This document shows, in pieces, positions 1-62,811 of a stretch of DNA of 62,811 nt. The notes beneath the pieces were generated by a model. That model saw only the letters and a program-made list of their open reading frames with translations. It ran no database searches and was not told the DNA's origin. The DNA lies in contig JASBSU010000027.1 in NCBI GenBank assembly GCA_030148725.1, forward strand, positions 1 to 62,811, given 5' to 3'. Both the position numbers and the translations under genes were made by a program. Positions within the stretch are counted from its first letter, which is position 1; each line of letters opens with the position of its first letter. This DNA comes from Hyphomicrobium sp. Lineage in GTDB: Bacteria > Pseudomonadota > Alphaproteobacteria > Rhizobiales > Hyphomicrobiaceae.

Positions 1-91
1 CGGTGCCACTAAAACAGCCTGGGTGCCCGCCGCATCAGGCGGCGAGGCAGGGAATGCGCTGGTCGGGCCGCCGCGCAGGAACCGCGTGCCC

Positions 92-1456
92 ATGGACCAT
101 ATGGCTCCGCCCCCTCGCCTGCGCCGTTCGCAGCTCTTCGCGGAGCGCGCATTCGCCACATTCGAGCGCTTCATCCATATCGAGGCAGCGAGTGGCGTCG
201 TCCTGCTCGCGGCCGCGGCCATCGCGCTGATCTGGGCGAATTCTCCCGTAGCCGGCAGCTATCATGCGTTCTGGCATCTGCCGGTTTCGTTCGGCATCGG
301 CGCGTTCGCGTTTTCCCAGTCGCTGCATTTCTGGATCAACGACGGCCTGATGACGATCTTCTTCCTCGTCGTCGGAATGGAAATCCGGCGCGAGATCCAC
401 GAAGGTGCGCTCAGCCGGATGGATCAGGCTATGCTGCCGGTCGCGGCGGCGGTCGGGGGTGTCATCGTTCCGGCGCTGATCTATCTGGCGTTGAACTACG
501 ACGGCGTGCGTGCGCAGGGGTGGGCCGTTCCTGTCGCAACCGACATCGCGTTTGCGGTCGGCGTGCTGGCGCTGCTCGGCCGGTCGATCCCTAGCAACGT
601 CAGGGTCTTTCTTCTCGCGGCGGCGATCATCGATGATGTCATTGCCGTCCTCATCATCGCGTTCTTTTATTCCGGCGGGCTGGAGCCGAGCGGCTTTCTG
701 GTTGCCGCGGTTGGTCTTCTATTGACGTTGGGCCTGCAGCGCATGGGTGTGGGTTCAGCGCTCTCCTATGTCGTGCCCGGCGCGATCGTGTGGATCGGCC
801 TGCTCATGACCGGGGCTCATCCGACGCTGGCCGGCGTCATTCTCGGTCTGCTCACGCCAGCGATCCGGATGCCGATGCGTGAGGCGCCGTTGGACGCACT
901 TGTTCGGGCCGCGGAAGAATTACAGAGCGGAGATGCGATCTCCAAGAAGGATGTCCACCGTCTGACGAAGCCGTTGCGGACGCTGCGCGTCGCACGGCGA
1001 GAGATGTTGCCGCCGGTGGTGCGGGTGCAGACCGCGCTGCATCCTTGGGTCGCGTTCGGAATCATGCCGCTGTTCGCCCTCGCAAACGCCGGTGTGTCTC
1101 TCGACGGCGTCGATCTTTCGGTCGGCGGTGCGCAATACGTGATGCTGGGCATCGTTATCGGTCTGGTGGCTGGCAAGCCGATTGGTTTTGTCGCTGCGAC
1201 GTGGCTGGCTGTGCAACTCAAGTGGTGCCGGCTGCCTGCGGGCGTGACCTGGGCGGGGGTGTGGCTCGTCGGTCTGCTGGCCGGCATCGGGTTCACGATG
1301 TCGATCTTCATCGCGATGCTGGCGTTCGAGGACGAGGGCCTTGTCGGTGCCGCCAAGCTGGGCGTGCTACTCGGCTCGCTGATCGCCGCAGTGCTCGGGT
1401 TGGGCTGGGGCGCCTTTTACACTTGGCGGCTGCGGCGAGCGGGCACGCCGGCATGA
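92..1456 (+). CDS. nhaA: Na+/H+ antiporter NhaA
   Basis: Inner-membrane antiporter that exchanges cytoplasmic Na+ (or Li+) for external protons in pH and sodium homeostasis. The 454-residue product is hydrophobic throughout with about a dozen membrane segments. The family signature is clear: [15 protein letters not shown] places the conserved aspartate at D151 (E. coli D133), and [12 protein letters not shown] gives the D181-D182 pair (E. coli D163/D164) that binds the ions. An in-frame ATG 69 bases upstream would add a proline- and arginine-rich leader that is not typical of NhaA, so the ATG followed by DHMAPPP is preferred. It appears to be a single-gene unit; a GC-rich hairpin follows the stop. 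Confidence 0.93.
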
Positions 1457-1464
1457 GCCGTTCC

Positions 1465-1490
1465 GGCGCGCCCTACCGGAGGGGCGCGCC
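1465..1490 (+). terminator. GC-rich hairpin after nhaA
   Basis: A perfect 9-bp inverted repeat (GGCGCGCCC and GGGCGCGCC) with an 8-base loop lies 8 bases after the nhaA stop. There is no T-tract, so it may only slow transcription or protect the 3' end. Confidence 0.4.
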
Positions 1491-1715
1491 CCTGGAATGG
1501 GCCGACCGGGCGGCGCTTTACGACGAAAATCGCAATCGCCCGTTATCCCATCGGTGCGATGGTGACGGGCTCCGGCTGCCCCCGGGGCAATCTGCTGCTG
1601 GTGGGAGCCGCGATAAACGGCTAGGCATCCGCAACCACGAAATCCCTGGCAGCCTGCCGCGGCAGCTCCGCTCCTGGAGCCGCAAGCCTGCCTCTATTCG
1701 AAAAGCGCTTCCCAC

Positions 1716-4055
1716 ATGACCTTCCCGTCAGCCCATCCTGCCCTCGGACGTGCCCTTGCCGCGCGCGGGTATTCCACGCCCACGGCCGTGCAGCTGGCGG
1801 TCCTCGAAGCGGACAAGGCGGGGCGCGACCTGCTCGTCTCGGCGCAGACGGGCTCAGGAAAAACGGTTGCCTTCGGGCTCGCCATCGCTCCGAAGCTGCT
1901 CGGGGAGAGCGAACAGCTGCCGGCGGCCGCCGAGCCGATGGCTTTGATCATCGCGCCGACGCGCGAACTCGCCATGCAGGTGCAGCGTGAGCTCGACTGG
2001 CTCTACAAGGACACGGGCGCGCGCGTCGTGACGTGCGTCGGGGGCATGGATGTGCGCGCCGAGGCGCGGCAGTTGAACCTCGGAGCCCATATCGTCGTCG
2101 GCACGCCGGGACGTCTGCGCGATCACCTCGAGCGGCATCGCCTCAACCTCAGCAAGCTCGTGGCCGTCGTGCTCGATGAAGCCGACGAGATGCTGGACCT
2201 CGGCTTCCGCGAGGATCTGGAATTCATTCTCGACGCAACGCCCGAGGGCCGGCAGACGCTGCTCTTCTCGGCGACGATGCCGCATGAGATCGAGGCGCTG
2301 GCACGGCGCTATCAGAGCGATGCGGCCCGCATCGAAACGCTGCGGCGGAACGAGCAGCATGCCGACATCGAATATCGGGCCATTCGCGTGGCGCCGAACG
2401 ATATCGAGCACGCGGTGGTCAACGTCATGCGCCTGCATGAGTCGCGCGCGACACTGGTGTTCTGCGCAACGCGCGAATCCGTGAAGCGTCTGCACATGCG
2501 GCTCGTAGAGCGCGGTTTTTCCGCCGTGGCGCTTTCGGGCGAGCTGACGCAGAGCGAGCGCACGCACGCGCTGCAGGCGCTGCGCGACGGGCGGGCGCGT
2601 GTTCTGGTGGCCACGGACGTCGCGGCGCGTGGTCTCGATCTGCCGGAGCTGGCGCTGGTCATCCACGCTGATCTTCCCAACGATGCCGAGACGCTGCTGC
2701 ACCGCTCGGGCCGTACCGGGCGCGCCGGCAACAAGGGCCTGTGCACGCTGATCGTGCCGTTCAACAGGCGTCGCAAGGCGGATGCCCTGCTCGGCGCCGC
2801 GAAGCTCAAGGTCACGTGGGATGCTGCGCCGACGGCGGAGGAAATCCACGCGCGCGACCAGGAGCGTTTTCTTGCGAGCCCTATTTTCACGGAGCCGGCG
2901 AGCGAGGAGGACGTGAAGCTGGTCGAGGCCCTGAAGGCCGGCCGCTCAGCCGATGAGATCGCTCTGGCTTTGGTGCGGATGCGGCGCGCTCAGCTTCCGG
3001 AGCCGGAGGATCTGGCCGAAGATACGGGGCCGCCGCGGCGCGATGAGCGCGGCCGGGCGCCGCGCGAGCGCTTCGAGAAAAGACCCGATCGCAAATTCGC
3101 CGCCAGGGATCGCGAGGGCGAGAATGGCGCGAGCGGTGGCGACTATCGCCGGCGTGTGCGCGAAGTTAAGGATCACGGTCGGGACATGGTGTGGTTCCGG
3201 GTCGATATCGGGCGCGAGCGCAATGCCGATCCGCGCTGGCTGCTGCCGCTGCTGTGCCGCGCGGGCGACGTCACGAAGGCCGAGATCGGCGCGATCAAGA
3301 TCTTCGACCGCGACACGCGTTTTCAGATCGCTGCGGAACACGCCGATAAGTTCGCGAACAATGCACGTTCGATGAAGTCCAACGAGGGGCGGATATCGCG
3401 TGTCGGCGAAGGGCCGAACGAGCAGGCTGGCGCGAGTGAGACGCCGCACGCTGAACCGGTCCGCAGGCATGATGAGTTCAAGAGCGGCGCTGCGTCAGGG
3501 CCGTCGCCGGAGGGACGCACCAAGGCGTCGTGGCGCGATCACAAGACGAAGCCCGGCGACTACGTTCATCCCAAGCGCGAGGCGCCGCTGAACGAGCAGG
3601 ATGCCGGGAGCGAGACGCCGCGTTCTAAGCCTTCCCGCAAGCATGGTGAGTTCAAGAGCGGCGGTGCATCAGGCACGTCGCCGGATGCGCGCGGCAAGGC
3701 ACCGTGGCGGGATCACAAGAAGAAGCCCGGCGGCTACACTCATCCCAAGCGCGAAGCGCCGCGGAGCGAGCAGGCTGCCGGGAGCGAGACGCCACGTGCT
3801 GAACCATTCCGCAAGCATGGCGAGTTCAAGAGCAGCGCTGCATCAGGGCCGGATGCGCGCGCCAAGACACCTTGGCGGGATCGCAAGAAGAAGCCCGGCG
3901 GGTACATTCATCCCAAGGCCGATGAGCCGCGCCGGCACCGCAAAGGGCCGAGGCCGCAGGCTGGTGGCAACGACGCTGGCGGTGCGCACAAGCCGGCGCA
4001 GAAGCATGAATTCAAGGCTCACAAGAAGAAGCATCGCGCAGGGCCTAAGGCATAG
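1716..4055 (+). CDS. DEAD-box ATP-dependent RNA helicase with repeated basic C-terminal tail
   Basis: RNA helicase, probably acting in ribosome assembly or mRNA turnover. In order: motif I AQTGSGKT (43-50), Ia PTRELA, GG and TPGR motifs, motif II DEAD (154-157), motif III SAT (185-187), and the second RecA domain ending in HRSGRTGRAG. Residues of roughly 475-560 resemble the DbpA/CsdA RNA-binding domain. The last 200 residues are lysine- and arginine-rich and built from three copies of a 58-residue unit. At 779 residues it is longer than most alphaproteobacterial homologues because of this tail. Gene naming between deaD, csdA and rhlE is not safe from sequence alone. Transcribed alone, with a 259-bp gap from nhaA. 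Confidence 0.92.
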   Translation: MTFPSAHPALGRALAARGYSTPTAVQLAVLEADKAGRDLLVSAQTGSGKTVAFGLAIAPKLLGESEQLPAAAEPMALIIAPTRELAMQVQRELDWLYKDTGARVVTCVGGMDVRAEARQLNLGAHIVVGTPGRLRDHLERHRLNLSKLVAVVLDEADEMLDLGFREDLEFILDATPEGRQTLLFSATMPHEIEALARRYQSDAARIETLRRNEQHADIEYRAIRVAPNDIEHAVVNVMRLHESRATLVFCATRESVKRLHMRLVERGFSAVALSGELTQSERTHALQALRDGRARVLVATDVAARGLDLPELALVIHADLPNDAETLLHRSGRTGRAGNKGLCTLIVPFNRRRKADALLGAAKLKVTWDAAPTAEEIHARDQERFLASPIFTEPASEEDVKLVEALKAGRSADEIALALVRMRRAQLPEPEDLAEDTGPPRRDERGRAPRERFEKRPDRKFAARDREGENGASGGDYRRRVREVKDHGRDMVWFRVDIGRERNADPRWLLPLLCRAGDVTKAEIGAIKIFDRDTRFQIAAEHADKFANNARSMKSNEGRISRVGEGPNEQAGASETPHAEPVRRHDEFKSGAASGPSPEGRTKASWRDHKTKPGDYVHPKREAPLNEQDAGSETPRSKPSRKHGEFKSGGASGTSPDARGKAPWRDHKKKPGGYTHPKREAPRSEQAAGSETPRAEPFRKHGEFKSSAASGPDARAKTPWRDRKKKPGGYIHPKADEPRRHRKGPRPQAGGNDAGGAHKPAQKHEFKAHKKKHRAGPKA
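3417..3923 (+). repeat. In-frame 174-bp tandem repeats in the helicase gene
   Basis: Three head-to-tail units begin at 3417, 3591 and 3765, exactly 174 bp (58 codons) apart; the last lacks five codons. Each encodes the order SETP, RKHxEFKS, ASG, WRDxKxKPGxYxHPK. The spacing and strong similarity point to recent duplication inside the gene. Confidence 0.85.
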
Positions 4056-4107
4056 CGCCTTGGGCCGCTGGTGAGAGTTCGCGCGGCTCGGCGCGGCGGC
4101 GTGCGCC

Positions 4108-4689
4108 TCAGCCCTTCTTGAGGATGAGCGTCAGGCCGCGCAGCGAGCTGTTGAAGAACTGGATTTCGACAACCTGCCGATCGTTCAGGACGATCACGTC
4201 CATGTTGGCGGTCAGGTCGCCGCCGCGGACGACGATGCGGAAGCCGCGCTCGGTGACTTCGCCTTTGAGGTCGCCGCCGACGTTGTAGACGAGCTCATTC
4301 CAGGTGCCCGTCAGGTGGCCGTCCTTGGCGCGGACCTCGCTCTTGACCTCGACCTTGCCGCCGGCCGATGCGCAGCGGATGTTCTGTTTGAGCTGATCGC
4401 CGGCCCCTTCGACGAAATACGTGGCGCGGCATTTGACGGTTTCGATTTTGCCCTCGCCGAGGCCGATGCGACCGTCGCCGATCCAGCGGCCGGCAAGCTC
4501 CTTGAAGGGTGCAGACTTCTGCACCGGACCGGGGCGCGGAGCCTCGTTTGCGGCCTCGCCGGCGTCGGCAGCATCATCGCCCGGCTCGACGGCGGATTCG
4601 GTCTCAGCCTGGGGTGCTGGCTCGTCCTGGGCGATTGTCGCGCCGGTCCAGAGCAGCAGGGCTGCGAGAGCAAGGTAGGCTGACTTCAT
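4108..4689 (-). CDS. Exported protein of unknown function
   Basis: A 193-residue product with a clear signal peptide (MKSAYLALAALLLWTGATIA followed by QDEP) and a low-complexity acidic Ala/Glu/Pro linker up to about residue 60. The remaining 130 residues look like a small beta-rich periplasmic domain with repeated hydrophobic/charged alternation. I do not recognise the family with confidence. An upstream in-frame ATG would add 24 arginine-rich residues ahead of the signal peptide, which is unlikely. It converges on the helicase gene with a short gap and is not obviously in an operon. Confidence 0.7.
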   Translation of the reverse strand: MKSAYLALAALLLWTGATIAQDEPAPQAETESAVEPGDDAADAGEAANEAPRPGPVQKSAPFKELAGRWIGDGRIGLGEGKIETVKCRATYFVEGAGDQLKQNIRCASAGGKVEVKSEVRAKDGHLTGTWNELVYNVGGDLKGEVTERGFRIVVRGGDLTANMDVIVLNDRQVVEIQFFNSSLRGLTLILKKG

Positions 4690-4882
4690 GTTCGACCGTG
4701 CGGTTGCTGCGTCCGGCGTGAAGCGTCCCTCACGCGCCGAACGAGCGGAATGTCGTTGCAATCTCTGACATTTCCTAGTGCGGCAGGGACACAGAGAGCC
4801 CGCTTAGCACGCCTCGCGCGGGAAATCTTGACGTCGATCACCTACAAAGTGAACGCGCGTCCGCCGTGGCAGACGGGGGCGA

Positions 4883-5293
4883 TCAACTGGCGCTGGCCGT
4901 GGCTTCCATGGCGCTCGGACCGCGGGGCGGGGGACCCATACGGTCCAGCTCGTCGTATTCCGCATCGGTGTAAACGCGCGAGCGGGTGAGGAAACGCAGG
5001 CCCTCCGGCGATTCCAGCGAGAAGCCAGAGCCGCGGCCCGGAACCGCGTCGATGATCAGATGCGTGTGCTGCCAATACTCGAACTGCGGGCCGGAAATAT
5101 AGACCGGGCAGCCGGCGATCGCGCCGAGGTAGACGTCGCGCTCGCCGATCTTGAACTCGCCCCGGGGATAGCACATCGGGGCGCTGCCGTCGCAGCAGCC
5201 GCCCGACTGGTGGAACAGGAGAGGACCGTTGGTGGCCATCAGTTTTTCGATCAGCGCGGTGGCTGCCGGGGTGACTGTCACTCGCTCGACCAT
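4883..5293 (-). CDS. DUF779 family protein
   Basis: A 136-residue protein with the DUF779 cysteine cluster HQSGGCCDGSAPMC (C33, C34, C41) and the conserved stretch EYWQHTHLIIDAVPGRGSGFSLE. DUF779 genes are commonly found beside acetaldehyde/aldehyde dehydrogenase genes; their biochemical role is unknown, and a metal- or redox-related accessory function is only a guess from the cysteines. It is the last gene of a minus-strand trio, 27 bases after the isochorismatase-like hydrolase, which suggests co-transcription. Confidence 0.85.
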   Translation of the reverse strand: MVERVTVTPAATALIEKLMATNGPLLFHQSGGCCDGSAPMCYPRGEFKIGERDVYLGAIAGCPVYISGPQFEYWQHTHLIIDAVPGRGSGFSLESPEGLRFLTRSRVYTDAEYDELDRMGPPPRGPSAMEATASAS

Positions 5294-5320
5294 TGGCGTC
5301 TCTCCTGGCTGTTACAGGCC

Positions 5321-5923
5321 TTATGTGGGGATCGCTTTTGCGGAGGGAACCACGATGGCGAATATATCCGCGAGGGCGGTCAAGGCGCCATTGTGAACGG
5401 CCTCGGCGGGCAGAGTGCCGCCGAGGGGGTTGGGGAGTGCGCGCGTCGCGGTGGCTGCGGCGACGACAGTCGGCCGATAGCCGTGGTTGAAAGCGGCGCG
5501 AGCGGTCGAGTTCACGCACACGTGCGTCATGAAGCCGGCGAGCACAAGATCGGTCACGCCGAGCTTCTTCAAGTCCGAATCGAGGCTCGTCTGCTCGAAC
5601 GAGCTCGGGTAGGCCTTGGTGATGACCGTCTCCCCGGCCTTCGGGGCAACGATGTCGGCGATTGCGCCGATCTCGGCGCGGACGTCATAGGGGGAGCCGG
5701 GGCCGGCGTCATGCTGGATGTGGATCACCGGGGTGCCGGCATCTCGGGCGCGCTGCAGCAGGTCGGCGCATTCCTTCAGCGCAGGTTCGACGCCTTCGAG
5801 CTGCATGACGCCGTGGCGGTAGGTGTTCTGGCAGTCGATCAGCACGAGGGCAGACTTCGATAGGGGCGCCGGCGCGTCGGGCAGAGCCAGCAGCGAACGC
5901 AGCGTGGGACGCGGTTCTGTCAT
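5321..5923 (-). CDS. Isochorismatase-family cysteine hydrolase
   Basis: A 200-residue cytoplasmic hydrolase of the isochorismatase/nicotinamidase superfamily. The Asp of LVLIDCQNTY near the N-terminus, the lysine of ITKAYPSSF and the cysteine of GFMTHVCVNSTAR form the expected D-K-C triad. The substrate cannot be read from sequence. The start is fixed by a strong AGGAGG ribosome site just upstream. It lies between the aldehyde dehydrogenase and DUF779 genes on the same strand, so a role in aldehyde or amide metabolism is inferred. Confidence 0.88.
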   Translation of the reverse strand: MTEPRPTLRSLLALPDAPAPLSKSALVLIDCQNTYRHGVMQLEGVEPALKECADLLQRARDAGTPVIHIQHDAGPGSPYDVRAEIGAIADIVAPKAGETVITKAYPSSFEQTSLDSDLKKLGVTDLVLAGFMTHVCVNSTARAAFNHGYRPTVVAAATATRALPNPLGGTLPAEAVHNGALTALADIFAIVVPSAKAIPT

Positions 5924-6004
5924 TGGAGGACCTCCTAATGGCAAAGCAGCGCGGCCTTGGGATGCCGCGCTGCCTGGATGAACAATTCTCTCGTGCGGCT
6001 CGGA

Positions 6005-7546
<1,542 letters not shown>

Positions 7547-7646
7547 GGATGTCCTCCCGGGGGTGTGGGCTGAAAGCCCCAATTTTTGTGGCGGCACGTT
7601 ACCGCAGTTGGAAGTGGAAGCCAAAGTCGAGACGTATTGGAAATTA

Positions 7647-7661
7647 GTGCAACCGCTGCAC
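7647..7661. promoter_or_regulatory. Possible operator upstream of aldehyde dehydrogenase
   Basis: GTGCA-N5-TGCAC is a perfect short dyad about 100 bases upstream of the dehydrogenase start, in the region between it and recR. It could bind a regulator, but a 5-bp arm is weak evidence. Confidence 0.22.
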
Positions 7662-7738
7662 CGTCCGGTCTTTGACGCCAATCATCGGCGTGGGCGGTTT
7701 TTCCTTCCGTTGCATTGCAAGAGAACCTGGGCACCCAG

Positions 7739-8344
7739 ATGACAAGGAAAGTTTCAGGGCCGGAAATCGAGCGCGTGATCCAGCTGCTCGGCAGGCTGCC
7801 AGGGCTCGGTCCGCGATCGGCTCGCAAGGCGGCGCTGGCTTTGATCAAGCGCCGCAACGACCTGCTGGTGCCGCTTTCCGAGGCGCTTGCGGATGCTGTG
7901 GCCAAGATCGTCGAATGCGGTACCTGTGGAAATCTCGATACTGTGTCGCCGTGCAGCATATGCCAGGATAGCCGGCGCGACACCTCCCTGATCGTGGTTG
8001 TCGAAGAGGTTGGGGATCTATGGGCTCTGGAACGGGCAGGCGTGGTGAACGGGCTCTATCATGTGCTCGGGGGACACCTATCGCCGCTCGACGGAATCGG
8101 GCCTGACCGGCTGAATATTGCCCGTCTCATCGAGCGGGCGGGATCTGGGACGGTGAAGGAGATCGTTCTGGCGTTGAACGCGACCGTCGAAGGGCAGTCC
8201 ACAGCACATTATCTGACGGAGCAATTGGCGCCGACCGGCATCATCGTATCCCGGCTGGCGCAGGGCGTGCCGGTGGGCGGCGAGCTCGACTACCTCGATG
8301 AGGGAACGCTGGCTGCGGCAATCAAGTCACGGCGGCGGATGTAG
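7739..8344 (+). CDS. recR: Recombination protein RecR
   Basis: Part of the RecFOR pathway that loads RecA at gaps. The 201-residue product has the helix-hairpin-helix [14 protein letters not shown], the C4 zinc finger (CGTCGN...CSIC), and the Toprim domain beginning [15 protein letters not shown], as in all RecR proteins. The ATG followed by [12 protein letters not shown] gives the usual RecR length; an upstream TTG would add eight residues. Unlike many genomes, dnaX and ybaB are not upstream. Confidence 0.95.
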
Positions 8345-8467
8345 ATCCGCTGCGCTGCCGCTCCGGCTCCGGTCGTCGAAAAAGCGGTGATATGTTGCTT
8401 GCAGGGCGATTGTCGAAAGCCAACTCGTTCGACCGCCTGCTATATCGTGTGTGCGGCTGGGGACGCG

Positions 8468-10459
8468 ATGAGCGAAGGTGCTGAGCTGAGAGCAGACGGG
8501 GGAGCATGGCGCGCGCGCCTGCTCGGGCTGACGCGCTTCAACAAGCGCGTCATCCTTGTGACGTTCGACTTCGTGCTGCTTACGCTTGCACTGTGGATTG
8601 CTCTTTCGATCCGCTACAACACCGCGTTCGTGCCGTTCGACTGGATGATGGCGGTCATCCTGATCTGCGGCCCGGCGATCACGGTGGCGACGTTCGGCGC
8701 ATCCGGTCTCTATCGCTTCGTGACGCGCTATCTCGGCTACCGCGGCCATACGCGCATCATCGGATGCATCTGGCTGTCGGTGCTGATCTGGTCGCTGGTC
8801 GTCTTCATGTCGGGCCAGCTCGGCGTTCCGAGGTCGGTCATTCTCGGCTACGGCGTTCTGGCGACGCTGCTCATCGCGGGCAGCCGTGAAGTGGCTGCGA
8901 TGTTTCTGGAGAGCGCTGGCATTCGCATTGCCGATCTGCCGCTCAGTGTCGACCGCAAACCGGTCATCATTTTCGGCGCTGGGCAGCTCGGCGTGCAGCT
9001 CCTCGACGTGCTGCGGCGGGGCAACAACCGCAATGCCGTGGCCTTCGTCGACGTCGAGCCCTCGCTGTGGCGTCAGTACGTTGCTGGCGTGAAGGTGCAT
9101 CCGCCGGAGCGGCTGACGCAGCTCATCGATCGCCATCAGGTGAAAGAGATCCTGGTGGCGCTACCGGATGAGAAGCGGCGGGAGCGGCGCCGCATCCTCA
9201 AAGATTTGCAGGCGCTTCCGGTGGATGTGCTGATCCTGCCGGCCGTGGAGGACGTCACCTCGGGGCGCGTCAACGTCACCGACCTCAGGCCGGTCGAGGT
9301 GAACGATCTTCTGGGACGCGACAAGGTGCCGGCAGATGTGGGCCTGCTGACGCGCAAGACGCGGGGCAAGTCGATCCTCGTGACCGGCGCTGGCGGGTCG
9401 ATCGGATCGGAGCTGGTGCGGCAGCTTTTGCGGAACGTGCCACGCCGCATCGTACTGATGGATATCTCGGAGGTGGCGCTCTACCAGATCGAGGATGAGA
9501 TTTCCGAGGCGGTGAGAGCGCTCGGGCCCGACGCGCAGCGCCCGGAGATCATCGGCATTCTCGGCTCGGTGCTCGATCAGGCGCAGCTGCGCGAGGCGAT
9601 CGTCGGCAACAGCATCGAAGTGATCTATCACGCAGCGGCCTACAAGCACGTCCCGATCGTCGAACAGAATCCGATCTACGGGCTGCGCAACAACAGCCTC
9701 GGAACGGCGGTGCTGGTCGAGGTGGCACGCGCGGCGGGCGTCGAACTGGTGGTGCTGATCTCGACCGACAAGGCTGTGCGGCCGACCAACGTCATGGGGG
9801 CGAGCAAGCGCCTTGCGGAGCTCGTTTTGCAGGCGGCGGCGACGAACGGCGGTCCGACGATCTTCACGATGGTTCGCTTCGGCAACGTGCTCGACAGCTC
9901 GGGGTCGGTGGTTAAGAAGTTTCGGCGGCAGATCCGAGCCGGTGGTCCGGTGACGGTCACGCATCCGGACATCATCCGGTATTTCATGTCGATCCCCGAG
10001 GCCGCGGAGCTGGTCATTCAGGCTGGCGCGATGGCCAAAGGGGGCGATGTGTTCGTGCTCGATATGGGCGAGCCGGTGCGCATCGACGATTTGGCGCGGC
10101 TGATGGTGCGGCTGTCGGGCTTCGAAGTCCGCAGCGCCGAAAATCCGGATGGCGACATTGCCATTGCCTACACGGGACTGCGGTCGGGCGAGAAGCTTTT
10201 TGAGGAGCTTCTGATCGGCGCCAACACCAAGGTGACGGAACATCCGCGCATCTGGCGGTCGGACGAGCCGTTCCTGCCGCCGGAGGAGCTCGAGAAAGAG
10301 CTGGCTATTCTCAAGGCGGCGATGGAAGAGCGCGATTTTGCGGCCATGCACGCTGTGCTGCTGCGGACGGTAGAGGGCTATGTCGCCAAGGGCGCGGCCA
10401 ATCCGGCCGCCGACGAGCACGCCGTTGCCTGGACGCCGCCGAGCAGGACACTGCACTAA
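8468..10459 (+). CDS. Membrane-bound nucleotide-sugar epimerase/dehydratase (CapD/WbpM-like)
   Basis: Polysaccharide-biosynthesis enzyme modifying UDP-linked sugars. The 663-residue product begins with about four membrane segments, followed by a first Rossmann-like domain (IIFGAGQLGVQLL) and a second extended SDR domain with NAD-binding TGAGGSIGSELVRQLL. The active site reads STDKAVRPTNVMGASKR, where methionine stands in the usual tyrosine position (SMK type), typical of the WbpM/CapD/FlaA1 group. It overlaps the following glycosyltransferase gene by one base (TAATG), so the two are translationally coupled and probably serve the same surface glycan. Confidence 0.9.
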   Translation: MSEGAELRADGGAWRARLLGLTRFNKRVILVTFDFVLLTLALWIALSIRYNTAFVPFDWMMAVILICGPAITVATFGASGLYRFVTRYLGYRGHTRIIGCIWLSVLIWSLVVFMSGQLGVPRSVILGYGVLATLLIAGSREVAAMFLESAGIRIADLPLSVDRKPVIIFGAGQLGVQLLDVLRRGNNRNAVAFVDVEPSLWRQYVAGVKVHPPERLTQLIDRHQVKEILVALPDEKRRERRRILKDLQALPVDVLILPAVEDVTSGRVNVTDLRPVEVNDLLGRDKVPADVGLLTRKTRGKSILVTGAGGSIGSELVRQLLRNVPRRIVLMDISEVALYQIEDEISEAVRALGPDAQRPEIIGILGSVLDQAQLREAIVGNSIEVIYHAAAYKHVPIVEQNPIYGLRNNSLGTAVLVEVARAAGVELVVLISTDKAVRPTNVMGASKRLAELVLQAAATNGGPTIFTMVRFGNVLDSSGSVVKKFRRQIRAGGPVTVTHPDIIRYFMSIPEAAELVIQAGAMAKGGDVFVLDMGEPVRIDDLARLMVRLSGFEVRSAENPDGDIAIAYTGLRSGEKLFEELLIGANTKVTEHPRIWRSDEPFLPPEELEKELAILKAAMEERDFAAMHAVLLRTVEGYVAKGAANPAADEHAVAWTPPSRTLH

Positions 10460-11598
10460 TGGCAATGCCCGCGACCATTGCTCATCCGGAGGCGCAACGC
10501 ATCGCCTTCATCTGCCCAGCCGGCTCGCCGCTGCGTCAGCTCGAGAAAACCCTGTTTGCGGAGATCATGGCGCGCGGGGATCGTGTGCTGGTCATCGCAC
10601 CGGAACTCAGCGGCGCGGATATTCAGCGGCTGGAAGCGCTGGGCGTGGAGCAAAGTGCGATCTCGCCCGAGGCATCGGGGTTGAAGCTGTTCGCCGACTG
10701 GAAAGCCATCGGCGGTCTCAAGGCGGCGCTGACCAACTGGGCGCCGCATGTCGTCATCGCATACGGCGGCCAACCCATGGTGCACGGTGCGCTTGCCGCG
10801 AAAGGCGCCGGCGTCGGACGCATCATCGTGGTGGTCGACGGTCTGCCGGAACATCGCTTCACGGGGGCGCTCTCTGCCGACGAGATGCCTGCCTGGAGGT
10901 ACGGTCAGGCGTTGCGGGCTGCGCATGGCGCGGTGTTTCACAACAAGGACGATCTGGCGCTGTTGAAGAAGCTCGGGCTCGTTCCGGCGTCGCTGCCTTC
11001 GGTGGTCGTTCCGGGCGTCGGCGTCGATATCGAACATCTGTCGTCTTTGCCGCTGCCGCCACTCGACAGCGGCCTCGTGTTCCTGATGATCGGCGGACTA
11101 GATCGGCGGCGCGGGGTGATGGACTACTGCGCTGCCGCCGGCAAGTTGCGCCAACGGTCGCCTAATTCCAGATTCCTGCTGGCCGTGCTGCCCGACGAGG
11201 GGGCGCAGGCGATCGATCTGGCGGAGATCGAGCGCTGCGCGGATGTCGAGTTCGTCGGGTTCGTGAAAGATGCGGCCGAGCTGATCACCGAAGCGCACGT
11301 GTTCGTCTACCCGGGCTATGCCGAGGGGATGCCGGAGCCGCTGCTCACCGCGCTGGCGGCGGGACGCCCGGTGCTGACGACGGACGCTGCGGGCTGCCGC
11401 GAAGCTGTCGACACGCGCGTCAACGGATGCCTCGTCGAGCCACGCAACGTGGATGCGCTGGCCGACGCGATGCAGAGCTTCCTGCGGCGCCCGGATCTCA
11501 TCCCGGCGATGGCGCGTGCGAGCCGTGCAAAGGCTGAGCGTATCGACAGCGCGGCGACGGTGAGGAAAAAGCTGCTGGAAATGATTCAAGCAACGTAA
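10459..11598 (+). CDS. Glycosyltransferase, GT-B fold family 4-like
   Basis: A 379-residue predicted cytoplasmic sugar transferase. The C-terminal half has the family 1/4 pattern FVYPGYAEGMPEPLLTALAAGRPVLTTDAAGCREAV, with the EGMPEP acidic motif used to hold the donor nucleotide sugar, and FLMIGGLDRRRGVMDY at the start of the donor domain. The N-terminal half matches the acceptor domain seen in exopolysaccharide and sialic-acid-type transferases. Coupled to the upstream epimerase/dehydratase, so the two likely add an unusual sugar to a surface polysaccharide. Substrates are not deducible. Confidence 0.88.
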   Translation: MAMPATIAHPEAQRIAFICPAGSPLRQLEKTLFAEIMARGDRVLVIAPELSGADIQRLEALGVEQSAISPEASGLKLFADWKAIGGLKAALTNWAPHVVIAYGGQPMVHGALAAKGAGVGRIIVVVDGLPEHRFTGALSADEMPAWRYGQALRAAHGAVFHNKDDLALLKKLGLVPASLPSVVVPGVGVDIEHLSSLPLPPLDSGLVFLMIGGLDRRRGVMDYCAAAGKLRQRSPNSRFLLAVLPDEGAQAIDLAEIERCADVEFVGFVKDAAELITEAHVFVYPGYAEGMPEPLLTALAAGRPVLTTDAAGCREAVDTRVNGCLVEPRNVDALADAMQSFLRRPDLIPAMARASRAKAERIDSAATVRKKLLEMIQAT

Positions 11599-11610
11599 CG
11601 TCGTTGCGGA

Positions 11611-12072
11611 TCAAACTCGCGCGTAGAGCCTGTAGCTCAATCGCGGCTGGCAGAACGACGCCGCGCAATCCACCAGCATATCGGAGCGCATCGCCTGACG
11701 GCCCAGGAGCATGCGGTAGGTCATGTGCTCGCGGTTGGTCAGCGTGACCTCGATGGGCCACTCGCGGCCGCCGAGGCTGAGCCGTGTCTCGATCACGTAG
11801 CGAAGCTCGCGGACGCCGTTCGAGCTCGTCACTTCGCGGCGGTCGAGGACGTTGGCGGTCGCCGTGATTTCGAGGTCGGAATTGGGGCTTGGTCGGACGG
11901 AAAAGCGCACCCTAGGGCGTTTCGACGATCCGAACGCCTCGATGGATTGCGTGTGCAGGGCGGATGTCTTCGCGCCGGTGTCGATCTTGGCCTTCAACGC
12001 CGGCAATCCGAGGTCCGGGAGGGCGACCCACTCCTGCCAACCGACAATGAGGCGCGAAGCATCTGGAAGCAC
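11611..12072 (-). CDS. RimK/RloA-type ATP-dependent zinc protease (retropepsin-like domain)
   Basis: A protein of about 153 residues with the pepsin-like core KAKIDTGAKTSALHTQSIEAF, where DTGA is the retroviral-protease-type catalytic motif, and the family hallmarks REWPIEVTLTNREHMTYRMLLGRQAM. Proteins of this family are annotated as putative ATP-dependent zinc proteases and often occur with RimK-type ligases, but no RimK is nearby here. The GTG start is chosen for an AGGA site at suitable distance; a second GTG 66 bases upstream would add 22 residues. It converges on the glycosyltransferase gene. Confidence 0.8.
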   Translation of the reverse strand: MLPDASRLIVGWQEWVALPDLGLPALKAKIDTGAKTSALHTQSIEAFGSSKRPRVRFSVRPSPNSDLEITATANVLDRREVTSSNGVRELRYVIETRLSLGGREWPIEVTLTNREHMTYRMLLGRQAMRSDMLVDCAASFCQPRLSYRLYARV

Positions 12073-12250
12073 GGATTGCGTTCCTGACCGACCTTGCGAG
12101 ATGATCAGAATGTTAGCGCTTCCAGACACTTTGTACACTCGTTCCGTTGACGCGGACGAGGCATCGCGCCAGCTTAGCCTAAAATCTGCTCACATCTGCG
12201 AAGCTCATTGGTATTCCATCGCATCCATCCGGGGGAACCAGGAGACAAAC

Positions 12251-12550
12251 ATGATCAAGAAACTGCTTCTGGCGGTCGTGATTTCGGGTTCGCCGCTTGT
12301 CGTGGCTTCAACGGCGCTCGCGGAGGATCCGCCGCCGGCCGCAGTAGCAGCTCCAGATGCCAAGGCGCCGACGCCAGAGCCAGAGCCGTCGGTGCCGGAC
12401 GATCCGGATGGGCAGCCCTATCCGCCCGACGGGGTCAGCGATCCCAACGCGAACTATCCGACGGATGGGGCGGGCGATACCGTCGCCGAGGGCGAGGCGG
12501 CGGCGCCGCCGCCGCAGGACGCGCCGGCGGGCGACAAGAACCCCGACTGA
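12251..12550 (+). CDS. Small exported proline/alanine/aspartate-rich protein
   Basis: A 99-residue product with a classical signal peptide (MIKKLLLAVV to STALA) and a mature part that is almost all Pro, Ala, Asp and Gly, with PDDPDGQPYPPDGVSDPN as its most regular stretch. It is probably unstructured in the periplasm or cell wall. A GGAGAC ribosome site precedes the ATG. No function recognised. It stands between the divergent zinc protease gene and def. Confidence 0.7.
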   Translation: MIKKLLLAVVISGSPLVVASTALAEDPPPAAVAAPDAKAPTPEPEPSVPDDPDGQPYPPDGVSDPNANYPTDGAGDTVAEGEAAAPPPQDAPAGDKNPD

Positions 12551-12658
12551 CCAACCGCTGGACCGTTTTTCGGGGCTTGTTTACCCGCGACAAAAGCAGG
12601 GTCGGCGGGGCACCGCGGCGCGATTGACCGCGCTTGCGGACTTGCCTATTCCAAGCAT

Positions 12659-13174
12659 ATGGCCAAGCTCGATATCGTTACGCTTCCCGACCCGATCCTG
12701 CGCAAGATCTCGACATCCGTCGAGCGTATCGACGACGAGATGCGCCGGCTCGCCGACGACATGCTCGAGACGATGTACGATGCGCCGGGCGTCGGGTTGG
12801 CAGCCATTCAGGTGGGTGTTCCGCTGCGGTTGGTCGTGGTCGATGTTGCCGACGCCGAAGAAGGTCCGCAGCCGCTCGTATTGTTCAATCCGGAGATCGT
12901 TCGGTTCGGTCCGGAGACGCGGCTGCACGAGGAAGGCTGTCTTTCCATTCCGGATGTGCGGGTGGATATCGAGCGGCCGTCAACGCTGACGCTGCGTTAC
13001 CTCGACAGGGACGGCAAGCAGCGCGAGATCGATGCCGATGGGTTGCTCGCGACGGCGATCCAGCACGAGGTCAATCACCTCGACGGCAAGCTCATCATCG
13101 ATTTTCTCTCGTCGCTGAAGCGCGATATCGTGGTGCGCAAGTTCAAGAAGCTGGCGCGCACGACCACCACCTGA
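12659..13174 (+). CDS. def: Peptide deformylase
   Basis: Removes the N-formyl group from nascent proteins. All three family motifs are present in the 171-residue product: GVGLAAIQVG, EGCLSIP with metal-ligand C94, and HEVNHLDG with H136, catalytic E137 and H140. It is directly followed by fmt, the formyltransferase that adds the same group to the initiator tRNA, an arrangement common in bacteria. Confidence 0.96.
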   Translation: MAKLDIVTLPDPILRKISTSVERIDDEMRRLADDMLETMYDAPGVGLAAIQVGVPLRLVVVDVADAEEGPQPLVLFNPEIVRFGPETRLHEEGCLSIPDVRVDIERPSTLTLRYLDRDGKQREIDADGLLATAIQHEVNHLDGKLIIDFLSSLKRDIVVRKFKKLARTTTT

Positions 13175-13210
13175 TAGCGATCCCCTTCAATCCAATACTC
13201 GGCGGTCGCG

Positions 13211-14140
13211 ATGTCACTGCGCATCATCTTCATGGGAACGCCGGATTTCTCGGTGCCAACGTTGGCCGAGATCGTCGGCGCTGGGCATGACGTTGTTGCT
13301 GTCTACTCGCAGCCGCCACGGGCGGCGGGGCGCGGGATGGCGGAACGCAAATCGCCGGTGCAGACATTTGCAGAAGCTGCCGGCCTTCCGGTGCTGACGC
13401 CGGTGAACTTCAAGGCAGACGATGACCGCGCCGCTTTCGCCGCGCATGGCGCCGATGCTGCGGTCGTGGTGGCTTACGGTCTTCTGTTGCCGAAGCCGAT
13501 CCTCGATGCGCCACGGCATGGCTGCCTCAATCTGCATCCCTCGAAGCTGCCGCGCTGGCGTGGCGCGGCGCCGATCAATCGCCCCATCATGGCCGGTGAC
13601 GAGGAGACCGCGGCCATGGTGATGCGTATGGACCAGGGTCTCGATACGGGGCCGGTTTGCCTCGGCGAAAGCGTTCCTATTCCGCCCGACGCAACCTATG
13701 GCGACATGCACGATGAGCTGGCGCGACGGGGCGCGCAGCTGATGGTGCGCGCACTGTCAGCGCTCGAACGCGGGTCGCTCGACTGTCAGCCGCAGTCGGA
13801 GGAGGGTGTGACGTACGCCCGGAAGATCCACAAGGCGGAAGCGCGCATCGATTTCAGCCTGCCGGCGCGCGAGGTGCACAACCTGATCCGCGGTTTGTCG
13901 CCGTTTCCGGGGGCTTGGTTCGAAGTGGGAGAGGAAGGAAAGCGCGAGCGCATCAAGGTGCTCCGCGCGAGCCTCGCCGATGGACAGGGGACGCCTGGCA
14001 CGGTTCTCGACGACCGGCTGACGATTGCGTGCGGCGATGGCGCGGTCAGGCTCAACGAATTGCAGCGAGCCGGCAAGAAGCCAATGGCGGCTTCCGAGGT
14101 GCTGCGCGGCTTCGCCATACCGCCGGGAACGCGGGTCTAG
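13211..14140 (+). CDS. fmt: Methionyl-tRNA formyltransferase
   Basis: Formylates initiator Met-tRNA using 10-formyltetrahydrofolate. The 309-residue product starts with the conserved [16 protein letters not shown], has the catalytic-loop motif [22 protein letters not shown] with the Asn/His region upstream (LNLHPS), and DQGLDTGP. The C-terminal tRNA-binding domain follows. It lies 36 bases after def and is probably in the same operon. It converges on a flavin-type oxidase family gene with a 3-base gap. Confidence 0.96.
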
Positions 14141-14143
14141 CCT

Positions 14144-14644
14144 TCAGGCTGGCTCATATGCCGGGCGGCGGCTGACCGGATTTGCTGCGATCGTCGGCTC
14201 GAGGGTGACCAGCTCGTGATGGCCGAAGTCCTTTGTGTAGTCGAGGACGGACATGACGTGCGGTTCGATGCGATAGATGGCGGTGCTCGCCCGGTCGTCG
14301 GCTGAGAACGCGGCGATCTGCGGGAACTTGGCGAGGAACAGGCTCGCGACGCGCGCAAGCTCGGCACGATCCGTGACGCGCTCGGCTGTGCCGGCGAAAG
14401 AAATGCCCTCGATCTCGTTCCAGTTCGCATGGTCTTCGTCGATAGCGGCGGAGACGCGGGGATCGTGCGCGATGTTTCTCACCTTCTGAGCATTGGCGCC
14501 GCAGCCGAAATAGATCGTCATGCCGTCGTTGGCGTAGCCGACCGTCGTCGCTTGCGGGTAGCCGTCGGGGCGCATGGTGGCGAGCGTCATATTGTTGTGA
14601 CGCGCAAGGATGCTCAGAATTTTTCCGCGTAGCTCGGGGGTCAA
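14144..14644 (-). CDS. Pyridoxamine 5'-phosphate oxidase family protein
   Basis: A 166-residue split-barrel flavin/F420-type protein. Read from a TTG start it begins TPELRGKILSILARHNNMTLATMRPDGYPQATTVGY, typical of general-stress PNPOx-like proteins, and it keeps the FGCGANAQKVRNIAHDPRVSAAI stretch. The TTG start is chosen because AAGGAG lies 6 bases upstream and the protein then begins as homologues do; an ATG farther upstream would add 39 residues without a ribosome site. Substrate and cofactor are unknown. Confidence 0.82.
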   Translation of the reverse strand: MTPELRGKILSILARHNNMTLATMRPDGYPQATTVGYANDGMTIYFGCGANAQKVRNIAHDPRVSAAIDEDHANWNEIEGISFAGTAERVTDRAELARVASLFLAKFPQIAAFSADDRASTAIYRIEPHVMSVLDYTKDFGHHELVTLEPTIAANPVSRRPAYEPA

Positions 14645-14801
14645 AGGCACCTCCTTCGGTGAAGCAGCGTCGCCAATCTGGCGGTCGCGGGCGGCATTAG
14701 CCTTGATACCGGTCAATCTGCCGGCCGCAGTTGACGCGGACAGGGCATCCGTCGTTAACATCCCGTTAGTAATTCACCCCGTCGTGCCAGGGATTTGGTT
14801 C

Positions 14802-15056
14802 ATGCGTCTCAGACTTGCTCTCATCCTTGTTGCGGCAGGCACCGGCGTTGCAGTGGCGGAGGAAGCGCGGACGACGCGCATCGAAACGCGCCCCTACTAC
14901 GGCGCGGTGGTCACCATCGAGAACGGCGTGCGCGTCTATCGTCCCGTGCCGCCGACGACGCACCTCATCATCGACCCGGATGGCATCACGCCGCTGACGC
15001 TCGGCGTCGGGGCGGCCGCGGTGACGCAGGCACCCGAAGCCGGCGCGGGACGCTGA
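14802..15056 (+). CDS. Small exported protein
   Basis: An 84-residue product with a signal peptide (MRLRLALILVAAGTGVAVA) and a short mature region containing YGAVVTIENGVRVYRPVPPTTHLIIDPDG. It is divergent from the PNPOx-family gene across a 157-base promoter region and lies just upstream of truA. Family not recognised. Confidence 0.68.
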   Translation: MRLRLALILVAAGTGVAVAEEARTTRIETRPYYGAVVTIENGVRVYRPVPPTTHLIIDPDGITPLTLGVGAAAVTQAPEAGAGR

Positions 15057-15138
15057 GCTGGCCGGGACGCTTGAGCGCGTTCCTTCGGGACGATAGGGAT
15101 GGGCGGCGCGCGAGTGGCGTGCAGCATCCAAGGCGCCC

Positions 15139-15924
15139 ATGCCCCGCTATCGCATCACCATAGAATACGACGGCACGCCGTTTCTCGGCTGGCAGAGGCA
15201 GGCGGACGGTCCGTCGGTGCAGGGTGCGCTCGAAGAGGCGCTGCCGAAATTCACCGGCGAGATGGCTGCCGTGCGCGGCGCGGGGCGCACCGATTCCGGC
15301 GTGCACGCGCTCGGCCAAGTGGCGCACTTCGATCTCGTGAAGGCGTGGGAGCCGTTCAAGGTCCGCGAGGCGTTCAACTATCACCTGCGCCCGGCGCCGG
15401 TGTCGGTGCTCGATTGCGAAGCGGTGGGTGACGACTTCGATGCGCGTCGCAGCGCGACGGCGCGTCACTATCGGTATCGCATCCTCTCACGGCGCGCGCC
15501 GCCGGCACTGGAGCGCGACCATGTCTGGTGGCTGCCGATCGCGCTCGATGCGCGTGTCATGCACGAGGCCGCACAGGTGCTCGTCGGGCGCCACGATTTC
15601 ACAACGTTCCGGGCTGCGCAGTGCCAGGCGAAATCGCCTTTGAAGACGCTGGATCGGCTCGATGTGTCGCGCTATGGCGAAGAGATCGTCATCGAAGCAT
15701 CGGCGCGCTCGTTCCTGCACAACCAAGTGCGCTCGATGGTCGGCAGCCTGAAGCTGGTGGGCGAAGGAAAGTGGCGGGCGCGCGATCTCAAATCCGCGCT
15801 CGAAGCGTGTGACCGGGCGGCGTGCGGGCCCGTCGCTTCGCCGAGCGGGCTCTATCTCGTGAAGGTGGATTACGGCAGGCCAGCGGACGCGTCGGCGACC
15901 GATGCCGCCGACGAAGACGCCTAG
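15139..15924 (+). CDS. truA: tRNA pseudouridine(38-40) synthase TruA
   Basis: Converts uridines 38-40 of the tRNA anticodon arm to pseudouridine. The 261-residue product has [12 protein letters not shown] near the N-terminus, the catalytic aspartate D52 in [15 protein letters not shown], and [13 protein letters not shown] in the C-terminal half. It ends one base before the convergent folE stop codon. Confidence 0.96.
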
Positions 15925-15925
15925 C

Positions 15926-16528
15926 CTACTCGATCATCGACAGGAATTCCTGGCGCGTCACCGGGCTGTCTCGGAAGCAGCCGAGCATGCGCGAGGTGAC
16001 GAGATCGGTGCCGGGCTTCATGATGCCGCGCGCCGTCATGCAGAAATGCTCGGCTTTCAAGACGACGCCGACGCCCTGCGGCTTCAGGACAGAATCGATC
16101 GCATTGGCGATCTGGGCGGTCATCTTCTCCTGGATCTGCAGGCGCTTTGCGTACACCTCGACGACGCGCGCAAGCTTGGAGATACCGACGACGCGGCCGT
16201 TCGGGATATATGATACCCACGCGCGTCCGATGATCGGCGCCATGTGGTGCTCGCAGTGGCTCTCGAAGCGGATGCCGCGCAGCACGATCATCTCGTCGTA
16301 GCCTTCGGTCTCCTCGAAGGTCGTCGAGAGAATCTGCTCGGGATCCTCGTTGTAGCCACGAAAATATTCCTCGAACGCCTTCGTGACGCGCTTGGGCGTG
16401 TCGCGCAGGCCATCGCGGTCCGGATTGTCTCCGGTCCAACGCAGGATCGTATGCACGGCCGTCTCGACTTCCTGGCGGCTGGGGCGGTCAGATTTTTCCA
16501 CGGGCTGTTCTTTGTGCTTTTTTTGCAA
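15926..16528 (-). CDS. folE: GTP cyclohydrolase I
   Basis: First step of tetrahydrofolate synthesis, GTP to dihydroneopterin triphosphate. The 200-residue product has the zinc ligands C92 and H95 in SHCEHHMAP and C163 in EHFCMTARG, plus the conserved [18 protein letters not shown]. No ATG lies near the expected start. A TTG (followed by QKKHKEQPV) or a GTG 27 bases downstream must be used, and the ribosome site is weak for both, so the start is uncertain. It is transcribed towards truA, with the two stops almost touching. Confidence 0.94.
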
Positions 16529-16837
16529 GGCAGGCTCTTTTGAGTTGGCGGCTCATAGGCGGTTGCGCGGTTGGAGGCAAGGTGGCCCGAGCGCCGCAGC
16601 ATAGCGCAACTGGCCGGTGGGCGGCCGGTAAGTTGGCTCGCGGCGAAATATGGGTAGCTGGAGCCTAAAGGGCAAATCGGGCCTTCTCGGTTCCGGCTAT
16701 ACAACTCCAGGGCGATCCCGGCCGGCGGGCGCTTTCGGCATGGGAAAGTGCAGCAACCGCGCCACGGGAGTGCAAATTTCGCTGCCAACTCAATCGTCCG
16801 CCACCATTCCCTGCGCGCCGGCGTCTAAAGTGCGCCG
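16529..16837. other. 309-bp region between divergent folE and PagL-like gene
   Basis: No coding frame looks protein-like here. The region must hold the promoters of folE (leftward) and the deacylase gene (rightward). I see no recognisable riboswitch or strong inverted repeat. Confidence 0.5.
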
Positions 16838-17392
16838 ATGCTCAACCTGCGCCCACGCCTCGTTCTTTGGATACTTCTCGCCTGCTGTCTCGCCGTCTGG
16901 CCGGACGCAGCCTCAGCGGGGCCGTTCGTCGATGAGCTCAAGGTCGGCGTGCTGTGGCACGACGTGCCAGGGCTATGGAGCAGTTTCCAAGCCGAGCCCA
17001 ACTCTGCTGACATCAACGTCGAGGCGCTGCTGTCGCCTTCGGTGGCCTTCCTGGGCGGCACGATCCGGCCGGCGATCGGCGGATCTATCTCGACGGTCGG
17101 CGCCACGAGCGACGCCTACATCGATGCGCGCTGGCAGTACGAGACGCCGTGCGGTGTCTTCTTCGGGCTGGGACTTGGTGCTGCCGTTCACAATGGCCAG
17201 CTGCAACTCGAGGATTGGGATCGCAAGGCGCTCGGCTCGCGCGTGCTGTTCCATATTCCGGCCGAGATCGGCTATCGTTTCGATCAGCACAGCAGCCTAT
17301 CAGCGTACTTCGAGCACATGTCGAACGCCTACACGGTGTCGCCGAACGAGGGCATGGACCGCCTCGGGGTGCGTTACGGCTATCGCTTCTGA
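16838..17392 (+). CDS. PagL-type lipid A 3-O-deacylase (acyloxyacyl hydrolase family)
   Basis: Outer-membrane beta-barrel enzyme expected to remove the 3-O acyl chain of lipid A. The 184-residue product has a signal peptide ending DAASA-GPF, alternating barrel strands, and the C-terminal signature EHMSNAYTVSPNEGMDRLGVRYGYRF ending in phenylalanine. H160 and S162 match the catalytic His and Ser, N163 and N170 the conserved asparagines, and D174 stands where Pseudomonas PagL has the acidic residue (Glu). The next gene is an omptin-like outer-membrane protease on the same strand. Confidence 0.8.
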   Translation: MLNLRPRLVLWILLACCLAVWPDAASAGPFVDELKVGVLWHDVPGLWSSFQAEPNSADINVEALLSPSVAFLGGTIRPAIGGSISTVGATSDAYIDARWQYETPCGVFFGLGLGAAVHNGQLQLEDWDRKALGSRVLFHIPAEIGYRFDQHSSLSAYFEHMSNAYTVSPNEGMDRLGVRYGYRF

Positions 17393-17522
17393 CACGTTCT
17401 ATCGTTGCGAAGTGAGCTGTGGCTGACCTCGGTCGCCGTTGGCAGGGCGATATAGAACAAGTCTCCTTGTAAAAAAGGCTGCGAATCATCGAGCCTCTCG
17501 CGAGATATCGGCGGGGGGCACT

Positions 17523-18491
17523 ATGCGGCACACGTATGCGGCTCGGCACGCTATTGCGGCTGCCGTTCTCATGTCCCTGGGCGTTGGGACTGCACGAGCG
17601 GACGGTTATGCGTCGGACAAGACGGCGGCGCCGCTGCAAATCGTCAAAGGGATCGAGGTCGAAGCCGCGCTCGGCATCATGCAGGGTGAAGCGAACGAAT
17701 TCGTCTATCGACCTGACGGCAGCAAGCTCAGCCAGCTGGTCTGGGCGTTCGACAACAATCTCGCGTTCAAGGGCGGCATCGCGGCGCGGCCTTGGTCATG
17801 GCTGGCGGTGGGTGCGCGCTTCACCACCAACATCACCGACGGCTCGACGATGGACGATTACGATTGGTATCGGCCGAGCGAGTCCAATTATGCGGATTGC
17901 GCGTCCTCGGGCGGGTTCTGTCACTCGCATCATCCCGACACGACGCTTACGTCGTACCTCTCTGTCGATGCGTATGTCGCCGGCACCTTCTATCGTGATC
18001 GATGGCTCTCGCTGACGGCTCTGGCGGGCTACAAGCGCGACAGCCAGTCGTGGGACGCGCTCGACGGGCCGAGCAACTATGCGCCGATGGTGCCAGGGAG
18101 GAGGTCGATCAGCTACGATCAGGTCTGGAACGCGCCGTACCTTGGATTGCAGTTCAACGGCGATTGGCAGCGCTGGACGCTGCAGGGGCGCGTGATCGGC
18201 TCGTGGTGGGCCGGTGGGAAGGACGAGGATATGCATCATATTCCCGGCGACCACTACATCGAGCATTTCGGTGAGAGCAACATGGTCGGCGCGAATGCGC
18301 ACGTCGGTTATCGGCTCACGGAGAACTGGATGCTGAAGGCTGAGTACGATCTGCAGCAATGGCAGCTCGCGAAGGGGCCGTCCTACGTTTCCAATGCAGG
18401 GACTGGACGCAGCGAGTGGAGTCCCTGGAACGCGGCTGGCGGCGAGAGCATCACGCAGACGATTTTCCTGGGCGCCGGGCTCGAATACTGA
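17523..18491 (+). CDS. Omptin-family outer-membrane aspartyl protease
   Basis: A 322-residue beta-barrel protease with a signal peptide ending TARA-DGY. The omptin active site is complete: MDDYDW gives the D112/D114 pair (OmpT D83/D85) and KDEDMHH gives D236 and H238 (OmpT D210/H212). Other matches are SKLSQLVWAFDNN, HHPDT and the C-terminal aromatic ending GLEY. Omptins cleave surface and host peptides at basic residues and need lipopolysaccharide for activity. An upstream in-frame start would place 28 residues before the signal peptide and is rejected. Confidence 0.86.
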   Translation: MRHTYAARHAIAAAVLMSLGVGTARADGYASDKTAAPLQIVKGIEVEAALGIMQGEANEFVYRPDGSKLSQLVWAFDNNLAFKGGIAARPWSWLAVGARFTTNITDGSTMDDYDWYRPSESNYADCASSGGFCHSHHPDTTLTSYLSVDAYVAGTFYRDRWLSLTALAGYKRDSQSWDALDGPSNYAPMVPGRRSISYDQVWNAPYLGLQFNGDWQRWTLQGRVIGSWWAGGKDEDMHHIPGDHYIEHFGESNMVGANAHVGYRLTENWMLKAEYDLQQWQLAKGPSYVSNAGTGRSEWSPWNAAGGESITQTIFLGAGLEY

Positions 18492-18690
18492 CGCCAGTTA
18501 TTGGCGCCGGTGAACAGCGAAAATTACAAACGAAATCTCTACGGCATTCGTTTCAATTGTGGGGGTCCAACGAGCGGAACTTTAGGGGTTCTCGGCCTAT
18601 GTTTTGCGCATCGGACGGTGGCACGTTCGGGGCGCTTGGGAGACAGGCGTTCAAAGTTACAGGTGGATCCTTTCGTGGAGTTGAAACGTC

Positions 18691-18984
18691 ATGTCGACCT
18701 CTAAGATCATTGCTATCATTGCCGCTTCCAGCATGCTGGGCGCTCTTTCCTTCGCTCCGGCTTTCGCCGAGTCGATCCCCCAGGAGGAGATCGATCAGTA
18801 CAGCGGTTCGTCCAAGCCTGACGTCGATGCCGGCGCTTCGCGCGGCTCGGATGAGTCGATCGTCAAGCAGGAGCAGAACCAGTTCGGTAACGACCCGGCC
18901 GACCTCTCTGAGGGCCGCTCGGAGCGTGGTGGCGAGTCGCTGCCGCAGATGGAAGAGCAGGGCATTCCGGGCGGCGACCGCTAA
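18691..18984 (+). CDS. Small exported acidic protein
   Basis: A 97-residue protein with a signal peptide (MSTSKIIAIIAASSMLGALSFAPAFA) and a polar, Ser/Gly/Asp/Glu-rich mature part that looks disordered. A strong terminator follows. It lies on the chromosomal side of the tRNA-Thr insertion point. Function unknown. Confidence 0.7.
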   Translation: MSTSKIIAIIAASSMLGALSFAPAFAESIPQEEIDQYSGSSKPDVDAGASRGSDESIVKQEQNQFGNDPADLSEGRSERGGESLPQMEEQGIPGGDR

Positions 18985-19008
18985 TCGCGGACGTTGACCT
19001 AGTCTTAA

Positions 19009-19047
19009 GAACGGCCGCGGGTGGAGCTGACCCCCGCGGCCGTTTCT
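19009..19047 (+). terminator. Rho-independent terminator
   Basis: AACGGCCGCGGG pairs with CCCGCGGCCGTT around a loop of about ten bases, followed by TTTCTTAT. It ends the small exported protein transcript before the tRNA-Thr promoter region. Confidence 0.85.
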
Positions 19048-19133
19048 TATTTCGGCGGCGGTGCTTCCGGGCGATAGGAGCCTGAGATGCCAACATTGGC
19101 GGCCTAAGGGCTGAGCGGGCGGCGTTTTGAGCC

Positions 19134-19162
19134 TTGCCAGACGCCCGCGCGGCGATTACACC
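19134..19162 (+). promoter_or_regulatory. Probable original tRNA-Thr promoter
   Basis: TTGCCA, 17 bases, TACACC. The start point would lie about 40 bases before the tRNA 5' end. Since the island split the tRNA, transcription from here would now run through the 5' half into the island. The -10 match is poor, so this is tentative. Confidence 0.35.
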
Positions 19163-19209
19163 GGCAGCGCCCTTGTGACCCCGTTGCAGCGGGGCCGGGC
19201 GATCCAATC

Positions 19210-19247
<38 letters not shown>

Positions 19248-19769
19248 CCAAGGCGCGCCGAGCAAAATCAATAACTTAGGCTGTCTTGGTGCCGTGAACG
19301 CCCGTAGAACGGGGCGTAAACTCGCGGCATTTCTCAGTGGATACCGCTCAGAATGGTGTCCTTTCAAGGGAGTGGTCTACTTTAAAAATAGAAACAATAG
19401 GCATTGCCCGGTCATGACCGCGCGCAATAAATGCGAATGCTTTCTTGTCGCCTTTGTAGGCACTTTTACGGTTGTAATTGAGCGCTCGTTAGCTATCTTT
19501 AGTGATGGCGTTCCGCGCAAGCGGTTGGCCAGGGGAAGCGGTCCGCCGGCCGCGGGAGTAGAGCCGGCAAAGGGACACCGCCAACGCTTCCTCGTTCGTG
19601 GTCTCGGGATCACCCGCGGACTGACAGCAGGCCAGCCTGAAAAGGAAATGGCCCCGCCTCAGTCCACAGCCGGCAAGCTGATGGGTGAAGTCGGGGCCGT
19701 TATCGCGGTGTCCCGAATATACGTCCGCATGGCGTCCGGTTCAACCGCTTGAGTAGAGGAGGTTGAACT
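19248..19769. other. Island 1 left-end non-coding region
   Basis: No convincing gene in these 522 bases; the first part is clearly richer in A and T than its surroundings. It contains a site at 19340-19353 that matches one at the island's right end, and an inverted near-copy of the attachment core at 19365-19379. A GAGGAGG ribosome site at the end serves the helicase gene. Confidence 0.55.
19340..19379. repeat. Possible integrase arm-type site and inverted att-like sequence
   Basis: GATACCGCTCAGAA at 19340-19353 matches GATACCACTCAGAA at 34144-34157 in 13 of 14 positions. At 19365-19379 the reverse complement of the sequence reads TAGACCACTCCCTTG, matching the att core TAGAGCACTCCCTTG in 14 of 15 bases. 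Sites of this kind near both ends are expected for a tyrosine integrase. Confidence 0.45.
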
Positions 19770-21815
19770 ATGAAACGCACGGTCAAGACCGCATCCCCAG
19801 AAGACGAATTGTTCGACAAGATGGACGCCGCCCGGCAATCACATATGCCGGCGTTGCTCGTGGCCGCCGAGTGTATCGAGAACCTTCGCGATCCTGAACT
19901 GAACGCGGCCACGAGGCGTGAGCGCGCCCTCTACTATCTGGCCCAAGTCGACACGAAAGGGGCCGTGGTCGACGACCTTCTGAAACAGATCGCCGCTGCC
20001 GCGGGAGATCATTGGACAGCGCGGAACGAGACCAAGTGGCGAAGCCATCTCCTAGCGAAGCAACGGGAGATTGCCGCTGCCAGCGCCGGAGGCGGCGACG
20101 CGGCGGATTGTGAAGCGCCCGCGGATGGCGCCGACTGCGAAGTGATCTACGAACACTGGCCGGCGAGCGAACGTCGCCGCCTGCTGAAAGAACGGATCAA
20201 GGCGACCAACGACAAGCGCCCACTCCTCTTTAGTCGCACCGATGGGCTCGTGCGCATTCGCCCCGCGGTCGACGTCGACCTGGGACGCAAGTTTGAGGAC
20301 TTAGCGGGACGTGAACAGTGGGCGTTTGAGATCAACAAGCGCGTCACCTTCAAGCAACGGAACTTGGAGAAAGGCACCGAGAAAGAACTAGGCGCGCCGG
20401 AGTGGGCGATAACGCACATGAAGGGCGGCGCTGCCGCGGAAGTGCTGCCCTACCTGGAGCGCGTCGTAAACGTGCCCGTCTTCGCGCCGGACGGAACGCT
20501 GATGACCGCTCCTGGCTATCATCCGGCCGCGCACATCTACCTGGACCCGCCGAAGGGCATGACGTTCAGACCGCTGCCCGATGTCATCACCGAGGAGCAT
20601 GTTCGTTGGGCGTTCTTGCAGCTTTATGAGGCGCTGCGCGACTTCCCGTTCTCTGACGCCTTCGACGGTGACGAACCGCTGCCCGTGCGGAGCGGCGACG
20701 CGGACGCCGACGGTAAGCCGTTGCCGACATACGAACGTGGCCAGTCTTCACGCGCGCACGTGTACGCAATGCTTCTCCAGCCGTTCGTTCGGTCCATGAT
20801 CGTCGGACCGTGTCCGGCGTACTTCATCGACAAGAGCGCGCCGGGCACGGGCGCGGGGTTGCTGATGGACGTGCTGACCTACATCCTCACGGGGCAGTCG
20901 GCTCCAGTGCAGACGCTGCAAAAGAGTGCGCATTCGGAGGAGGAGTTCTCCAAGCGCGTGACAGCGATGCTACGCGGCGGCTCCGACGTCGTGTTCTTCG
21001 ACAACATCAACTTTGCCGTAGATAGCGGCACGCTCGCTGCGGCCCTGACCGCCGGCAACTGGACGGGGCGTATCCTAGGCAAGAGCGAGGACGTGACGCT
21101 CCCCATCCGCTGTGTCTGGACGTTCGCCGGCAACAACGTGGAGTTCTCGCGCGAGCTGTTGCGTCGCCTCGTTCCGATCCGCATGGACGCGGCGACGCCT
21201 GACCCTGCGAACGACCGGCCTATGAGCTTCTACGTCCATTACCCTTTGAACGAGTGGCTGTTGGCCCACCGCGTCGAGTTGATCCACGCCTGCCATATCC
21301 TGGTGGCCAACTGGGTGCATCGCGGGCGCGTGCCCTACACCGATGGCGCGCTCCAGTCGTTCTCGTCCTGGTCGAACGTCATGGGCGGCATCTTGCGGGA
21401 CGCGAGTATCCCTGGCTTCCTTGCGAGCCTTGCCGCCTTCAACGACGTGCGCGGCGAGGAGGCACACGGCACCGAGGTTGTCATGGAAGCTGTGTACCGC
21501 GAGTTCAACATAGCGCCCTGGACCGTTCTGGAGTGCGGTAGGGCGCTCAGCGGCAATGCGCTGACCGGCAGCCCGCTCGACGATGTTGGGCTCGATACCT
21601 CGGACGAGAGGCGCCTCGCTACCTCGTTCGGTCGATGGCTACGAAAGAACGCCGACGGCCGTACGTTCAAGCTTGGGGAGCGACACTACAAGGTCGCGAA
21701 GGTCCGGGGCGACACTGCGAGCCGTTGGCGCCTCATGCCCGTCCAGAGCGCCGCCGGCTCGCCGGTCGATGACAACGCTGGGGCCGTCTCGGACATCGGG
21801 CATCCTGCCAACTGA
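19770..21815 (+). CDS. Replication-type helicase/ATPase with altered Walker A
   Basis: A 681-residue protein resembling the primase/helicase proteins of integrative elements and plasmids. The ATPase core runs from about residue 340: SAPGTGAGLLMDVLTYI is the P-loop, but the essential lysine is A362; then DVVFFDNI (Walker B-like), ALTAGNWTGRILGKSEDVTLP and the sensor-1-like WTFAGNNVEFSRELLRRLVPIRMD. The N-terminal 300 residues are unassigned. The start is fixed by GAGGAGG. It lies directly upstream of the repeat-rich origin-like region, which supports a replication role. Confidence 0.65.
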   Translation: MKRTVKTASPEDELFDKMDAARQSHMPALLVAAECIENLRDPELNAATRRERALYYLAQVDTKGAVVDDLLKQIAAAAGDHWTARNETKWRSHLLAKQREIAAASAGGGDAADCEAPADGADCEVIYEHWPASERRRLLKERIKATNDKRPLLFSRTDGLVRIRPAVDVDLGRKFEDLAGREQWAFEINKRVTFKQRNLEKGTEKELGAPEWAITHMKGGAAAEVLPYLERVVNVPVFAPDGTLMTAPGYHPAAHIYLDPPKGMTFRPLPDVITEEHVRWAFLQLYEALRDFPFSDAFDGDEPLPVRSGDADADGKPLPTYERGQSSRAHVYAMLLQPFVRSMIVGPCPAYFIDKSAPGTGAGLLMDVLTYILTGQSAPVQTLQKSAHSEEEFSKRVTAMLRGGSDVVFFDNINFAVDSGTLAAALTAGNWTGRILGKSEDVTLPIRCVWTFAGNNVEFSRELLRRLVPIRMDAATPDPANDRPMSFYVHYPLNEWLLAHRVELIHACHILVANWVHRGRVPYTDGALQSFSSWSNVMGGILRDASIPGFLASLAAFNDVRGEEAHGTEVVMEAVYREFNIAPWTVLECGRALSGNALTGSPLDDVGLDTSDERRLATSFGRWLRKNADGRTFKLGERHYKVAKVRGDTASRWRLMPVQSAAGSPVDDNAGAVSDIGHPAN

Positions 21816-21842
21816 TGCGCACGTGGTTGCGGGGCCGGGGCG

Positions 21843-22052
21843 ACCGTAGGCACCGTAGGCTACCGTAGGGCAGCTACCAGCTCCCATAGGGGAGTGGCCT
21901 TACACACACGCAGATTACAGCGCCAAACAGGTCCTACATGTAGGTTCGTGTCCTACATGTAGGACCTGTCACCTCTGTTTCCCGATGTGTGTGTGATGTC
22001 AGTTTTCTACTGACCAAGGGAGTACCCCTACGGTCCCTACGGTCCCTACGGT
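21843..22052. repeat. Symmetric iteron and inverted-repeat array (candidate origin)
   Basis: ACCGTAGG occurs at 21843, 21852 and 21862. The reverse complement, CCCTACGGT, occurs as three perfect tandem 9-bp units at 22026-22052. Between them lies a perfect 18-bp inverted repeat (21927-21944 and 21952-21969, loop TTCGTGT), each arm of which itself contains the 12-bp palindrome CCTACATGTAGG. Confidence 0.85.
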
Positions 22053-22143
22053 CTAGGCGATGGACTATCTGGTGGTTTGTAGGGTGGACGCTATCGCCAG
22101 GAAGCCCGATGTCACTTAGATGGTCATCGGACCGTGTGTATGG

Positions 22144-22181
22144 TTAACGCGCGTTAATAATTGCGGTTAGCCTAGGCTAAC
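22144..22181. repeat. Two perfect palindromes in a TA-rich patch
   Basis: TTAACGCGCGTTAA (22144-22157) and GTTAGCCTAGGCTAAC (22166-22181) are perfect dyads 8 bases apart. They lie about 90 bases beyond the last 9-bp repeat and may be operators or part of the origin's unwinding region. Confidence 0.6.
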
Positions 22182-22592
22182 TTTCCAATCTGCGTGTAGT
22201 TAACGCCCCCGGCCGGAGGCCCTACAACCCGTGGCGGCTCCGCCACACGCCGCCGGCTCGCCAGTCCGACATCGGGTTCGCCGCGCCCCGGTGTCCCCCG
22301 TTCGCGTCGTCCGCAGCCGTCGCGCCTACCCCTTCTGCCCCGATCTGCGCCGCGGCGCGGGTGTGGTGGCTCGCTCCCGCCTGCGTGTCCGAGGGCGCCC
22401 CTTGTTTCAGGCCGTCAGTGAGCGCTGGTGGGCTGCGGGAAGCGAGCGCCCTGGCAGCATGAACGACTGGTCGACGATGGTAACGCCCGCTTAACCCTCG
22501 CGCTCGATAGGCCACCCGCGAACTTGGCCTTCTAGTATTCTACCAAGATCGAAAGCCCGTGTTTTCAGCGTCTCGGAAGGGAACTTTGCAAA

Positions 22593-23222
22593 ATGGAAGA
22601 CCTGGCACCCGTCCTCCCGGTCCCGGCGGCGAAGAAAAGCCAAGTTCAACGCTACGGCCAGAAGGCGCCCTTCACGGTGGACGACGTGGCCGCGATCCGG
22701 CGCCGGCTACCGCTCGGGACGCGGGATCGCGCGCTATTCGAGCTGTCGATTTGTACTGCACTACGTGCGTCGGACCTTCTGGGGCTGACGGTCGGGGCGG
22801 TCCAGGACGCTGCCGGCGCGATCCGCCCGCGCATCACGGTCGGCCAGCGCAAGACACGTAAGGGCGTCACCGTGAACCTGTCGCCCGCTGCTGAGGCGCT
22901 GACCGCCTATCTTGCCGCCGAGCCGCTACCGTCGACGGCGCCTCTGTTCGCTGCTCATCGTCGCCGGGTTCGCAAGCCGATGACGGTTGAGGCGTTCCGC
23001 CAGCTCGTGAAGCGCTGGGCTGACATCGCCGGGCATCGGGACGTCTCACGCTACGCGGCGCATTCAACCCGCCGCACGCTGGCCGCCAGCATATACGCCC
23101 GCAAAAAGGACGTTGCGTCGGTGCGCCATGTTCTAGGCCACAGCTCGACGGCAGCGACGGCGCACTACCTGGGTATAGACACCGACGCCGCGCTCGACGT
23201 TGCGCTCGAATGCGCGCTGTGA
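22593..23222 (+). CDS. Short tyrosine recombinase (catalytic domain only)
   Basis: A 209-residue site-specific recombinase with the full catalytic set: R58 in TALRASDLLGL, a lysine in RKTRKG, H157 and R160 in HSTRRTLA, H183 in LGHSSTAATAHYL and the nucleophile Y192. It has almost no N-terminal DNA-binding domain, unlike integrases of about 400 residues. Being next to the origin-like region and separate from the integrase at the right end, it may resolve multimers of the excised element or act on another site. Confidence 0.85.
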   Translation: MEDLAPVLPVPAAKKSQVQRYGQKAPFTVDDVAAIRRRLPLGTRDRALFELSICTALRASDLLGLTVGAVQDAAGAIRPRITVGQRKTRKGVTVNLSPAAEALTAYLAAEPLPSTAPLFAAHRRRVRKPMTVEAFRQLVKRWADIAGHRDVSRYAAHSTRRTLAASIYARKKDVASVRHVLGHSSTAATAHYLGIDTDAALDVALECAL

Positions 23223-23815
23223 CGCGTCGAGCCGCAAGCGCGATCACGTCCCCGCGCTGATCTATTCACACGGCGCACAGCCGCACGCACAGAGCGACGC
23301 TACCGTGCTCGCTGTGTCAGCGCATGCGCATCTGCGGACATAACCGCGTGCGATGGCGGATGCACCACACGCCCACGCCCATGCTCACTTGTGCATGCGC
23401 ACGCGCCCACGCTCGCTCCCGTAGACCGCGAGCCGTCAACCTTTGCGTTTCAAAGTCGTCGCGCTTCGTTTCTCAAATCAAAACTGTTGGTGGCTGCGTC
23501 GTCGCGATCCCGCATCAATCGTGCTGGCGCGCTCGCTCATGGGCAACACGTTGGCGGGTGTGATCCATCGTCGGCGCAGAACGGCCGCGCGCTCTCAAGC
23601 TAGACGGCGCGGCGTCGCAATAGTATCGGCGAAAAAGTGATGCCGTGGGGACCCACGTGCCACGGCGGGTGTACCCCACCCGCAACGCGCATCCAGTGTG
23701 AGGCGCACGCAGAATTTAATTACGTGAGTACATCGGGCGAGCACGTCAACTGCAATGTGCAATATAAAATGCAATTTAATCCGCCGTCGGATCGTCGACT
23801 GCCATGTTCGACGAT
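23223..23815. other. 593-bp region without clear genes
   Basis: Open frames here look unlike real proteins. The last 120 bases are AT-rich and contain three TGCAAT repeats at 23751, 23758 and 23770, possibly a regulatory site. Confidence 0.45.
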
Positions 23816-24079
23816 CTAGCATCCATTACGGGACAGCGTCTTGGTGCGGGCGGCCAGCCAATTCAGTAGCTCCTGGAGCACTAGGCTGCGCTCGCTTTCA
23901 TCAGCTCGACACGCGGCCTTCATCCGGCGGACTTCGCGCGCCATTGCCTCACGCTCGGAGTTGATCAGATCCGCGACAGGAATAGTCCATGCTTGCGGCG
24001 GCGCTGCCTCTGGCACCGCGTGGTGCGCATCAATCCAAGCTCGGCGAGCGTTCGCGACGTCAGTAGGCTCGTTGGACAG
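23816..24079 (-). CDS. Small helical protein, possible CTG start
   Basis: An 87-residue product reading SNEPTDVANARRAWIDAHHAVPEA at the start, with a charged helical stretch SEREAMAREVRRMKAACRADESERSLVLQELLNWLAARTKT. No ATG, GTG or TTG fits the N-terminal region; a GGAGG ribosome site lies 9 bases before a CTG codon. The alternative GTG at 24016 would lose the first 21 residues and has no ribosome site. Family unknown. Confidence 0.5.
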   Translation of the reverse strand: MSNEPTDVANARRAWIDAHHAVPEAAPPQAWTIPVADLINSEREAMAREVRRMKAACRADESERSLVLQELLNWLAARTKTLSRNGC

Positions 24080-24182
24080 TACGGCGATCCTCCATATCCA
24101 TCACTGTGCGGACAGCTTGGAGGCATCGTGGCGACATTGGCAATCGGGTCCGAGGCGAAATGAAGGGATAACCGGCCCGATG

Positions 24183-24344
24183 TCAGTGAGCCCTTCCACG
24201 CTCGGCCACGCGGCGCTCTACGCATTGGTCGCAATCGCACCCCGCCGCGAGTTCGTCGGCGAGTTCTTCCAGTTCGTCAACCTCGCCGGTAATGCGCACT
24301 TCGCGCGCTAGCAACGGATCGCGCAACGTCTTTATCTCGCTCAT
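24183..24344 (-). CDS. 53-residue protein with Cys cluster
   Basis: A short gene with a strong GGAGG site 7 bases upstream of the ATG. The product starts MSEIKTLRDPLLAREVRITG, continues with a very acidic helix (EVDELEELADELA) and then the GCDCDQC cluster, which could bind a metal. Codon choice and the ribosome site support a real gene. Family unknown. Confidence 0.6.
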   Translation of the reverse strand: MSEIKTLRDPLLAREVRITGEVDELEELADELAAGCDCDQCVERRVAERGRAH

Positions 24345-24356
24345 TCCCTCGCCTCC

Positions 24357-24394
24357 AAAAAGATGCGGCGCCAGTACGTCGACCCTGGCGCCGC
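24357..24394 (-). terminator. Rho-independent terminator, minus strand
   Basis: GCGGCGCCA and TGGCGCCGC form a 9-bp stem, followed on the minus strand by ATCTTTTT. It lies between two small genes read in the same direction, so the downstream one needs read-through or its own start of transcription. Confidence 0.7.
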
Positions 24395-24426
24395 TTGGTG
24401 GTTACTCCGTCTCATGGTGGTGTGAC

Positions 24427-24645
24427 CTACTCGGCGCAATCGCAGCTCTCGCCCCAGCCCGAAATAAATTCGATCAACCTCCTGGCGTTGGGCGCGTCTT
24501 TGTCGTTGTCGTCAGTGATAAGCATGTAAGTCACTACCGTCCATAACACGATGTCTTTGATGAGCATGTGGTTGCGCGCACATGCCTTAACTGCCGCGTC
24601 TATCTCCTGTGTCGGTGTTGGCCGTCTCAGCTGTTTAGTGATCAT
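24427..24645 (-). CDS. Small protein of unknown function
   Basis: A 72-residue product (MITKQLRRPTPTQEIDAAVKACARNH...) with a hydrophobic middle (IVLWTVVTYMLIT) and an acidic C-terminus ending SCDCAE. The ATG is preferred over a TTG 12 bases earlier because GGAG is correctly spaced for it. It heads the small minus-strand cluster and is divergent from the large island 1 operon. Confidence 0.55.
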   Translation of the reverse strand: MITKQLRRPTPTQEIDAAVKACARNHMLIKDIVLWTVVTYMLITDDNDKDAPNARRLIEFISGWGESCDCAE

Positions 24646-25004
24646 TGGTTTCTCCAAATAGGCTTATCTGCCGCTCGCATCATGCGCTGGCTGCGCGATG
24701 CAATGCCGAAAGCGTGCCAAAGGCAAATCGTTTCTCTATCTTTGTTTGGCCCGAACACGAATAAAAACCAGCGTCAAGTTAACCGACGAAACGCGGTCTT
24801 GACCGAAATTGCTACTCGTCGCCGCATGGCGTCTCGCGCCCGGTTTATATGGCGTTCTCGCGCCTCAATTCACCTTCATGGCGATGGCTAAAAACATTGC
24901 GAAAGCGTAATGTCGGGCGATGGAATGTTTTTCTCCGAGCCCGATTATTTTATGTTTACATAGCCTCCTAATTGGTTGGTCGATTTTTTTCGGAGGCGAA
25001 TTGG
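24646..25004. other. Divergent promoter region of island 1
   Basis: About 360 bases richer in A and T than the flanks, between the small minus-strand genes and the operon beginning at 25005. No protein-like frame. It ends with GGAGG 8 bases before the operon's first ATG. Confidence 0.5.
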
Positions 25005-25712
25005 ATGTCATATGAAATCCCACGTGGGCGTCCGCCCCTCTCGGGCCACGAGCGACGCGGCCCGCCGCGTTGTGTGAGGTTCCCAAGCGTCATTGATGCG
25101 GCGCTTGGTGAGATTGCTGCCGAGCGCGGAACGAGCGTGGGCATTGAAGCTGTGCGCGCTCTGGAAGCTGCTGTTGCCGACCACCGCGCCGCCGGCCGGG
25201 AGCCCTTGTCAGCGCCGCTAAAGACGCACGTCGACAAAGTCGAAGCTCGCTATTGGGAAGCACGCCGGCTGGAGTTGGCCGACGCATTGCCGGTGATCCA
25301 TGCCGCCGTTGCGCGACGCATGCCTGAGCCTCTGGAGCCCGGCCACGCCGATGATCTCGCGCTGTATCTCGCGGGAGCGCATCAGGGGGCGGTCGCCGCG
25401 ACGGCGCTCCTGATCAATCTCGACGATGGAGATACGGGGTTGAGCGCGTGGCAAGAGATCGTCCGCGCGGCCGTCGAAGACGCGCCCGATCTGTTCGTAT
25501 CCGCTCCGTTGGTCCAGGACCTTGTGCGCTTCCTATCGCGCGGTGCCGAGCGCGACACACACCAGCAGATCGCGGCGCGTGTCGACTACGCGGGCGTCCG
25601 CGGCCGTCGCCTCATGCTCCAGGCTGAGCTGCGCAAGCTGCGCCTCGCCGGGGAGCCGTGGCCGGCCATTACTCCGTCCATCGGCGGTACGTCATCTCGG
25701 ATAGGGGAGTGA
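25005..25712 (+). CDS. Unknown protein with possible ribbon-helix-helix N-terminus; operon gene 1
   Basis: A 235-residue protein. Residues 1-60 read like a ribbon-helix-helix DNA-binding unit: a basic RGRPPLSGHERRGPPRCVRFP strand followed by DAALGEIAAERGTSVGIEAVRALEAAVA. The rest is helical and unassigned. GGAGG precedes the ATG. As first gene of a tightly packed operon with a DNA-binding-like domain it could be the operon's own regulator; that is inference. Confidence 0.6.
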   Translation: MSYEIPRGRPPLSGHERRGPPRCVRFPSVIDAALGEIAAERGTSVGIEAVRALEAAVADHRAAGREPLSAPLKTHVDKVEARYWEARRLELADALPVIHAAVARRMPEPLEPGHADDLALYLAGAHQGAVAATALLINLDDGDTGLSAWQEIVRAAVEDAPDLFVSAPLVQDLVRFLSRGAERDTHQQIAARVDYAGVRGRRLMLQAELRKLRLAGEPWPAITPSIGGTSSRIGE

Positions 25713-25717
25713 CGCCG

Positions 25718-26194
25718 ATGCTCACTGCCGAAAGCCGCTACGCGATAACAGACGAATTATACGACGCCTTCGAGCTGCGTGCTGCCAAATCGCTTGCGCC
25801 CTTCGGAGTACATGACGACGACCATGTGTCGGACATTGCCGCCGCGTTATTAGCTGAACATCCGCGTTGGTTGACGGTCGGCCTCACAGAGCTACGGCGC
25901 GTCGTCGCTGAGTTTAGAGAAGTCGACCCGGCTATTTTCGAGGCGGCGCCTGCGACGCGCGCCGAGCTTGAGCAACTAATTTTTGCCGGCATGAAGCACG
26001 TCATTCTCGACGCTGAGAACCGTCGAGCCGCAGCTCGCTCTGCCGCGCGCAAGGCGGACCTGCAAGGCGAAACCGGCCGCCGTCGCGCGGCCTATCCTTA
26101 TCGGCGTCAAGCGGCGAACGTCGCGCTTGTTGAAGTCCGTAAGCGCGCCGCCGTCGTAAATGACAGGGAGGCACGCGATGCAGCACGTCGATGA
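25718..26194 (+). CDS. Unknown protein, operon gene 2
   Basis: A 158-residue, mostly helical protein (MLTAESRYAITDELYDAFELRAAKSLAPFG...), with an acidic N-terminal half and a very basic C-terminal quarter rich in arginine, which may contact nucleic acid. GGGGAG lies upstream of the ATG, and the gene starts 5 bases after gene 1 ends. No family recognised. Confidence 0.6.
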   Translation: MLTAESRYAITDELYDAFELRAAKSLAPFGVHDDDHVSDIAAALLAEHPRWLTVGLTELRRVVAEFREVDPAIFEAAPATRAELEQLIFAGMKHVILDAENRRAAARSAARKADLQGETGRRRAAYPYRRQAANVALVEVRKRAAVVNDREARDAARR

Positions 26195-26420
26195 GACCAA
26201 TCGCACCCGGTTGCACCGGATCGCGCGCGCCATTTTTGACCAGCGCCGCCGCGAGGCGCCACACGTGGATTTCGCGACGTTCTATGGCGAGGCCGTGGAA
26301 GTCGCCGCGCATGCCGGCATCTCGCTCAAGTCGCGCGAGTTCGAGCCGAACCTTAGTCATGCCGCGCGCGCTGCGTGGCGAATTCTGACGGAACTGCCAG
26401 TAGAGGAGGCAAACCAATGA
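26178..26420 (+). CDS. Unknown small protein, operon gene 3
   Basis: An 80-residue helical protein (MQHVDETNRTRLHRIARAIFDQRRREAPHVDFATFYGEAVEVAAHAG...). It has a GGGAGG ribosome site and starts 17 bases before gene 2 stops, so translation is coupled. No family recognised. Confidence 0.6.
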   Translation: MQHVDETNRTRLHRIARAIFDQRRREAPHVDFATFYGEAVEVAAHAGISLKSREFEPNLSHAARAAWRILTELPVEEANQ

Positions 26421-27187
26421 TGACGCTTGCACGGGCACTCGCCCAAATCGACACCGCGTACCCAAGCGCGCGAGCCGCGCAACGGACGGCTCTAACGGCC
26501 GCAGTCAACTCACTGTTGGCGAGCCCGACTGTAGCAAAAGCCTGGGAGGGGATAGAGGCGCAGCTGCTTGATTACCTTGTGCGAGAGGAGCGGCTGGACA
26601 TGTCGGCGGTCCCAACTGCCAACGATGTCACGCGAGCTGCGATTGCGGCCTTGGAGAAACGCGAAGGGCGTCCGTCGTACCCCTCCGAGCGCTTGGCCTT
26701 GGCTCAAGAGATTGAAGGGCTCGACGAACCAGCGCTGATCGCGAAGGCGCACGAGGTCGGCAGCGCTAAGGCCGACGACGCGCGCGCCGAGCCAAAGCAG
26801 GCGCAGTCATCTGCATTTCCGCGCACGCCGCCGAGCGCTTGGACCGACGCCGACATCGCCGAGATTTTTATGGCCAAGACGGGGCGCTCGCTTGCTGAAT
26901 GGCGGGCGATCCCGCCGTCGCAGCGGCAGGAGATAGCGTCCATGTATCGGCGAGGGGCGGAAGCCGGCGAAACCGATCACGTGAAGGGGCTGCGAGCGAT
27001 CCCCGCCGACAAGCGCAGCCCGGCTGCCCGCATGACTTTAGAACGAGTTGACCGAGGAGCGGCGCAACGTCAACGCAGTGGCGTCGCAGCCGACAGCGCG
27101 GAGATGCGAACCATTCGCGCCAAGGAAGCTCAAGGGATTGCGCTTTCGCCCGCTGAGCGCATGACGGCCGCACGAGCGCAAAAGTAA
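26417..27187 (+). CDS. Unknown protein, operon gene 4
   Basis: A 256-residue protein beginning at an ATGATG that overlaps the stop of gene 3 (ATGA), with GGAGG upstream. A helical N-terminal 90 residues, a linker, then WTDADIAEIFMAKTGRSLAEWRAIPPSQRQEIASMYRRG and a C-terminal part that ends in an LSPAERMTAARAQK-type tail repeated in looser form (RSPAARMTLERVDRG). No family recognised. Confidence 0.6.
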   Translation: MMTLARALAQIDTAYPSARAAQRTALTAAVNSLLASPTVAKAWEGIEAQLLDYLVREERLDMSAVPTANDVTRAAIAALEKREGRPSYPSERLALAQEIEGLDEPALIAKAHEVGSAKADDARAEPKQAQSSAFPRTPPSAWTDADIAEIFMAKTGRSLAEWRAIPPSQRQEIASMYRRGAEAGETDHVKGLRAIPADKRSPAARMTLERVDRGAAQRQRSGVAADSAEMRTIRAKEAQGIALSPAERMTAARAQK

Positions 27188-27260
27188 CCCCAGTCCCCCG
27201 CGGCGCGCCAACACTCCAGCGCGTCGGACAGCGGCGGCGCGGCTTCCATCGCATCCTCCT

Positions 27261-28304
27261 GTGGAACGCCGCGCCGTCACTGCCACGAATGAAAGGCTCG
27301 ACGCCATCATGCCACGCTACATTACACAGGATGACCTGCTCGTGACGCTGCGGGCCGCTGCTAGAAATTACGGTTGTCTCGGCGTCGACGAGATGGACGC
27401 GGCCGAAGTGTACCGTGTGCTCGCTCAATGCAGCGCGCGCGAGGAGCAAGCCTCCGAAGTGAAGCGCGAGGCGCGTAAGGAATGGCCGCGGGTCGTCCAA
27501 GCCGCTTTCGACCCTGCCGCGCCCGAGCATCAGGCAGCGCGCGCTGCACTGGCGTTTCGCGGCGGCTTCCGAACGTGGGCGGATGTCAAAGCTGCGCTCA
27601 CTACACCGATGACGCCGCCCCCTCAGCAGATTTCGGAAGCCGACGTGTGGCCCGAGACGCTTCTCGAAGGTGTGTCATGGTCGGTGCTCGACGCTGCCGC
27701 CGTACTGCACGCCGCGCGAGACCGTACCGACCATGCACCGGAGCCTAGCTACCGTCGCGGCGTAGAGCATCGCAAAGGTGGTGACACCCGGCATCGACGT
27801 ATCGACGCCTATTTTGCCGAGCTTTCGACAAAAGATGTTGGCGGCCCCTCTTACTTTCAAATCGGCAGGGAGCTGGGGCAGATGGGTGACGGTGAAAAGT
27901 CTGCGATGTGGGCGCACGCCTGTTGCCGCCAATATGCGTTCGTGCGCGCGCTGCGTCGCGAGCCGGCACTCCCCGCGCTGCTGTTGCACCATGACGAAAA
28001 CGGAGCCGTAATCCCCGAACAGGCCGTCGTCGACCGATGGGTCGCGCTGATACGCGCCATGTGCTGGCGCGTCGACACCGTCGGACCGGCGGCGGCGCGC
28101 GCATACGCTGCCGGCGAGTTGGACTTGGTCGCGATCCTCGCGGCTCACGAGTTACAGCAGACGCTACCCGAAAAACAGCAGCGCATTGTCAATCTGATGC
28201 GCGCCCTGTCGGATGCGCGCGAGTACGGCGGCCACAGCATAGATGAAACGTGGTTCGCTAAGACGTTGGCGCTCGCGCTGGCGTGTGAGGCAGTAGCCGC
28301 ATGA
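27261..28304 (+). CDS. Unknown protein sharing a C-terminal domain with the next gene; operon gene 5
   Basis: A 347-residue product if read from a GTG, or 331 from the ATG at 27309 (MPRYITQDDLLV), which may be the better start; neither has a clear ribosome site. The C-terminal region CCRQYAFVRALRREPALPALLL...VDRWVALIRAMCWRVDTVGPAAARAYAAGELDLVAI aligns well with the C-terminal region of the following gene, so the two contain a duplicated domain. Function unknown. Confidence 0.6.
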   Translation: MERRAVTATNERLDAIMPRYITQDDLLVTLRAAARNYGCLGVDEMDAAEVYRVLAQCSAREEQASEVKREARKEWPRVVQAAFDPAAPEHQAARAALAFRGGFRTWADVKAALTTPMTPPPQQISEADVWPETLLEGVSWSVLDAAAVLHAARDRTDHAPEPSYRRGVEHRKGGDTRHRRIDAYFAELSTKDVGGPSYFQIGRELGQMGDGEKSAMWAHACCRQYAFVRALRREPALPALLLHHDENGAVIPEQAVVDRWVALIRAMCWRVDTVGPAAARAYAAGELDLVAILAAHELQQTLPEKQQRIVNLMRALSDAREYGGHSIDETWFAKTLALALACEAVAA

Positions 28305-29503
28305 TGATCCGCGTACGGTCGCCCCATAATAGGCGTATATATTCTGTCCCGCCAGCGACGGCCGCCGCCTTGTCCGCAAGCGGCACACCTGATGCTCAGG
28401 GTGTTCGCAGGCTTTGGGAAATCGTCGATGAAAGAAAGGCCGCTGATAACGTCGTCAGTGCCCCGACGGCATCATCGCAGTCAGGGAAGCGCGCAAGCGC
28501 TAGTCGTAACGCACCGGTCGACGATCCCCCGAGCCGACGGCCAGCGCCACGCGATGCCGACCGCGAGGCATTGAAGGCGTTCATCGCCGCGCGGCTCGAA
28601 TACTTCCGCGCGTTCGATACGTTCCCGCCCTACGACCACGGCGCTGCGTGGATGCGGGAGCAAGTTCGCGCCGAGAAACGTGGCGTGCTTCCCGACCCTG
28701 AGCGCACAGAAGTTGAGTGGCGCGATGCGCAGGAGCGCATGCCCGCCGAGGCGGCGTTCTATAAGTCGTATTCAGACGGAACCCCTGCTGATTTTGAGAC
28801 GCTGGTGGAAATCACCACGCCGATCAGTGTCAAACAGCAACCTCGCGGCGATGCGCTGACAGGTCCCGATGCTGAGGCCGCCCGTGATCTACTTGGTGGG
28901 GAAATACGTTGGACCCGCGAGCAAGCGCTGCGATCCCTCGTTCCTGCTGCGAAGCAACTAGCCTACCGTGGCGCGGGCAGGAAGCCTGATTACTCGTATA
29001 CGGCTGATACCCGGCTAGATGACCGCCACGCGCTACTGCAACGGCACCTACCGGCAATCGAGCGCGGCGACCTTAGTCTGTCCGCGATAAAGGGGATGCT
29101 AGGTCTCAGCTCGACGTCCAAAGTCGTGGCGCTCCAGCGCCACTACGCTTTCTTGTCCGCGCTGGCGTCCGAACCGTTCCCCGCGATCTTGCTCGCCACA
29201 CGTGGCCCGCGCGGCGTCGTCACGCGTGAGCTGACATCAGAGCAGGTGGACTTATGGGTCGCAATAGTTCGCAACCTTGTGGCCGCCGTTGACATCGTGT
29301 TGCCTGCGGCCGTCGCTGAAATGGAACAGGGCGCCATCAGCGCCGATCAGATCGCTCGGCTCCCGTTGCCGGCTACGCCGTGCCGACACGATCCAATCCT
29401 AATGAACCTCACCCTCGCCAGGGCCGGCTACTCGGCGGCACGTGCTGCGGAAGGCGCCTTAGAGCAGATCGTCGAGCTAGTCATGCAGGGCAGCGGCGTA
29501 TGA
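28301..29503 (+). CDS. Unknown protein sharing a C-terminal domain with the previous gene; operon gene 6
   Basis: A 400-residue protein starting at ATGATG overlapping the stop of gene 5. An N-terminal disordered Ser/Arg/Pro region of about 60 residues is followed by helical sequence, then a domain like that of gene 5: LQRHYAFLSALASEPFPAILL...VDLWVAIVRNLVAAVDIVLPAAVAEMEQGAISADQI. No known catalytic motif was seen. Confidence 0.6.
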   Translation: MMIRVRSPHNRRIYSVPPATAAALSASGTPDAQGVRRLWEIVDERKAADNVVSAPTASSQSGKRASASRNAPVDDPPSRRPAPRDADREALKAFIAARLEYFRAFDTFPPYDHGAAWMREQVRAEKRGVLPDPERTEVEWRDAQERMPAEAAFYKSYSDGTPADFETLVEITTPISVKQQPRGDALTGPDAEAARDLLGGEIRWTREQALRSLVPAAKQLAYRGAGRKPDYSYTADTRLDDRHALLQRHLPAIERGDLSLSAIKGMLGLSSTSKVVALQRHYAFLSALASEPFPAILLATRGPRGVVTRELTSEQVDLWVAIVRNLVAAVDIVLPAAVAEMEQGAISADQIARLPLPATPCRHDPILMNLTLARAGYSAARAAEGALEQIVELVMQGSGV

Positions 29504-29760
29504 AGCACGCGCCGCCCGTGATCCTTGCACCGCTTCCGCTCGTCGTCCGCGCATCCATGATCGCCGAAGCGCTGGCCGACGCGCAACTCGCAGCCCGCCT
29601 GCATGATCGCAAGGCCGAGTGCAGCTTTTTTCTTCGCATCGCGGAACTACTCGGCGCCAAGCACGCCACGACCTTGCCCGACCTACTGCAAGCAGGACGC
29701 GACTTTGTCGCCGCGGTACTCACTTCACGACGCAAACGTAATTCACGAGGAGGATCGTAA
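29500..29760 (+). CDS. Unknown small protein, operon gene 7
   Basis: An 86-residue protein (MKHAPPVILAPLPLVVRASMIAEALADAQLAARLHDRKAE...) with an ATGA overlap with gene 6. It is mostly helical with a basic C-terminus. Its end carries the AGGAGG ribosome site for gene 8. No family recognised. Confidence 0.6.
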   Translation: MKHAPPVILAPLPLVVRASMIAEALADAQLAARLHDRKAECSFFLRIAELLGAKHATTLPDLLQAGRDFVAAVLTSRRKRNSRGGS

Positions 29761-29761
29761 A

Positions 29762-30067
29762 ATGTCAGATGAGGACCGAACATCACCAATAGCGCGACGG
29801 CGGGAGGCCGTAGTCGCTTATTTCCTATGCGGTCTAGACCGTTCCGTTGTCGCCGCGCTCGTGCGGCTGACCGAGACCGAGGTCAACGACATTCTCGCCA
29901 AGTACGGTAGCGTCGACGATGTCGGCCGTTACGTGATTTCGGAAGCGGTGCGCACGGAGCTTCGACTTCCGTGCTATGTTCCCCGCCAACGCAAGTCTGG
30001 CGGCACGATGACCGTCAATACGACTTACCTCAACCGGCTACACGCCCAAACGGAGACAAACGTATGA
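29762..30067 (+). CDS. Unknown small protein with HTH-like segment, operon gene 8
   Basis: A 101-residue protein. The stretch ARRREAVVAYFLCGLDRSVVAALVRLTETEVNDILAKYG resembles a helix-turn-helix of sigma-factor or homeodomain-like type (a helical pair with a turn, then a recognition-helix-like segment). AGGAGG precedes the ATG, which is one base after gene 7 stops. DNA binding is inferred only. Confidence 0.58.
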   Translation: MSDEDRTSPIARRREAVVAYFLCGLDRSVVAALVRLTETEVNDILAKYGSVDDVGRYVISEAVRTELRLPCYVPRQRKSGGTMTVNTTYLNRLHAQTETNV

Positions 30068-30282
30068 GCCCACGACTTCACCGCGCGGCATCGCGCCTTC
30101 CGCTGAGCATGCTCAACGCCCGGCGGGCGGGTTCGTCGAAGCATGTCAAAACTGAGTTGTTGACGCCGATGGAAATTCTGAGGCGACAGATGCGCGCGGC
30201 GCTGGAGCGCAACGCTTCCGATGGCGAACTGCGCAGCTTGGCGCTGGCTACCCTGTACGCGACGGAAAGAGACGCGGCTTGA
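30064..30282 (+). CDS. Unknown small basic protein, operon gene 9
   Basis: A 72-residue, strongly basic protein (MSPRLHRAASRLPLSMLNARRAGSSKHVK...) overlapping gene 8 by ATGA. It is the last gene of the coupled operon and is followed by the convergent TcmP gene. No family recognised. Confidence 0.58.
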   Translation: MSPRLHRAASRLPLSMLNARRAGSSKHVKTELLTPMEILRRQMRAALERNASDGELRSLALATLYATERDAA

Positions 30283-30340
30283 ACGAGAAGCCACGCAGCG
30301 GCTGGAGTGGACCGTGCGGCCGTCGTGGCCCTACGCGGTG

Positions 30341-31495
30341 CTAAGGGTCGGGTCTCAGGACGATGATCGTATCATCATGCGGCTTACGATTGCCGCCGCC
30401 CCACGTGTCCGCTAACACGCCTTCCTTCGCTAGCTGCTTACAGATGTCCTTCACGTTGGTGACGCGAACGGCGTAGGCTTCGAGCACGAGTGGCCACAGC
30501 TTGTCGAAACGCATTCGGCCGCAGGCATTTTTCAGTTCAGCCAAAATCATCTCAGCAGCGTAGCGCTTGTTCACCTCGATAGTCTCAGCGACTACAGCCT
30601 CCTGCACATCAGCATTGAAGCCGGCAAAGAACACAGCCTGCTGCGTTTGCTCCTCGCGCTTCCTATCTTTGGCATCGGCGCGGTTCCGCGCGTGCTTTCT
30701 CGCAGTTGGAAGTTCGGTATCGCGGAATGCCTCTAGGCCGTCGCGTGATTTCGTAGCGTAAACTAGGTAGAAGTGTGGACGATCCTTGGTCGACCGATAA
30801 ATGGGGGCCGAGACAACGTGCTTGAAGCCGCAGACGTTCTTGAGGCGCTCCCTGAGCAGCTTAAGTGCCGCAAGGCCGGGCGGCATAGTTGGGTCCAGCG
30901 CTTCACGCCAACCTTCGCCAAGCATCGGATTAAAAGACGCGACGGTAGACGCGGTAGCCATGGCCGTCGCACGATTGATGTGGTCGTACATGAAGTTGAT
31001 GAGTAGCTCGACCTTATGCCGTCGGCAGACTGGCGCCAGCTTCTCCGGCGAGTAGCCTTTCCAACCTTTCGGGTCGATGAAGATGAAGGGGAATGATGTT
31101 CCTATGAACTTGTCGAATACCGGAATGGCATCTTCAAACTGGCCATTGAACGTAACGATCTCGAAGCCATCCTCAGGTTTGTTATATGTCTTGACGGCCT
31201 CCGTAAGTCTCGCGAACGCCTCGGGGTTTTTCTCGACGAGAAAACACTTCACGCTGCGGCGACGACCTCTCCCATCCACAGTCTTCGCCTGAGCATCCTT
31301 CAAGACCTCAATGGCGATCATGAAGGAGCTATCGGCGAAGGTCTCGGTCCTGCACTCCCAGGGACCGGAGAACCCATCGACGTAGGTGATGTCGCTGAAG
31401 GTGAGGACCTTGAACGCCAGAGCTTGGAGGTACCGCTTGAGGAGGTAGTGTTTAGCCTCGGTCTGCTCGCGACCAAGATAGGGGTTGTCGGACAC
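30341..31495 (-). CDS. tcmP: Three-Cys-motif partner protein TcmP
   Basis: A 384-residue protein of the TcmP family, which occurs next to three-cysteine-motif proteins such as the DUF5131 protein here. It has methyltransferase-like landmarks: TYVDGFSGPWE (residues 38-47) resembling motif I, FLVEKNPEAF with the acidic end of strand 2, and FIFIDPKGWKG (138-147) resembling motif IV. The GTG start (AAGGGA upstream) is preferred to a TTG 18 bases earlier; it overlaps the end of the upstream gene by 44 bases. The biological role of the pair is not established to my knowledge. Confidence 0.8.
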   Translation of the reverse strand: MSDNPYLGREQTEAKHYLLKRYLQALAFKVLTFSDITYVDGFSGPWECRTETFADSSFMIAIEVLKDAQAKTVDGRGRRRSVKCFLVEKNPEAFARLTEAVKTYNKPEDGFEIVTFNGQFEDAIPVFDKFIGTSFPFIFIDPKGWKGYSPEKLAPVCRRHKVELLINFMYDHINRATAMATASTVASFNPMLGEGWREALDPTMPPGLAALKLLRERLKNVCGFKHVVSAPIYRSTKDRPHFYLVYATKSRDGLEAFRDTELPTARKHARNRADAKDRKREEQTQQAVFFAGFNADVQEAVVAETIEVNKRYAAEMILAELKNACGRMRFDKLWPLVLEAYAVRVTNVKDICKQLAKEGVLADTWGGGNRKPHDDTIIVLRPDP

Positions 31496-32252
31496 GCTTC
31501 GTCCCTTTTGCAATATGCTTTTGCGTACGGTCCCCTAGCGGATACTCGTTCCACTCGCGGCCGTGGAGTTCGCGCCCGCCCGACTTCGGACGCACGCCTC
31601 CCCATTGCTTGAAAAAGAATGCCACCCTGAAGGCGTGGCACTGATCTCGAATTTCCGTTGCCCAATCTTCACGCATGGGGCGGCAGTGGGGGCCGCTTTC
31701 GCCACCAACGATTACCCAAGCAATTCCCGACAAGTCGATCTTGCCAACTGGACCTAGCAGGGGCTCGAAGGATACGAACTTCACGCTGGCGTGCGCGGTC
31801 TTAAGATGCTTGAGCCGCACGGTATTCTTCGCATCCTCAATCGAAACGCCGATCCAAATATGCGAGGGCGCCAGTCCATGCGGATAACGCTTGCGCAGGT
31901 ACCGAACCATTAGCGAGCTGCGTTTCGTGAGCACCTGAAATGTGTGCCAACTCGCAGCTTCCATTGTATCGAACACGGCGTCGACGAAGGAGGCCGGTAC
32001 TTCCTTGTGAAATAGGTCGCTCATTGAATTGACGAAGATGCGCTTCGGGTCCCGCCACTGAAGCGGCTGCTTAAGTCGTGCCGGTCGAAGCGTGAGGTCA
32101 AAGCCATTTTCGAACGCGTGGCCGGGCGTACCTCGAAAGCGTTCGGAGAAGCGCTCTGCGTAACAGAAGTCGCAGCCGCCAGTGATCTTGGTGCAGCCCG
32201 TGACCGGGTTCCAAGTCGCGTCGGTCCACTCGATCTGTGTCGTTTCTCCCAT
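31452..32252 (-). CDS. DUF5131 (phage Gp37/Gp68-like) three-Cys-motif protein
   Basis: A 266-residue protein opening with IEWTDATWNPVTGCTKITGGCDFCYAERF; C20, C27 and C30 form the three-Cys motif, suggestive of an iron-sulfur cluster as in radical-SAM-like enzymes. Other family marks are FVNSMSDLFHKEVP, FQVLTKRS, WIGVSIED, VSFEPLLGPV and VIVGGESGPHCRPM. It is the upstream partner of tcmP in a two-gene unit. A role in nucleic-acid modification is an inference. Confidence 0.87.
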   Translation of the reverse strand: MGETTQIEWTDATWNPVTGCTKITGGCDFCYAERFSERFRGTPGHAFENGFDLTLRPARLKQPLQWRDPKRIFVNSMSDLFHKEVPASFVDAVFDTMEAASWHTFQVLTKRSSLMVRYLRKRYPHGLAPSHIWIGVSIEDAKNTVRLKHLKTAHASVKFVSFEPLLGPVGKIDLSGIAWVIVGGESGPHCRPMREDWATEIRDQCHAFRVAFFFKQWGGVRPKSGGRELHGREWNEYPLGDRTQKHIAKGTKRVRQPLSWSRADRG

Positions 32253-32357
32253 GCAACGGGCATAGAACGAACTGCGAACATCAGCAAGTAAAAATGCTCG
32301 GTGATGCGCGCAACTATCGGAGTATAACTTCGTCGTTCTCTCAAAGAAGGACACGTC

Positions 32358-32762
32358 ATGGAGATCGAAAAATTTGAAGCGAGTGTCGGCAATGACGACT
32401 GGGTGGGCTCCGTCGCCGCAGACTACGACGTAGATGCCCCAAATCGCCTGCAAGACTTGCTTCGTGAGCAAAAGCGCATCAGCCAGAACGATTTCGTGAT
32501 AGGCGTGCGGATGTGGTTGGGCGACAATCTAAGTCCGGGCTATCGCACGCCTACAGTCTACGCGTTAGTAGTTTCCGTGCCCGCGGGCACTGGAGCGAAG
32601 CAGTGGCTCAACGAACAGGATGATCCGATACCTGTCCGAAAGATCGAAGTTTCCCTGACGGTGCAGCAGCTGCTCGATTTTTTCCTTCGCTTTGAACTTT
32701 TGCTCTTTAAGAACCATCTGGATTTGGACGAGCGGCGATATAGGTTCGAGCCCGAGGAGTAG
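32358..32762 (+). CDS. Unknown protein divergent from the TcmP/DUF5131 pair
   Basis: A 134-residue acidic protein (MEIEKFEASVGNDDWVGSVAADYDVD...) with a well-placed AAGGA ribosome site. The pattern is beta-rich in the middle and helical at the C-terminus (QQLLDFFLRFELLLFKNHLDLDERRY). It is divergent from the DUF5131 gene over 105 bases and may be a third member of that cassette. Family unknown. Confidence 0.62.
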   Translation: MEIEKFEASVGNDDWVGSVAADYDVDAPNRLQDLLREQKRISQNDFVIGVRMWLGDNLSPGYRTPTVYALVVSVPAGTGAKQWLNEQDDPIPVRKIEVSLTVQQLLDFFLRFELLLFKNHLDLDERRYRFEPEE

Positions 32763-32852
32763 CCTGCCTCACCGAGTGCCGGGCCTGAGGACATCCGCCT
32801 TTCGCGTCGAAGGGCTTGCGCACTCGGGGCCGGCGGGGCCGCTCCACCATCA

Positions 32853-34076
32853 TCAGAAGCTAAGCACCTCGCCGGCCGTGTCGAGATGCGCGGGCGACAA
32901 GTGCCCGTAGTGCCGCTCGATAGTCTTGGCGTCCGTTCCCACCATTTTCGCGACCGCCTGATACGACTGACCGCTCTGGACTAGCAGGGAGCAGCAAGTG
33001 TGCTTGAGCAGGTGGACGTGGCGTGCGAGCCCGTCCAGCCCGGCGCGCCTGTAGGACGGCTTTAGGTCAATCGTCAGCAGCCGTTTGCCGCGATGCTGGA
33101 TCACATGCGGGCAGTCAGGGTACCGCTCCTGCCACGCACGCAATAGCGCGATATAGAGGCGGCCGTTGGTGCGCGAGACGCTGCCCGTGGGGCGGCGCTT
33201 GTTGCCGCGTCCACGGCCCATGTTGAAGCGCAGCGGTTCGCGATCATCGCGAAGCCTGAAATCAAAACTCGCGACCTTATCGGGATCGAAAACGGCCAAC
33301 GTGTCGCTCACGGCAGCGGCAATCTCCGCATCATCGTCCGATGGCGGGGCGCCGCCCGGCCAGTACACATCCGACCATTGCAATTCGAGGATGGCGGACA
33401 TCCGCGCACCAGTCGCGAGCGCAATCAGGACGAACAGTTCCGTATAGGGTTCGGCGCAACCGTCGAGCAGCCGTCGCACTTGGTCGCTCGTGAGGTAGGC
33501 GTGGACAGCGTACGTCGGTTCGTCGGGGATATGGACCTCCACACCGTCGAGCCCGTTCATGCCGTTGCGGCGCGCCCAATTGATCGCGGCGCGCATGACA
33601 GCGAGTTCCTTACAGGCCGTCGCGTCGCTCACGTGTTTGACGGAGCCGGCGCTCTTACCCTTCGGCTTTCGCGTGGCGGCGGCATACGGGGCGCTGGCGT
33701 TTGCCTGTCGAGTGCGCCACTTGCGGTAGGCGGCCCACACGGCGTCACTGCGAAGTTGCTGCGGCTGCAAGCCGGCGAAGTAGCCCTTGAGCTTCTGGAC
33801 GGCGTAGAATGTCGCGTTCTTTCCGCCCTCGCACTTCGCGCGCTCGAACTGGTCCAGTAGCTCGCCAATCGTGTAGGCGGTGCCCGTGGCTGGCCTCGGG
33901 GCGATGATGTCGGCCGCTATTGCCTTCATCTTTTGTTCGGCCTCGGCGCGGTCCCGTGTGCCGGTGGATCGTTTTTTTGTGTACCCCTTCGCGGGGTCCG
34001 TGAAGCTGACGTGCCAGAGCCCTGTGGCATCGGAAACGAGCCGCGGGACAGGAATAGGGTTCTTTTGGCGCGCCAT
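32853..34076 (-). CDS. Tyrosine-type integrase of island 1
   Basis: A 407-residue site-specific integrase that should catalyse insertion at tRNA-Thr. Residues 1-60 are an Arm-type domain, then a SAM-like core-binding domain, then the catalytic domain with ATGARMSAILELQW (Arg I), HLLKHT (H355, with K358 where Arg is usual) and the nucleophile Y390 in IERHYGHL. GGAGG lies before the chosen ATG; an upstream start would add 25 residues. It lies 138 bases from the right attachment site and reads into the island. Confidence 0.9.
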   Translation of the reverse strand: MARQKNPIPVPRLVSDATGLWHVSFTDPAKGYTKKRSTGTRDRAEAEQKMKAIAADIIAPRPATGTAYTIGELLDQFERAKCEGGKNATFYAVQKLKGYFAGLQPQQLRSDAVWAAYRKWRTRQANASAPYAAATRKPKGKSAGSVKHVSDATACKELAVMRAAINWARRNGMNGLDGVEVHIPDEPTYAVHAYLTSDQVRRLLDGCAEPYTELFVLIALATGARMSAILELQWSDVYWPGGAPPSDDDAEIAAAVSDTLAVFDPDKVASFDFRLRDDREPLRFNMGRGRGNKRRPTGSVSRTNGRLYIALLRAWQERYPDCPHVIQHRGKRLLTIDLKPSYRRAGLDGLARHVHLLKHTCCSLLVQSGQSYQAVAKMVGTDAKTIERHYGHLSPAHLDTAGEVLSF

Positions 34077-34143
34077 GTTGCGGACCTCCGGCTGTTGGGG
34101 TACATCGGCGGCCCGAGTGTGCCATGTTCTCGGCAATCTGAGC

Positions 34144-34157
34144 GATACCACTCAGAA
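34144..34157. repeat. Right-end copy of candidate arm-type site
   Basis: GATACCACTCAGAA, within the imperfect dyad TCTGAG-N8-CTCAGA, matches the left-end site at 19340-19353. It lies between the integrase start and the attachment core. Confidence 0.42.
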
Positions 34158-34214
34158 ATCATGGCAAACAGGGACTGGTCATAACCTAAAATTCCCTGTA
34201 GTTTCAATGTGTTA

Positions 34215-34289
<75 letters not shown>

Positions 34290-34466
34290 TTCCCCAAAAG
34301 ACGTGCGTGTCCCAGTCCACAATGCCCGTTGTGCGCGAAGAAGCGTGGCAGCGCCGTCTTTGCATGGGTTGATGTGCGCCTAGGCACCTGTTCTGCACAG
34401 GTAAATCACCGCCGGCCGTTGAGCGAGTCAGAGCGCTTTTTTAAGCAATCCTGACGGCGGGGGCTG

Positions 34467-35777
34467 ATGCAGATCATGAAAAAATATTGGAAACGGCATC
34501 GGATGACCCGCGGGGCGGCGATTTTTGTCCTCGCCGCGTCGGCCCAGGGGGCGGCCGCGGGCGGGTTCGGGATCGAGCAATCGGCCTACTATCAGGGCAT
34601 GTCGTTTGCGGGGGCTGCCGCTGGCGGGCCCAGCTTGACCTCGATTGCCTGGAACCCGGCGACGGCAAATTTCGCGGACAAAGGGCTGTCCTTCGAGTCG
34701 AGCTTCTCCGTGGTGCTGATGTCAGCCGATCTGACGGTCACGAACCCGCAGGACCAGCTCGTCACCGGGCCATCCGATACGAACATCGGTCGCAATGCCA
34801 TCGTCGGGGCGAGCTTTGCGACATGGCGCGTCGACAGCAAGACGGTCCTGGCATTGAGCTTCACAGCTCCGTTCGGGCTCGGCACGAAAGTGCAGAATCC
34901 GGATTGGGTGGGTCGCTACCAGGGGCTGACGACAGAGGTGTTCAATCTCAATGCAGCGCCCATCATTTCCTACGAGCTCCTTCCGGGGCTCAGCATCGCG
35001 GCAGGCGTTCAGGTCGATTTCTTCAACCTGAAACGTCAGACGGCAGACACGCCTTTCGGTGTCGCCATTCTGCGTGGCGATGACTACGGCGTCGGCTATG
35101 TCGCGGGCATCAACTACGCGCCGACGGCCGATACTTCGATCGGCCTCGGTTTCCGCTCGGCGATCGATCACACCGTCGAAGGGCATCTGACGCTATCGGG
35201 GCTCGACGAGGCGCCGATCAAGGCGTCGCTCACACTGCCCGAGATGCTTTCGCTCGGTGTGCGCCAGTCCATATCGCCGACGACGCGGCTGCTGGCGGAA
35301 GTCGAATGGGTGAACTGGAGCCGGTTCGGAAACATCCCGATCGAATTGCAGGGTGCATTTCTCGGCATGCCGCCCGGCGCGACGGCTTCGAACCTCGAAT
35401 TCAACTGGCGCGATGGTTGGCTGTTCGCGCTGGGTGGCGAATACGACTGGTCGCGTTCGCTGACGCTGCGGACCGGCGTCGCCTACGAGATTTCGCCGGT
35501 CGATGGTCCGAAGACGCGGCTGGTGCAGGATCCCGATAGCAACCGCGTGTGGGCGAGCCTCGGCGCCTCCTACATGATCAGCCCGTCAACGCGATGGGAT
35601 GTTTCCTATAGCCATGTGTTCTTCGAGGACAACGCACCGTTCGACCGCGTGGGTGCCTCCACGCAGTTCGCTACGCCGTCGCTGCTCGGTACGGCCGACG
35701 TCAGCATGGAAGTGCTGTCGTTTGGCTTCAAGACCGTTTGGGGCGGCGCGGAACCAGCGGCAGCGGCCTTGAAATAG
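34467..35777 (+). CDS. FadL/OmpP1/TodX-family outer-membrane transporter
   Basis: A 436-residue outer-membrane barrel that usually carries long-chain fatty acids or other hydrophobic compounds. A signal peptide (ending QGAAAGG) is followed by GFGIEQSAYYQGMSFAGAAAGGPSLTSIAWNPATA, the family's N-terminal hatch sequence including the NPA turn. Later marks are FGLGTKVQNPDWVGRYQG and the C-terminal VSMEVLSFGFKTVWG strand. A second ATG nine bases downstream is equally possible. Confidence 0.88.
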   Translation: MQIMKKYWKRHRMTRGAAIFVLAASAQGAAAGGFGIEQSAYYQGMSFAGAAAGGPSLTSIAWNPATANFADKGLSFESSFSVVLMSADLTVTNPQDQLVTGPSDTNIGRNAIVGASFATWRVDSKTVLALSFTAPFGLGTKVQNPDWVGRYQGLTTEVFNLNAAPIISYELLPGLSIAAGVQVDFFNLKRQTADTPFGVAILRGDDYGVGYVAGINYAPTADTSIGLGFRSAIDHTVEGHLTLSGLDEAPIKASLTLPEMLSLGVRQSISPTTRLLAEVEWVNWSRFGNIPIELQGAFLGMPPGATASNLEFNWRDGWLFALGGEYDWSRSLTLRTGVAYEISPVDGPKTRLVQDPDSNRVWASLGASYMISPSTRWDVSYSHVFFEDNAPFDRVGASTQFATPSLLGTADVSMEVLSFGFKTVWGGAEPAAAALK

Positions 35778-35857
35778 CGAAGATCGGCCGCTTATTGTTG
35801 GAGCGGCTGCCCTGGGGCAGCGACGCTCACTGCAGTGGATCGGAGCACGAGGCCGTC

Positions 35858-36031
35858 ATGGTTGAAAGACGGACCGCAAATTCGCGCGCGGCGCGCCTGG
35901 AGGCGCAGCTGCGTGCCAACCTGAAAAAGCGCAAGGAGCAGGCGCGCGCGAGGGCGCGGTCGGCGACCGATGCAAACGAGGAAACCGCGGGCGCAGCGCC
36001 GGCGGATGAGCGCGCGTCTGGGGCCGAGTAG
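35858..36031 (+). CDS. Small basic protein (57 residues)
   Basis: MVERRTANSRAARLEAQLRANLKKRKEQARAR followed by an Ala/Glu tail. It is a basic helical peptide with a compact N-terminus of a type seen near murA in related genomes from memory. The stop is 5 bases before the convergent exported-protein gene ends. Function unknown. Confidence 0.6.
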   Translation: MVERRTANSRAARLEAQLRANLKKRKEQARARARSATDANEETAGAAPADERASGAE

Positions 36032-36036
36032 CCAGT

Positions 36037-36594
36037 CTATTCAACGGCGCTGATGGCGACATTGATGCTGTCGGCCGGGGCGCCGCTGATCTGAAGCACC
36101 ACGGGCGCGCCTTTCAGCTCAAAGCGAACGCTCTTGCGCAGACCAGGGCAACCCTTGACGCCGGAGTGGTCGCTGGGTTTCAGCTGCGCATTATCCTGCA
36201 CGACGTCGATCCAGCCGGCGTGCGTCACCTGATAGTGACCGGCAGTGGCGGGCGCGGAGAATGTGACCGTTGCGCCGAACGTCGGTGCTTCGGATTTCTT
36301 CCTGCTGCTCGGCTTGATGGCGTAGGTGACGTCAGCGTCGGGTTTCAGCGTCAATCGGAATGCCTGGGCTTTCCAGGCGCCGCGATCCGCCCCTGAGGCG
36401 ACCTTCTCGATATCTGTGCTCTCGAATGCGGTGCGCTCTCTATCGAGCGGCCATTTGAAAGCAGCGCAGCCGCTGCCCATCGCGCTTGCTGGTTTCTCCT
36501 TCGGTGCGGCATCCTCGGCCGATGCCGGGACTGCGATGATGAGCGCCAAGGCCAGCGGCACTACGCGGCGAAGAAGCGATTGCAAGGACGACAT
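36037..36594 (-). CDS. Exported protein of unknown function
   Basis: A 185-residue product with a signal peptide (MSSLQSLLRRVVPLALALIIAVPASA). The mature part reads as a beta-sandwich-like domain: FESTDIEKVASG, FRLTLKPDADVTYAIKPSS, GATVTFSAPATAGHYQVTHAGWIDVVQDN and RFELKGAPVVLQISGAPADSINVAISA. GAGAGG precedes the ATG. The same frame extends about 200 codons upstream, but that part looks like shadow coding. Family not recognised. Confidence 0.7.
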   Translation of the reverse strand: MSSLQSLLRRVVPLALALIIAVPASAEDAAPKEKPASAMGSGCAAFKWPLDRERTAFESTDIEKVASGADRGAWKAQAFRLTLKPDADVTYAIKPSSRKKSEAPTFGATVTFSAPATAGHYQVTHAGWIDVVQDNAQLKPSDHSGVKGCPGLRKSVRFELKGAPVVLQISGAPADSINVAISAVE

Positions 36595-36756
36595 GAAACC
36601 TCTCAGTTGTTCCGCAACGCGCGATGAGACGGCGCGACGTCGCGCGACCGCTATATACTGTTTGGCATAGCGCGAAGGAAAATTCACGATTGCTGCGTCA
36701 CGTCGTCGTCTCAGTGGTGGGGCTGCTATAGTCCGGGCTGGGGAGAGGAGGGCCGC

Positions 36757-37179
36757 GTGAGCGAAACCTCGAAGAAGACCAAGGTTGCTGCGAAGACCGC
36801 GCCGAAGGGTGCGAGCAAAGCTGGTCGCCGGAAAGAGCACGCGTTCCCGCGGGTGCGCATACGCATCGGCGATGAGATGGTGCTCGGTCCGGGCAAGGTG
36901 GATTTGCTGGAGGCGATCGGTCGGACGGGCTCGATTTCGGCGGCAGGCCGGGAACTCGGCATGTCGTACCGGCGCGCGTGGCTGCTCGTCGATGCACTCA
37001 ACCACATGTTCCCGGAGCCGCTCGTCACGGCATCGCCGGGTGGCTCGCACGGCGGCGGCGCGAAGCTGACGGATTACGGCCGCGGAGTTGCGGCCGCCTA
37101 CCGACGGATCGAGGCGCGGACGCGGATCGCGATGCGCGAGGAACTCGCGCCGTTCAAGGTGTGTGTGGACCGGGACTAG
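36757..37179 (+). CDS. ModE-like winged helix-turn-helix regulator
   Basis: A 140-residue transcriptional regulator with the ModE/LysR-type HTH: GKVDLLEAIGRTGSISAAGRELGMSYRRAWLLVDALN, then GGSHGGGAKLTDYGRGVAAAYRRIE. The molybdate-binding C-terminal domain of full ModE is absent, as in many single-domain homologues. The start is GTG with GGAGAGGAGG upstream. The first 27 residues are lysine-rich and probably flexible. The ligand and targets are unknown. Confidence 0.85.
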   Translation: MSETSKKTKVAAKTAPKGASKAGRRKEHAFPRVRIRIGDEMVLGPGKVDLLEAIGRTGSISAAGRELGMSYRRAWLLVDALNHMFPEPLVTASPGGSHGGGAKLTDYGRGVAAAYRRIEARTRIAMREELAPFKVCVDRD

Positions 37180-37388
37180 GGCGCGCCACTGCAAGGCTGC
37201 CTCATTGCGGCCGTCTCGATCTGGTGGACGTTTTTGTTAACCGTGCGATGAGATCGACACGGTACTTTTCGTCAGACTCCGCTTTGGCCGTGCTGCGAGC
37301 ATTTCCGTCACACTTGCTGGCAGGGGCGCGAAGCGCTTAATCATTCGTTCGTGGTTGCCGGTACCATCCGGCGCAAGAGGGGCACTGA

Positions 37389-38681
37389 ATGGATCGCATC
37401 AAGATCATTGGCGGCGGAAAGCTCGAGGGCACCATCCCGATTTCCGGCGCCAAGAACGCTGCCCTTCCTTTGATGATCGCCAGCCTGCTGACGCCGGACC
37501 GGCTCACGCTGAAGAACGTGCCCAATCTGGCGGACGTAAATCTGCTGGCCCGCATCCTGCGCAATCACGGTGTCGATCTTGCCGTCGATGGCAAGCGTCC
37601 CGGCCCCGCGCAGCACATCGGCGAGACGTTCCATCTGTCGGCCCGCGACATCGTCGATACGGTTGCGCCCTACGAGATGGTGTCGCGCATGCGCGCGAGC
37701 TTCTGGGTGCTGGGTCCTTTGCTTGCCCGCTGCGGACAGGCCAAGGTTTCGCTGCCGGGCGGTTGCGCCATCGGCACGCGTCCGGTCGACCTGCACCTTT
37801 CGGGTCTGAAAGAGCTCGGCGCCGAGATCGAGATCGAAGCCGGCTACGTCATCGCCAAGGCGAAGGGCGGCTATTTGCGCGGCGGCAAGGTCGTGTTCCC
37901 GAAGGTGTCGGTCGGCGCGACGCACAACGTTCTGCTGGCTTCGGCGCTGGCACGCGGCGAGACGGTGATCGAGAACGCGGCGCGTGAGCCGGAGATCGGC
38001 GACGTCGCGGAATGCCTCGTGAAGATGGGCGCCAAGATCGAAGGTATCGGCACGTCGACGCTGCGCATCCAGGGCGCGGACCGATTGGAAGGCTCGGTGC
38101 ACTCGGTGCTCGCCGATCGTATCGAGACCGGGACGTTCGCGATGGCCGTTGCGGCGACGGGCGGTGACGTGACGCTGGAAGGCGCGCGGCCGGAGTTGCT
38201 GAAGACAGCGCTCGATACGCTCGCGAAAACGGGCGCCGAGATCATCGAGACCAACAGCGGCATTCGCATCAAGCGCAACGGGCATGGCGTCGAGCCAGTG
38301 TCCGTGGAGACGCAGCCGTTCCCGGGCTTCCCCACCGACCTGCAGGCGCAGTTCATGGCACTCATGACAATGGCCAAGGGCACGAGCGTCATTCGCGAGA
38401 CGATCTTCGAGAACCGCTTCATGCACGTGCAGGAGCTGGCGCGCCTTGGCGCGGACATTCAGCTGCACGGCGATACGGCGACCATCAAGGGCGTCAAAGG
38501 GCTGACCGGCGCTCCGGTAATGGCGACGGATCTGCGCGCCTCGGTGTCGCTCGTCATCGCGGCGCTGATGGCCGAGGGCGAGACGATGATCAATCGCGTC
38601 TATCATCTTGACCGCGGCTTCGAGCAGCTCGAGCAGAAGTTGTCGCGCTGCGGCGCCCAGATCGAAAGATTGACTGGTTAA
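37389..38681 (+). CDS. murA: UDP-N-acetylglucosamine 1-carboxyvinyltransferase
   Basis: First committed step of peptidoglycan synthesis: adds enolpyruvate from PEP to UDP-GlcNAc. The 430-residue product has K22 in [11 protein letters not shown] and the active-site cysteine C126 in [14 protein letters not shown] (the residue attacked by fosfomycin). It heads a conserved group continuing with DUF2948, hisD and UPF0262 genes, although two small exported protein genes lie between. Confidence 0.97.
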
Positions 38682-38742
38682 GGGTACGGACACGAGCTGA
38701 GAGAAGCTTGGTGTGCGGCCGGCCTTGCGCCCGTGCGGCTGC

Positions 38743-38759
38743 GCGGCCAAGAAGGCCGC
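38743..38759 (+). terminator. Possible hairpin terminator after murA
   Basis: GCGGCC-AAGAA-GGCCGC followed by TTGTGT. The stem is short and the T-tract poor. Confidence 0.35.
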
Positions 38760-38839
38760 TTGTGTCGCGCGGAACAGCGGCTGAGCTGGCTGGCAGCTAG
38801 ATAGTCCATCGACGCAACATTGCATCGATGGAGAGCCCC

Positions 38840-39100
38840 ATGAAAATAACGCTGACCCTCGCCGTTTTCGGCGCCTTCTTCGCCTGGGCCGCCCTATCGG
38901 CGGCGTTCGCCAAGGGTGGCGGCAAGGAATTCTTCTCGCAGGACTATCAGTTCAGCCAGCCCATGAAGGGCTATGAGGGCCAGGCGGGCAACTACTATTG
39001 CTCGTATCAACGCCTTCCCAATCGCGTCTGCACGACCGACGGAAGCGGCAATGAGCGCTGCCGCGTGAAGGGCTGGACGCTGCGCCAATATTGCTACTGA
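38840..39100 (+). CDS. Small exported Tyr/Cys-containing protein
   Basis: An 86-residue product with a signal peptide (MKITLTLAVFGAFFAWAALSAAFA). The mature part has four cysteines (NYYCSYQRLPNRVCTTDG, ERCRVKGWTLRQYCY) that could form two disulfides in the periplasm. GGAGAG lies upstream of the ATG. Function unknown. Confidence 0.7.
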   Translation: MKITLTLAVFGAFFAWAALSAAFAKGGGKEFFSQDYQFSQPMKGYEGQAGNYYCSYQRLPNRVCTTDGSGNERCRVKGWTLRQYCY

Positions 39101-39297
39101 CGCTCGCAAGGGGCACGGCGGCGTTTCCGCGCCGCCTGCCGCCCGAAAGGCGGGCGCTGATGCAACTCAGGCCCGCTTCCTTATTCCGCACATGGTTTTG
39201 GCCAAATCACGTGGTTGTTTCAGACGGAACAGCCGCCGGTGCCGCGTTCTCCTAGCTGTATGGCCGACGCCCGCATTGGATGACGAGCAAAGACAAA

Positions 39298-39447
39298 ATG
39301 CAGACGCAGATACTAAAGGTCGCCATGATGGCCGCGTTGCTGGCCTGCGCCATAGGCATCGCAGCGTTTGCGCGCGGCGCCTATGAGTATTCCGCCCGCG
39401 TCGCCGCCGAGGGGCATGGTTCGGCAGCCCCTGCCAACATCCGCTAA
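39298..39447 (+). CDS. 49-residue membrane-anchored or exported peptide
   Basis: Short frame MQTQILKVAMMAALLACAIGIAAFARGAYEYSARVAAEGHGSAAPANIR: a single hydrophobic segment with a short polar tail. It overlaps the convergent DUF6494 gene's stop by four bases. The ribosome site is weak, so the call rests on composition. Confidence 0.45.
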   Translation: MQTQILKVAMMAALLACAIGIAAFARGAYEYSARVAAEGHGSAAPANIR

Positions 39448-39638
39448 CCGAGGTCGATCACGCCGTCGACTTGATGACGCAAGTCGGTGCCCTCCGCGGT
39501 CAGGACCATTCTGACGTGCAGCTTGCCGTTTCCGGACAGGTCCTGCTCGCGGACCACGCGCTCGATCTCCTGCTGGGACGAGATGCCGACCTCCTTCAGG
39601 AACCGGCGAAGCGACAGGTTGAACTTTTCGTTTTCCAT
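39444..39638 (-). CDS. DUF6494-type small protein
   Basis: A 64-residue protein: MENEKFNLSLRRFLKEVGISSQQEIERVVREQDLSGNGKLHVRMVLTAEGTDLRHQVDGVIDLG. The LRRFLKEVGISSQQEIE helix and the C-terminal strand pair ending DGxIxLG resemble the DUF6494 family, small proteins with a histone-like RFLK...SQ..IE pattern. Function unknown. Confidence 0.65.
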   Translation of the reverse strand: MENEKFNLSLRRFLKEVGISSQQEIERVVREQDLSGNGKLHVRMVLTAEGTDLRHQVDGVIDLG

Positions 39639-39827
39639 GGGTGCCTCCAGGTTGGGCAGAACCGCCGTTTGCGAGTTTAGGCACCGTTCGCCGTCCGGAC
39701 CAAGGGCGCTGCGATAGGCCGCTGGGGTGCCCGGAGGCCGGCTCGGTTGCACGCCTCAAGCTGCGCCGCTATCACCTTCCTGAACATCTTGGCCGCAGCG
39801 GTCGTTAAAGGCGCCTGGAAAGCCGGC

Positions 39828-40268
39828 ATGGAAGAACTGAAGCTGATTGCGCTCGATCCGGAAGATCTGCGCGTGCTGTCCTGTCATCTGCAGGACGCCG
39901 TGCTGCGGGTCGGCGAGATGGCTTACCTCAAGTCGGAGATGCGGTTCGCGGCGATCGCGAACCGCTTCGATTGGGAGGGCGCCGTCAAGCAGGAGGATCG
40001 CGACTTCCAGCGCCGGCGGTCCGGATTGCGTTTTGAGAAGGTGACCGGTGCTCGCGTGCAGGGCATAGACCTCGGTCAGAAAGACCAGGTTCTTCTGCTG
40101 CTGGCCGTGACGTTCGAACCCGGCGATGAGCCGTCGGGCGCGGTGACGCTGCACTTTGCAGGCGGCGCTGCTGTGCGGCTCGAGGTCGAGTGCATCGAAG
40201 CGGAACTGCGCGACCTCGGGGCCGCCTGGGGAACCCGCACCAAGCCTGCGCACGCGGTCGACGACTGA
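39828..40268 (+). CDS. DUF2948 family protein
   Basis: A 146-residue protein starting MEELKLIALDPEDLRVLSCHLQDAVLRVGEM, matching DUF2948, an alphaproteobacterial family found upstream of hisD. It continues with EMRFAAIANRFDWE and a beta-rich C-terminal half. Role unknown; the constant neighbourhood (murA, hisD, UPF0262) suggests housekeeping. Confidence 0.82.
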   Translation: MEELKLIALDPEDLRVLSCHLQDAVLRVGEMAYLKSEMRFAAIANRFDWEGAVKQEDRDFQRRRSGLRFEKVTGARVQGIDLGQKDQVLLLLAVTFEPGDEPSGAVTLHFAGGAAVRLEVECIEAELRDLGAAWGTRTKPAHAVDD

Positions 40269-40312
40269 GCGAATTTTTCCTCCAGGAGACGGCCAGACGG
40301 CCGATAGTGATA

Positions 40313-41623
40313 ATGCCGAAATGGCTGCAGACGCGCGACCCCAGCTTCAAGGCTGCGTTCGAGGCATTCCTGGGGGAGAAGCGGGAATCCTCGCAGGATG
40401 TCGGTGACGCAGTTGCCGCCATTCTCGCCGACGTGCGCACGCGCGGCGATGAAGCCCTGACCGAGTTGTCGAAAAAGTTCGATCGTGTCGATCTCGACAA
40501 GCTCGGGATACGGGTCAGCCGGGCGGAGATGGAAAGCGCCCGTGCTGTCTGCAGTGCAGAGACGCTGGAAGCGCTGCAGATCGCGGCAAACCGCATCGCC
40601 GAACACCACGAGCGCCAGCTTCCAATGAACGAGCGCTACACCGACGCGCTGGGCGTAGAGCTCGGCTGGCGCTGGACGGCGGTCGAGTCGGTCGGTCTTT
40701 ATGTGCCGGGCGGTCTCGCTTCGTACCCAAGCTCGGTGCTGATGAATGCGATCCCGGCGAAGGTGGCCGGCGTTCCGCGCATGGTGATGGTGGTGCCGTC
40801 GCCGAACGGCGAGCTCAATCCGCTGGTGCTCGCCGCCGCGGAGCTTGCCGGTATCGAAGAGGTGTATCGCATCGGCGGCGCGCAGGCGGTGGGCGCCCTC
40901 GCATACGGCACGGAGACGATCGCGCCGGTGGTGAAGATCGTCGGTCCGGGCAATGCGTACGTCGCGGCCGCCAAGCGACTGGTGTTCGGTACGGTCGGGA
41001 TCGACAGCATTGCGGGCCCGTCCGAGGTTCTGGTAATCGCCGACAAGCACAACAATCCCGACTGGATCGCGGCCGACCTTCTGGCACAGGCCGAGCACGA
41101 TACGGCCGCGCAGTCGATCCTGATGACGGACGATGCCGCGTTCGGCCGGGCCGTGGAGGCGTCGGTTGCGCGCCAGCTGAAAACGCTGCCGCGCGGCAAT
41201 ATCGCGGGCGAAAGCTGGAATGTTTTCGGAGCGATCATCGAATTGGCTTCGCTCGACGAGGCGCCGGCTTTGGCCGATCGTATTGCTGCCGAGCATCTCG
41301 AGATCGCAACTCAGGATGCGGAGGCGCTGAGCGATCGCATCCGCAACGCCGGGGCGATCTTCCTCGGCTCGCAGACTCCAGAGATGATCGGTGACTACAT
41401 GGCCGGCTCCAATCACGTGCTGCCGACTTCGCGCACGGCCCGGTTCTCGTCGGGTCTCGGTGTGCTCGACTTCATGAAGCGCACCTCGCTTCTGAAGCTC
41501 GACAGCAAAGCCCTCGCTGCTCTCGCCGGACCCGCCATGGCGCTGGCACGTGCCGAGGGTCTGGAAGCGCACCGGCTCTCCGCGGATATCCGCCTTGCAA
41601 CGCCGTCCGGATCAAGCTCATGA
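40313..41623 (+). CDS. hisD: Histidinol dehydrogenase
   Basis: Last two steps of histidine synthesis, L-histidinol to L-histidine with two NAD+. The 436-residue product has GLYVPGG, IPAKVAGVPRMVMVVPSP, RIGGAQAVGALAYGTETI, GPGNAYVAAAKR and AGPSEVLVIAD, the zinc/substrate histidine in the AEHLEIAT region and GSNHVLPTSRTARFSSGL. The ATG followed by PKWLQ is chosen, but a GTG six bases earlier is also possible. It overlaps the next gene by ATGA. Confidence 0.96.
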   Translation: MPKWLQTRDPSFKAAFEAFLGEKRESSQDVGDAVAAILADVRTRGDEALTELSKKFDRVDLDKLGIRVSRAEMESARAVCSAETLEALQIAANRIAEHHERQLPMNERYTDALGVELGWRWTAVESVGLYVPGGLASYPSSVLMNAIPAKVAGVPRMVMVVPSPNGELNPLVLAAAELAGIEEVYRIGGAQAVGALAYGTETIAPVVKIVGPGNAYVAAAKRLVFGTVGIDSIAGPSEVLVIADKHNNPDWIAADLLAQAEHDTAAQSILMTDDAAFGRAVEASVARQLKTLPRGNIAGESWNVFGAIIELASLDEAPALADRIAAEHLEIATQDAEALSDRIRNAGAIFLGSQTPEMIGDYMAGSNHVLPTSRTARFSSGLGVLDFMKRTSLLKLDSKALAALAGPAMALARAEGLEAHRLSADIRLATPSGSSS

Positions 41624-42117
41624 GCGAAGCAGACGCGCCGACGCCGTTGCCGAAATCCAGGCTGGTCGCCATCACGCTCGATGAGAAGTCGACGGCGACG
41701 ACGAACTCGAACATCGAGCACGAGCGCGAGGTTGCCATCTTCGACATCATCGAGGGCAATGCGTTCGCTCTCGAAGGCCGCGACGACGGGCCTTACAAGC
41801 TCAACCTCGCGCTGGCGGACGATCGGCTCGTGCTGGCGGTGAGCAGCGAGAACGATGAGCCGATCGTCACGCACATGCTGTCGCTGACGCCGCTGAAGCG
41901 GATCATGAAGGACTACTTCCTGATCTGCGAGAGCTACTACGAGGCGATCCGCACCGCGCCGCCGTCGCGCATCCAAGCCATCGACATGGGGCGCCGTGGC
42001 CTGCACGACGAAGGCAGTCGTACGCTGCTCGATCGACTTGCCGGCAAAGTCACTGTCGACCTCGATACTGCTCGCCGGCTGTTCACGCTGATCTGCGCGC
42101 TACACTGGAAGGGGTAG
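41620..42117 (+). CDS. UPF0262 family protein
   Basis: A 165-residue protein with the UPF0262 hallmarks IEHEREVAIFDIIEGNAFAL, GPYKLNLALADDRLVLAV and LTPLKRIMKDYFLICESYYEAIRTAPPSRIQAIDMGRRGLHDEGS. It is restricted mostly to alphaproteobacteria and regularly follows hisD. It is translationally coupled to hisD by ATGA. Function unknown. Confidence 0.9.
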   Translation: MSEADAPTPLPKSRLVAITLDEKSTATTNSNIEHEREVAIFDIIEGNAFALEGRDDGPYKLNLALADDRLVLAVSSENDEPIVTHMLSLTPLKRIMKDYFLICESYYEAIRTAPPSRIQAIDMGRRGLHDEGSRTLLDRLAGKVTVDLDTARRLFTLICALHWKG

Positions 42118-42122
42118 CAGCC

Positions 42123-42644
42123 ATGTCTCGCGACGTCGCGAGCGGCTTTCAGGTTGCGGTGGGCGATCAGTCGCCGGGCAGCGTGGGTGTGTCGTCGCGC
42201 GAGCTTCCCGGCGCCGTCCTCTTTGCCTGCACCACGAACGCGGTGCGCTCGGTGATGGCCGCGGCGATCCTGCGGCATCTGGCCGGCAAGCGCACTTATG
42301 TCGCTTCGGCTGGCGTGCGGGCCGGGACGCCGGATCCGTTCGTGACGGTGGTCATGGACGAGATCGGCATCGACGTGTCGAAGCACATGCCGAACACGCT
42401 GCAGGATCTGCACGATGCGTCGTTCGATCTCATCATCACGCTATCGCCGGAAGCGCATCACCAGGCGCTCGAGTTCACGCGCACGATGGCGGTCGATGTG
42501 GAATACTGGCCGACGATCGATGCCACGGTGATGGTCGGCCAGGGCACGCGCGAACAGACGCTCATGCACTATCGCGAGGTGCGCGATCGCCTGTTCCAGC
42601 GTATTCGGCAGCGGTTTGGTCTCGAGGGCGGACCGACGGTCTAG
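42123..42644 (+). CDS. Low-molecular-weight phosphatase family protein
   Basis: A 173-residue protein with the phosphatase P-loop FACTTNAVRSVMA (C-x5-R-S) and the FDLIITLSPEAHHQALEF region; WPTIDAT stands at the position of the DP loop. Homologues are annotated as LMW protein-tyrosine phosphatase or arsenate reductase. The N-terminal 30 residues are an extension before the domain. It follows UPF0262 by 5 bases and is in the same operon. Confidence 0.87.
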   Translation: MSRDVASGFQVAVGDQSPGSVGVSSRELPGAVLFACTTNAVRSVMAAAILRHLAGKRTYVASAGVRAGTPDPFVTVVMDEIGIDVSKHMPNTLQDLHDASFDLIITLSPEAHHQALEFTRTMAVDVEYWPTIDATVMVGQGTREQTLMHYREVRDRLFQRIRQRFGLEGGPTV

Positions 42645-42662
42645 CGCCGCCGTGGTGTCCGC

Positions 42663-44003
42663 TCAGTCACTTTCGCGCACGATGTACCAGGCTTCCTGGG
42701 CTCCGATGCCTTTGATCTCGATGGGGCTGCGGGCTTCGCAGACGAACCGGTCGCCCAGCAAGGCATACGCGGTCGGACAGATCAGGATGCGGCCCGGTGA
42801 CGACTGGCCTTCGAGGCGGCTGGCGAGGTTCACAGGGTCGCCCCAGACATCGTAGCTGAATTTCTTGGTGCCGATGACGCCGGCCATGACGGGCCCCGAG
42901 GCCATGCCGATGCGCAGGCTGATGGCGATGCCGTTCTCGGCGCGCAGGCGCTCCACGGTCGCGAGCATGTCGAGGCCCATGCGTGCGAGGCGCACGGCAT
43001 GATCAGGTGCAGGATCGGGCAGGCCGGCTACCACCATGTAGGCGTCGCCGATGGTTTTGATCTTCTCGACGCCGTTGCGGACCGCGAGCGCGTCGAACTC
43101 GGAAACGATGCGGCTCAGCATCTCGACGGTCGCGTGGGCGCCCATGCGGCGCGCCAGTGCGACAAAGCCGGAGATGTCGGCGAACATCACCGATGCTTCA
43201 TCGACGCCGTCGGCGATGAGGGCGCCCGGGCTTGCCTTGAGACGCTCAACAATAGGATCGGGCAGCACGTTGCGCAGCACCGCGTCGGTCTCGGCCTTAG
43301 CCTGTTCGGCGAGGCTGAAGGCGTAGTAGACCGAGGCGCCGATGAGTGCGAACGTGGTGATGGCGCCCTGCGTATAGAGCGAATCCATCATTGCCTGCTG
43401 GTCCGGAGAGACCGCGCCGCTCACCGGGAAGCTGTACCAGACATAGAGATGCAGGATCACGGCGAGCAGTATCACGCCAATGACCAGCCAAATGCGCTCC
43501 AAACCGAAGAACACGAACGCGGCGGCGGCGGCGATGAGGTATTGCAGGTGGCCGCCGCCTTCCCGGCTGAAGAAGCTCGCGAAGCCGATGAGCGCGGCAT
43601 ACTCGACGCCGACGAGCAGCAAGCCGCCCGCGATGTCGTTGATGCGGTGCGCGAACGGAACGAGCAGTACGAGCGCCACGATCATCAGGTTGAGATGCAC
43701 CATCGGCGCAAACTGCGCATAATCGGTGGCGGCCTGCTGGATCGCGTAGAGCAGCGTCGTCGTCGCGATGAGGTAGCACATCACGTTGAGGATCTTGAGG
43801 CGACGGCGAACGTCGGGCGGATACTGCGCGGTGCCGGCAGCCGCGAGGCGGCGCCCGTAGATGCGCAGCGTGCGTGCGACCGGGTTTTCGAAGACGGGTT
43901 TCAGAAATGGCGCTACGCGTGCGCGAAGGGCGCGGAGCATGGTCCGCAGGCGCAGGATGCCTGAAGGTTGATCAGACCGGGTGCGATCCGAGGGCGTCAG
44001 CAT
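42663..44003 (-). CDS. Membrane class III adenylate/guanylate cyclase
   Basis: A 446-residue protein with about six membrane segments (residues 70-220) and a C-terminal cyclase domain: MFADISGFVALARRMG gives the first metal Asp, EKIKTIGDAYMVVAG the dimer/metal region, and YDVWGDPVNLASRLEGQ the catalytic Asn/Arg region. It probably makes cAMP. It follows a Crp/Fnr regulator gene by 2 bases, so a cyclase with its receptor in one unit is plausible. Confidence 0.9.
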   Translation of the reverse strand: MLTPSDRTRSDQPSGILRLRTMLRALRARVAPFLKPVFENPVARTLRIYGRRLAAAGTAQYPPDVRRRLKILNVMCYLIATTTLLYAIQQAATDYAQFAPMVHLNLMIVALVLLVPFAHRINDIAGGLLLVGVEYAALIGFASFFSREGGGHLQYLIAAAAAFVFFGLERIWLVIGVILLAVILHLYVWYSFPVSGAVSPDQQAMMDSLYTQGAITTFALIGASVYYAFSLAEQAKAETDAVLRNVLPDPIVERLKASPGALIADGVDEASVMFADISGFVALARRMGAHATVEMLSRIVSEFDALAVRNGVEKIKTIGDAYMVVAGLPDPAPDHAVRLARMGLDMLATVERLRAENGIAISLRIGMASGPVMAGVIGTKKFSYDVWGDPVNLASRLEGQSSPGRILICPTAYALLGDRFVCEARSPIEIKGIGAQEAWYIVRESD

Positions 44004-44005
44004 TT

Positions 44006-44704
44006 CTATTCAGCGCCGGCAATCGCCTGCAGCTCTTCGAGGTCGCAGATGATGCGGGCGCCGCTTCGCTCGAGAGCGCCGCTCGTCTCCAGCATCGACA
44101 ACGCGGTGTTGACCTTCGGCCGGCTGGCGCCAATGAGCAGGGCAAGCTCGCTCTGGGACATCGGCAGCTCGATGGTGACGCGGCCTTCTTTCGTGTCAGG
44201 AGCCTTGGTGCGCGCAGCGGCGAGGAAGAAACGGGCAAGGCGGCCTTCGATCGGGTAGAGGGCGATGGCCTCCAGCTGCTGGTCCGCCTCGCGGATGCGC
44301 GAGCACAGAAAGCGCACCGCCGCCTCGGCAACGTGGGGCTGGGTTTCCATCAGGCGCTTGAAGGCGGGTTTGGAGAGGCTCAACGCCGTCACCTTGCCGA
44401 CTGCCGTGGCGTCGGCGGAGCGTGGCCCACCGTCGAGCATGGCAATCTCGCCAAAAACCGCGCCCGGCTCGGCATGGGCGAACGACAGCTCGCGGCCTTC
44501 TGCCGTCAGAACGGAGATGCGGACGCGGCCTGAAACGACAAGGTAAATCTCTCTGCCGGCGTCGCCGCGGGCGAATATCACCTGGCTGGGGTCGAAACTG
44601 ACCTCGCGCATCTCGTCGGCAATGGCGCGGCGGTCGGCTTCGTCGAGCGAGCCGAAAAGCGCCGTGCGGCCGAGCAGATCGACAATCGCGGACTTGGCAA
44701 TCAT
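44006..44704 (-). CDS. Crp/Fnr-family transcriptional regulator
   Basis: A 232-residue regulator with a cyclic-nucleotide-binding barrel (VSFDPSQVIFARGDAGREIYLVVSGRVRI, PGAVFGEIAMLDGGPRSADATAV) and a winged HTH (MSQSELALLIGASRPKVNTALSMLETSGALERSG). PGxxFGEIAML...R(S)A is the phosphate-binding cassette, so cAMP binding is likely; there are no Fnr-type iron-sulfur cysteines at the N-terminus. It is directly upstream of the cyclase gene. Confidence 0.92.
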   Translation of the reverse strand: MIAKSAIVDLLGRTALFGSLDEADRRAIADEMREVSFDPSQVIFARGDAGREIYLVVSGRVRISVLTAEGRELSFAHAEPGAVFGEIAMLDGGPRSADATAVGKVTALSLSKPAFKRLMETQPHVAEAAVRFLCSRIREADQQLEAIALYPIEGRLARFFLAAARTKAPDTKEGRVTIELPMSQSELALLIGASRPKVNTALSMLETSGALERSGARIICDLEELQAIAGAE

Positions 44705-44951
44705 GGTAGAAGCCCTTTCGGCCCCGCAACCGGGCGATTTATCGTGGAAAGCCACGCTTCTGGCAACGGGCGATTGGAGACTTGCTTTTCCAATGCCGCC
44801 TCTGCAATGTCAGTGTGTCCCGTAACAGTGCGTCAGCAACTGAAGAACGCAGATCGTTAGCCGCAACTTGGCGACGTCGCGAGACACGGTCAGTATCCGC
44901 CGGAACACTCCCGATCCGGCTTACCAGAAATCCCTCCAAGGTGACGTTTCG

Positions 44952-45695
44952 ATGATCGCCAAGGCTGCCTTTCTTACTGCGCTGAGCCGAACCGATACCC
45001 CGCGCCGCGAAACTCTGCGCCGGGAGCTTGCCCGCCAGAACGCCGGCCAGAGCGGTCAGGCGGCGCGGCCGACGCTCGTGCTGGCCAGCGCCAGCCCGCG
45101 GCGCCTCATGCTGCTTTCGCAGGTCGGGGTCGAGCCCGATGCCCTGCGCCCGTCGTCCATCGACGAATCGGCGCGGCGCGGGGAGATGCCTCGCGCCTAT
45201 GCAGCCCGCATCGCCCGCGCCAAGGCCGAAACGGCGCGCGATCAGATCGCCAACGACAAGGACATCGCCTCAGCGTACGTGCTGGCGGCCGATACCGTCG
45301 TCGCTGTCGGGCGGCGGATACTGATGAAGCCGTCGAACATCGAAGAAGCGGCGAACTGCTTGCAGCTTCTGTCGGGGCGCGCGCATCGGGTGCTGACCAG
45401 CGTCTGCCTGATCACGCCGGACGACCGCGTGCGCCATAAGCTCGTCGACACGCGGGTGCGCTTCAAGCATCTCACCCGCGAGGAGATCGAATCCTACATC
45501 GCGTCGCGCGAATGGCGCGGCAAGGCGGGCGGCTACGCGATCCAGGGCTTGGCTGGATGCTTCGTGCAGAAGATTGTCGGCTCGTACACGAGCGTCGTCG
45601 GGCTGCCGCTGACGGAAGTGGTGTCGATGCTGGTCGGAGAAGGCTTCCCGCTGCATTTCGCCTGGGTGCGCGCGGCCGAAATCGACCCAACCTGA
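44952..45695 (+). CDS. Maf family nucleotide pyrophosphatase
   Basis: House-cleaning enzyme that hydrolyses modified or non-canonical dNTPs/UTP. The domain begins TLVLASASPRRLMLLSQVGV and includes the metal/substrate AADTVVAVGRRILMKP and REWRGKAGGYAIQG. A 40-residue N-terminal extension precedes it, in which an ATG (followed by IAKAAFLTAL) is chosen as start. It is followed 21 bases later by yacG. Confidence 0.9.
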   Translation: MIAKAAFLTALSRTDTPRRETLRRELARQNAGQSGQAARPTLVLASASPRRLMLLSQVGVEPDALRPSSIDESARRGEMPRAYAARIARAKAETARDQIANDKDIASAYVLAADTVVAVGRRILMKPSNIEEAANCLQLLSGRAHRVLTSVCLITPDDRVRHKLVDTRVRFKHLTREEIESYIASREWRGKAGGYAIQGLAGCFVQKIVGSYTSVVGLPLTEVVSMLVGEGFPLHFAWVRAAEIDPT

Positions 45696-45716
45696 CGGCG
45701 GGGTTCTTAGCGTTCG

Positions 45717-45950
45717 ATGGCCAGCAACGATCAGAAGGGACCCCGTTCCGGCCGCTGTCCCATCTGCGGGGCGACGACCGAGCACGCCTTCCGGCCGTTC
45801 TGCTCCAAGCGTTGCCGGGACGTCGACCTCGCGCGGTGGCTCGGGCGTGGATACACCATTGCGGGTGGGTCAGTGGATGCCGACGAGGATGGCGACTCCC
45901 CTATCGCGGGCGATGAGCGGCCAGGGCGCCCTGACGATGACGGCGCTTAG
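45717..45950 (+). CDS. yacG: DNA gyrase inhibitor YacG
   Basis: A 77-residue zinc protein with C14-x2-C17 and C29-x3-C33 (CPICGATTEHAFRPFCSKRC), then the conserved RDVDLARWLGRGYTIAG. YacG homologues bind GyrB. It lies between maf and tRNA-Phe, as in many Hyphomicrobiales. Confidence 0.92.
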   Translation: MASNDQKGPRSGRCPICGATTEHAFRPFCSKRCRDVDLARWLGRGYTIAGGSVDADEDGDSPIAGDERPGRPDDDGA

Positions 45951-46040
45951 GTGCGCGGCCGGCGGAGCCTAGCCGGATCGGCGAGCTAAGCCTTGAAATC
46001 GCTCGGTGAAAGCTGCGCTCGAAAGTAGCTCGTTAAGCGC

Positions 46041-46069
46041 TGGACAGGGCGCGGGGGGCTCACTATAAC
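46041..46069 (+). promoter_or_regulatory. Sigma70 promoter of tRNA-Phe, now pointing into island 2
   Basis: TGGACA, exactly 17 bases, TATAAC: four of six and five of six consensus positions are close to ideal for a stable-RNA promoter. The expected start is about 37 bases before the tRNA 5' end. Since the tRNA is broken here, this promoter reads into the island and its integrase gene. Confidence 0.7.
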
Positions 46070-46112
46070 GGCCGGGCTCTGACGCCCCAGGGGTTCTTCG
46101 CTCAGAGCATAT

Positions 46113-46152
46113 GCCCAGGTAGCTCAGTTGGTAGAGCACGTGACTGAAAATC
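46113..46152 (+). pseudogene. Orphaned 5' half of tRNA-Phe(GAA), left end of island 2
   Basis: GCCCAGGTAGCTCAGTTGGT and onward through the anticodon loop CTGAAAA match tRNA-Phe bases 1-40. The sequence then changes to TTTTCTGAGG and no 3' half follows. The intact gene is expected at the island's right end, outside the window. Confidence 0.88.
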
Positions 46153-46166
46153 TTTTCTGAGGCCTC

Positions 46167-46184
46167 GCCATGGCTCACCATGGC
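46167..46184. repeat. Dyad GCCATGG-CTCA-CCATGGC near island 2 left end
   Basis: A perfect 7-bp inverted repeat with a 4-base loop, 15 bases inside the island. A near-identical 18-mer, GCCATGTCTCACCATGGG, occurs in direct orientation at 47967-47984, just after the AlpA-like gene. Integrase arm or excisionase binding is possible. Confidence 0.5.
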
Positions 46185-46306
46185 GGTTCAACGGTCCAGA
46201 AAATGTCACGGCAGATCAACGGGTTCTAGCCTTCGTCTTCCTTTTACGTCTCCATAGGTGTCCACCTCAAGCCGTGCCCATTTGGGCACCTATAGGGCAC
46301 CTACTT

Positions 46307-47512
46307 ATGCGTCGTGTTCCGCTCACCGACCTCGCGATCCAAAAGCTCAAGCCGCCGACAACGGGCCAGCTCGAAATCTTCGACTCGAAAGCGCCAGGGT
46401 TGTCTTTGCGCGTAGGCAGTACCGGCGCCAAAACATTTTGCCTCACCTATCGGCTGAGGGGTGAGCGTAAGCGCCGGCGCGGCAAGATTGGGCGCTACCC
46501 TGAGATCAGCCTCAGTAAGGCGCGCTCGGAGCGCATCGATAAGCTCGCGCAGGCCAACAAGGGTGTTGACCCGTTTGAGGTGGCCGGTTCGCGCGCTGTC
46601 GACGTTGCAATCTGTGGATTCGACGCCTGCGTTGAACGCTTCATCATTCAGTACGTCCTGCCCAACAGTAAGACCCCAGAAAATCCGATCCGCATCTTAC
46701 GCAACGAGTTCGTCGCTGCGTGGGGGTGCCGCGATGTGCGCGGCATTACCAAGGCAGACATCCTCCGCGTGCTGCATGGCATCCGCGAACGGGGCGCTCC
46801 TGTCGCTGCCAACCGCGCTCTTGCCCGCGTCCGTAAGCTCTTCACCTGGCTTGTCCACCAAGATGAGTTCTCCCTGATAGAGCACTCGCCGTGCGTCGGA
46901 TTGAAAAGGCTCTCGAAGGAGAGAAGTCGCGATCGCGTCTTAAACGGCGAAGAGCTAGGAGCGGTTTGGCGTGCAGCGGATAAGCTCGGATATCCGTACG
47001 GCAGCTACTTCAAGCTTCTAACTTTGCTGGGGCAGCGCCGCACCGAGATAGCCAGCATGCGGTGGGCTGAAATTGAAGTTGCTGACGACAAGGCCGGCCT
47101 GTGGCGCATGCCCAGCCGCACGCCGAAAAACGAAGAAGCTCACGTCCTTCCTCTTCCCCGGCTTGCCGTAACTATCTTGCGCGATTGTCCGCGTATCGGC
47201 GATTCGCCTTTCGTTTTTCCAAGCGCGCACCACAACGAAAAGCATCTCACCGGGTTCTCCAAATGGAAGGATAAGCTTGATGACTTGTCCGGTGTTCTAG
47301 GTTGGACGCCGCATGATTTGCGTCGCACTCAGGCAAGCATTGCTCCATCGCTTGGCATCAGCGAAGTGCTGGTCGAACAAATACACAATCACAAGCTTCC
47401 GCGGACCCACGTGAGCGTGAGCGGTAAAATCTACAATCGATATCGCTACGTTGAAGAAATGCGCGCCGCGCTCGAGCTCTATTCGGAGCATATTGAATCG
47501 GCGATCGCATAG
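46307..47512 (+). CDS. P4-type tyrosine integrase of island 2
   Basis: A 401-residue integrase with the N-terminal DUF4102-like arm domain (LTDLAIQKLKPPTTGQLEIFDSKAPGLSLRVGSTGAKTFCLTYR...KIGRYPEISLSKAR), a core-binding domain, and the catalytic domain with RRTEIASMRW, HDLRRTQASI and a C-terminal tyrosine in YNRYRYVEEM. It lies 154 bases from the broken tRNA-Phe, reading away from it. The chosen ATG (RRVPLTDLA) lacks a good ribosome site. Confidence 0.9.
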   Translation: MRRVPLTDLAIQKLKPPTTGQLEIFDSKAPGLSLRVGSTGAKTFCLTYRLRGERKRRRGKIGRYPEISLSKARSERIDKLAQANKGVDPFEVAGSRAVDVAICGFDACVERFIIQYVLPNSKTPENPIRILRNEFVAAWGCRDVRGITKADILRVLHGIRERGAPVAANRALARVRKLFTWLVHQDEFSLIEHSPCVGLKRLSKERSRDRVLNGEELGAVWRAADKLGYPYGSYFKLLTLLGQRRTEIASMRWAEIEVADDKAGLWRMPSRTPKNEEAHVLPLPRLAVTILRDCPRIGDSPFVFPSAHHNEKHLTGFSKWKDKLDDLSGVLGWTPHDLRRTQASIAPSLGISEVLVEQIHNHKLPRTHVSVSGKIYNRYRYVEEMRAALELYSEHIESAIA

Positions 47513-47656
47513 TATATATTTGCCATATACATTAAGCTGGATAGTTAAGCTTACCGTTTCTCCAGCATGTGGCCATATTACTCCTTAGCAGTTGCTGCGT
47601 CAACGTGGCATTATACTGCATTGTTATCATCGAATACTTATATTTATCTGTTGTCC

Positions 47657-47857
47657 ATGACAGACCGGATCATATCCAAGAAGGAGCTGCGCTCCTTAGT
47701 GCCCCTCTCCGACTCGCAAATCGCGCGCTTGGAGAAGTTGGGCAAGTTCCCGAAGCGCCTGCGCTACGCTCCTGGTCGCGTGGGCTGGCTGCTCAGCGAA
47801 ATAGAAGAATGGATCACAGCACGAGCGGCTGAACGCGATCGACCGTGCGCCGCGTGA
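47657..47857 (+). CDS. AlpA-type excisionase/regulator
   Basis: A 66-residue MerR-like HTH protein: MTDRIISKKELRSLVPLSDSQIARLEKLGKFPKRLRYAPGRVGWLLSEIEEWITARAAER. AlpA-type factors control excision of P4-like islands and integrase expression. The ATG used here comes after a 90-base AT-rich stretch that does not look coding. Confidence 0.85.
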   Translation: MTDRIISKKELRSLVPLSDSQIARLEKLGKFPKRLRYAPGRVGWLLSEIEEWITARAAERDRPCAA

Positions 47858-47966
47858 AGCGCCGGCCGACGAGTTGGCACCGCGTCGACGATTACCTTTG
47901 TCGCTGCCCTTGATCGTCTTCGCGGCAGTTAGCCGGCTCTTTCGTCTGCTGCCGACACGTCGCTTC

Positions 47967-47984
47967 GCCATGTCTCACCATGGG
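47967..47984. repeat. Second copy of the 18-bp CCATG site
   Basis: GCCATGTCTCACCATGGG, matching the site at 46167 in 16 of 18 bases and lying exactly 1800 bases from it. It sits in the 228-base gap after the AlpA-like gene, where no convincing gene was found. Confidence 0.5.
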
Positions 47985-48085
47985 TGTTCTTTCGCCGAGA
48001 AAATCGTCTTGAGAGGCATTGCGAACTTGTTTGCGGGAAATTCGATGTCTAGTTCCGAACATCGAACGACTAAGGAGGCAATACA

Positions 48086-48556
48086 TTGATCACCGGAAAT
48101 AGTAGCCGTGCTGTTCACACGATCTGGCGTTTGCCCATCGCGTTTGCAGCATGCGCCGATGCCCAAGCAGGCACCGCAGCAACGTCAGAGCCGAAATGCG
48201 CCAAGCACCACTTCAGTTTGGAGCTGCACCACTTTCACGGCTCTCCGCCTTGGTTGCGGCTGGAACGTCGTCGAGGTGGTCGGTCCGCCTTCAACTGCCG
48301 CGATATCAGCATGTCTTTTTACGACGGGCCTGAAAACATTGAAGGCATTGCGTTCGATATCGAGTTCAGCCTGCCGGTTGAGTTCACCCTCGGAGATACC
48401 GTGTTCGACGAACTTGAGAAGCTTGGACTACCCCGATGGGCAATGGCTGGGTTGTGCGATTTGGCGGTCCGCGACGGAGCTGTCGACGCGGAGATCGTCG
48501 CTCGCGTTCTCAGTATTCGTCCCAGCGAAGAGGATAACGACGGACAACTGCACTAA
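48086..48556 (+). CDS. Unknown protein with TTG start
   Basis: A 156-residue product. AAGGAGG lies 8 bases before a TTG, which is taken as the start; no ATG is well placed. The C-terminal half (SMSFYDGPENIEGIAFDIEFSLPVEFTLGDTVFDELEKLGLPRWAMAGLCDLAVRDGAVDAEIVARVLSIRP) looks like a real folded domain; the N-terminal half is low in regular structure. Family unknown. Confidence 0.55.
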   Translation: MITGNSSRAVHTIWRLPIAFAACADAQAGTAATSEPKCAKHHFSLELHHFHGSPPWLRLERRRGGRSAFNCRDISMSFYDGPENIEGIAFDIEFSLPVEFTLGDTVFDELEKLGLPRWAMAGLCDLAVRDGAVDAEIVARVLSIRPSEEDNDGQLH

Positions 48557-48669
48557 GCGGATTTAGCAACCTCGCTGCCGCGTAAGACGGCACAGCTGCA
48601 ACGTAGCGACGAAAAACTGAACCGGAGCCGGGAGTCGAAAAAGCATGATCAAACTAGGAGTAGAGCGCA

Positions 48670-49872
48670 ATGAGTGGACAGAAGGGCGTGCGCGCACGTC
48701 ATAGCAAGCAAATACCTCTCACGAAGGAGCAACACGACTACTTTGGCGCTCTCGGTGCTCCTTGGACCCCGAGTGAATACAGTATCACGTTCGCTTTGGT
48801 GCAAAACCGATCATCCGACTTCCAGGTGATCGAGAACATGCCGCGGGATCTTCTGGCGGATCAGATCCTCTCCCGCCATGACTGCCGTGACGAGAAGGAC
48901 GGACCGGGCATCATCTGGGCCGACATCGCTTGTCTGCGGACCAACGCTTCGGTCAGGGCCGTCACCGCTCTCAGCTATGACATTGATGGCGCCATTCAGA
49001 TTGAGCACGTGCGCCGGCTGATTGCTGCGACCGGGCTCGATGCGGTCGTGCACACCACGCACTCGCATATGAAGACCCGCAGCGAGATATCGACGTCTCC
49101 CTTCGGGGGCCGCAAAGTTATTCGGAACGACGAACTGCAGCGGCACCTCGATGAGACCGGTAAGACGTACCTTGGTCAGGTCCGGCTTATCACCGGGCAG
49201 GCGGAGACGAGCGCGGAAGGTCGGCCAGTCTTCATTTATGAGCATGACCCGGAGCACAAGTGTCGTGCGATCATCTTCCTGCGTACGCCGATTGAGATCG
49301 CAGAGGTTGGTGCCGCCGGCTATCGCGCCCTCTATCGGGCGTGCGGAGAGCGGCTGTTCGGAGCCGGCAACTATGACGAGGCTTGCGCTAATCCAGCACG
49401 CGTAAATTACCTTGCCTCACATTCCAGCGGCCGGCCCTACTCAACGAAGCATTTTCCTGGAGAGGCGTTGGACTGGAATGCTCTTTGGGAAGCGATCCGG
49501 CAGGCCGTCGCGGAGCAAGAGGAGCGCCGCCAGCAGCAGTACGCGTACTTCGATACGCGCGGCGATCTCGTCGTTCTGCGGCACACGGTCTCGGTTATTC
49601 CCGCGCATGACTACGACATATGGTTTCGAGTGCTTGCAGCACTGCATCACGAGACCGGCGGCGGACCAGATGGACTGGAGCTCGCACATGAGTGGTCCTC
49701 GTCCGCGGGAAACTACGATGCATGTGCCGTCGAGCGGTTGTGGTCGGCCTTCGATGTGGATCATCCCAACCCGCTGACGCTGGGCTACCTGATCACCCTG
49801 GCCCGTGACTGCGATCCGACGTGGCGCCCATTGCCGGTCCACCGGAACGCTCCATTCTGGAAACATCTCTAA
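48670..49872 (+). CDS. Primase-like replication protein with PriCT-2-type C-terminus
   Basis: A 400-residue protein. ALSYDIDGAIQIEHVRRLI has the D-x-D pattern of archaeo-eukaryotic-type primases and TTHSHMKTR may hold the conserved histidine. The end, AHDYDIWFRVLAALHHETGGGPDGLELAHEWSSSAGNYDACAVERLWSAF, matches PriCT-2 domains of mobile-element primases. The DUF927 helicase gene follows after 12 bases. Together they look like a replication pair of the excised island. Confidence 0.68.
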   Translation: MSGQKGVRARHSKQIPLTKEQHDYFGALGAPWTPSEYSITFALVQNRSSDFQVIENMPRDLLADQILSRHDCRDEKDGPGIIWADIACLRTNASVRAVTALSYDIDGAIQIEHVRRLIAATGLDAVVHTTHSHMKTRSEISTSPFGGRKVIRNDELQRHLDETGKTYLGQVRLITGQAETSAEGRPVFIYEHDPEHKCRAIIFLRTPIEIAEVGAAGYRALYRACGERLFGAGNYDEACANPARVNYLASHSSGRPYSTKHFPGEALDWNALWEAIRQAVAEQEERRQQQYAYFDTRGDLVVLRHTVSVIPAHDYDIWFRVLAALHHETGGGPDGLELAHEWSSSAGNYDACAVERLWSAFDVDHPNPLTLGYLITLARDCDPTWRPLPVHRNAPFWKHL

Positions 49873-49884
49873 AGGAACGTTCTT

Positions 49885-52083
49885 ATGGAAGATTATCCGC
49901 TCCTGCTTGAGCGGGCAGAGACAGCTGTTGCTCAACTCTCCCCTGCTGACAAGTACAAGCCTATCTTGCCGTTGCTCTTGCCGCTCGATCGGCAGGATCG
50001 TGCGAGGCTTTTGAAAGACATCGCCGCCAATACCAAGACCGGCGAACGTCACGTCAACGCCGACTTCAACGAATTGCTCGAGGCCGGCGAGGCCGAGATG
50101 AATGAGGCGGCAGCGCGCGCGACTATCAAGCAGCAGGTTCGTGAAGACTTGGGTGTACCCCCTGAGCTTGAAGCATGCGCTGCCGACCGTGACTATCTAG
50201 CGGCGTGCGTCGCCGTGCTTGCGATGGGTGAGGACGCTCCCTACGGCTTCGAAGATATTGAAGCATGGGCGATCAAGAACGGCCAGCAGGCGGACTATGC
50301 GCGCGACTACGCGATCGCCCCCGACGTTCAGGCCTCTCGCGAGCTTATCGAGGGTGCCGGCGGCGGCATTGCCAAGAAAATCGAAGTGACCTTCACTGGC
50401 GCAGTAGCAAAGTGGGTGGGGCAAAAGCACAAGGTGCCCTCCCTCGTGTCAGGGCCGGTCATCGTTGCCGCCATCGGCGATAACGGTCAAAGCGAGACAC
50501 CCAATCCGCACGTCCTGCTCAAGATCCGGCGTCAGGACAAGACGTGGGTGGATTTCGTACTGCCCATGAGCGATCTCCAATCGGGCAGTTGGGCGGTAGA
50601 GGCCATGAAGCGTGACCTCATGGTCTTGGACCATGAGACGTTGTCGCTGATCCTGAAGGCGGTACGCGCTTCTGGCGCGCGGCAGCCGACATTCCAGACG
50701 GCTGAACGCGTCGGTTATCAAAACGCATCCGGCGTTTTCGTTTTGCCGAGCGGCGAGGTTGTTTCCGCCGAGAACCATCACGGATATGTCGTACCGGTCT
50801 TCGAGCGGCAATCGGGTTGGAACGTCGCCGGCAGCCGCGAAGAGGCAGATCAGATGCTTCGCCACTGCTCAGGCAACACGCGCCTAATGCTAGGGATCGG
50901 CACAGCGCTGGCCGCACCCTACGTGCCGCACATGGGCGTGGAAAACGGCGCCGTCCATTTCTACGCCGACACCTCGCAGGGCAAGACGACACTGCTGATC
51001 ACCGCGGCGAGCATGTACGGCATGGGCGCCGAAGAGAAAGATGGCGGTATCGTTCGCAGCTGGAACAGCACTCTCTATGCGGTCGCGAAGGTGGGAGCTT
51101 TGCACAACCATCTCCCCTGGTTCCTCGACGAACTGAAGCTCAATTCCAGCGCACGCATAGTCCAGCCCCTGATCCACACGATTTCGAAAGGCGTAGGCAA
51201 AGAGGCCGGCGGCAAGAATGGAGAGCTGCGCAGCAAGCAGCCGTTTGCCACTCTTGTGCTGTCAACCGGCGAATGCAGCGTGAGGCGGTATCAGGAGCGG
51301 GACGGTCGTTCCTACGAGGGTGGTGAGGCCGTGCGCATCATTGATATCCCCGCGGTCGCTCGCTATGCGGAGCACTACGTTTTCGAGAAGTTACCGCCAG
51401 GCATGTCGGCGCCGGCGTTCTCGGATTATCTCAAGGAGACAGCGCGAGAGCACTACGGCCACCACGGACGCGACGTGCTCCGCCATCTTGTGAAGAATAC
51501 CGAGGCGGCCATAGAACTAGCGAGACAGCACGTAGGCGAGTTGCGCTACGACCTTGGAGAGCGCTTCGGTGACGAGCCCGATGTCGGGCGCGTTCTGGAT
51601 CGTCTGGCGTTCATCGGAGGCGTCAACGAAGCACACATTGCCGCCGGCCTCATACCTTTCGACAAGGGCGAGGCGGCAAATGCTGCCTGGTCGGCGGCCC
51701 GCGACTGGCATGCGGCCCGCGGCGGTGACGGTGAACACCAGGCCCTATCGGCGCTCGACCACTTCACTGAGTTCGTCGTGACCGAGCGCGGCAAGTTCTG
51801 GGATCGCACGCGCAGTAGCGACGCTCCGTATGAGGTCGTTGGCTTTACCCGGCTGCGCGAAGACGGCCGGCGTGAGTATTGGTTCACCGATGGCCAGCTT
51901 GACCGTGCCATTGGCCAAGACCAACGACAGCGCGCCTTCTTGAAATACGTCAGCGACGGCAAGAGCGAAGATTGGGAACTGGTGGCCGACCGTAGCCGCT
52001 TCCAGCGCGACGTTCCTCAGTCATGGGATCATCCGTCAAAACGCATGTACTGCTTCGCGCAGCGGCGCGCGCTGGCTGAATGA
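49885..52083 (+). CDS. DUF927-family helicase/ATPase
   Basis: A 732-residue protein. Residues about 290-560 form the DUF927 ATPase: VHFYADTSQGKTTLLITAASMYG is a Walker A with G366-K367-T368; LPWFLDELKLN is Walker B-like; RSKQPFATLVLSTGE is sensor-like. The C-terminal part is another wHTH-like region typical of these proteins. It is translated with the primase-like gene and followed by a repeat-rich gap, fitting a plasmid-like replication module. Confidence 0.82.
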   Translation: MEDYPLLLERAETAVAQLSPADKYKPILPLLLPLDRQDRARLLKDIAANTKTGERHVNADFNELLEAGEAEMNEAAARATIKQQVREDLGVPPELEACAADRDYLAACVAVLAMGEDAPYGFEDIEAWAIKNGQQADYARDYAIAPDVQASRELIEGAGGGIAKKIEVTFTGAVAKWVGQKHKVPSLVSGPVIVAAIGDNGQSETPNPHVLLKIRRQDKTWVDFVLPMSDLQSGSWAVEAMKRDLMVLDHETLSLILKAVRASGARQPTFQTAERVGYQNASGVFVLPSGEVVSAENHHGYVVPVFERQSGWNVAGSREEADQMLRHCSGNTRLMLGIGTALAAPYVPHMGVENGAVHFYADTSQGKTTLLITAASMYGMGAEEKDGGIVRSWNSTLYAVAKVGALHNHLPWFLDELKLNSSARIVQPLIHTISKGVGKEAGGKNGELRSKQPFATLVLSTGECSVRRYQERDGRSYEGGEAVRIIDIPAVARYAEHYVFEKLPPGMSAPAFSDYLKETAREHYGHHGRDVLRHLVKNTEAAIELARQHVGELRYDLGERFGDEPDVGRVLDRLAFIGGVNEAHIAAGLIPFDKGEAANAAWSAARDWHAARGGDGEHQALSALDHFTEFVVTERGKFWDRTRSSDAPYEVVGFTRLREDGRREYWFTDGQLDRAIGQDQRQRAFLKYVSDGKSEDWELVADRSRFQRDVPQSWDHPSKRMYCFAQRRALAE

Positions 52084-52412
52084 CCTGGCGCAGGCCCCAC
52101 CGGTTCAAGGGTGTGGGGGAGCAAAAAGCGAGTAACAACAGATGTCTATGGCGTCTCCCCCAGCCCCCCATTCTTTTTTTATATGAAAAGAAAAAAGAAA
52201 AAAGAGGCACGCACCTCTTCTTCAATCTTCATCGTGAGGCGCCCGCAGTCCGATGAGCAGTTTTGGTGGTGGGGGAGTGGGGGAGACGCCGAACGTCGAG
52301 CGCCTATCGGCGGTCTTGCATGCTCTTGGCTGCACGCGGCGCGCTCTCTTGACCAGCCGGGGGAAGGTAACGCCGGCTCGGAGTACTCAACGTTTCAACC
52401 CCGCAACGAAGG
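52084..52412. other. 329-bp repeat-rich region after the DUF927 gene
   Basis: No credible gene. It contains the TGGGGGAG repeats listed separately, a strongly AT-rich run at about 52168-52205, and a hairpin AAGAGG/CCTCTT. Candidate origin of replication of island 2. Confidence 0.55.
52114..52290. repeat. TGGGGGAG repeats and 13-bp inverted repeat (candidate origin of island 2)
   Basis: TGGGGGAG occurs at 52114, twice in tandem at 52270 and 52278, and inverted at 52155. The inverted copy and the last copy extend to a perfect 13-bp inverted repeat, GGCGTCTCCCCCA (52150-52162) and TGGGGGAGACGCC (52278-52290), which flanks the AT-rich run. Confidence 0.8.
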
Positions 52413-52904
52413 ATGTGTTATGACTGGACTTATAGACTTCACGCCCAACCCTTCCTCAGATGGGCGAACGCTCGGGCGGGCCTCTTGACTCGCGCGCTTT
52501 ACAGCGCGCTGACGCAGACGTTTAACGGGGACAAGGCGCGCGCGGCAATCGTGCTAGTGAATTACTTGGCTTCAGACAGCCTCATTGCTGAGAACTCTGA
52601 CAAGGACGTTCTGCGCGCTCTCGGCGACGTGTTGCGCTTTACGATAGGCGGAGACAATCCTATCGAGTGGGCTACATGCGAGCAGGGCAAGTTGGCGGCA
52701 GCCCTTGTTGAAGAGCTGGTAGATGTCCACGACATGGAGCACGCTGAGGCGGTAAGTGCGGTCGCCGGGTTCATCGGCGGTGATCCTGATACCTGCTTCT
52801 ACATGCTGACCGTACTCGACAACGTCATGCGGCATGAGGATGCCGCCGGCTACGAAGAGGCACAGGCATTGGCCGCGCTGCCAAGCCGTACCTCGAAGGC
52901 CTGA
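52413..52904 (+). CDS. Unknown protein, possible 5' frameshift
   Basis: A 163-residue frame whose body (ALYSALTQTFNGDKARAAIVLVNYLASDSL... to DPDTCFYMLTVLDNVMRHEDAAGYEEAQALAALP) looks like a real helical protein. The start is doubtful: the ATG at 52413 overlaps the ribosome site, whereas an ATG at 52420 in another frame is perfectly spaced and gives MTGLIDFTPNPSSDGRTLGR before a stop. The N-terminus may have been frameshifted near 52475. Family unknown. Confidence 0.5.
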   Translation: MCYDWTYRLHAQPFLRWANARAGLLTRALYSALTQTFNGDKARAAIVLVNYLASDSLIAENSDKDVLRALGDVLRFTIGGDNPIEWATCEQGKLAAALVEELVDVHDMEHAEAVSAVAGFIGGDPDTCFYMLTVLDNVMRHEDAAGYEEAQALAALPSRTSKA

Positions 52905-53388
52905 TCCGCTTTTTAACGTCGTCGGGAAGCGACGTCGGCAATCGAATGCCTCGAGCCACAGCCTACCGGCGAGAGCGGGGCACGTGAAGTGGACCCGGTG
53001 TTCGACGGGAGCCTGGTGCCGAATTCCGTCTTCCGCCTCTGGCTTGGCTGTCTCTTTGCCGCGAGGGTTGGTCACATGCGCAGCGCCACGATCTGCGTTG
53101 GTACGGCCCTTCGGTGTTCGTAGTCTTGCTTCGGCGGACCGCATCTTCCGGGCCGAACGCTGTCGCTGTGCCGAAAGTGAAGGCGCCTGAGCCAATAGAA
53201 CGTCAGGCCGGTATCAACACGCGCCTTCGTGCCTGTGCTGATGGATATATCCGCGACGTGGGACGCTTACTGAGCCGGGCCGTGCGCCGGCCAGCGCACA
53301 CGCTCTTGCGTCGCCAGGACAGGGCGCCTTCGCCCCGTCGCAACGATGCGCTGTCCGATCGGCTGCAGTCTAGTGTCAAGGAGCGTTC
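52905..53388. other. 484-bp region without clear genes
   Basis: Long open frames cross this stretch on both strands but none has protein-like composition or a good ribosome site. It ends at the convergent stop of the IS5-like domain gene. Confidence 0.45.
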
Positions 53389-53910
53389 TCAGCGGGGCTC
53401 ATGAGGGTTCGTACGCCCGCGTGCTAATTGGTCCCGGCCTTCCTCGACGATCTTTCGGTGTCTGTAGACGTACCGCTCTTCCACCGCTCGCAACCCAGTC
53501 AACAGCACCTTGTGTTCCGGGCAGACGACATCCGTCGTCAGGGCCGCAGCGGCTAGGTCCGCGAACACGCCGGCAAGGCAGCTCCGATAAAATTTTGCTC
53601 TGAAGGCCTCCGTGTTGAAGGCCGGCGTCGGTACCAGTCGAAACTTGAAGTCGTAAAACGCTAGACAGAGGCAAGCATCGAGAAAAACTCTCGGCTCGAT
53701 CTTCGACAGATATCGGGCCTTCCGCGGGATTATTGGTCCTAGACAGTCCCATTCCACGTCTGAGAGGCAGGGCGGCTCCATTACGTCGGCTGCTGCGATA
53801 TCCTGCGCAACAACAGGCGGCGCCCCCAACGCCAAAGTCTCAGGATCAATTCCAAGCGCTTTTGCGGCTTTGAATATCGCCTCTCTACTGGCGTCACTTA
53901 TTTCTTGCAT
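53389..53910 (-). CDS. Orphan protein with IS5-type transposase N-terminal domain
   Basis: A 173-residue protein. LSDVEWDCLGPIIPRKARYLSKIEPRVFLDACLCLAFYDFKFRLVP...FNTEAFRAKFYRSCLAGVFADLAAAAL follows the DUF4096 pattern found before the catalytic domain of IS5-family transposases, but no DDE domain follows and the frame ends with its own stop. A helix SREAIFKAAKALGIDPETLALG precedes it. GAGGGA lies upstream. It is probably a domesticated DNA-binding domain; it is divergent from a serine recombinase gene. Confidence 0.55.
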   Translation of the reverse strand: MQEISDASREAIFKAAKALGIDPETLALGAPPVVAQDIAAADVMEPPCLSDVEWDCLGPIIPRKARYLSKIEPRVFLDACLCLAFYDFKFRLVPTPAFNTEAFRAKFYRSCLAGVFADLAAAALTTDVVCPEHKVLLTGLRAVEERYVYRHRKIVEEGRDQLARGRTNPHEPR

Positions 53911-54083
53911 CGCTTCGTTCCCTCATTACGCGCCCTGACCGATATATGGGGGCTCTACGCTTCCTATGCATTAGCCCGTTAGCCGGAAAGTTACCAATAT
54001 TGTGGGGTGTGCTTGAGCGGCCCGACAGCAAATGAGATAAAAGTGACGTTGGACCGTAGAAAACAATTCCACGCGGGCTTCGG

Positions 54084-54794
54084 ATGGCGGGTCAAAACGC
54101 ATTTACGGGTGTTGCTTACGGATACGCACGCGTATCTCTCGATTCCCAGATCAAGGGCGAAAGCCTTGATGTGCAGCAAGCCCGCATAGAAGCCATCTGT
54201 ATGGCCGAGGGATTGACGCTAGCGTCGGTCTTCGTGGAGCGAGGTGTCAGCGGAAGCAAGCCGCTCGCCGCCCGCCCTGAGGGCTCTAAGCTTCTGGCAA
54301 AGGCGAGGCGTGGCGACACCATCGTCATCCTCAGGCTCGACCGCGGTTTCCGTAGCCTCGAAGACAGCCTTCAGGTCGCCGGCGCTCTAAATGCTCGCGG
54401 CGTAAGGCTATATCTCGGAGACATGAAGGGCTTTATAGCCGGCGACGCTGCCGGTGAGCTGCATTTCAGCATGCTGGCGAGCTTCGCCCAATTCGAGCGC
54501 CGCCGCATCGCGGAAAGGATACGTGAATCGAAGGAGCAGCTGAGGGCAAAGGGTCGGTACTGCGGCGGCCAGGCGCCTTTCGGCTACACTCTGACGCCAA
54601 CTGGCGAGACGACGAGACAGGGTGTTCCAGCAATGCGTATAGAGCCTATAGAGGAGATCCACGCTATCGCCCGAGACCTGATGAGCAAAGGCTACAGCTC
54701 CAGATTGGCCTCAGGCCACTTCCGGGCGAAAGGCTTCCAGACTTCTCATCACGCTATAAATGGCTTGTTCAATCGGCTCCGCGGAGCGCAGTGA
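54084..54794 (+). CDS. Serine recombinase (resolvase/invertase family)
   Basis: A 236-residue recombinase with the catalytic serine S18 in YGYARVSLDS, the arginine-rich LRLDRGFRSLEDSL motif, and LHFSMLASFAQFERRRIAERIRE, the E-helix region of resolvases. A C-terminal region of about 90 residues provides DNA binding (AKGRYCGGQAPFGYTLTP...). All visible active-site residues are present, so it is probably active; target sites are unknown. Confidence 0.9.
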   Translation: MAGQNAFTGVAYGYARVSLDSQIKGESLDVQQARIEAICMAEGLTLASVFVERGVSGSKPLAARPEGSKLLAKARRGDTIVILRLDRGFRSLEDSLQVAGALNARGVRLYLGDMKGFIAGDAAGELHFSMLASFAQFERRRIAERIRESKEQLRAKGRYCGGQAPFGYTLTPTGETTRQGVPAMRIEPIEEIHAIARDLMSKGYSSRLASGHFRAKGFQTSHHAINGLFNRLRGAQ

Positions 54795-55075
54795 GGCAAA
54801 CTTTCTCAGGGCCTGAGCCGCAGAATACCAATGTATCTCCGTTTCCTTCCGCCGAAACGCGACAGGGGAGCCCAGAAGGCCGGCATGGGGATGCCGGTTC
54901 AGAATTTGCCCCACCCCGTGTGTGAGGAATTGCGGGCTATCGGGCTGGGGGGAAGAAAACCGGTCCAATTAAAAATTATTTCGCCATCGATGCGTGTTCC
55001 CTATTGACATTTATCAAACGCTTCTTATCTGCACAAGACACGTTTCAGTAGTTCTTTGCGCGTGGGGATGCGTGT

Positions 55076-55525
55076 TTGGGGGTAGTTGTGGGGCAAGACT
55101 TTGCAGTAGCAGCGATGAGTCTCGCAAATCATGGTTTGCAAGAAATCGCTCGCGCGGGTGGTGCCTCAAGTCATGTATTCGACTCTCCGCCGAATACGGG
55201 CGGGAATAGAAAGAACCGGCCGAGCGCAATTTTCGTGCGACGCCGCAAGGCGAAGGTCGTGGTTCTATACTGTTTGACGAACGAGTCCCTGGATCTGTTC
55301 CGGCTTGGCGGACTCAGAGCCGGCTGGCTCCCGGACAATTTCAAAAAGGTATGTCGGGCTTTCTGCGTCTTCGTTTTGGACGAGCAAGGGTACGCCGTCA
55401 TCGAGGACTTTGGCGGTACGGTGCGGGCGCAACGTGAACTCGCGCGCAACTTTGGGCGGCCTGTTGAGGGTTGGATCGCGCTCGATGCGTTCGCTTCGCC
55501 TAACGACGCTAAGCGGGCTGCGTAA
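55076..55525 (+). CDS. Unknown protein
   Basis: A 149-residue frame with a hydrophobic-alternating middle (KAKVVVLYCLTNESLDLFRLGGLRAGWLPDNFKKVCRAFCVFVLDEQGYAVIEDFGG). The composition is protein-like, but the start is uncertain: an ATG at 55115 (SLANHG) is an alternative. Between the recombinase gene and this one, 281 bases hold no gene. Family unknown. Confidence 0.5.
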   Translation: MGVVVGQDFAVAAMSLANHGLQEIARAGGASSHVFDSPPNTGGNRKNRPSAIFVRRRKAKVVVLYCLTNESLDLFRLGGLRAGWLPDNFKKVCRAFCVFVLDEQGYAVIEDFGGTVRAQRELARNFGRPVEGWIALDAFASPNDAKRAA

Positions 55526-55596
55526 GACTTCTCACGTGCCTATGTGCACGTGTGATGCCGTCGTCTCTACCGCCCGAAGGAGACGACGGTACCAAT

Positions 55597-55645
55597 ACCC
55601 GACGCCGGGGGGGCTCATATCGAGGTTAGCCAGCCCCGGCGTCGG
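55597..55645. repeat. 13-bp inverted repeat between unknown genes
   Basis: CCCGACGCCGGGG (55597-55609) and CCCCGGCGTCGGG (55633-55645) are perfectly complementary across a 23-base loop. There is no T-tract on either side; it may be a terminator-like hairpin or a recombination site. Confidence 0.55.
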
Positions 55646-55677
55646 GGAGTGTGGCAGCAAGGGAGTGGGGGTAGGGG

Positions 55678-56052
55678 ATGCCTAATGTAAGTTCCGAGAA
55701 GCTATTGAAGCTTCATCTCGAGGCCGCAGTTGCTCGCCGTGTCGCAATTCGCGGGCTCGATCCGCAGACTATCGATGATTTTGCGCGTCGCGCCGTGGAG
55801 AGTGGTCGGTTTCGCATTGGTGTGGAAAGCGGCGAGCTACTCGGCGGTGGCGAGTTCGCGGTAGACGAGTTCATCAGCGAACTTGAGCAGGACGAGGAGC
55901 GCAACGGTCATCTCTTCCAGACGGCGAGCGAGACGCGGAAAGAGTCGCCCGACGGGAAGCTCAAGTCTGAAGACGCGCGCGTGGCAGCGATGAGCCCCCT
56001 GCAAAAGTTGGCCTATGCGAACCAGCAGTCAGCGGCGAAGCGGGCGTCTTGA
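55678..56052 (+). CDS. Unknown helical protein
   Basis: A 124-residue protein (MPNVSSEKLLKLHLEAAVARRVAIRGLDPQTIDDFARRAVESGRFRIG...) with an acidic middle and the C-terminal MSPLQKLAYANQQSAAKRAS. GGGGGTAGGGG precedes the ATG. Family not recognised. Confidence 0.55.
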   Translation: MPNVSSEKLLKLHLEAAVARRVAIRGLDPQTIDDFARRAVESGRFRIGVESGELLGGGEFAVDEFISELEQDEERNGHLFQTASETRKESPDGKLKSEDARVAAMSPLQKLAYANQQSAAKRAS

Positions 56053-56087
56053 CCCGGCGTGGTTCCACGGTCGACTCGTTACGGTCG

Positions 56088-56369
56088 CTATTTACCGGGT
56101 GCTAGCTGATTGCGTAGTCGCTCGAAGTGCTTTTCGACGATGCTCAACGCCGACCGCGCAGGACGCGCTTCTATCTCTTCCGAGATACCTTCGGTGATCG
56201 TACCCTTGGCACCGCTGAGAGCGGCGCTCTCAAGCTCATCGAGCCACGCACCCGGCTGATTCTGGTGAACCTCCGCCAACGCTTCCAGCGTGGCGTAGAG
56301 CGCCGTGCTGAGCATGACGGTAGAGAAAGCCAGTGTGGGTTGGTCGATAGGGTAGGAGTAAGTCGCCAC
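56088..56369 (-). CDS. Small unknown protein
   Basis: A 93-residue product from a GTG start, chosen because AGGAGG lies 5 bases upstream; a GTG two codons earlier overlaps that site. Sequence: MATYSYPIDQPTLAFSTVMLSTALYATLEALAEVHQNQPGAWLDELESAAL..., a helical protein with a hydrophobic N-terminal third. It converges on the previous gene and is divergent from DUF3800. Confidence 0.55.
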   Translation of the reverse strand: MATYSYPIDQPTLAFSTVMLSTALYATLEALAEVHQNQPGAWLDELESAALSGAKGTITEGISEEIEARPARSALSIVEKHFERLRNQLAPGK

Positions 56370-56517
56370 GGCCACCTCCTGTGTATCGGAGGTTCACTAT
56401 GCCCGGATTCGGCGATGGGCTCTTGTCGATCCAACCCTTGTGGAAATCTACACTCCGCGCCATTCGCTCCGTGGACGAATCGATAGAATCAGTCCCTGCC
56501 GCGAAGGAGGGATAGCC

Positions 56518-57384
56518 ATGCCGAGACCGCTGCCGCCTGAGGATGAGGCTAAGATTGAGGAGCTTTACCTCGACGAGACGAGTCAAACCGGCCATCGGTT
56601 CTTGATCTTCGGCGGCCTGTCAGTGCCGCTGAGGTATTCGAAGCAACTCGAAGAAGCCAGCCTTGAAGCGCGGGGGGCAAGACTCTCGGCTGTGCGGGAA
56701 GGCGAGGATCATCCTCGCGAGTTGAAATGGAAGGACGTGACGAAGGGAGACTACGGGCCGTATCGCGATGTCGTCGATGCGTATTTTGATTTCGCCAAGA
56801 ACGGTAACTCAGAGTTTCATTGCTCGGTCGTTCTCACGCACGTCAAGGGACGCGCCTTCAGCGGCGCGCGGGGGAAGAAGGGCTTCGACAACGAAGTCTT
56901 TCAGCACTGCTTGAAGATGGCGATCTATCACAAGACGAACCTCTTTCACGTCTACTTGGATCGACGGCACTCCGCCGACGAGGAGGCTGCCGCTCACGAC
57001 TCGAAGTTGCGCAAGAAGATTTGCAGCTTGCTCAAGCACAACGACGATGAGCGAGCCTACGCGGTGAGACGTGTCAAATCGCGCCACTCACGTGAAGTCC
57101 AAGCCTTGCAGATCACCGACCTGTTGCTCGGAGCCGTGGCGTTCCGTCTCAACCGTCACTACGGTGCGGCGGGAGCAAACCCCGACAAGCGTCAACTGTG
57201 CGAGCACGTCTTGCGCCGGGGTGGTGTATGGGATTGCTTCAACGATGAGCGCGGCACGTTCCGCCCCAAGAAGGTTGGTCGTTTTCAGATTTGGATGCAG
57301 CGACCGACAGAGGCGAAGAAAAATCCACCGCCGAAGAAGAAGGCGATACCTGCCGCTTCGCCGGAAGTGAACGGAGCCGTTTAG
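56518..57384 (+). CDS. DUF3800 domain-containing protein
   Basis: A 288-residue protein with family marks YLDETSQTGHRFLIFGGLSV (the D-E-T/S start seen in DUF3800), FHCSVVLTHV, FHVYLDRRHSADEE and SREVQALQITDLLLGAVAFRLN, which place acidic residues like an RNase H-type fold. AAGGAGG lies before the ATG. DUF3800 proteins are often on mobile or defence islands and their activity is unknown. It is followed 24 bases later by a degenerate serine recombinase, suggesting an operon. Confidence 0.85.
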   Translation: MPRPLPPEDEAKIEELYLDETSQTGHRFLIFGGLSVPLRYSKQLEEASLEARGARLSAVREGEDHPRELKWKDVTKGDYGPYRDVVDAYFDFAKNGNSEFHCSVVLTHVKGRAFSGARGKKGFDNEVFQHCLKMAIYHKTNLFHVYLDRRHSADEEAAAHDSKLRKKICSLLKHNDDERAYAVRRVKSRHSREVQALQITDLLLGAVAFRLNRHYGAAGANPDKRQLCEHVLRRGGVWDCFNDERGTFRPKKVGRFQIWMQRPTEAKKNPPPKKKAIPAASPEVNGAV

Positions 57385-57408
57385 CGCACTCCTGTCCTAG
57401 GCTTTCGG

Positions 57409-57990
57409 ATGGTCAGTTGGCAGAACCGTGCAGTTGGCTACGCTCGGGCGGCGTTTGGCTCGCCTAGTCTCGATGAGCAAGTGGCCGCGCTGCGTGCGGC
57501 GGGATGCCTGGAGGACAATATCTGGGTCGAGCCGGATCACAGACGTTTTCGTTACTTAGAAATGGCACTGCTCGACGCTCGCAAGGGCGATGTCTTTTTA
57601 GTGACCCGGCTCGGCTGCCTTTCAAACTCGTTCGCGCGCTTCACCGCGGTGCTGGAGCGGCTTCAATCAAGCAACGTCCAACTGCGGCTTCTCGACGAGC
57701 GCCTAGGCGCAACTCTCGACAACTGTCACCTCATCGTTCCAGCAATGCTCGATGTCCTCAAAGCGTGGCGTGACGCGAGGAGCTATGCGACGAGGTGGGG
57801 GCTTGAAGCTGCGCGGCAGAAGGGGCGGCACGGTGGTCGGCCCCCTGCGTTGAGTCCAGAGGCTTTCGCATACGCACAAGACATGCTCGCTGACCCGCGG
57901 CTCACGCTCTCGGTGATTGCCGATAGGCTCGGCGTCTCTCGCAGCACTCTCCACAAAGCGGAATTGAAGCGAAGTGCTCGCAAAAAATAA
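57409..57990 (+). CDS. Serine-recombinase homologue with inactive catalytic site
   Basis: A 193-residue protein that aligns along its length with resolvases: VGYARAAFGSPSLDEQVAALRAAGC, then GDVFLVTRLGCLSNSF and a C-terminal RHGGRPPALSPEAFAYAQDML...LTLSVIADRLGVSRSTLHKAELK HTH. The catalytic serine of YARVS is A15, the aspartate of LDRLGR is T66 and the second arginine is C70; only the first arginine (R67) remains. DNA strand exchange is unlikely; the HTH is intact, so a DNA-binding role is inferred. Confidence 0.82.
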   Translation: MVSWQNRAVGYARAAFGSPSLDEQVAALRAAGCLEDNIWVEPDHRRFRYLEMALLDARKGDVFLVTRLGCLSNSFARFTAVLERLQSSNVQLRLLDERLGATLDNCHLIVPAMLDVLKAWRDARSYATRWGLEAARQKGRHGGRPPALSPEAFAYAQDMLADPRLTLSVIADRLGVSRSTLHKAELKRSARKK

Positions 57991-58010
57991 GGCCGCCTGC
58001 ACAGGCGGCC
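57991..58010. terminator. Hairpin after the recombinase-like gene
   Basis: GGCCGCCTG-CA-CAGGCGGCC, a perfect 9-bp stem starting right after the stop codon. The adjacent A-run lies upstream, so it is more terminator-like for leftward transcription. Confidence 0.5.
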
Positions 58011-58033
58011 CAAGTCGCGTCGCCAGATGATCT

Positions 58034-58278
58034 GGCTCCGCACCACTTCAACTTGTACCGTAGCTCAATCAGCAAAAAAGTCCACGAAAGGGACGTTTGT
58101 CGGACAAACCGCCCCCAACTCTTCGCGCGAGCTAAGAGGTTGGCAACCCGCGCCGAAAGCGGTCAAAGGGACTTGCAAAAATAGGACGATGCGGGATTTG
58201 ACGCTCGACCCGCCCATCTGGTGGGCGAAGTGAGGCATACTTTGATGAGCCGAAGAAGACGGCTCCGCACCACTTCAA
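58034..58278 (+). repeat. 18-bp direct repeat
   Basis: GGCTCCGCACCACTTCAA occurs at 58034-58051 and again at 58261-58278, 227 bases apart, in a gene-free region. Sequences around them do not match further. Confidence 0.7.
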
Positions 58279-58854
58279 TCCCGCACACGAACGACGGGAC
58301 ACGTTCGGAGACGAAGTCACTCGGCGCGTACGAGCCGCGTTTGGATTGGTCATCGAACGGAAAGGCAGTCGTTCTTATGAGCGTCGATCTCTTGTTCGCC
58401 GTTCTCAACCTTGCAGTCGGTCTGGCGTGTTTATTCCTCGCTCTAAGACAGAGCGATCTCTAGGCGATGAAGATGGGCGGGGCTTGAGCTTCGAGCCTCG
58501 CCTATTACCCACGGCCGGCAAGTCCTCTACCCGATTTTTGGTCGTTCGGCCGACAGTAGTGCGTCGGGCCTCAAAAGCCGGTCTTGATCCTGAGCGGACA
58601 TCGGTGGTGTCGCAAAGGTCTACCTCGTAACGTCTGATTCTAACCGGTAGCGGATGACGTGTCGCAAGCGGCTCCGCGCTCCAACGGCGTTAACGCCTCC
58701 CGCGAGTTTTTGGGGGATCGGTAGCGCTTGACCGCGTTCTCGGTGTCCGCGGGATACGGGGAGCGATCCGGAACGACCGGTGATCGCGGCCAAGCGCAGA
58801 CTGCGTGCTAGTCAGGACTCACACGCAGTTGGGACGGGGGACTTGGGATAGTAG

Positions 58855-59118
58855 TTAGTGTCCGTGCTTGTCCTTGAGACCGAGCAACTTCTGAGCCGGC
58901 TCGAGCGCCTTCTCGCACTCTTCGAACTTCTTTGCGACGTGCGCCTCCTCCGCGCTCGCACGCGCGGCCTTCACGGTCGCGACATCCGCATCGCTCAGCT
59001 TGGCGGCAGAGAGCGCCTTGTCTACTGCGGCGATATCTTCGTCACAGTGGCCACCTCCTGCCATGGCCGGTGCGGCGACCGCCAGGATGATTGCCGCTGC
59101 CATCAAGCTCACCTTCAT
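58855..59118 (-). CDS. Small exported protein with His/Cys residues
   Basis: An 87-residue product with a signal peptide (MKVSLMAAAIILAVAAPAMA), then GGGHCDED, a helical A/K/D/E-rich hairpin and a HGH C-terminus. Histidines at both ends of the mature part could bind metal. GGAG lies before the ATG. It is near metal-efflux genes on this island. Confidence 0.7.
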   Translation of the reverse strand: MKVSLMAAAIILAVAAPAMAGGGHCDEDIAAVDKALSAAKLSDADVATVKAARASAEEAHVAKKFEECEKALEPAQKLLGLKDKHGH

Positions 59119-59384
59119 CGTCATCTCCAATTTTTTGATTTCGTCGCACCAGGCGACAAATAGCGCTGACCATTGCGGCTACGCGCCACTTGGTTCGACG
59201 CGCAATGCAATGTCGGATCTCTATGCGTGTTTTTTCCGGCGCCTGCCTGAAGCCGAGCTGAATGCGCGCAACAATGCGCGTGCGGTGGTCGTCAGAACGC
59301 AAGGTGCTGATACCCGCGAACGTCCGTTTCAGGTCGATTTCAGGTAGCCATGCGATGATGGGCTAACCCCGGCCACATGATGTC

Positions 59385-60101
59385 ATGCGGCGTGCGATGC
59401 TAAAGCGATCAACGTACCGTCGTCGCGCCACCGTATGTCCCTTGATGGTTGGGATCGTAACCTGCGTGAGTGTCGTTGGTGGCGCGTCCGACGGGGCAGA
59501 GGCGGCCGAAAGAGGCTGGGCTCCTGGCGCGCGTAAATTTATCCAGCGCGGAGACAACGAGGCCGCGGCTGGAAACTTACCCGCCGCGCTCGATGACTAC
59601 TCGTTGGCACTCGCGATAGAGCCGAGAGACCCGAGCGCTTACTATGCCCGGGGGAACGTCTACTTGGCGCGCCGCGAGCTGCCTTCAGCCATTGCTGACT
59701 ACTCAGCAGCCATCGCACGGGGCTTTCCCGGCTCGGCAGTGTTCGTCAATCGCGGCATCGCCTACGCCCAGAACGATGAATGGCAACTTGCGCTCGACGA
59801 TTTCAGCGAAGCAACCAGTCGCAACCCATCTGACGCCGGCATCTACTACAACCGCGGCCTGATGTACGTCCGGCGGAAGACCTACGGGGCCGCAATTGCG
59901 GATTTCTCTACGGCCATTGCCTTGCAGCCGCGGCACGCGGAGGCCTTCGCGGCCCGAGGAGCGGCGCATCAGGCACTCGCCGACAACACCGAGGCAATGG
60001 CTGACTATTACCGGGCCCTGGCGATCGATCCAAAGAACCGCAACGCCAGTACAAACCTCAATATGCTGCTCGGTCTGTTCGGCTTCGGGCCGTCGAGGTA
60101 G
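59385..60101 (+). CDS. Exported TPR-repeat protein
   Basis: A 238-residue protein with a basic N-terminus and a hydrophobic segment (VCPLMVGIVTCVSVVGGASDGAEA) that may be a signal peptide, then about five TPR units such as GDNEAAAGNLPAALDDYSLALAIEPRDPSAYYARGNVY and GLMYVRRKTYGAAIADFSTAIALQPRHAEAFAARGAAH. TPRs mediate protein contacts. It converges with a second TPR gene. Confidence 0.82.
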   Translation: MRRAMLKRSTYRRRATVCPLMVGIVTCVSVVGGASDGAEAAERGWAPGARKFIQRGDNEAAAGNLPAALDDYSLALAIEPRDPSAYYARGNVYLARRELPSAIADYSAAIARGFPGSAVFVNRGIAYAQNDEWQLALDDFSEATSRNPSDAGIYYNRGLMYVRRKTYGAAIADFSTAIALQPRHAEAFAARGAAHQALADNTEAMADYYRALAIDPKNRNASTNLNMLLGLFGFGPSR

Positions 60102-60167
60102 AGCCAGCTTGCACGTCCAATCGCTCTTCGACCTCGGCCCGTCTGCGAGACGCAAGGCGGCCGCGCG

Positions 60168-61079
60168 CTAGTGTGCGAATTCGAAATGCTGCGGGTGTTC
60201 AGCGGCTGGCGGGATCGCGGGATCCAGGCGCAGACGGCATTGCTCGCCCGATATCTGCGATCCGCACAGGTGGACGATATCCTCACTCGCAAAACGATCA
60301 CTGGGGTCATTGGCGAGTGCCGCGCTAAGATCACTCAGCGCCGCCCCGTGAACGCGTTTGCGCATGAACAGGTGGGCGCGGCGATGATACGCTTCGGGGT
60401 ACTGGGGAATCGAGCGGATGACAGCGTTCATATCGGAGATAGCAGCTTCGATATCTCCTAGCTTCTCGTATGCGCGCGACCTCTGGAAGTAGGACGGCGC
60501 AGGCAGAGAGGTAAGGGCAATGGCTCTGGTGTAGCTTACGACGGCATCTTTATACCGTCCCTGCGCCATGAGCGCCCAGCCGAGACCGTAGTCCGCCAGT
60601 CCCTGGCGAAATTGCGGATCGAGCTCAGCTGCAATTCGGTAGTCCGCCGACGCGTGCGACCAGAACCCCATGCGCGCGTTTATCAAACCGCGGGTATAGA
60701 AGGCCAATGCCGATTTCGGCGCCAGCGTGACGGCATAGTCGGCGTCTCCCAGTGCGCCAAGGTTGTCACCACGCAGGAGTCGGACTTGGGCTCGTGCTGC
60801 GTAGGCGTTCGCATTTCCCTTGTCCCAGCGAAGCGCGCGCCTCAGGTCGGTGGCTGCACCGTTGAGATCACCACGACGCAGCAGCTCGTCAGCGCGCCGC
60901 GTGAGCCTCCGGCCTTGCGCCTTTTTGATCGGCGCGACGAAGGGTTCGTGTGGATGCACGATCGCGTGTCTGGGCTCGCTTGTGACGCGACCGCCGGGCG
61001 AGGGAACCGCGGCCAGCAGCAGAGCTGCAATCGCAACCCAAAAGCCAGCGCGCGCCCAATCCCCCATCCGTCCCCCCAT
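60168..61079 (-). CDS. Exported TPR-repeat protein
   Basis: A 303-residue protein with an N-terminal membrane/signal segment (ARAGFWVAIAALLLAAVPSPGG) and TPR units from about residue 57 to 260 (RGDLNGAATDLRRALRWDKGNANAYAARAQVRLLRGD and so on). It lies 6 bases downstream of the CzcA-type pump on the same strand, so it is probably in that operon. Confidence 0.82.
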   Translation of the reverse strand: MGGRMGDWARAGFWVAIAALLLAAVPSPGGRVTSEPRHAIVHPHEPFVAPIKKAQGRRLTRRADELLRRGDLNGAATDLRRALRWDKGNANAYAARAQVRLLRGDNLGALGDADYAVTLAPKSALAFYTRGLINARMGFWSHASADYRIAAELDPQFRQGLADYGLGWALMAQGRYKDAVVSYTRAIALTSLPAPSYFQRSRAYEKLGDIEAAISDMNAVIRSIPQYPEAYHRRAHLFMRKRVHGAALSDLSAALANDPSDRFASEDIVHLCGSQISGEQCRLRLDPAIPPAAEHPQHFEFAH

Positions 61080-61085
61080 GCCCGT

Positions 61086-62811
61086 TTAGCCTGCAGGAGC
61101 CGGTTGCGCCGGCGCCGTCCCGACCTCGCCTTTAAGAAGGTAACGCTTGTAGAGCGCCGGCAGCACCAGGAGCGTCAGGATGGTCGCGGTGACCAACCCG
61201 CCGATGACGACGATTGCGAGAGGCTTCTGAACCTCGGCGCCAGTTCCAGTCGCAAGCGCCATCGGGACGAAGCCGAGCGATGCGACGAGCGCCGTCATGA
61301 GCACCGGACGTAAACGCGTCATCGCGCCATCGAAGATTGCGTCCTCACCTCGCATGCCGCTTTCACGCAACTGGTTGATGTAGGTGACCATCACCAGACC
61401 GTTGAGCACAGCGATGCCGGAAAGGGCGATGAAACCGACCGCGGCCGAGATGGAGAACGGCATGCCGCTGAAGTAGAGAGTGAAGATGCCGCCTGAGATC
61501 GCCAGCGGAACGCCAGAGAAGACAAGCAACGCCTCGCGGACGCTGCCGAGCGCCGTGAACAGCATCATGAAGATGACGAAGAAGCACGCCGGGACGACAA
61601 TCAGGAGACGACTCTGCGCGGCCTGCAGGTTTTCGAATTGACCGCCCCAAACGATCCAGCTGCCAGCCGGCACCTTCACCTGAGCATCGATCTTCTGCTG
61701 CGCGTCCCGAACGAAAGAGCCGATATCGCGCCCGCGCACGTTGGCCTGCACCACAACACGACGCTTTCCGTTCTCGCGGCTGATCTGGTTCGGCCCCTCC
61801 TCGATGCTGAACGTCGCCAGCGTCTTCAGCGGCACGAAGTTTGGCTTGCCACCCATAGGATTAGGAATGGCTACGGGCAGCTCCTGCAGCGTGTTGATGT
61901 CTTCCCGCAAGTTGTCGGGTAGGCGGACGATGATGTCGAAGCGCCGATCGCCCTCGAAGACGAGACCCGTTTCTCGTCCTCCGATGGCTATTGAGACCAC
62001 ATCTAGGACGTCGCCCACGTTGAGGCCATAGCGAGCGATACCTGCCTTATCCAGCTTCACGTTCAACATCGGCAGGCCGGTTGTCTGCTCGACCTTGACG
62101 TCGGCGGCGCCTGGGACAGTGCGGAGCACCGAGGCTATTTTATTGGCGGTGTCGCCCAACTCTTCGAACTTGTCTCCGAACACTTTGACGGCAACGTCGC
62201 TGCGCACGCCGGCGATAAGCTCGTTGAAGCGCATCTGGATCGGCTGCGTGAACTCGTAATTGTTGCCGGGCAGGCTGCCGACAGCCTTTGCGATCCGGTC
62301 GAGCAGCTCGTTCTTCCTTTCGCTCGGATTTGGCCACTCGTCCTGCGGCTTCAGCATGATGAACGTGTCGGAGACGTGCGGCGGCATGGGATCAGCAGCC
62401 ATCTCCGCCGTGCCTGTCTTGGAGAAAACGAAGGCGACTTCGGGGAACTTGGCGACCGTCTCCTCGACCTTGAGCTGCATATCCGTCGACTGCGTGAGGG
62501 AGGTCGACGGAATGCGCATGGCGTGCATTGCGAGGTTCTTCTCGTCGAGCGTCGGGATGAACTCCTGGCCAAGGCGCGTGAACAGAAACAGCGACACCAC
62601 GAATAGACCTAGGGCGGCCACGATGACGAAACCCGTGTCGGCCAGCGAAGAGCGCAACAGCGGCGCGTACCGCGCCTTGGAGAAGCGAATGATCGCGTTC
62701 TCCTTCTCCTCGACCTTGCCGGAGACGAAGATGGCGATCATTGCCGGCACGAAGGTGAGCGACAGGACGAATGCGCTGATCAGCGCGATGATGACCGTCA
62801 ATCCCATCGGC
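61086..62811 (-). CDS. Heavy-metal efflux RND transporter, CzcA/CusA family (3' part)
   Basis: Inner-membrane pump of a tripartite system exporting divalent or monovalent metal ions by proton exchange. The visible 575 codons start inside the N-terminal membrane domain (LTVIIALISAFVLSLTFVPAMIAIF) and include the second large periplasmic loop (DEKNLAMHAMRIPSTSLTQS, GIARYGLNVGDVLDVV) and the last membrane segments (FIALSGIAVLNGLVMVTYINQLRE, MTRLRPVLMTALVASLGFVPMALATGTGAEVQKPLAIVVIGGL), all typical of HME-RND. The 5' end is outside the window; metal specificity cannot be read here. Confidence 0.93.
   Translation of the reverse strand, partial: PMGLTVIIALISAFVLSLTFVPAMIAIFVSGKVEEKENAIIRFSKARYAPLLRSSLADTGFVIVAALGLFVVSLFLFTRLGQEFIPTLDEKNLAMHAMRIPSTSLTQSTDMQLKVEETVAKFPEVAFVFSKTGTAEMAADPMPPHVSDTFIMLKPQDEWPNPSERKNELLDRIAKAVGSLPGNNYEFTQPIQMRFNELIAGVRSDVAVKVFGDKFEELGDTANKIASVLRTVPGAADVKVEQTTGLPMLNVKLDKAGIARYGLNVGDVLDVVSIAIGGRETGLVFEGDRRFDIIVRLPDNLREDINTLQELPVAIPNPMGGKPNFVPLKTLATFSIEEGPNQISRENGKRRVVVQANVRGRDIGSFVRDAQQKIDAQVKVPAGSWIVWGGQFENLQAAQSRLLIVVPACFFVIFMMLFTALGSVREALLVFSGVPLAISGGIFTLYFSGMPFSISAAVGFIALSGIAVLNGLVMVTYINQLRESGMRGEDAIFDGAMTRLRPVLMTALVASLGFVPMALATGTGAEVQKPLAIVVIGGLVTATILTLLVLPALYKRYLLKGEVGTAPAQPAPAG

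Follow-up and report, generated by a model that had tools for sequence, protein, structure and literature searches.

A mirrored iteron array directly behind an SF3/D5-type helicase gene as a probable replication origin of a 15-kb integrative element in Hyphomicrobium sp.

The 62,811-nucleotide stretch of Hyphomicrobium sp. DNA analysed in this study (hereafter the window) holds a 210-bp region, at positions 21843-22052, in which short repeats are arranged around a hairpin. The question raised by this locus is what such a region does. An initial annotation described three repeats at 9-10 bp spacing, a perfect 18-bp inverted repeat with a 7-base loop and three perfect tandem copies of the reverse-complement unit, and proposed that they form an undescribed replication origin behind a helicase-type gene in an integrated element, or else a partition or terminator site. 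The repeats and the hairpin were recovered in full, and the region was resolved into the following features.

21843-21869, forward strand: left iteron array, ACCGTAGG at 21843, 21852 and 21862 (repeat search, shuffles).
21877-21897, no strand assigned: left side hairpin (DNA fold; 21880-21895 in the RNA fold).
21902-21909, forward strand: ACACACAC, mirror partner of 21987-21994 (letters).
21927-21969, no strand assigned: central perfect hairpin with arms of 18 (21927-21944 and 21952-21969), a loop of 7, its centre at 21948 and the palindrome CCTACATGTAGG in each arm (repeat search).
21987-21994, forward strand: GTGTGTGT, mirror partner of 21902-21909 (letters).
21998-22014, no strand assigned: right side hairpin GTCAGT-TTTCT-ACTGAC (DNA and RNA folds, letters).
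22026-22052, reverse strand: right iteron array, CCCTACGGT (inverted copies) at 22026, 22035 and 22044 (repeat search).

The reverse complement of the iteron ACCGTAGG lies at 22027, 22036 and 22045, and these three and the three forward copies are the only six in the window; the steps are 9 and 10 in the left set and 9 and 9 in the right set. The two sets do face each other across the hairpin. Both sets and the hairpin are mirrored about base 21948, and all 210 bp make up one interrupted palindrome. The symmetry goes further than had been described, since ACACACAC and GTGTGTGT mirror each other as a stem and each half of the array carries one side hairpin. Apart from these two sets the window has no exact triple 7-mer array (step 8-13), and apart from the 18-7-18 repeat it has no perfect inverted repeat with arms of at least 14 and a loop of at most 12. 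In 100 dinucleotide shuffles of the window, seven arrays appeared in total and no mirrored pair. A 221-base strand folds into a single imperfect stem, with z-scores of -11.45 as DNA and -10.60 as RNA, and none of 200 shuffles was as strong in either case. The hairpin in the interior of the array is strong in itself (z -8.9, plain shuffles). The array is real and beyond chance.

The interior between the two sets has a GC content of 52%, against 62% for the element, and an AT-rich unwinding stretch was looked for there and was not found. Beyond the array, a perfect 16-bp palindrome, GTTAGCCTAGGCTAAC (22166-22181), lies between GTTAACGC-type repeats at 22141-22208, and the 60-mer with the lowest GC content of 21601-22660 (42%) starts at 22144. 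This palindrome region is possibly an operator, a set of recombinase arm sites or an unwinding stretch.

The letters of the array were then compared with other DNA. The dimer ACCGTAGG-NN-ACCGTAGG, with at most one mismatch, occurs once in the 3.84-Mb assembly, within the array, and the 18-bp hairpin arm has no second copy there. A DNA similarity search of 21816-22592 against plasmids and phages gave no match. In IMG/VR the dimer was found in 29 stretches; these were taken as chance, since each holds just two copies and none had a helicase match in the DNA examined. The initial annotation had looked to conservation in related islands. Such conservation was not seen in the sequence (plasmids, phages, IMG/VR), but it was seen in the architecture, which relatives share. 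The letters thus appear private to the element, and the architecture common to it and its relatives.

The array and the adjoining helicase gene belong to an element of 15 kb that has a tRNA-Thr gene as its insertion site. The integrated element of the initial annotation is borne out by the two copies of a 38-bp tRNA-Thr core and by comparison with empty sites. The main features of the element outside the array are as follows.

19210-19247, forward strand: left copy of the 38-bp attachment core (5' part of tRNA-Thr), identical to 34215-34252.
19770-21815, forward strand: SF3/D5-type helicase gene, 681 aa, the proposed initiator, with a C-terminal domain at about residues 552-660 (PHROGs, AF2 model, Foldseek).
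22593-23222, forward strand: small tyrosine recombinase, 209 aa, mainly the catalytic domain (PF00589, E 6e-19).
32853-34151, reverse strand: integrase of the element, 432 aa, adjoining tRNA-Thr (PF00589, phrog_1).
34215-34289, forward strand: intact tRNA-Thr(GGT) at the right end of the element, with the 38-bp core at 34215-34252 (tRNA and Rfam searches).

In the Rfam scan of 19000-34500, the tRNA alone exceeded the gathering score. The left flank of the element is present as a longer match in five of the seven other genomes of the genus. At those five loci (L155-L159) the left flank is succeeded by an intact tRNA-Thr, either immediately or no more than about 300 bases past the aligned part; neither end of the element has a match in them, and the right flank was unmatched within the locus DNA examined in all five. 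A separate search located the right flank in one of the five genomes (G429), about 2 kb past its tRNA and with contig and strand unchanged; in the other four it is absent, far off or on a different contig. The evidence for the insertion is therefore good at the left end, and in one genome it covers both ends.

The small tyrosine recombinase is the next recognised gene 3' of the array. Further along, a TcmP protein (NCBIfam) and a DUF5131 protein (30341-32471, reverse strand) match the models of the PADLOC candidate defence pair PDC-M30, and this pair is likely to be cargo of the element. In its middle part (24972-30064), the open frames at 24972, 25658, 26375, 27261, 28301 and 29603 matched no family in the libraries scanned. 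Scans of the open frames with Pfam, PHROGs and NCBIfam, in which most frames found no match at all, revealed no packaging, interference or helper-related gene.

The first repeat lies 27 bases behind the stop codon of the 681-aa gene. The protein matched phrog_10537 (unknown function, E 4.1e-77) and phrog_19930 (DNA polymerase/primase, E 2.6e-18) in PHROGs; it gave no match in NCBIfam, and none in Pfam up to E 0.1, a PrimPol domain included. Its AF2 model had a mean pLDDT of 78.9, and the best Foldseek matches of the model were AsfvPrimPol, poxvirus D5, MPXV E5 and the SaPI5 primase-helicase (7ola; E 1.4e-6, TMt 0.39), with low whole-chain TM-scores; the P4 origin-binding domain was absent among the 50 matches listed. 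The PHROGs and Foldseek matches agree with the helicase-type gene of the initial annotation, and we take the modelled protein to be an SF3/D5-type helicase that lacks a fused primase. In the alignment it lacks an N-terminal part that its longer relatives have and that matches DnaG-type primases in profile searches. A profile search of PDB sequences was set aside, its low-E matches being DnaG-type primases that align to this N-terminal part of the relatives. The C-terminal domain would have a winged-helix-like order of elements, to judge from the secondary structure as read by eye; a single-sequence fold of the C-terminal 139 residues (pLDDT 49.4) was too poor for use. The P-loop (residues ~355-364) reads KSAPGTGAGLL, with the Walker-A lysine replaced. 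This lysine is also replaced (GTGAT/GTGAS) in most of ten aligned helicase proteins, among which a lysine just upstream (K355) is near-invariant.

To what extent is the arrangement shared? Relatives of the helicase were found in 26 of 397 genomes of the order and in 14 of 103 of the family, the window's own genome being in both counts. Single-protein scans gave no close relative of the helicase in GTDB contigs or IMG/VR, and none of the small recombinase in IMG/VR. The array survey covered 100 loci, 20 of them bacterial and 80 from IMG/VR (the best 80 of 217 loci there), and 99 matched the query. With "near" defined as -500 to +700 of the helicase stop, exact triple arrays were near the stop in 66 of the 88 loci that had at least 300 bases behind it, and 22 of the 88 had none. 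Over all 99 loci, 116 arrays were near (1.04/kb) against 11 far (0.010/kb), a roughly hundred-fold clustering. The step is 9 bp in 212 of 236 cases, and exactly three exact copies, three being the least counted, make up 112 of the 116 near arrays. One large group of relatives has its arrays inside the last part of the open frame, and others have them behind the gene. Pairs of arrays were inverted in 33 cases and direct in 4.

The mirror symmetry was examined independently of tandem repeats, by taking the strongest self-inverted 260-base stretch of each locus after 10 of 109 entries with fewer than 250 bases behind the stop had been dropped. In 83 of 97 relatives, or 85 of 99 entries if the window and P4 are counted, this stretch fell at -500 to +700 of the stop, an interval that accounts for only about 11% of the stretches scored. 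The other 14 relatives have a stronger inverted repeat elsewhere in the locus. The sample is skewed, with 71 of 98 clustered proteins (window included) in one cluster at 50% identity and many IMG/VR loci that are near kin; with one locus per cluster, window counted, the figures are 53/67 at 90%, 26/39 at 70% and 13/20 at 50% identity.

Individual relatives vary. In the same genus, the G429 locus (L147) carries mirrored TTATGTAGG-like units behind the helicase gene, in letters unlike those of the window; its helicase open frame is seemingly shortened (282 aa) beside the well kept mirrored array. A distant relative (L044) has 40-bp arms and no exact arrays, much like pRN1, and one of the closest relatives (L145) has neither array nor mirror at the 3' end of its helicase gene. 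A central hairpin as a rule of the family was rejected; it is not a general feature, because the interior z-score is below -2 in only 10 of 37 array pairs (window included). The interior has a lower GC content than the locus in only 23 of 37 cases among the relatives.

Which part of the protein might read the repeats was then examined. Exact 9-bp arrays were found at 65 loci, with 23 distinct units. The co-variation test used 47 loci, after removal of near-duplicates, and pairs with an ATPase identity of at least 0.85. Pairs with the same unit exceeded pairs with different units by 0.227 in C-terminal identity and by 0.060 and 0.069 in two parts outside the C-terminal domain. None of 500 shuffles reached the margin by which the C-terminal domain surpasses either of these. 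The other two parts also exceed shuffles of the units, as relatedness alone would produce, so that only the C-terminal excess is informative.

The last beta-hairpin of the C-terminal domain has a histidine with GGGG-type units and RR or QG with GTGA-type units. The iteron class matches these residues in 60 of 60 classified loci (5 of 65 were unclassified), the rule having been derived from the same 60 loci that it describes. On a quickly built tree from the remainder of the protein, unit class and hairpin residues change at least 11 times, and they change jointly in seven of seven supported independent tree pairs (sign test, p 0.016). In further loci the rule held by script in 20 of 26. By eye, the remaining six were four GGGG-type loci with histidine, one GTGA-type locus with QR, and one true exception (L257). 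These 26 came from 36 loci with arrays, 10 distant ones (<42% identity) having been dropped, and many of the 26 are near-identical. A longer relative (L053), which matches in 79 of 398 genomes, served only as a source of such loci, because many of the matches cover just the part of L053 that precedes the helicase. Residue-class data come from L033-L132 and L238-L311. In these relatives the repeat units co-vary, at the level of sequence, with the C-terminal domain of the helicase. The counts cover the relatives; the window's own unit falls in neither class, and its unit and C-terminal domain stand outside the counts.

Most relatives examined have the same architecture where the helicase gene ends, and in them unit and C-terminal domain co-vary; both findings support the reading that the 210-bp region is very probably the replication origin of the 15-kb integrative element, its iterons presumably being bound by the C-terminal domain of the helicase. 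The initial proposal of an origin beside a helicase gene within an integrated element is strongly supported by comparison with relatives. Points that speak against it are the interior that is not AT-rich, the relatives without exact arrays or with a stronger inverted repeat elsewhere, and a helicase that has neither the usual Walker-A lysine nor a fused primase.

It is worth noting that there are other possible interpretations. Tyrosine-recombinase crossover sites consist of inverted arms around a spacer of 6-8 bp, and the 18-7-18 repeat fits this geometry. The repeat could accordingly be the core arms and the 7-bp spacer of a crossover site for the recombinase encoded at 22593-23222, with the iterons as accessory sites, for multimer resolution or rearrangement of the element. 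The recombinase is encoded by the next recognised gene, and of the 108 loci searched, 3 (L147, L145, L039) have a related gene 3' of the helicase. These three, however, have no comparable inverted repeat between the two genes: a search of the intergenic DNA with arms of at least 9 and loops of at most 12 gave an arm of 9 with a loop of 4 at one locus, an arm of 10 with a loop of 0 at another, and none at the third. Arrays and mirrors are also present in many loci in which no relative of the recombinase was found in the DNA examined. The arm has no second copy in the assembly, though a resolution site would need none. We consider a crossover site improbable as the explanation of the region; it is a weaker rival to the origin, or might be a second function.

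The very stable RNA fold right after the stop codon would suit a structure that terminates or attenuates transcription, or stabilises the message, where the helicase transcript ends. The array, however, holds no terminator-like site, the sole one in 21700-22700 being at 22385, and such a structure leaves the three-fold tandem units and the co-variation with the C-terminal domain in relatives unexplained; we regard it as very improbable. Tandem repeats close to a replication gene would also be expected of a partition or incompatibility site (parS-like) or of a replication-fork terminator. The partition or terminator site of the initial annotation did not find support, since a Pfam scan of 18 open frames in the element gave no match to ParA/ParB-like or terminator proteins, and the arrays of relatives lie at the 3' end of the helicase gene. 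There is little to be expected from this explanation, the least probable that we considered. Among the same 18 frames, Pfam gave no fitting rolling-circle protein either.

If the region is the origin, its use might proceed as follows. After excision of the element, the helicase would bind the two inverted sets of three iterons via its C-terminal domain and assemble there, perhaps as two facing hexamers. The hairpin-forming DNA between the assemblies would be melted or extruded, and host enzymes would prime and extend forks in both directions. The private sequence of the unit would keep the replicon from firing the origins of other elements. A bolder and, in our estimate, rather unlikely generalisation is that the mirror is the rule for a class of origins, in which three 9-bp iterons face three others and can pair with them into a stem-loop. 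The iteron origins of P4 and PICIs and the stem-loop origin of pRN1 would then be one architecture, its code would be read by the last beta-hairpin, and the 18-7-18 repeat of the window would also serve the small recombinase as its crossover site, so that initiation and multimer resolution are coupled.

The origin had been called undescribed, but its kind is already known from the iteron origins of PICIs and SaPIs (PMC6092414, PMC7581432), P4 crr and the pRN1 stem-loop (PMC4234260). What is new here is that inverted iterons form one large potential cruciform. The window differs from the known kinds in its private letters, its near-full mirror symmetry with a strong central hairpin, its interior that is not AT-rich, and the lack of a fused primase. 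In the literature searched, with subscription journals mostly outside the search, neither the mirrored 9-bp architecture nor the code of repeats and residues was found described.

According to PMC6092414 and PMC7581432, SaPI and PICI origins lie directly behind rep and are made of iterons, in PICIs as two sets around an AT-rich stretch, and the C-terminal domain of SaPI Rep is said to recognise the iterons. PMC6092414 further describes a rep-ori segment of a Gram-negative PICI that functioned as a replicon. The window resembles these systems in having two short iteron sets directly 3' of an initiator helicase gene in an integrative element. Unlike them, as they are described there, it has an interior that is hairpin-forming, with 52% GC, and two sets that are mutually inverted, and no packaging or helper-related gene was recognised in its element, most scanned frames of which match nothing. 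The putative origin in the cch2-ccrC intergenic region of SCC, which according to PMC7581432 is bound by the C-terminal domain of Cch2, shares with the window the order of helicase, repeats and recombinase gene, but it has three short direct repeats.

P4 crr, as annotated in NC_001609, lies directly behind the alpha gene and has 8-bp repeats at 4314 and 4323 (step 9) and opposite ones at 4366 and 4384 (step 18). The window likewise has short repeats in both orientations, with a 9-bp step, directly behind a helicase gene. P4 differs from the window in the step of 18 of its opposite pair, in further repeats and an ori located elsewhere (9086-9809), in a fused primase, in other letters (GGTGAACA type, type 1 repeats) and in AT-rich surroundings. 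The strongest inverted repeat of P4 is a hairpin other than crr. For the Streptomyces plasmid pWTY27, PMC3583192 describes oppositely oriented repeats of 7-8 bp, GTGGGAAC and TTCCCAC, and a long interrupted inverted repeat that is bound by its RepA. The opposite repeats with a long inverted repeat are like those of the window, a likeness of the origin DNA alone, and the host and the letters differ.

SF3/D5-type helicases drive the replication of phages, satellites and plasmids. Because the letters of the repeats change quickly, sequence is a poor guide to the origins of these helicases. The comparison made here suggests that origins could be found without regard to letters, by looking where the helicase gene ends for the strongest mirrored repeat with a 9-bp step, and it yields a testable hypothesis as to which helicase residues go with which repeat. 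It may also bridge two descriptions that have been set apart. PMC4234260 gives a stem-loop behind the initiator gene as the pRN1 origin, in contrast to the iterons of P4. Like the pRN1 and BIP-1 origins described there, the window has a large stem-loop behind an SF3-helicase initiator gene, and it shares with them that structure is kept and sequence is not. The window differs from pRN1 in that no PrimPol domain was recognised in its protein. The pRN1 origin is described in that paper as lacking iterons, whereas in the window the outer stem is itself built of iterons.
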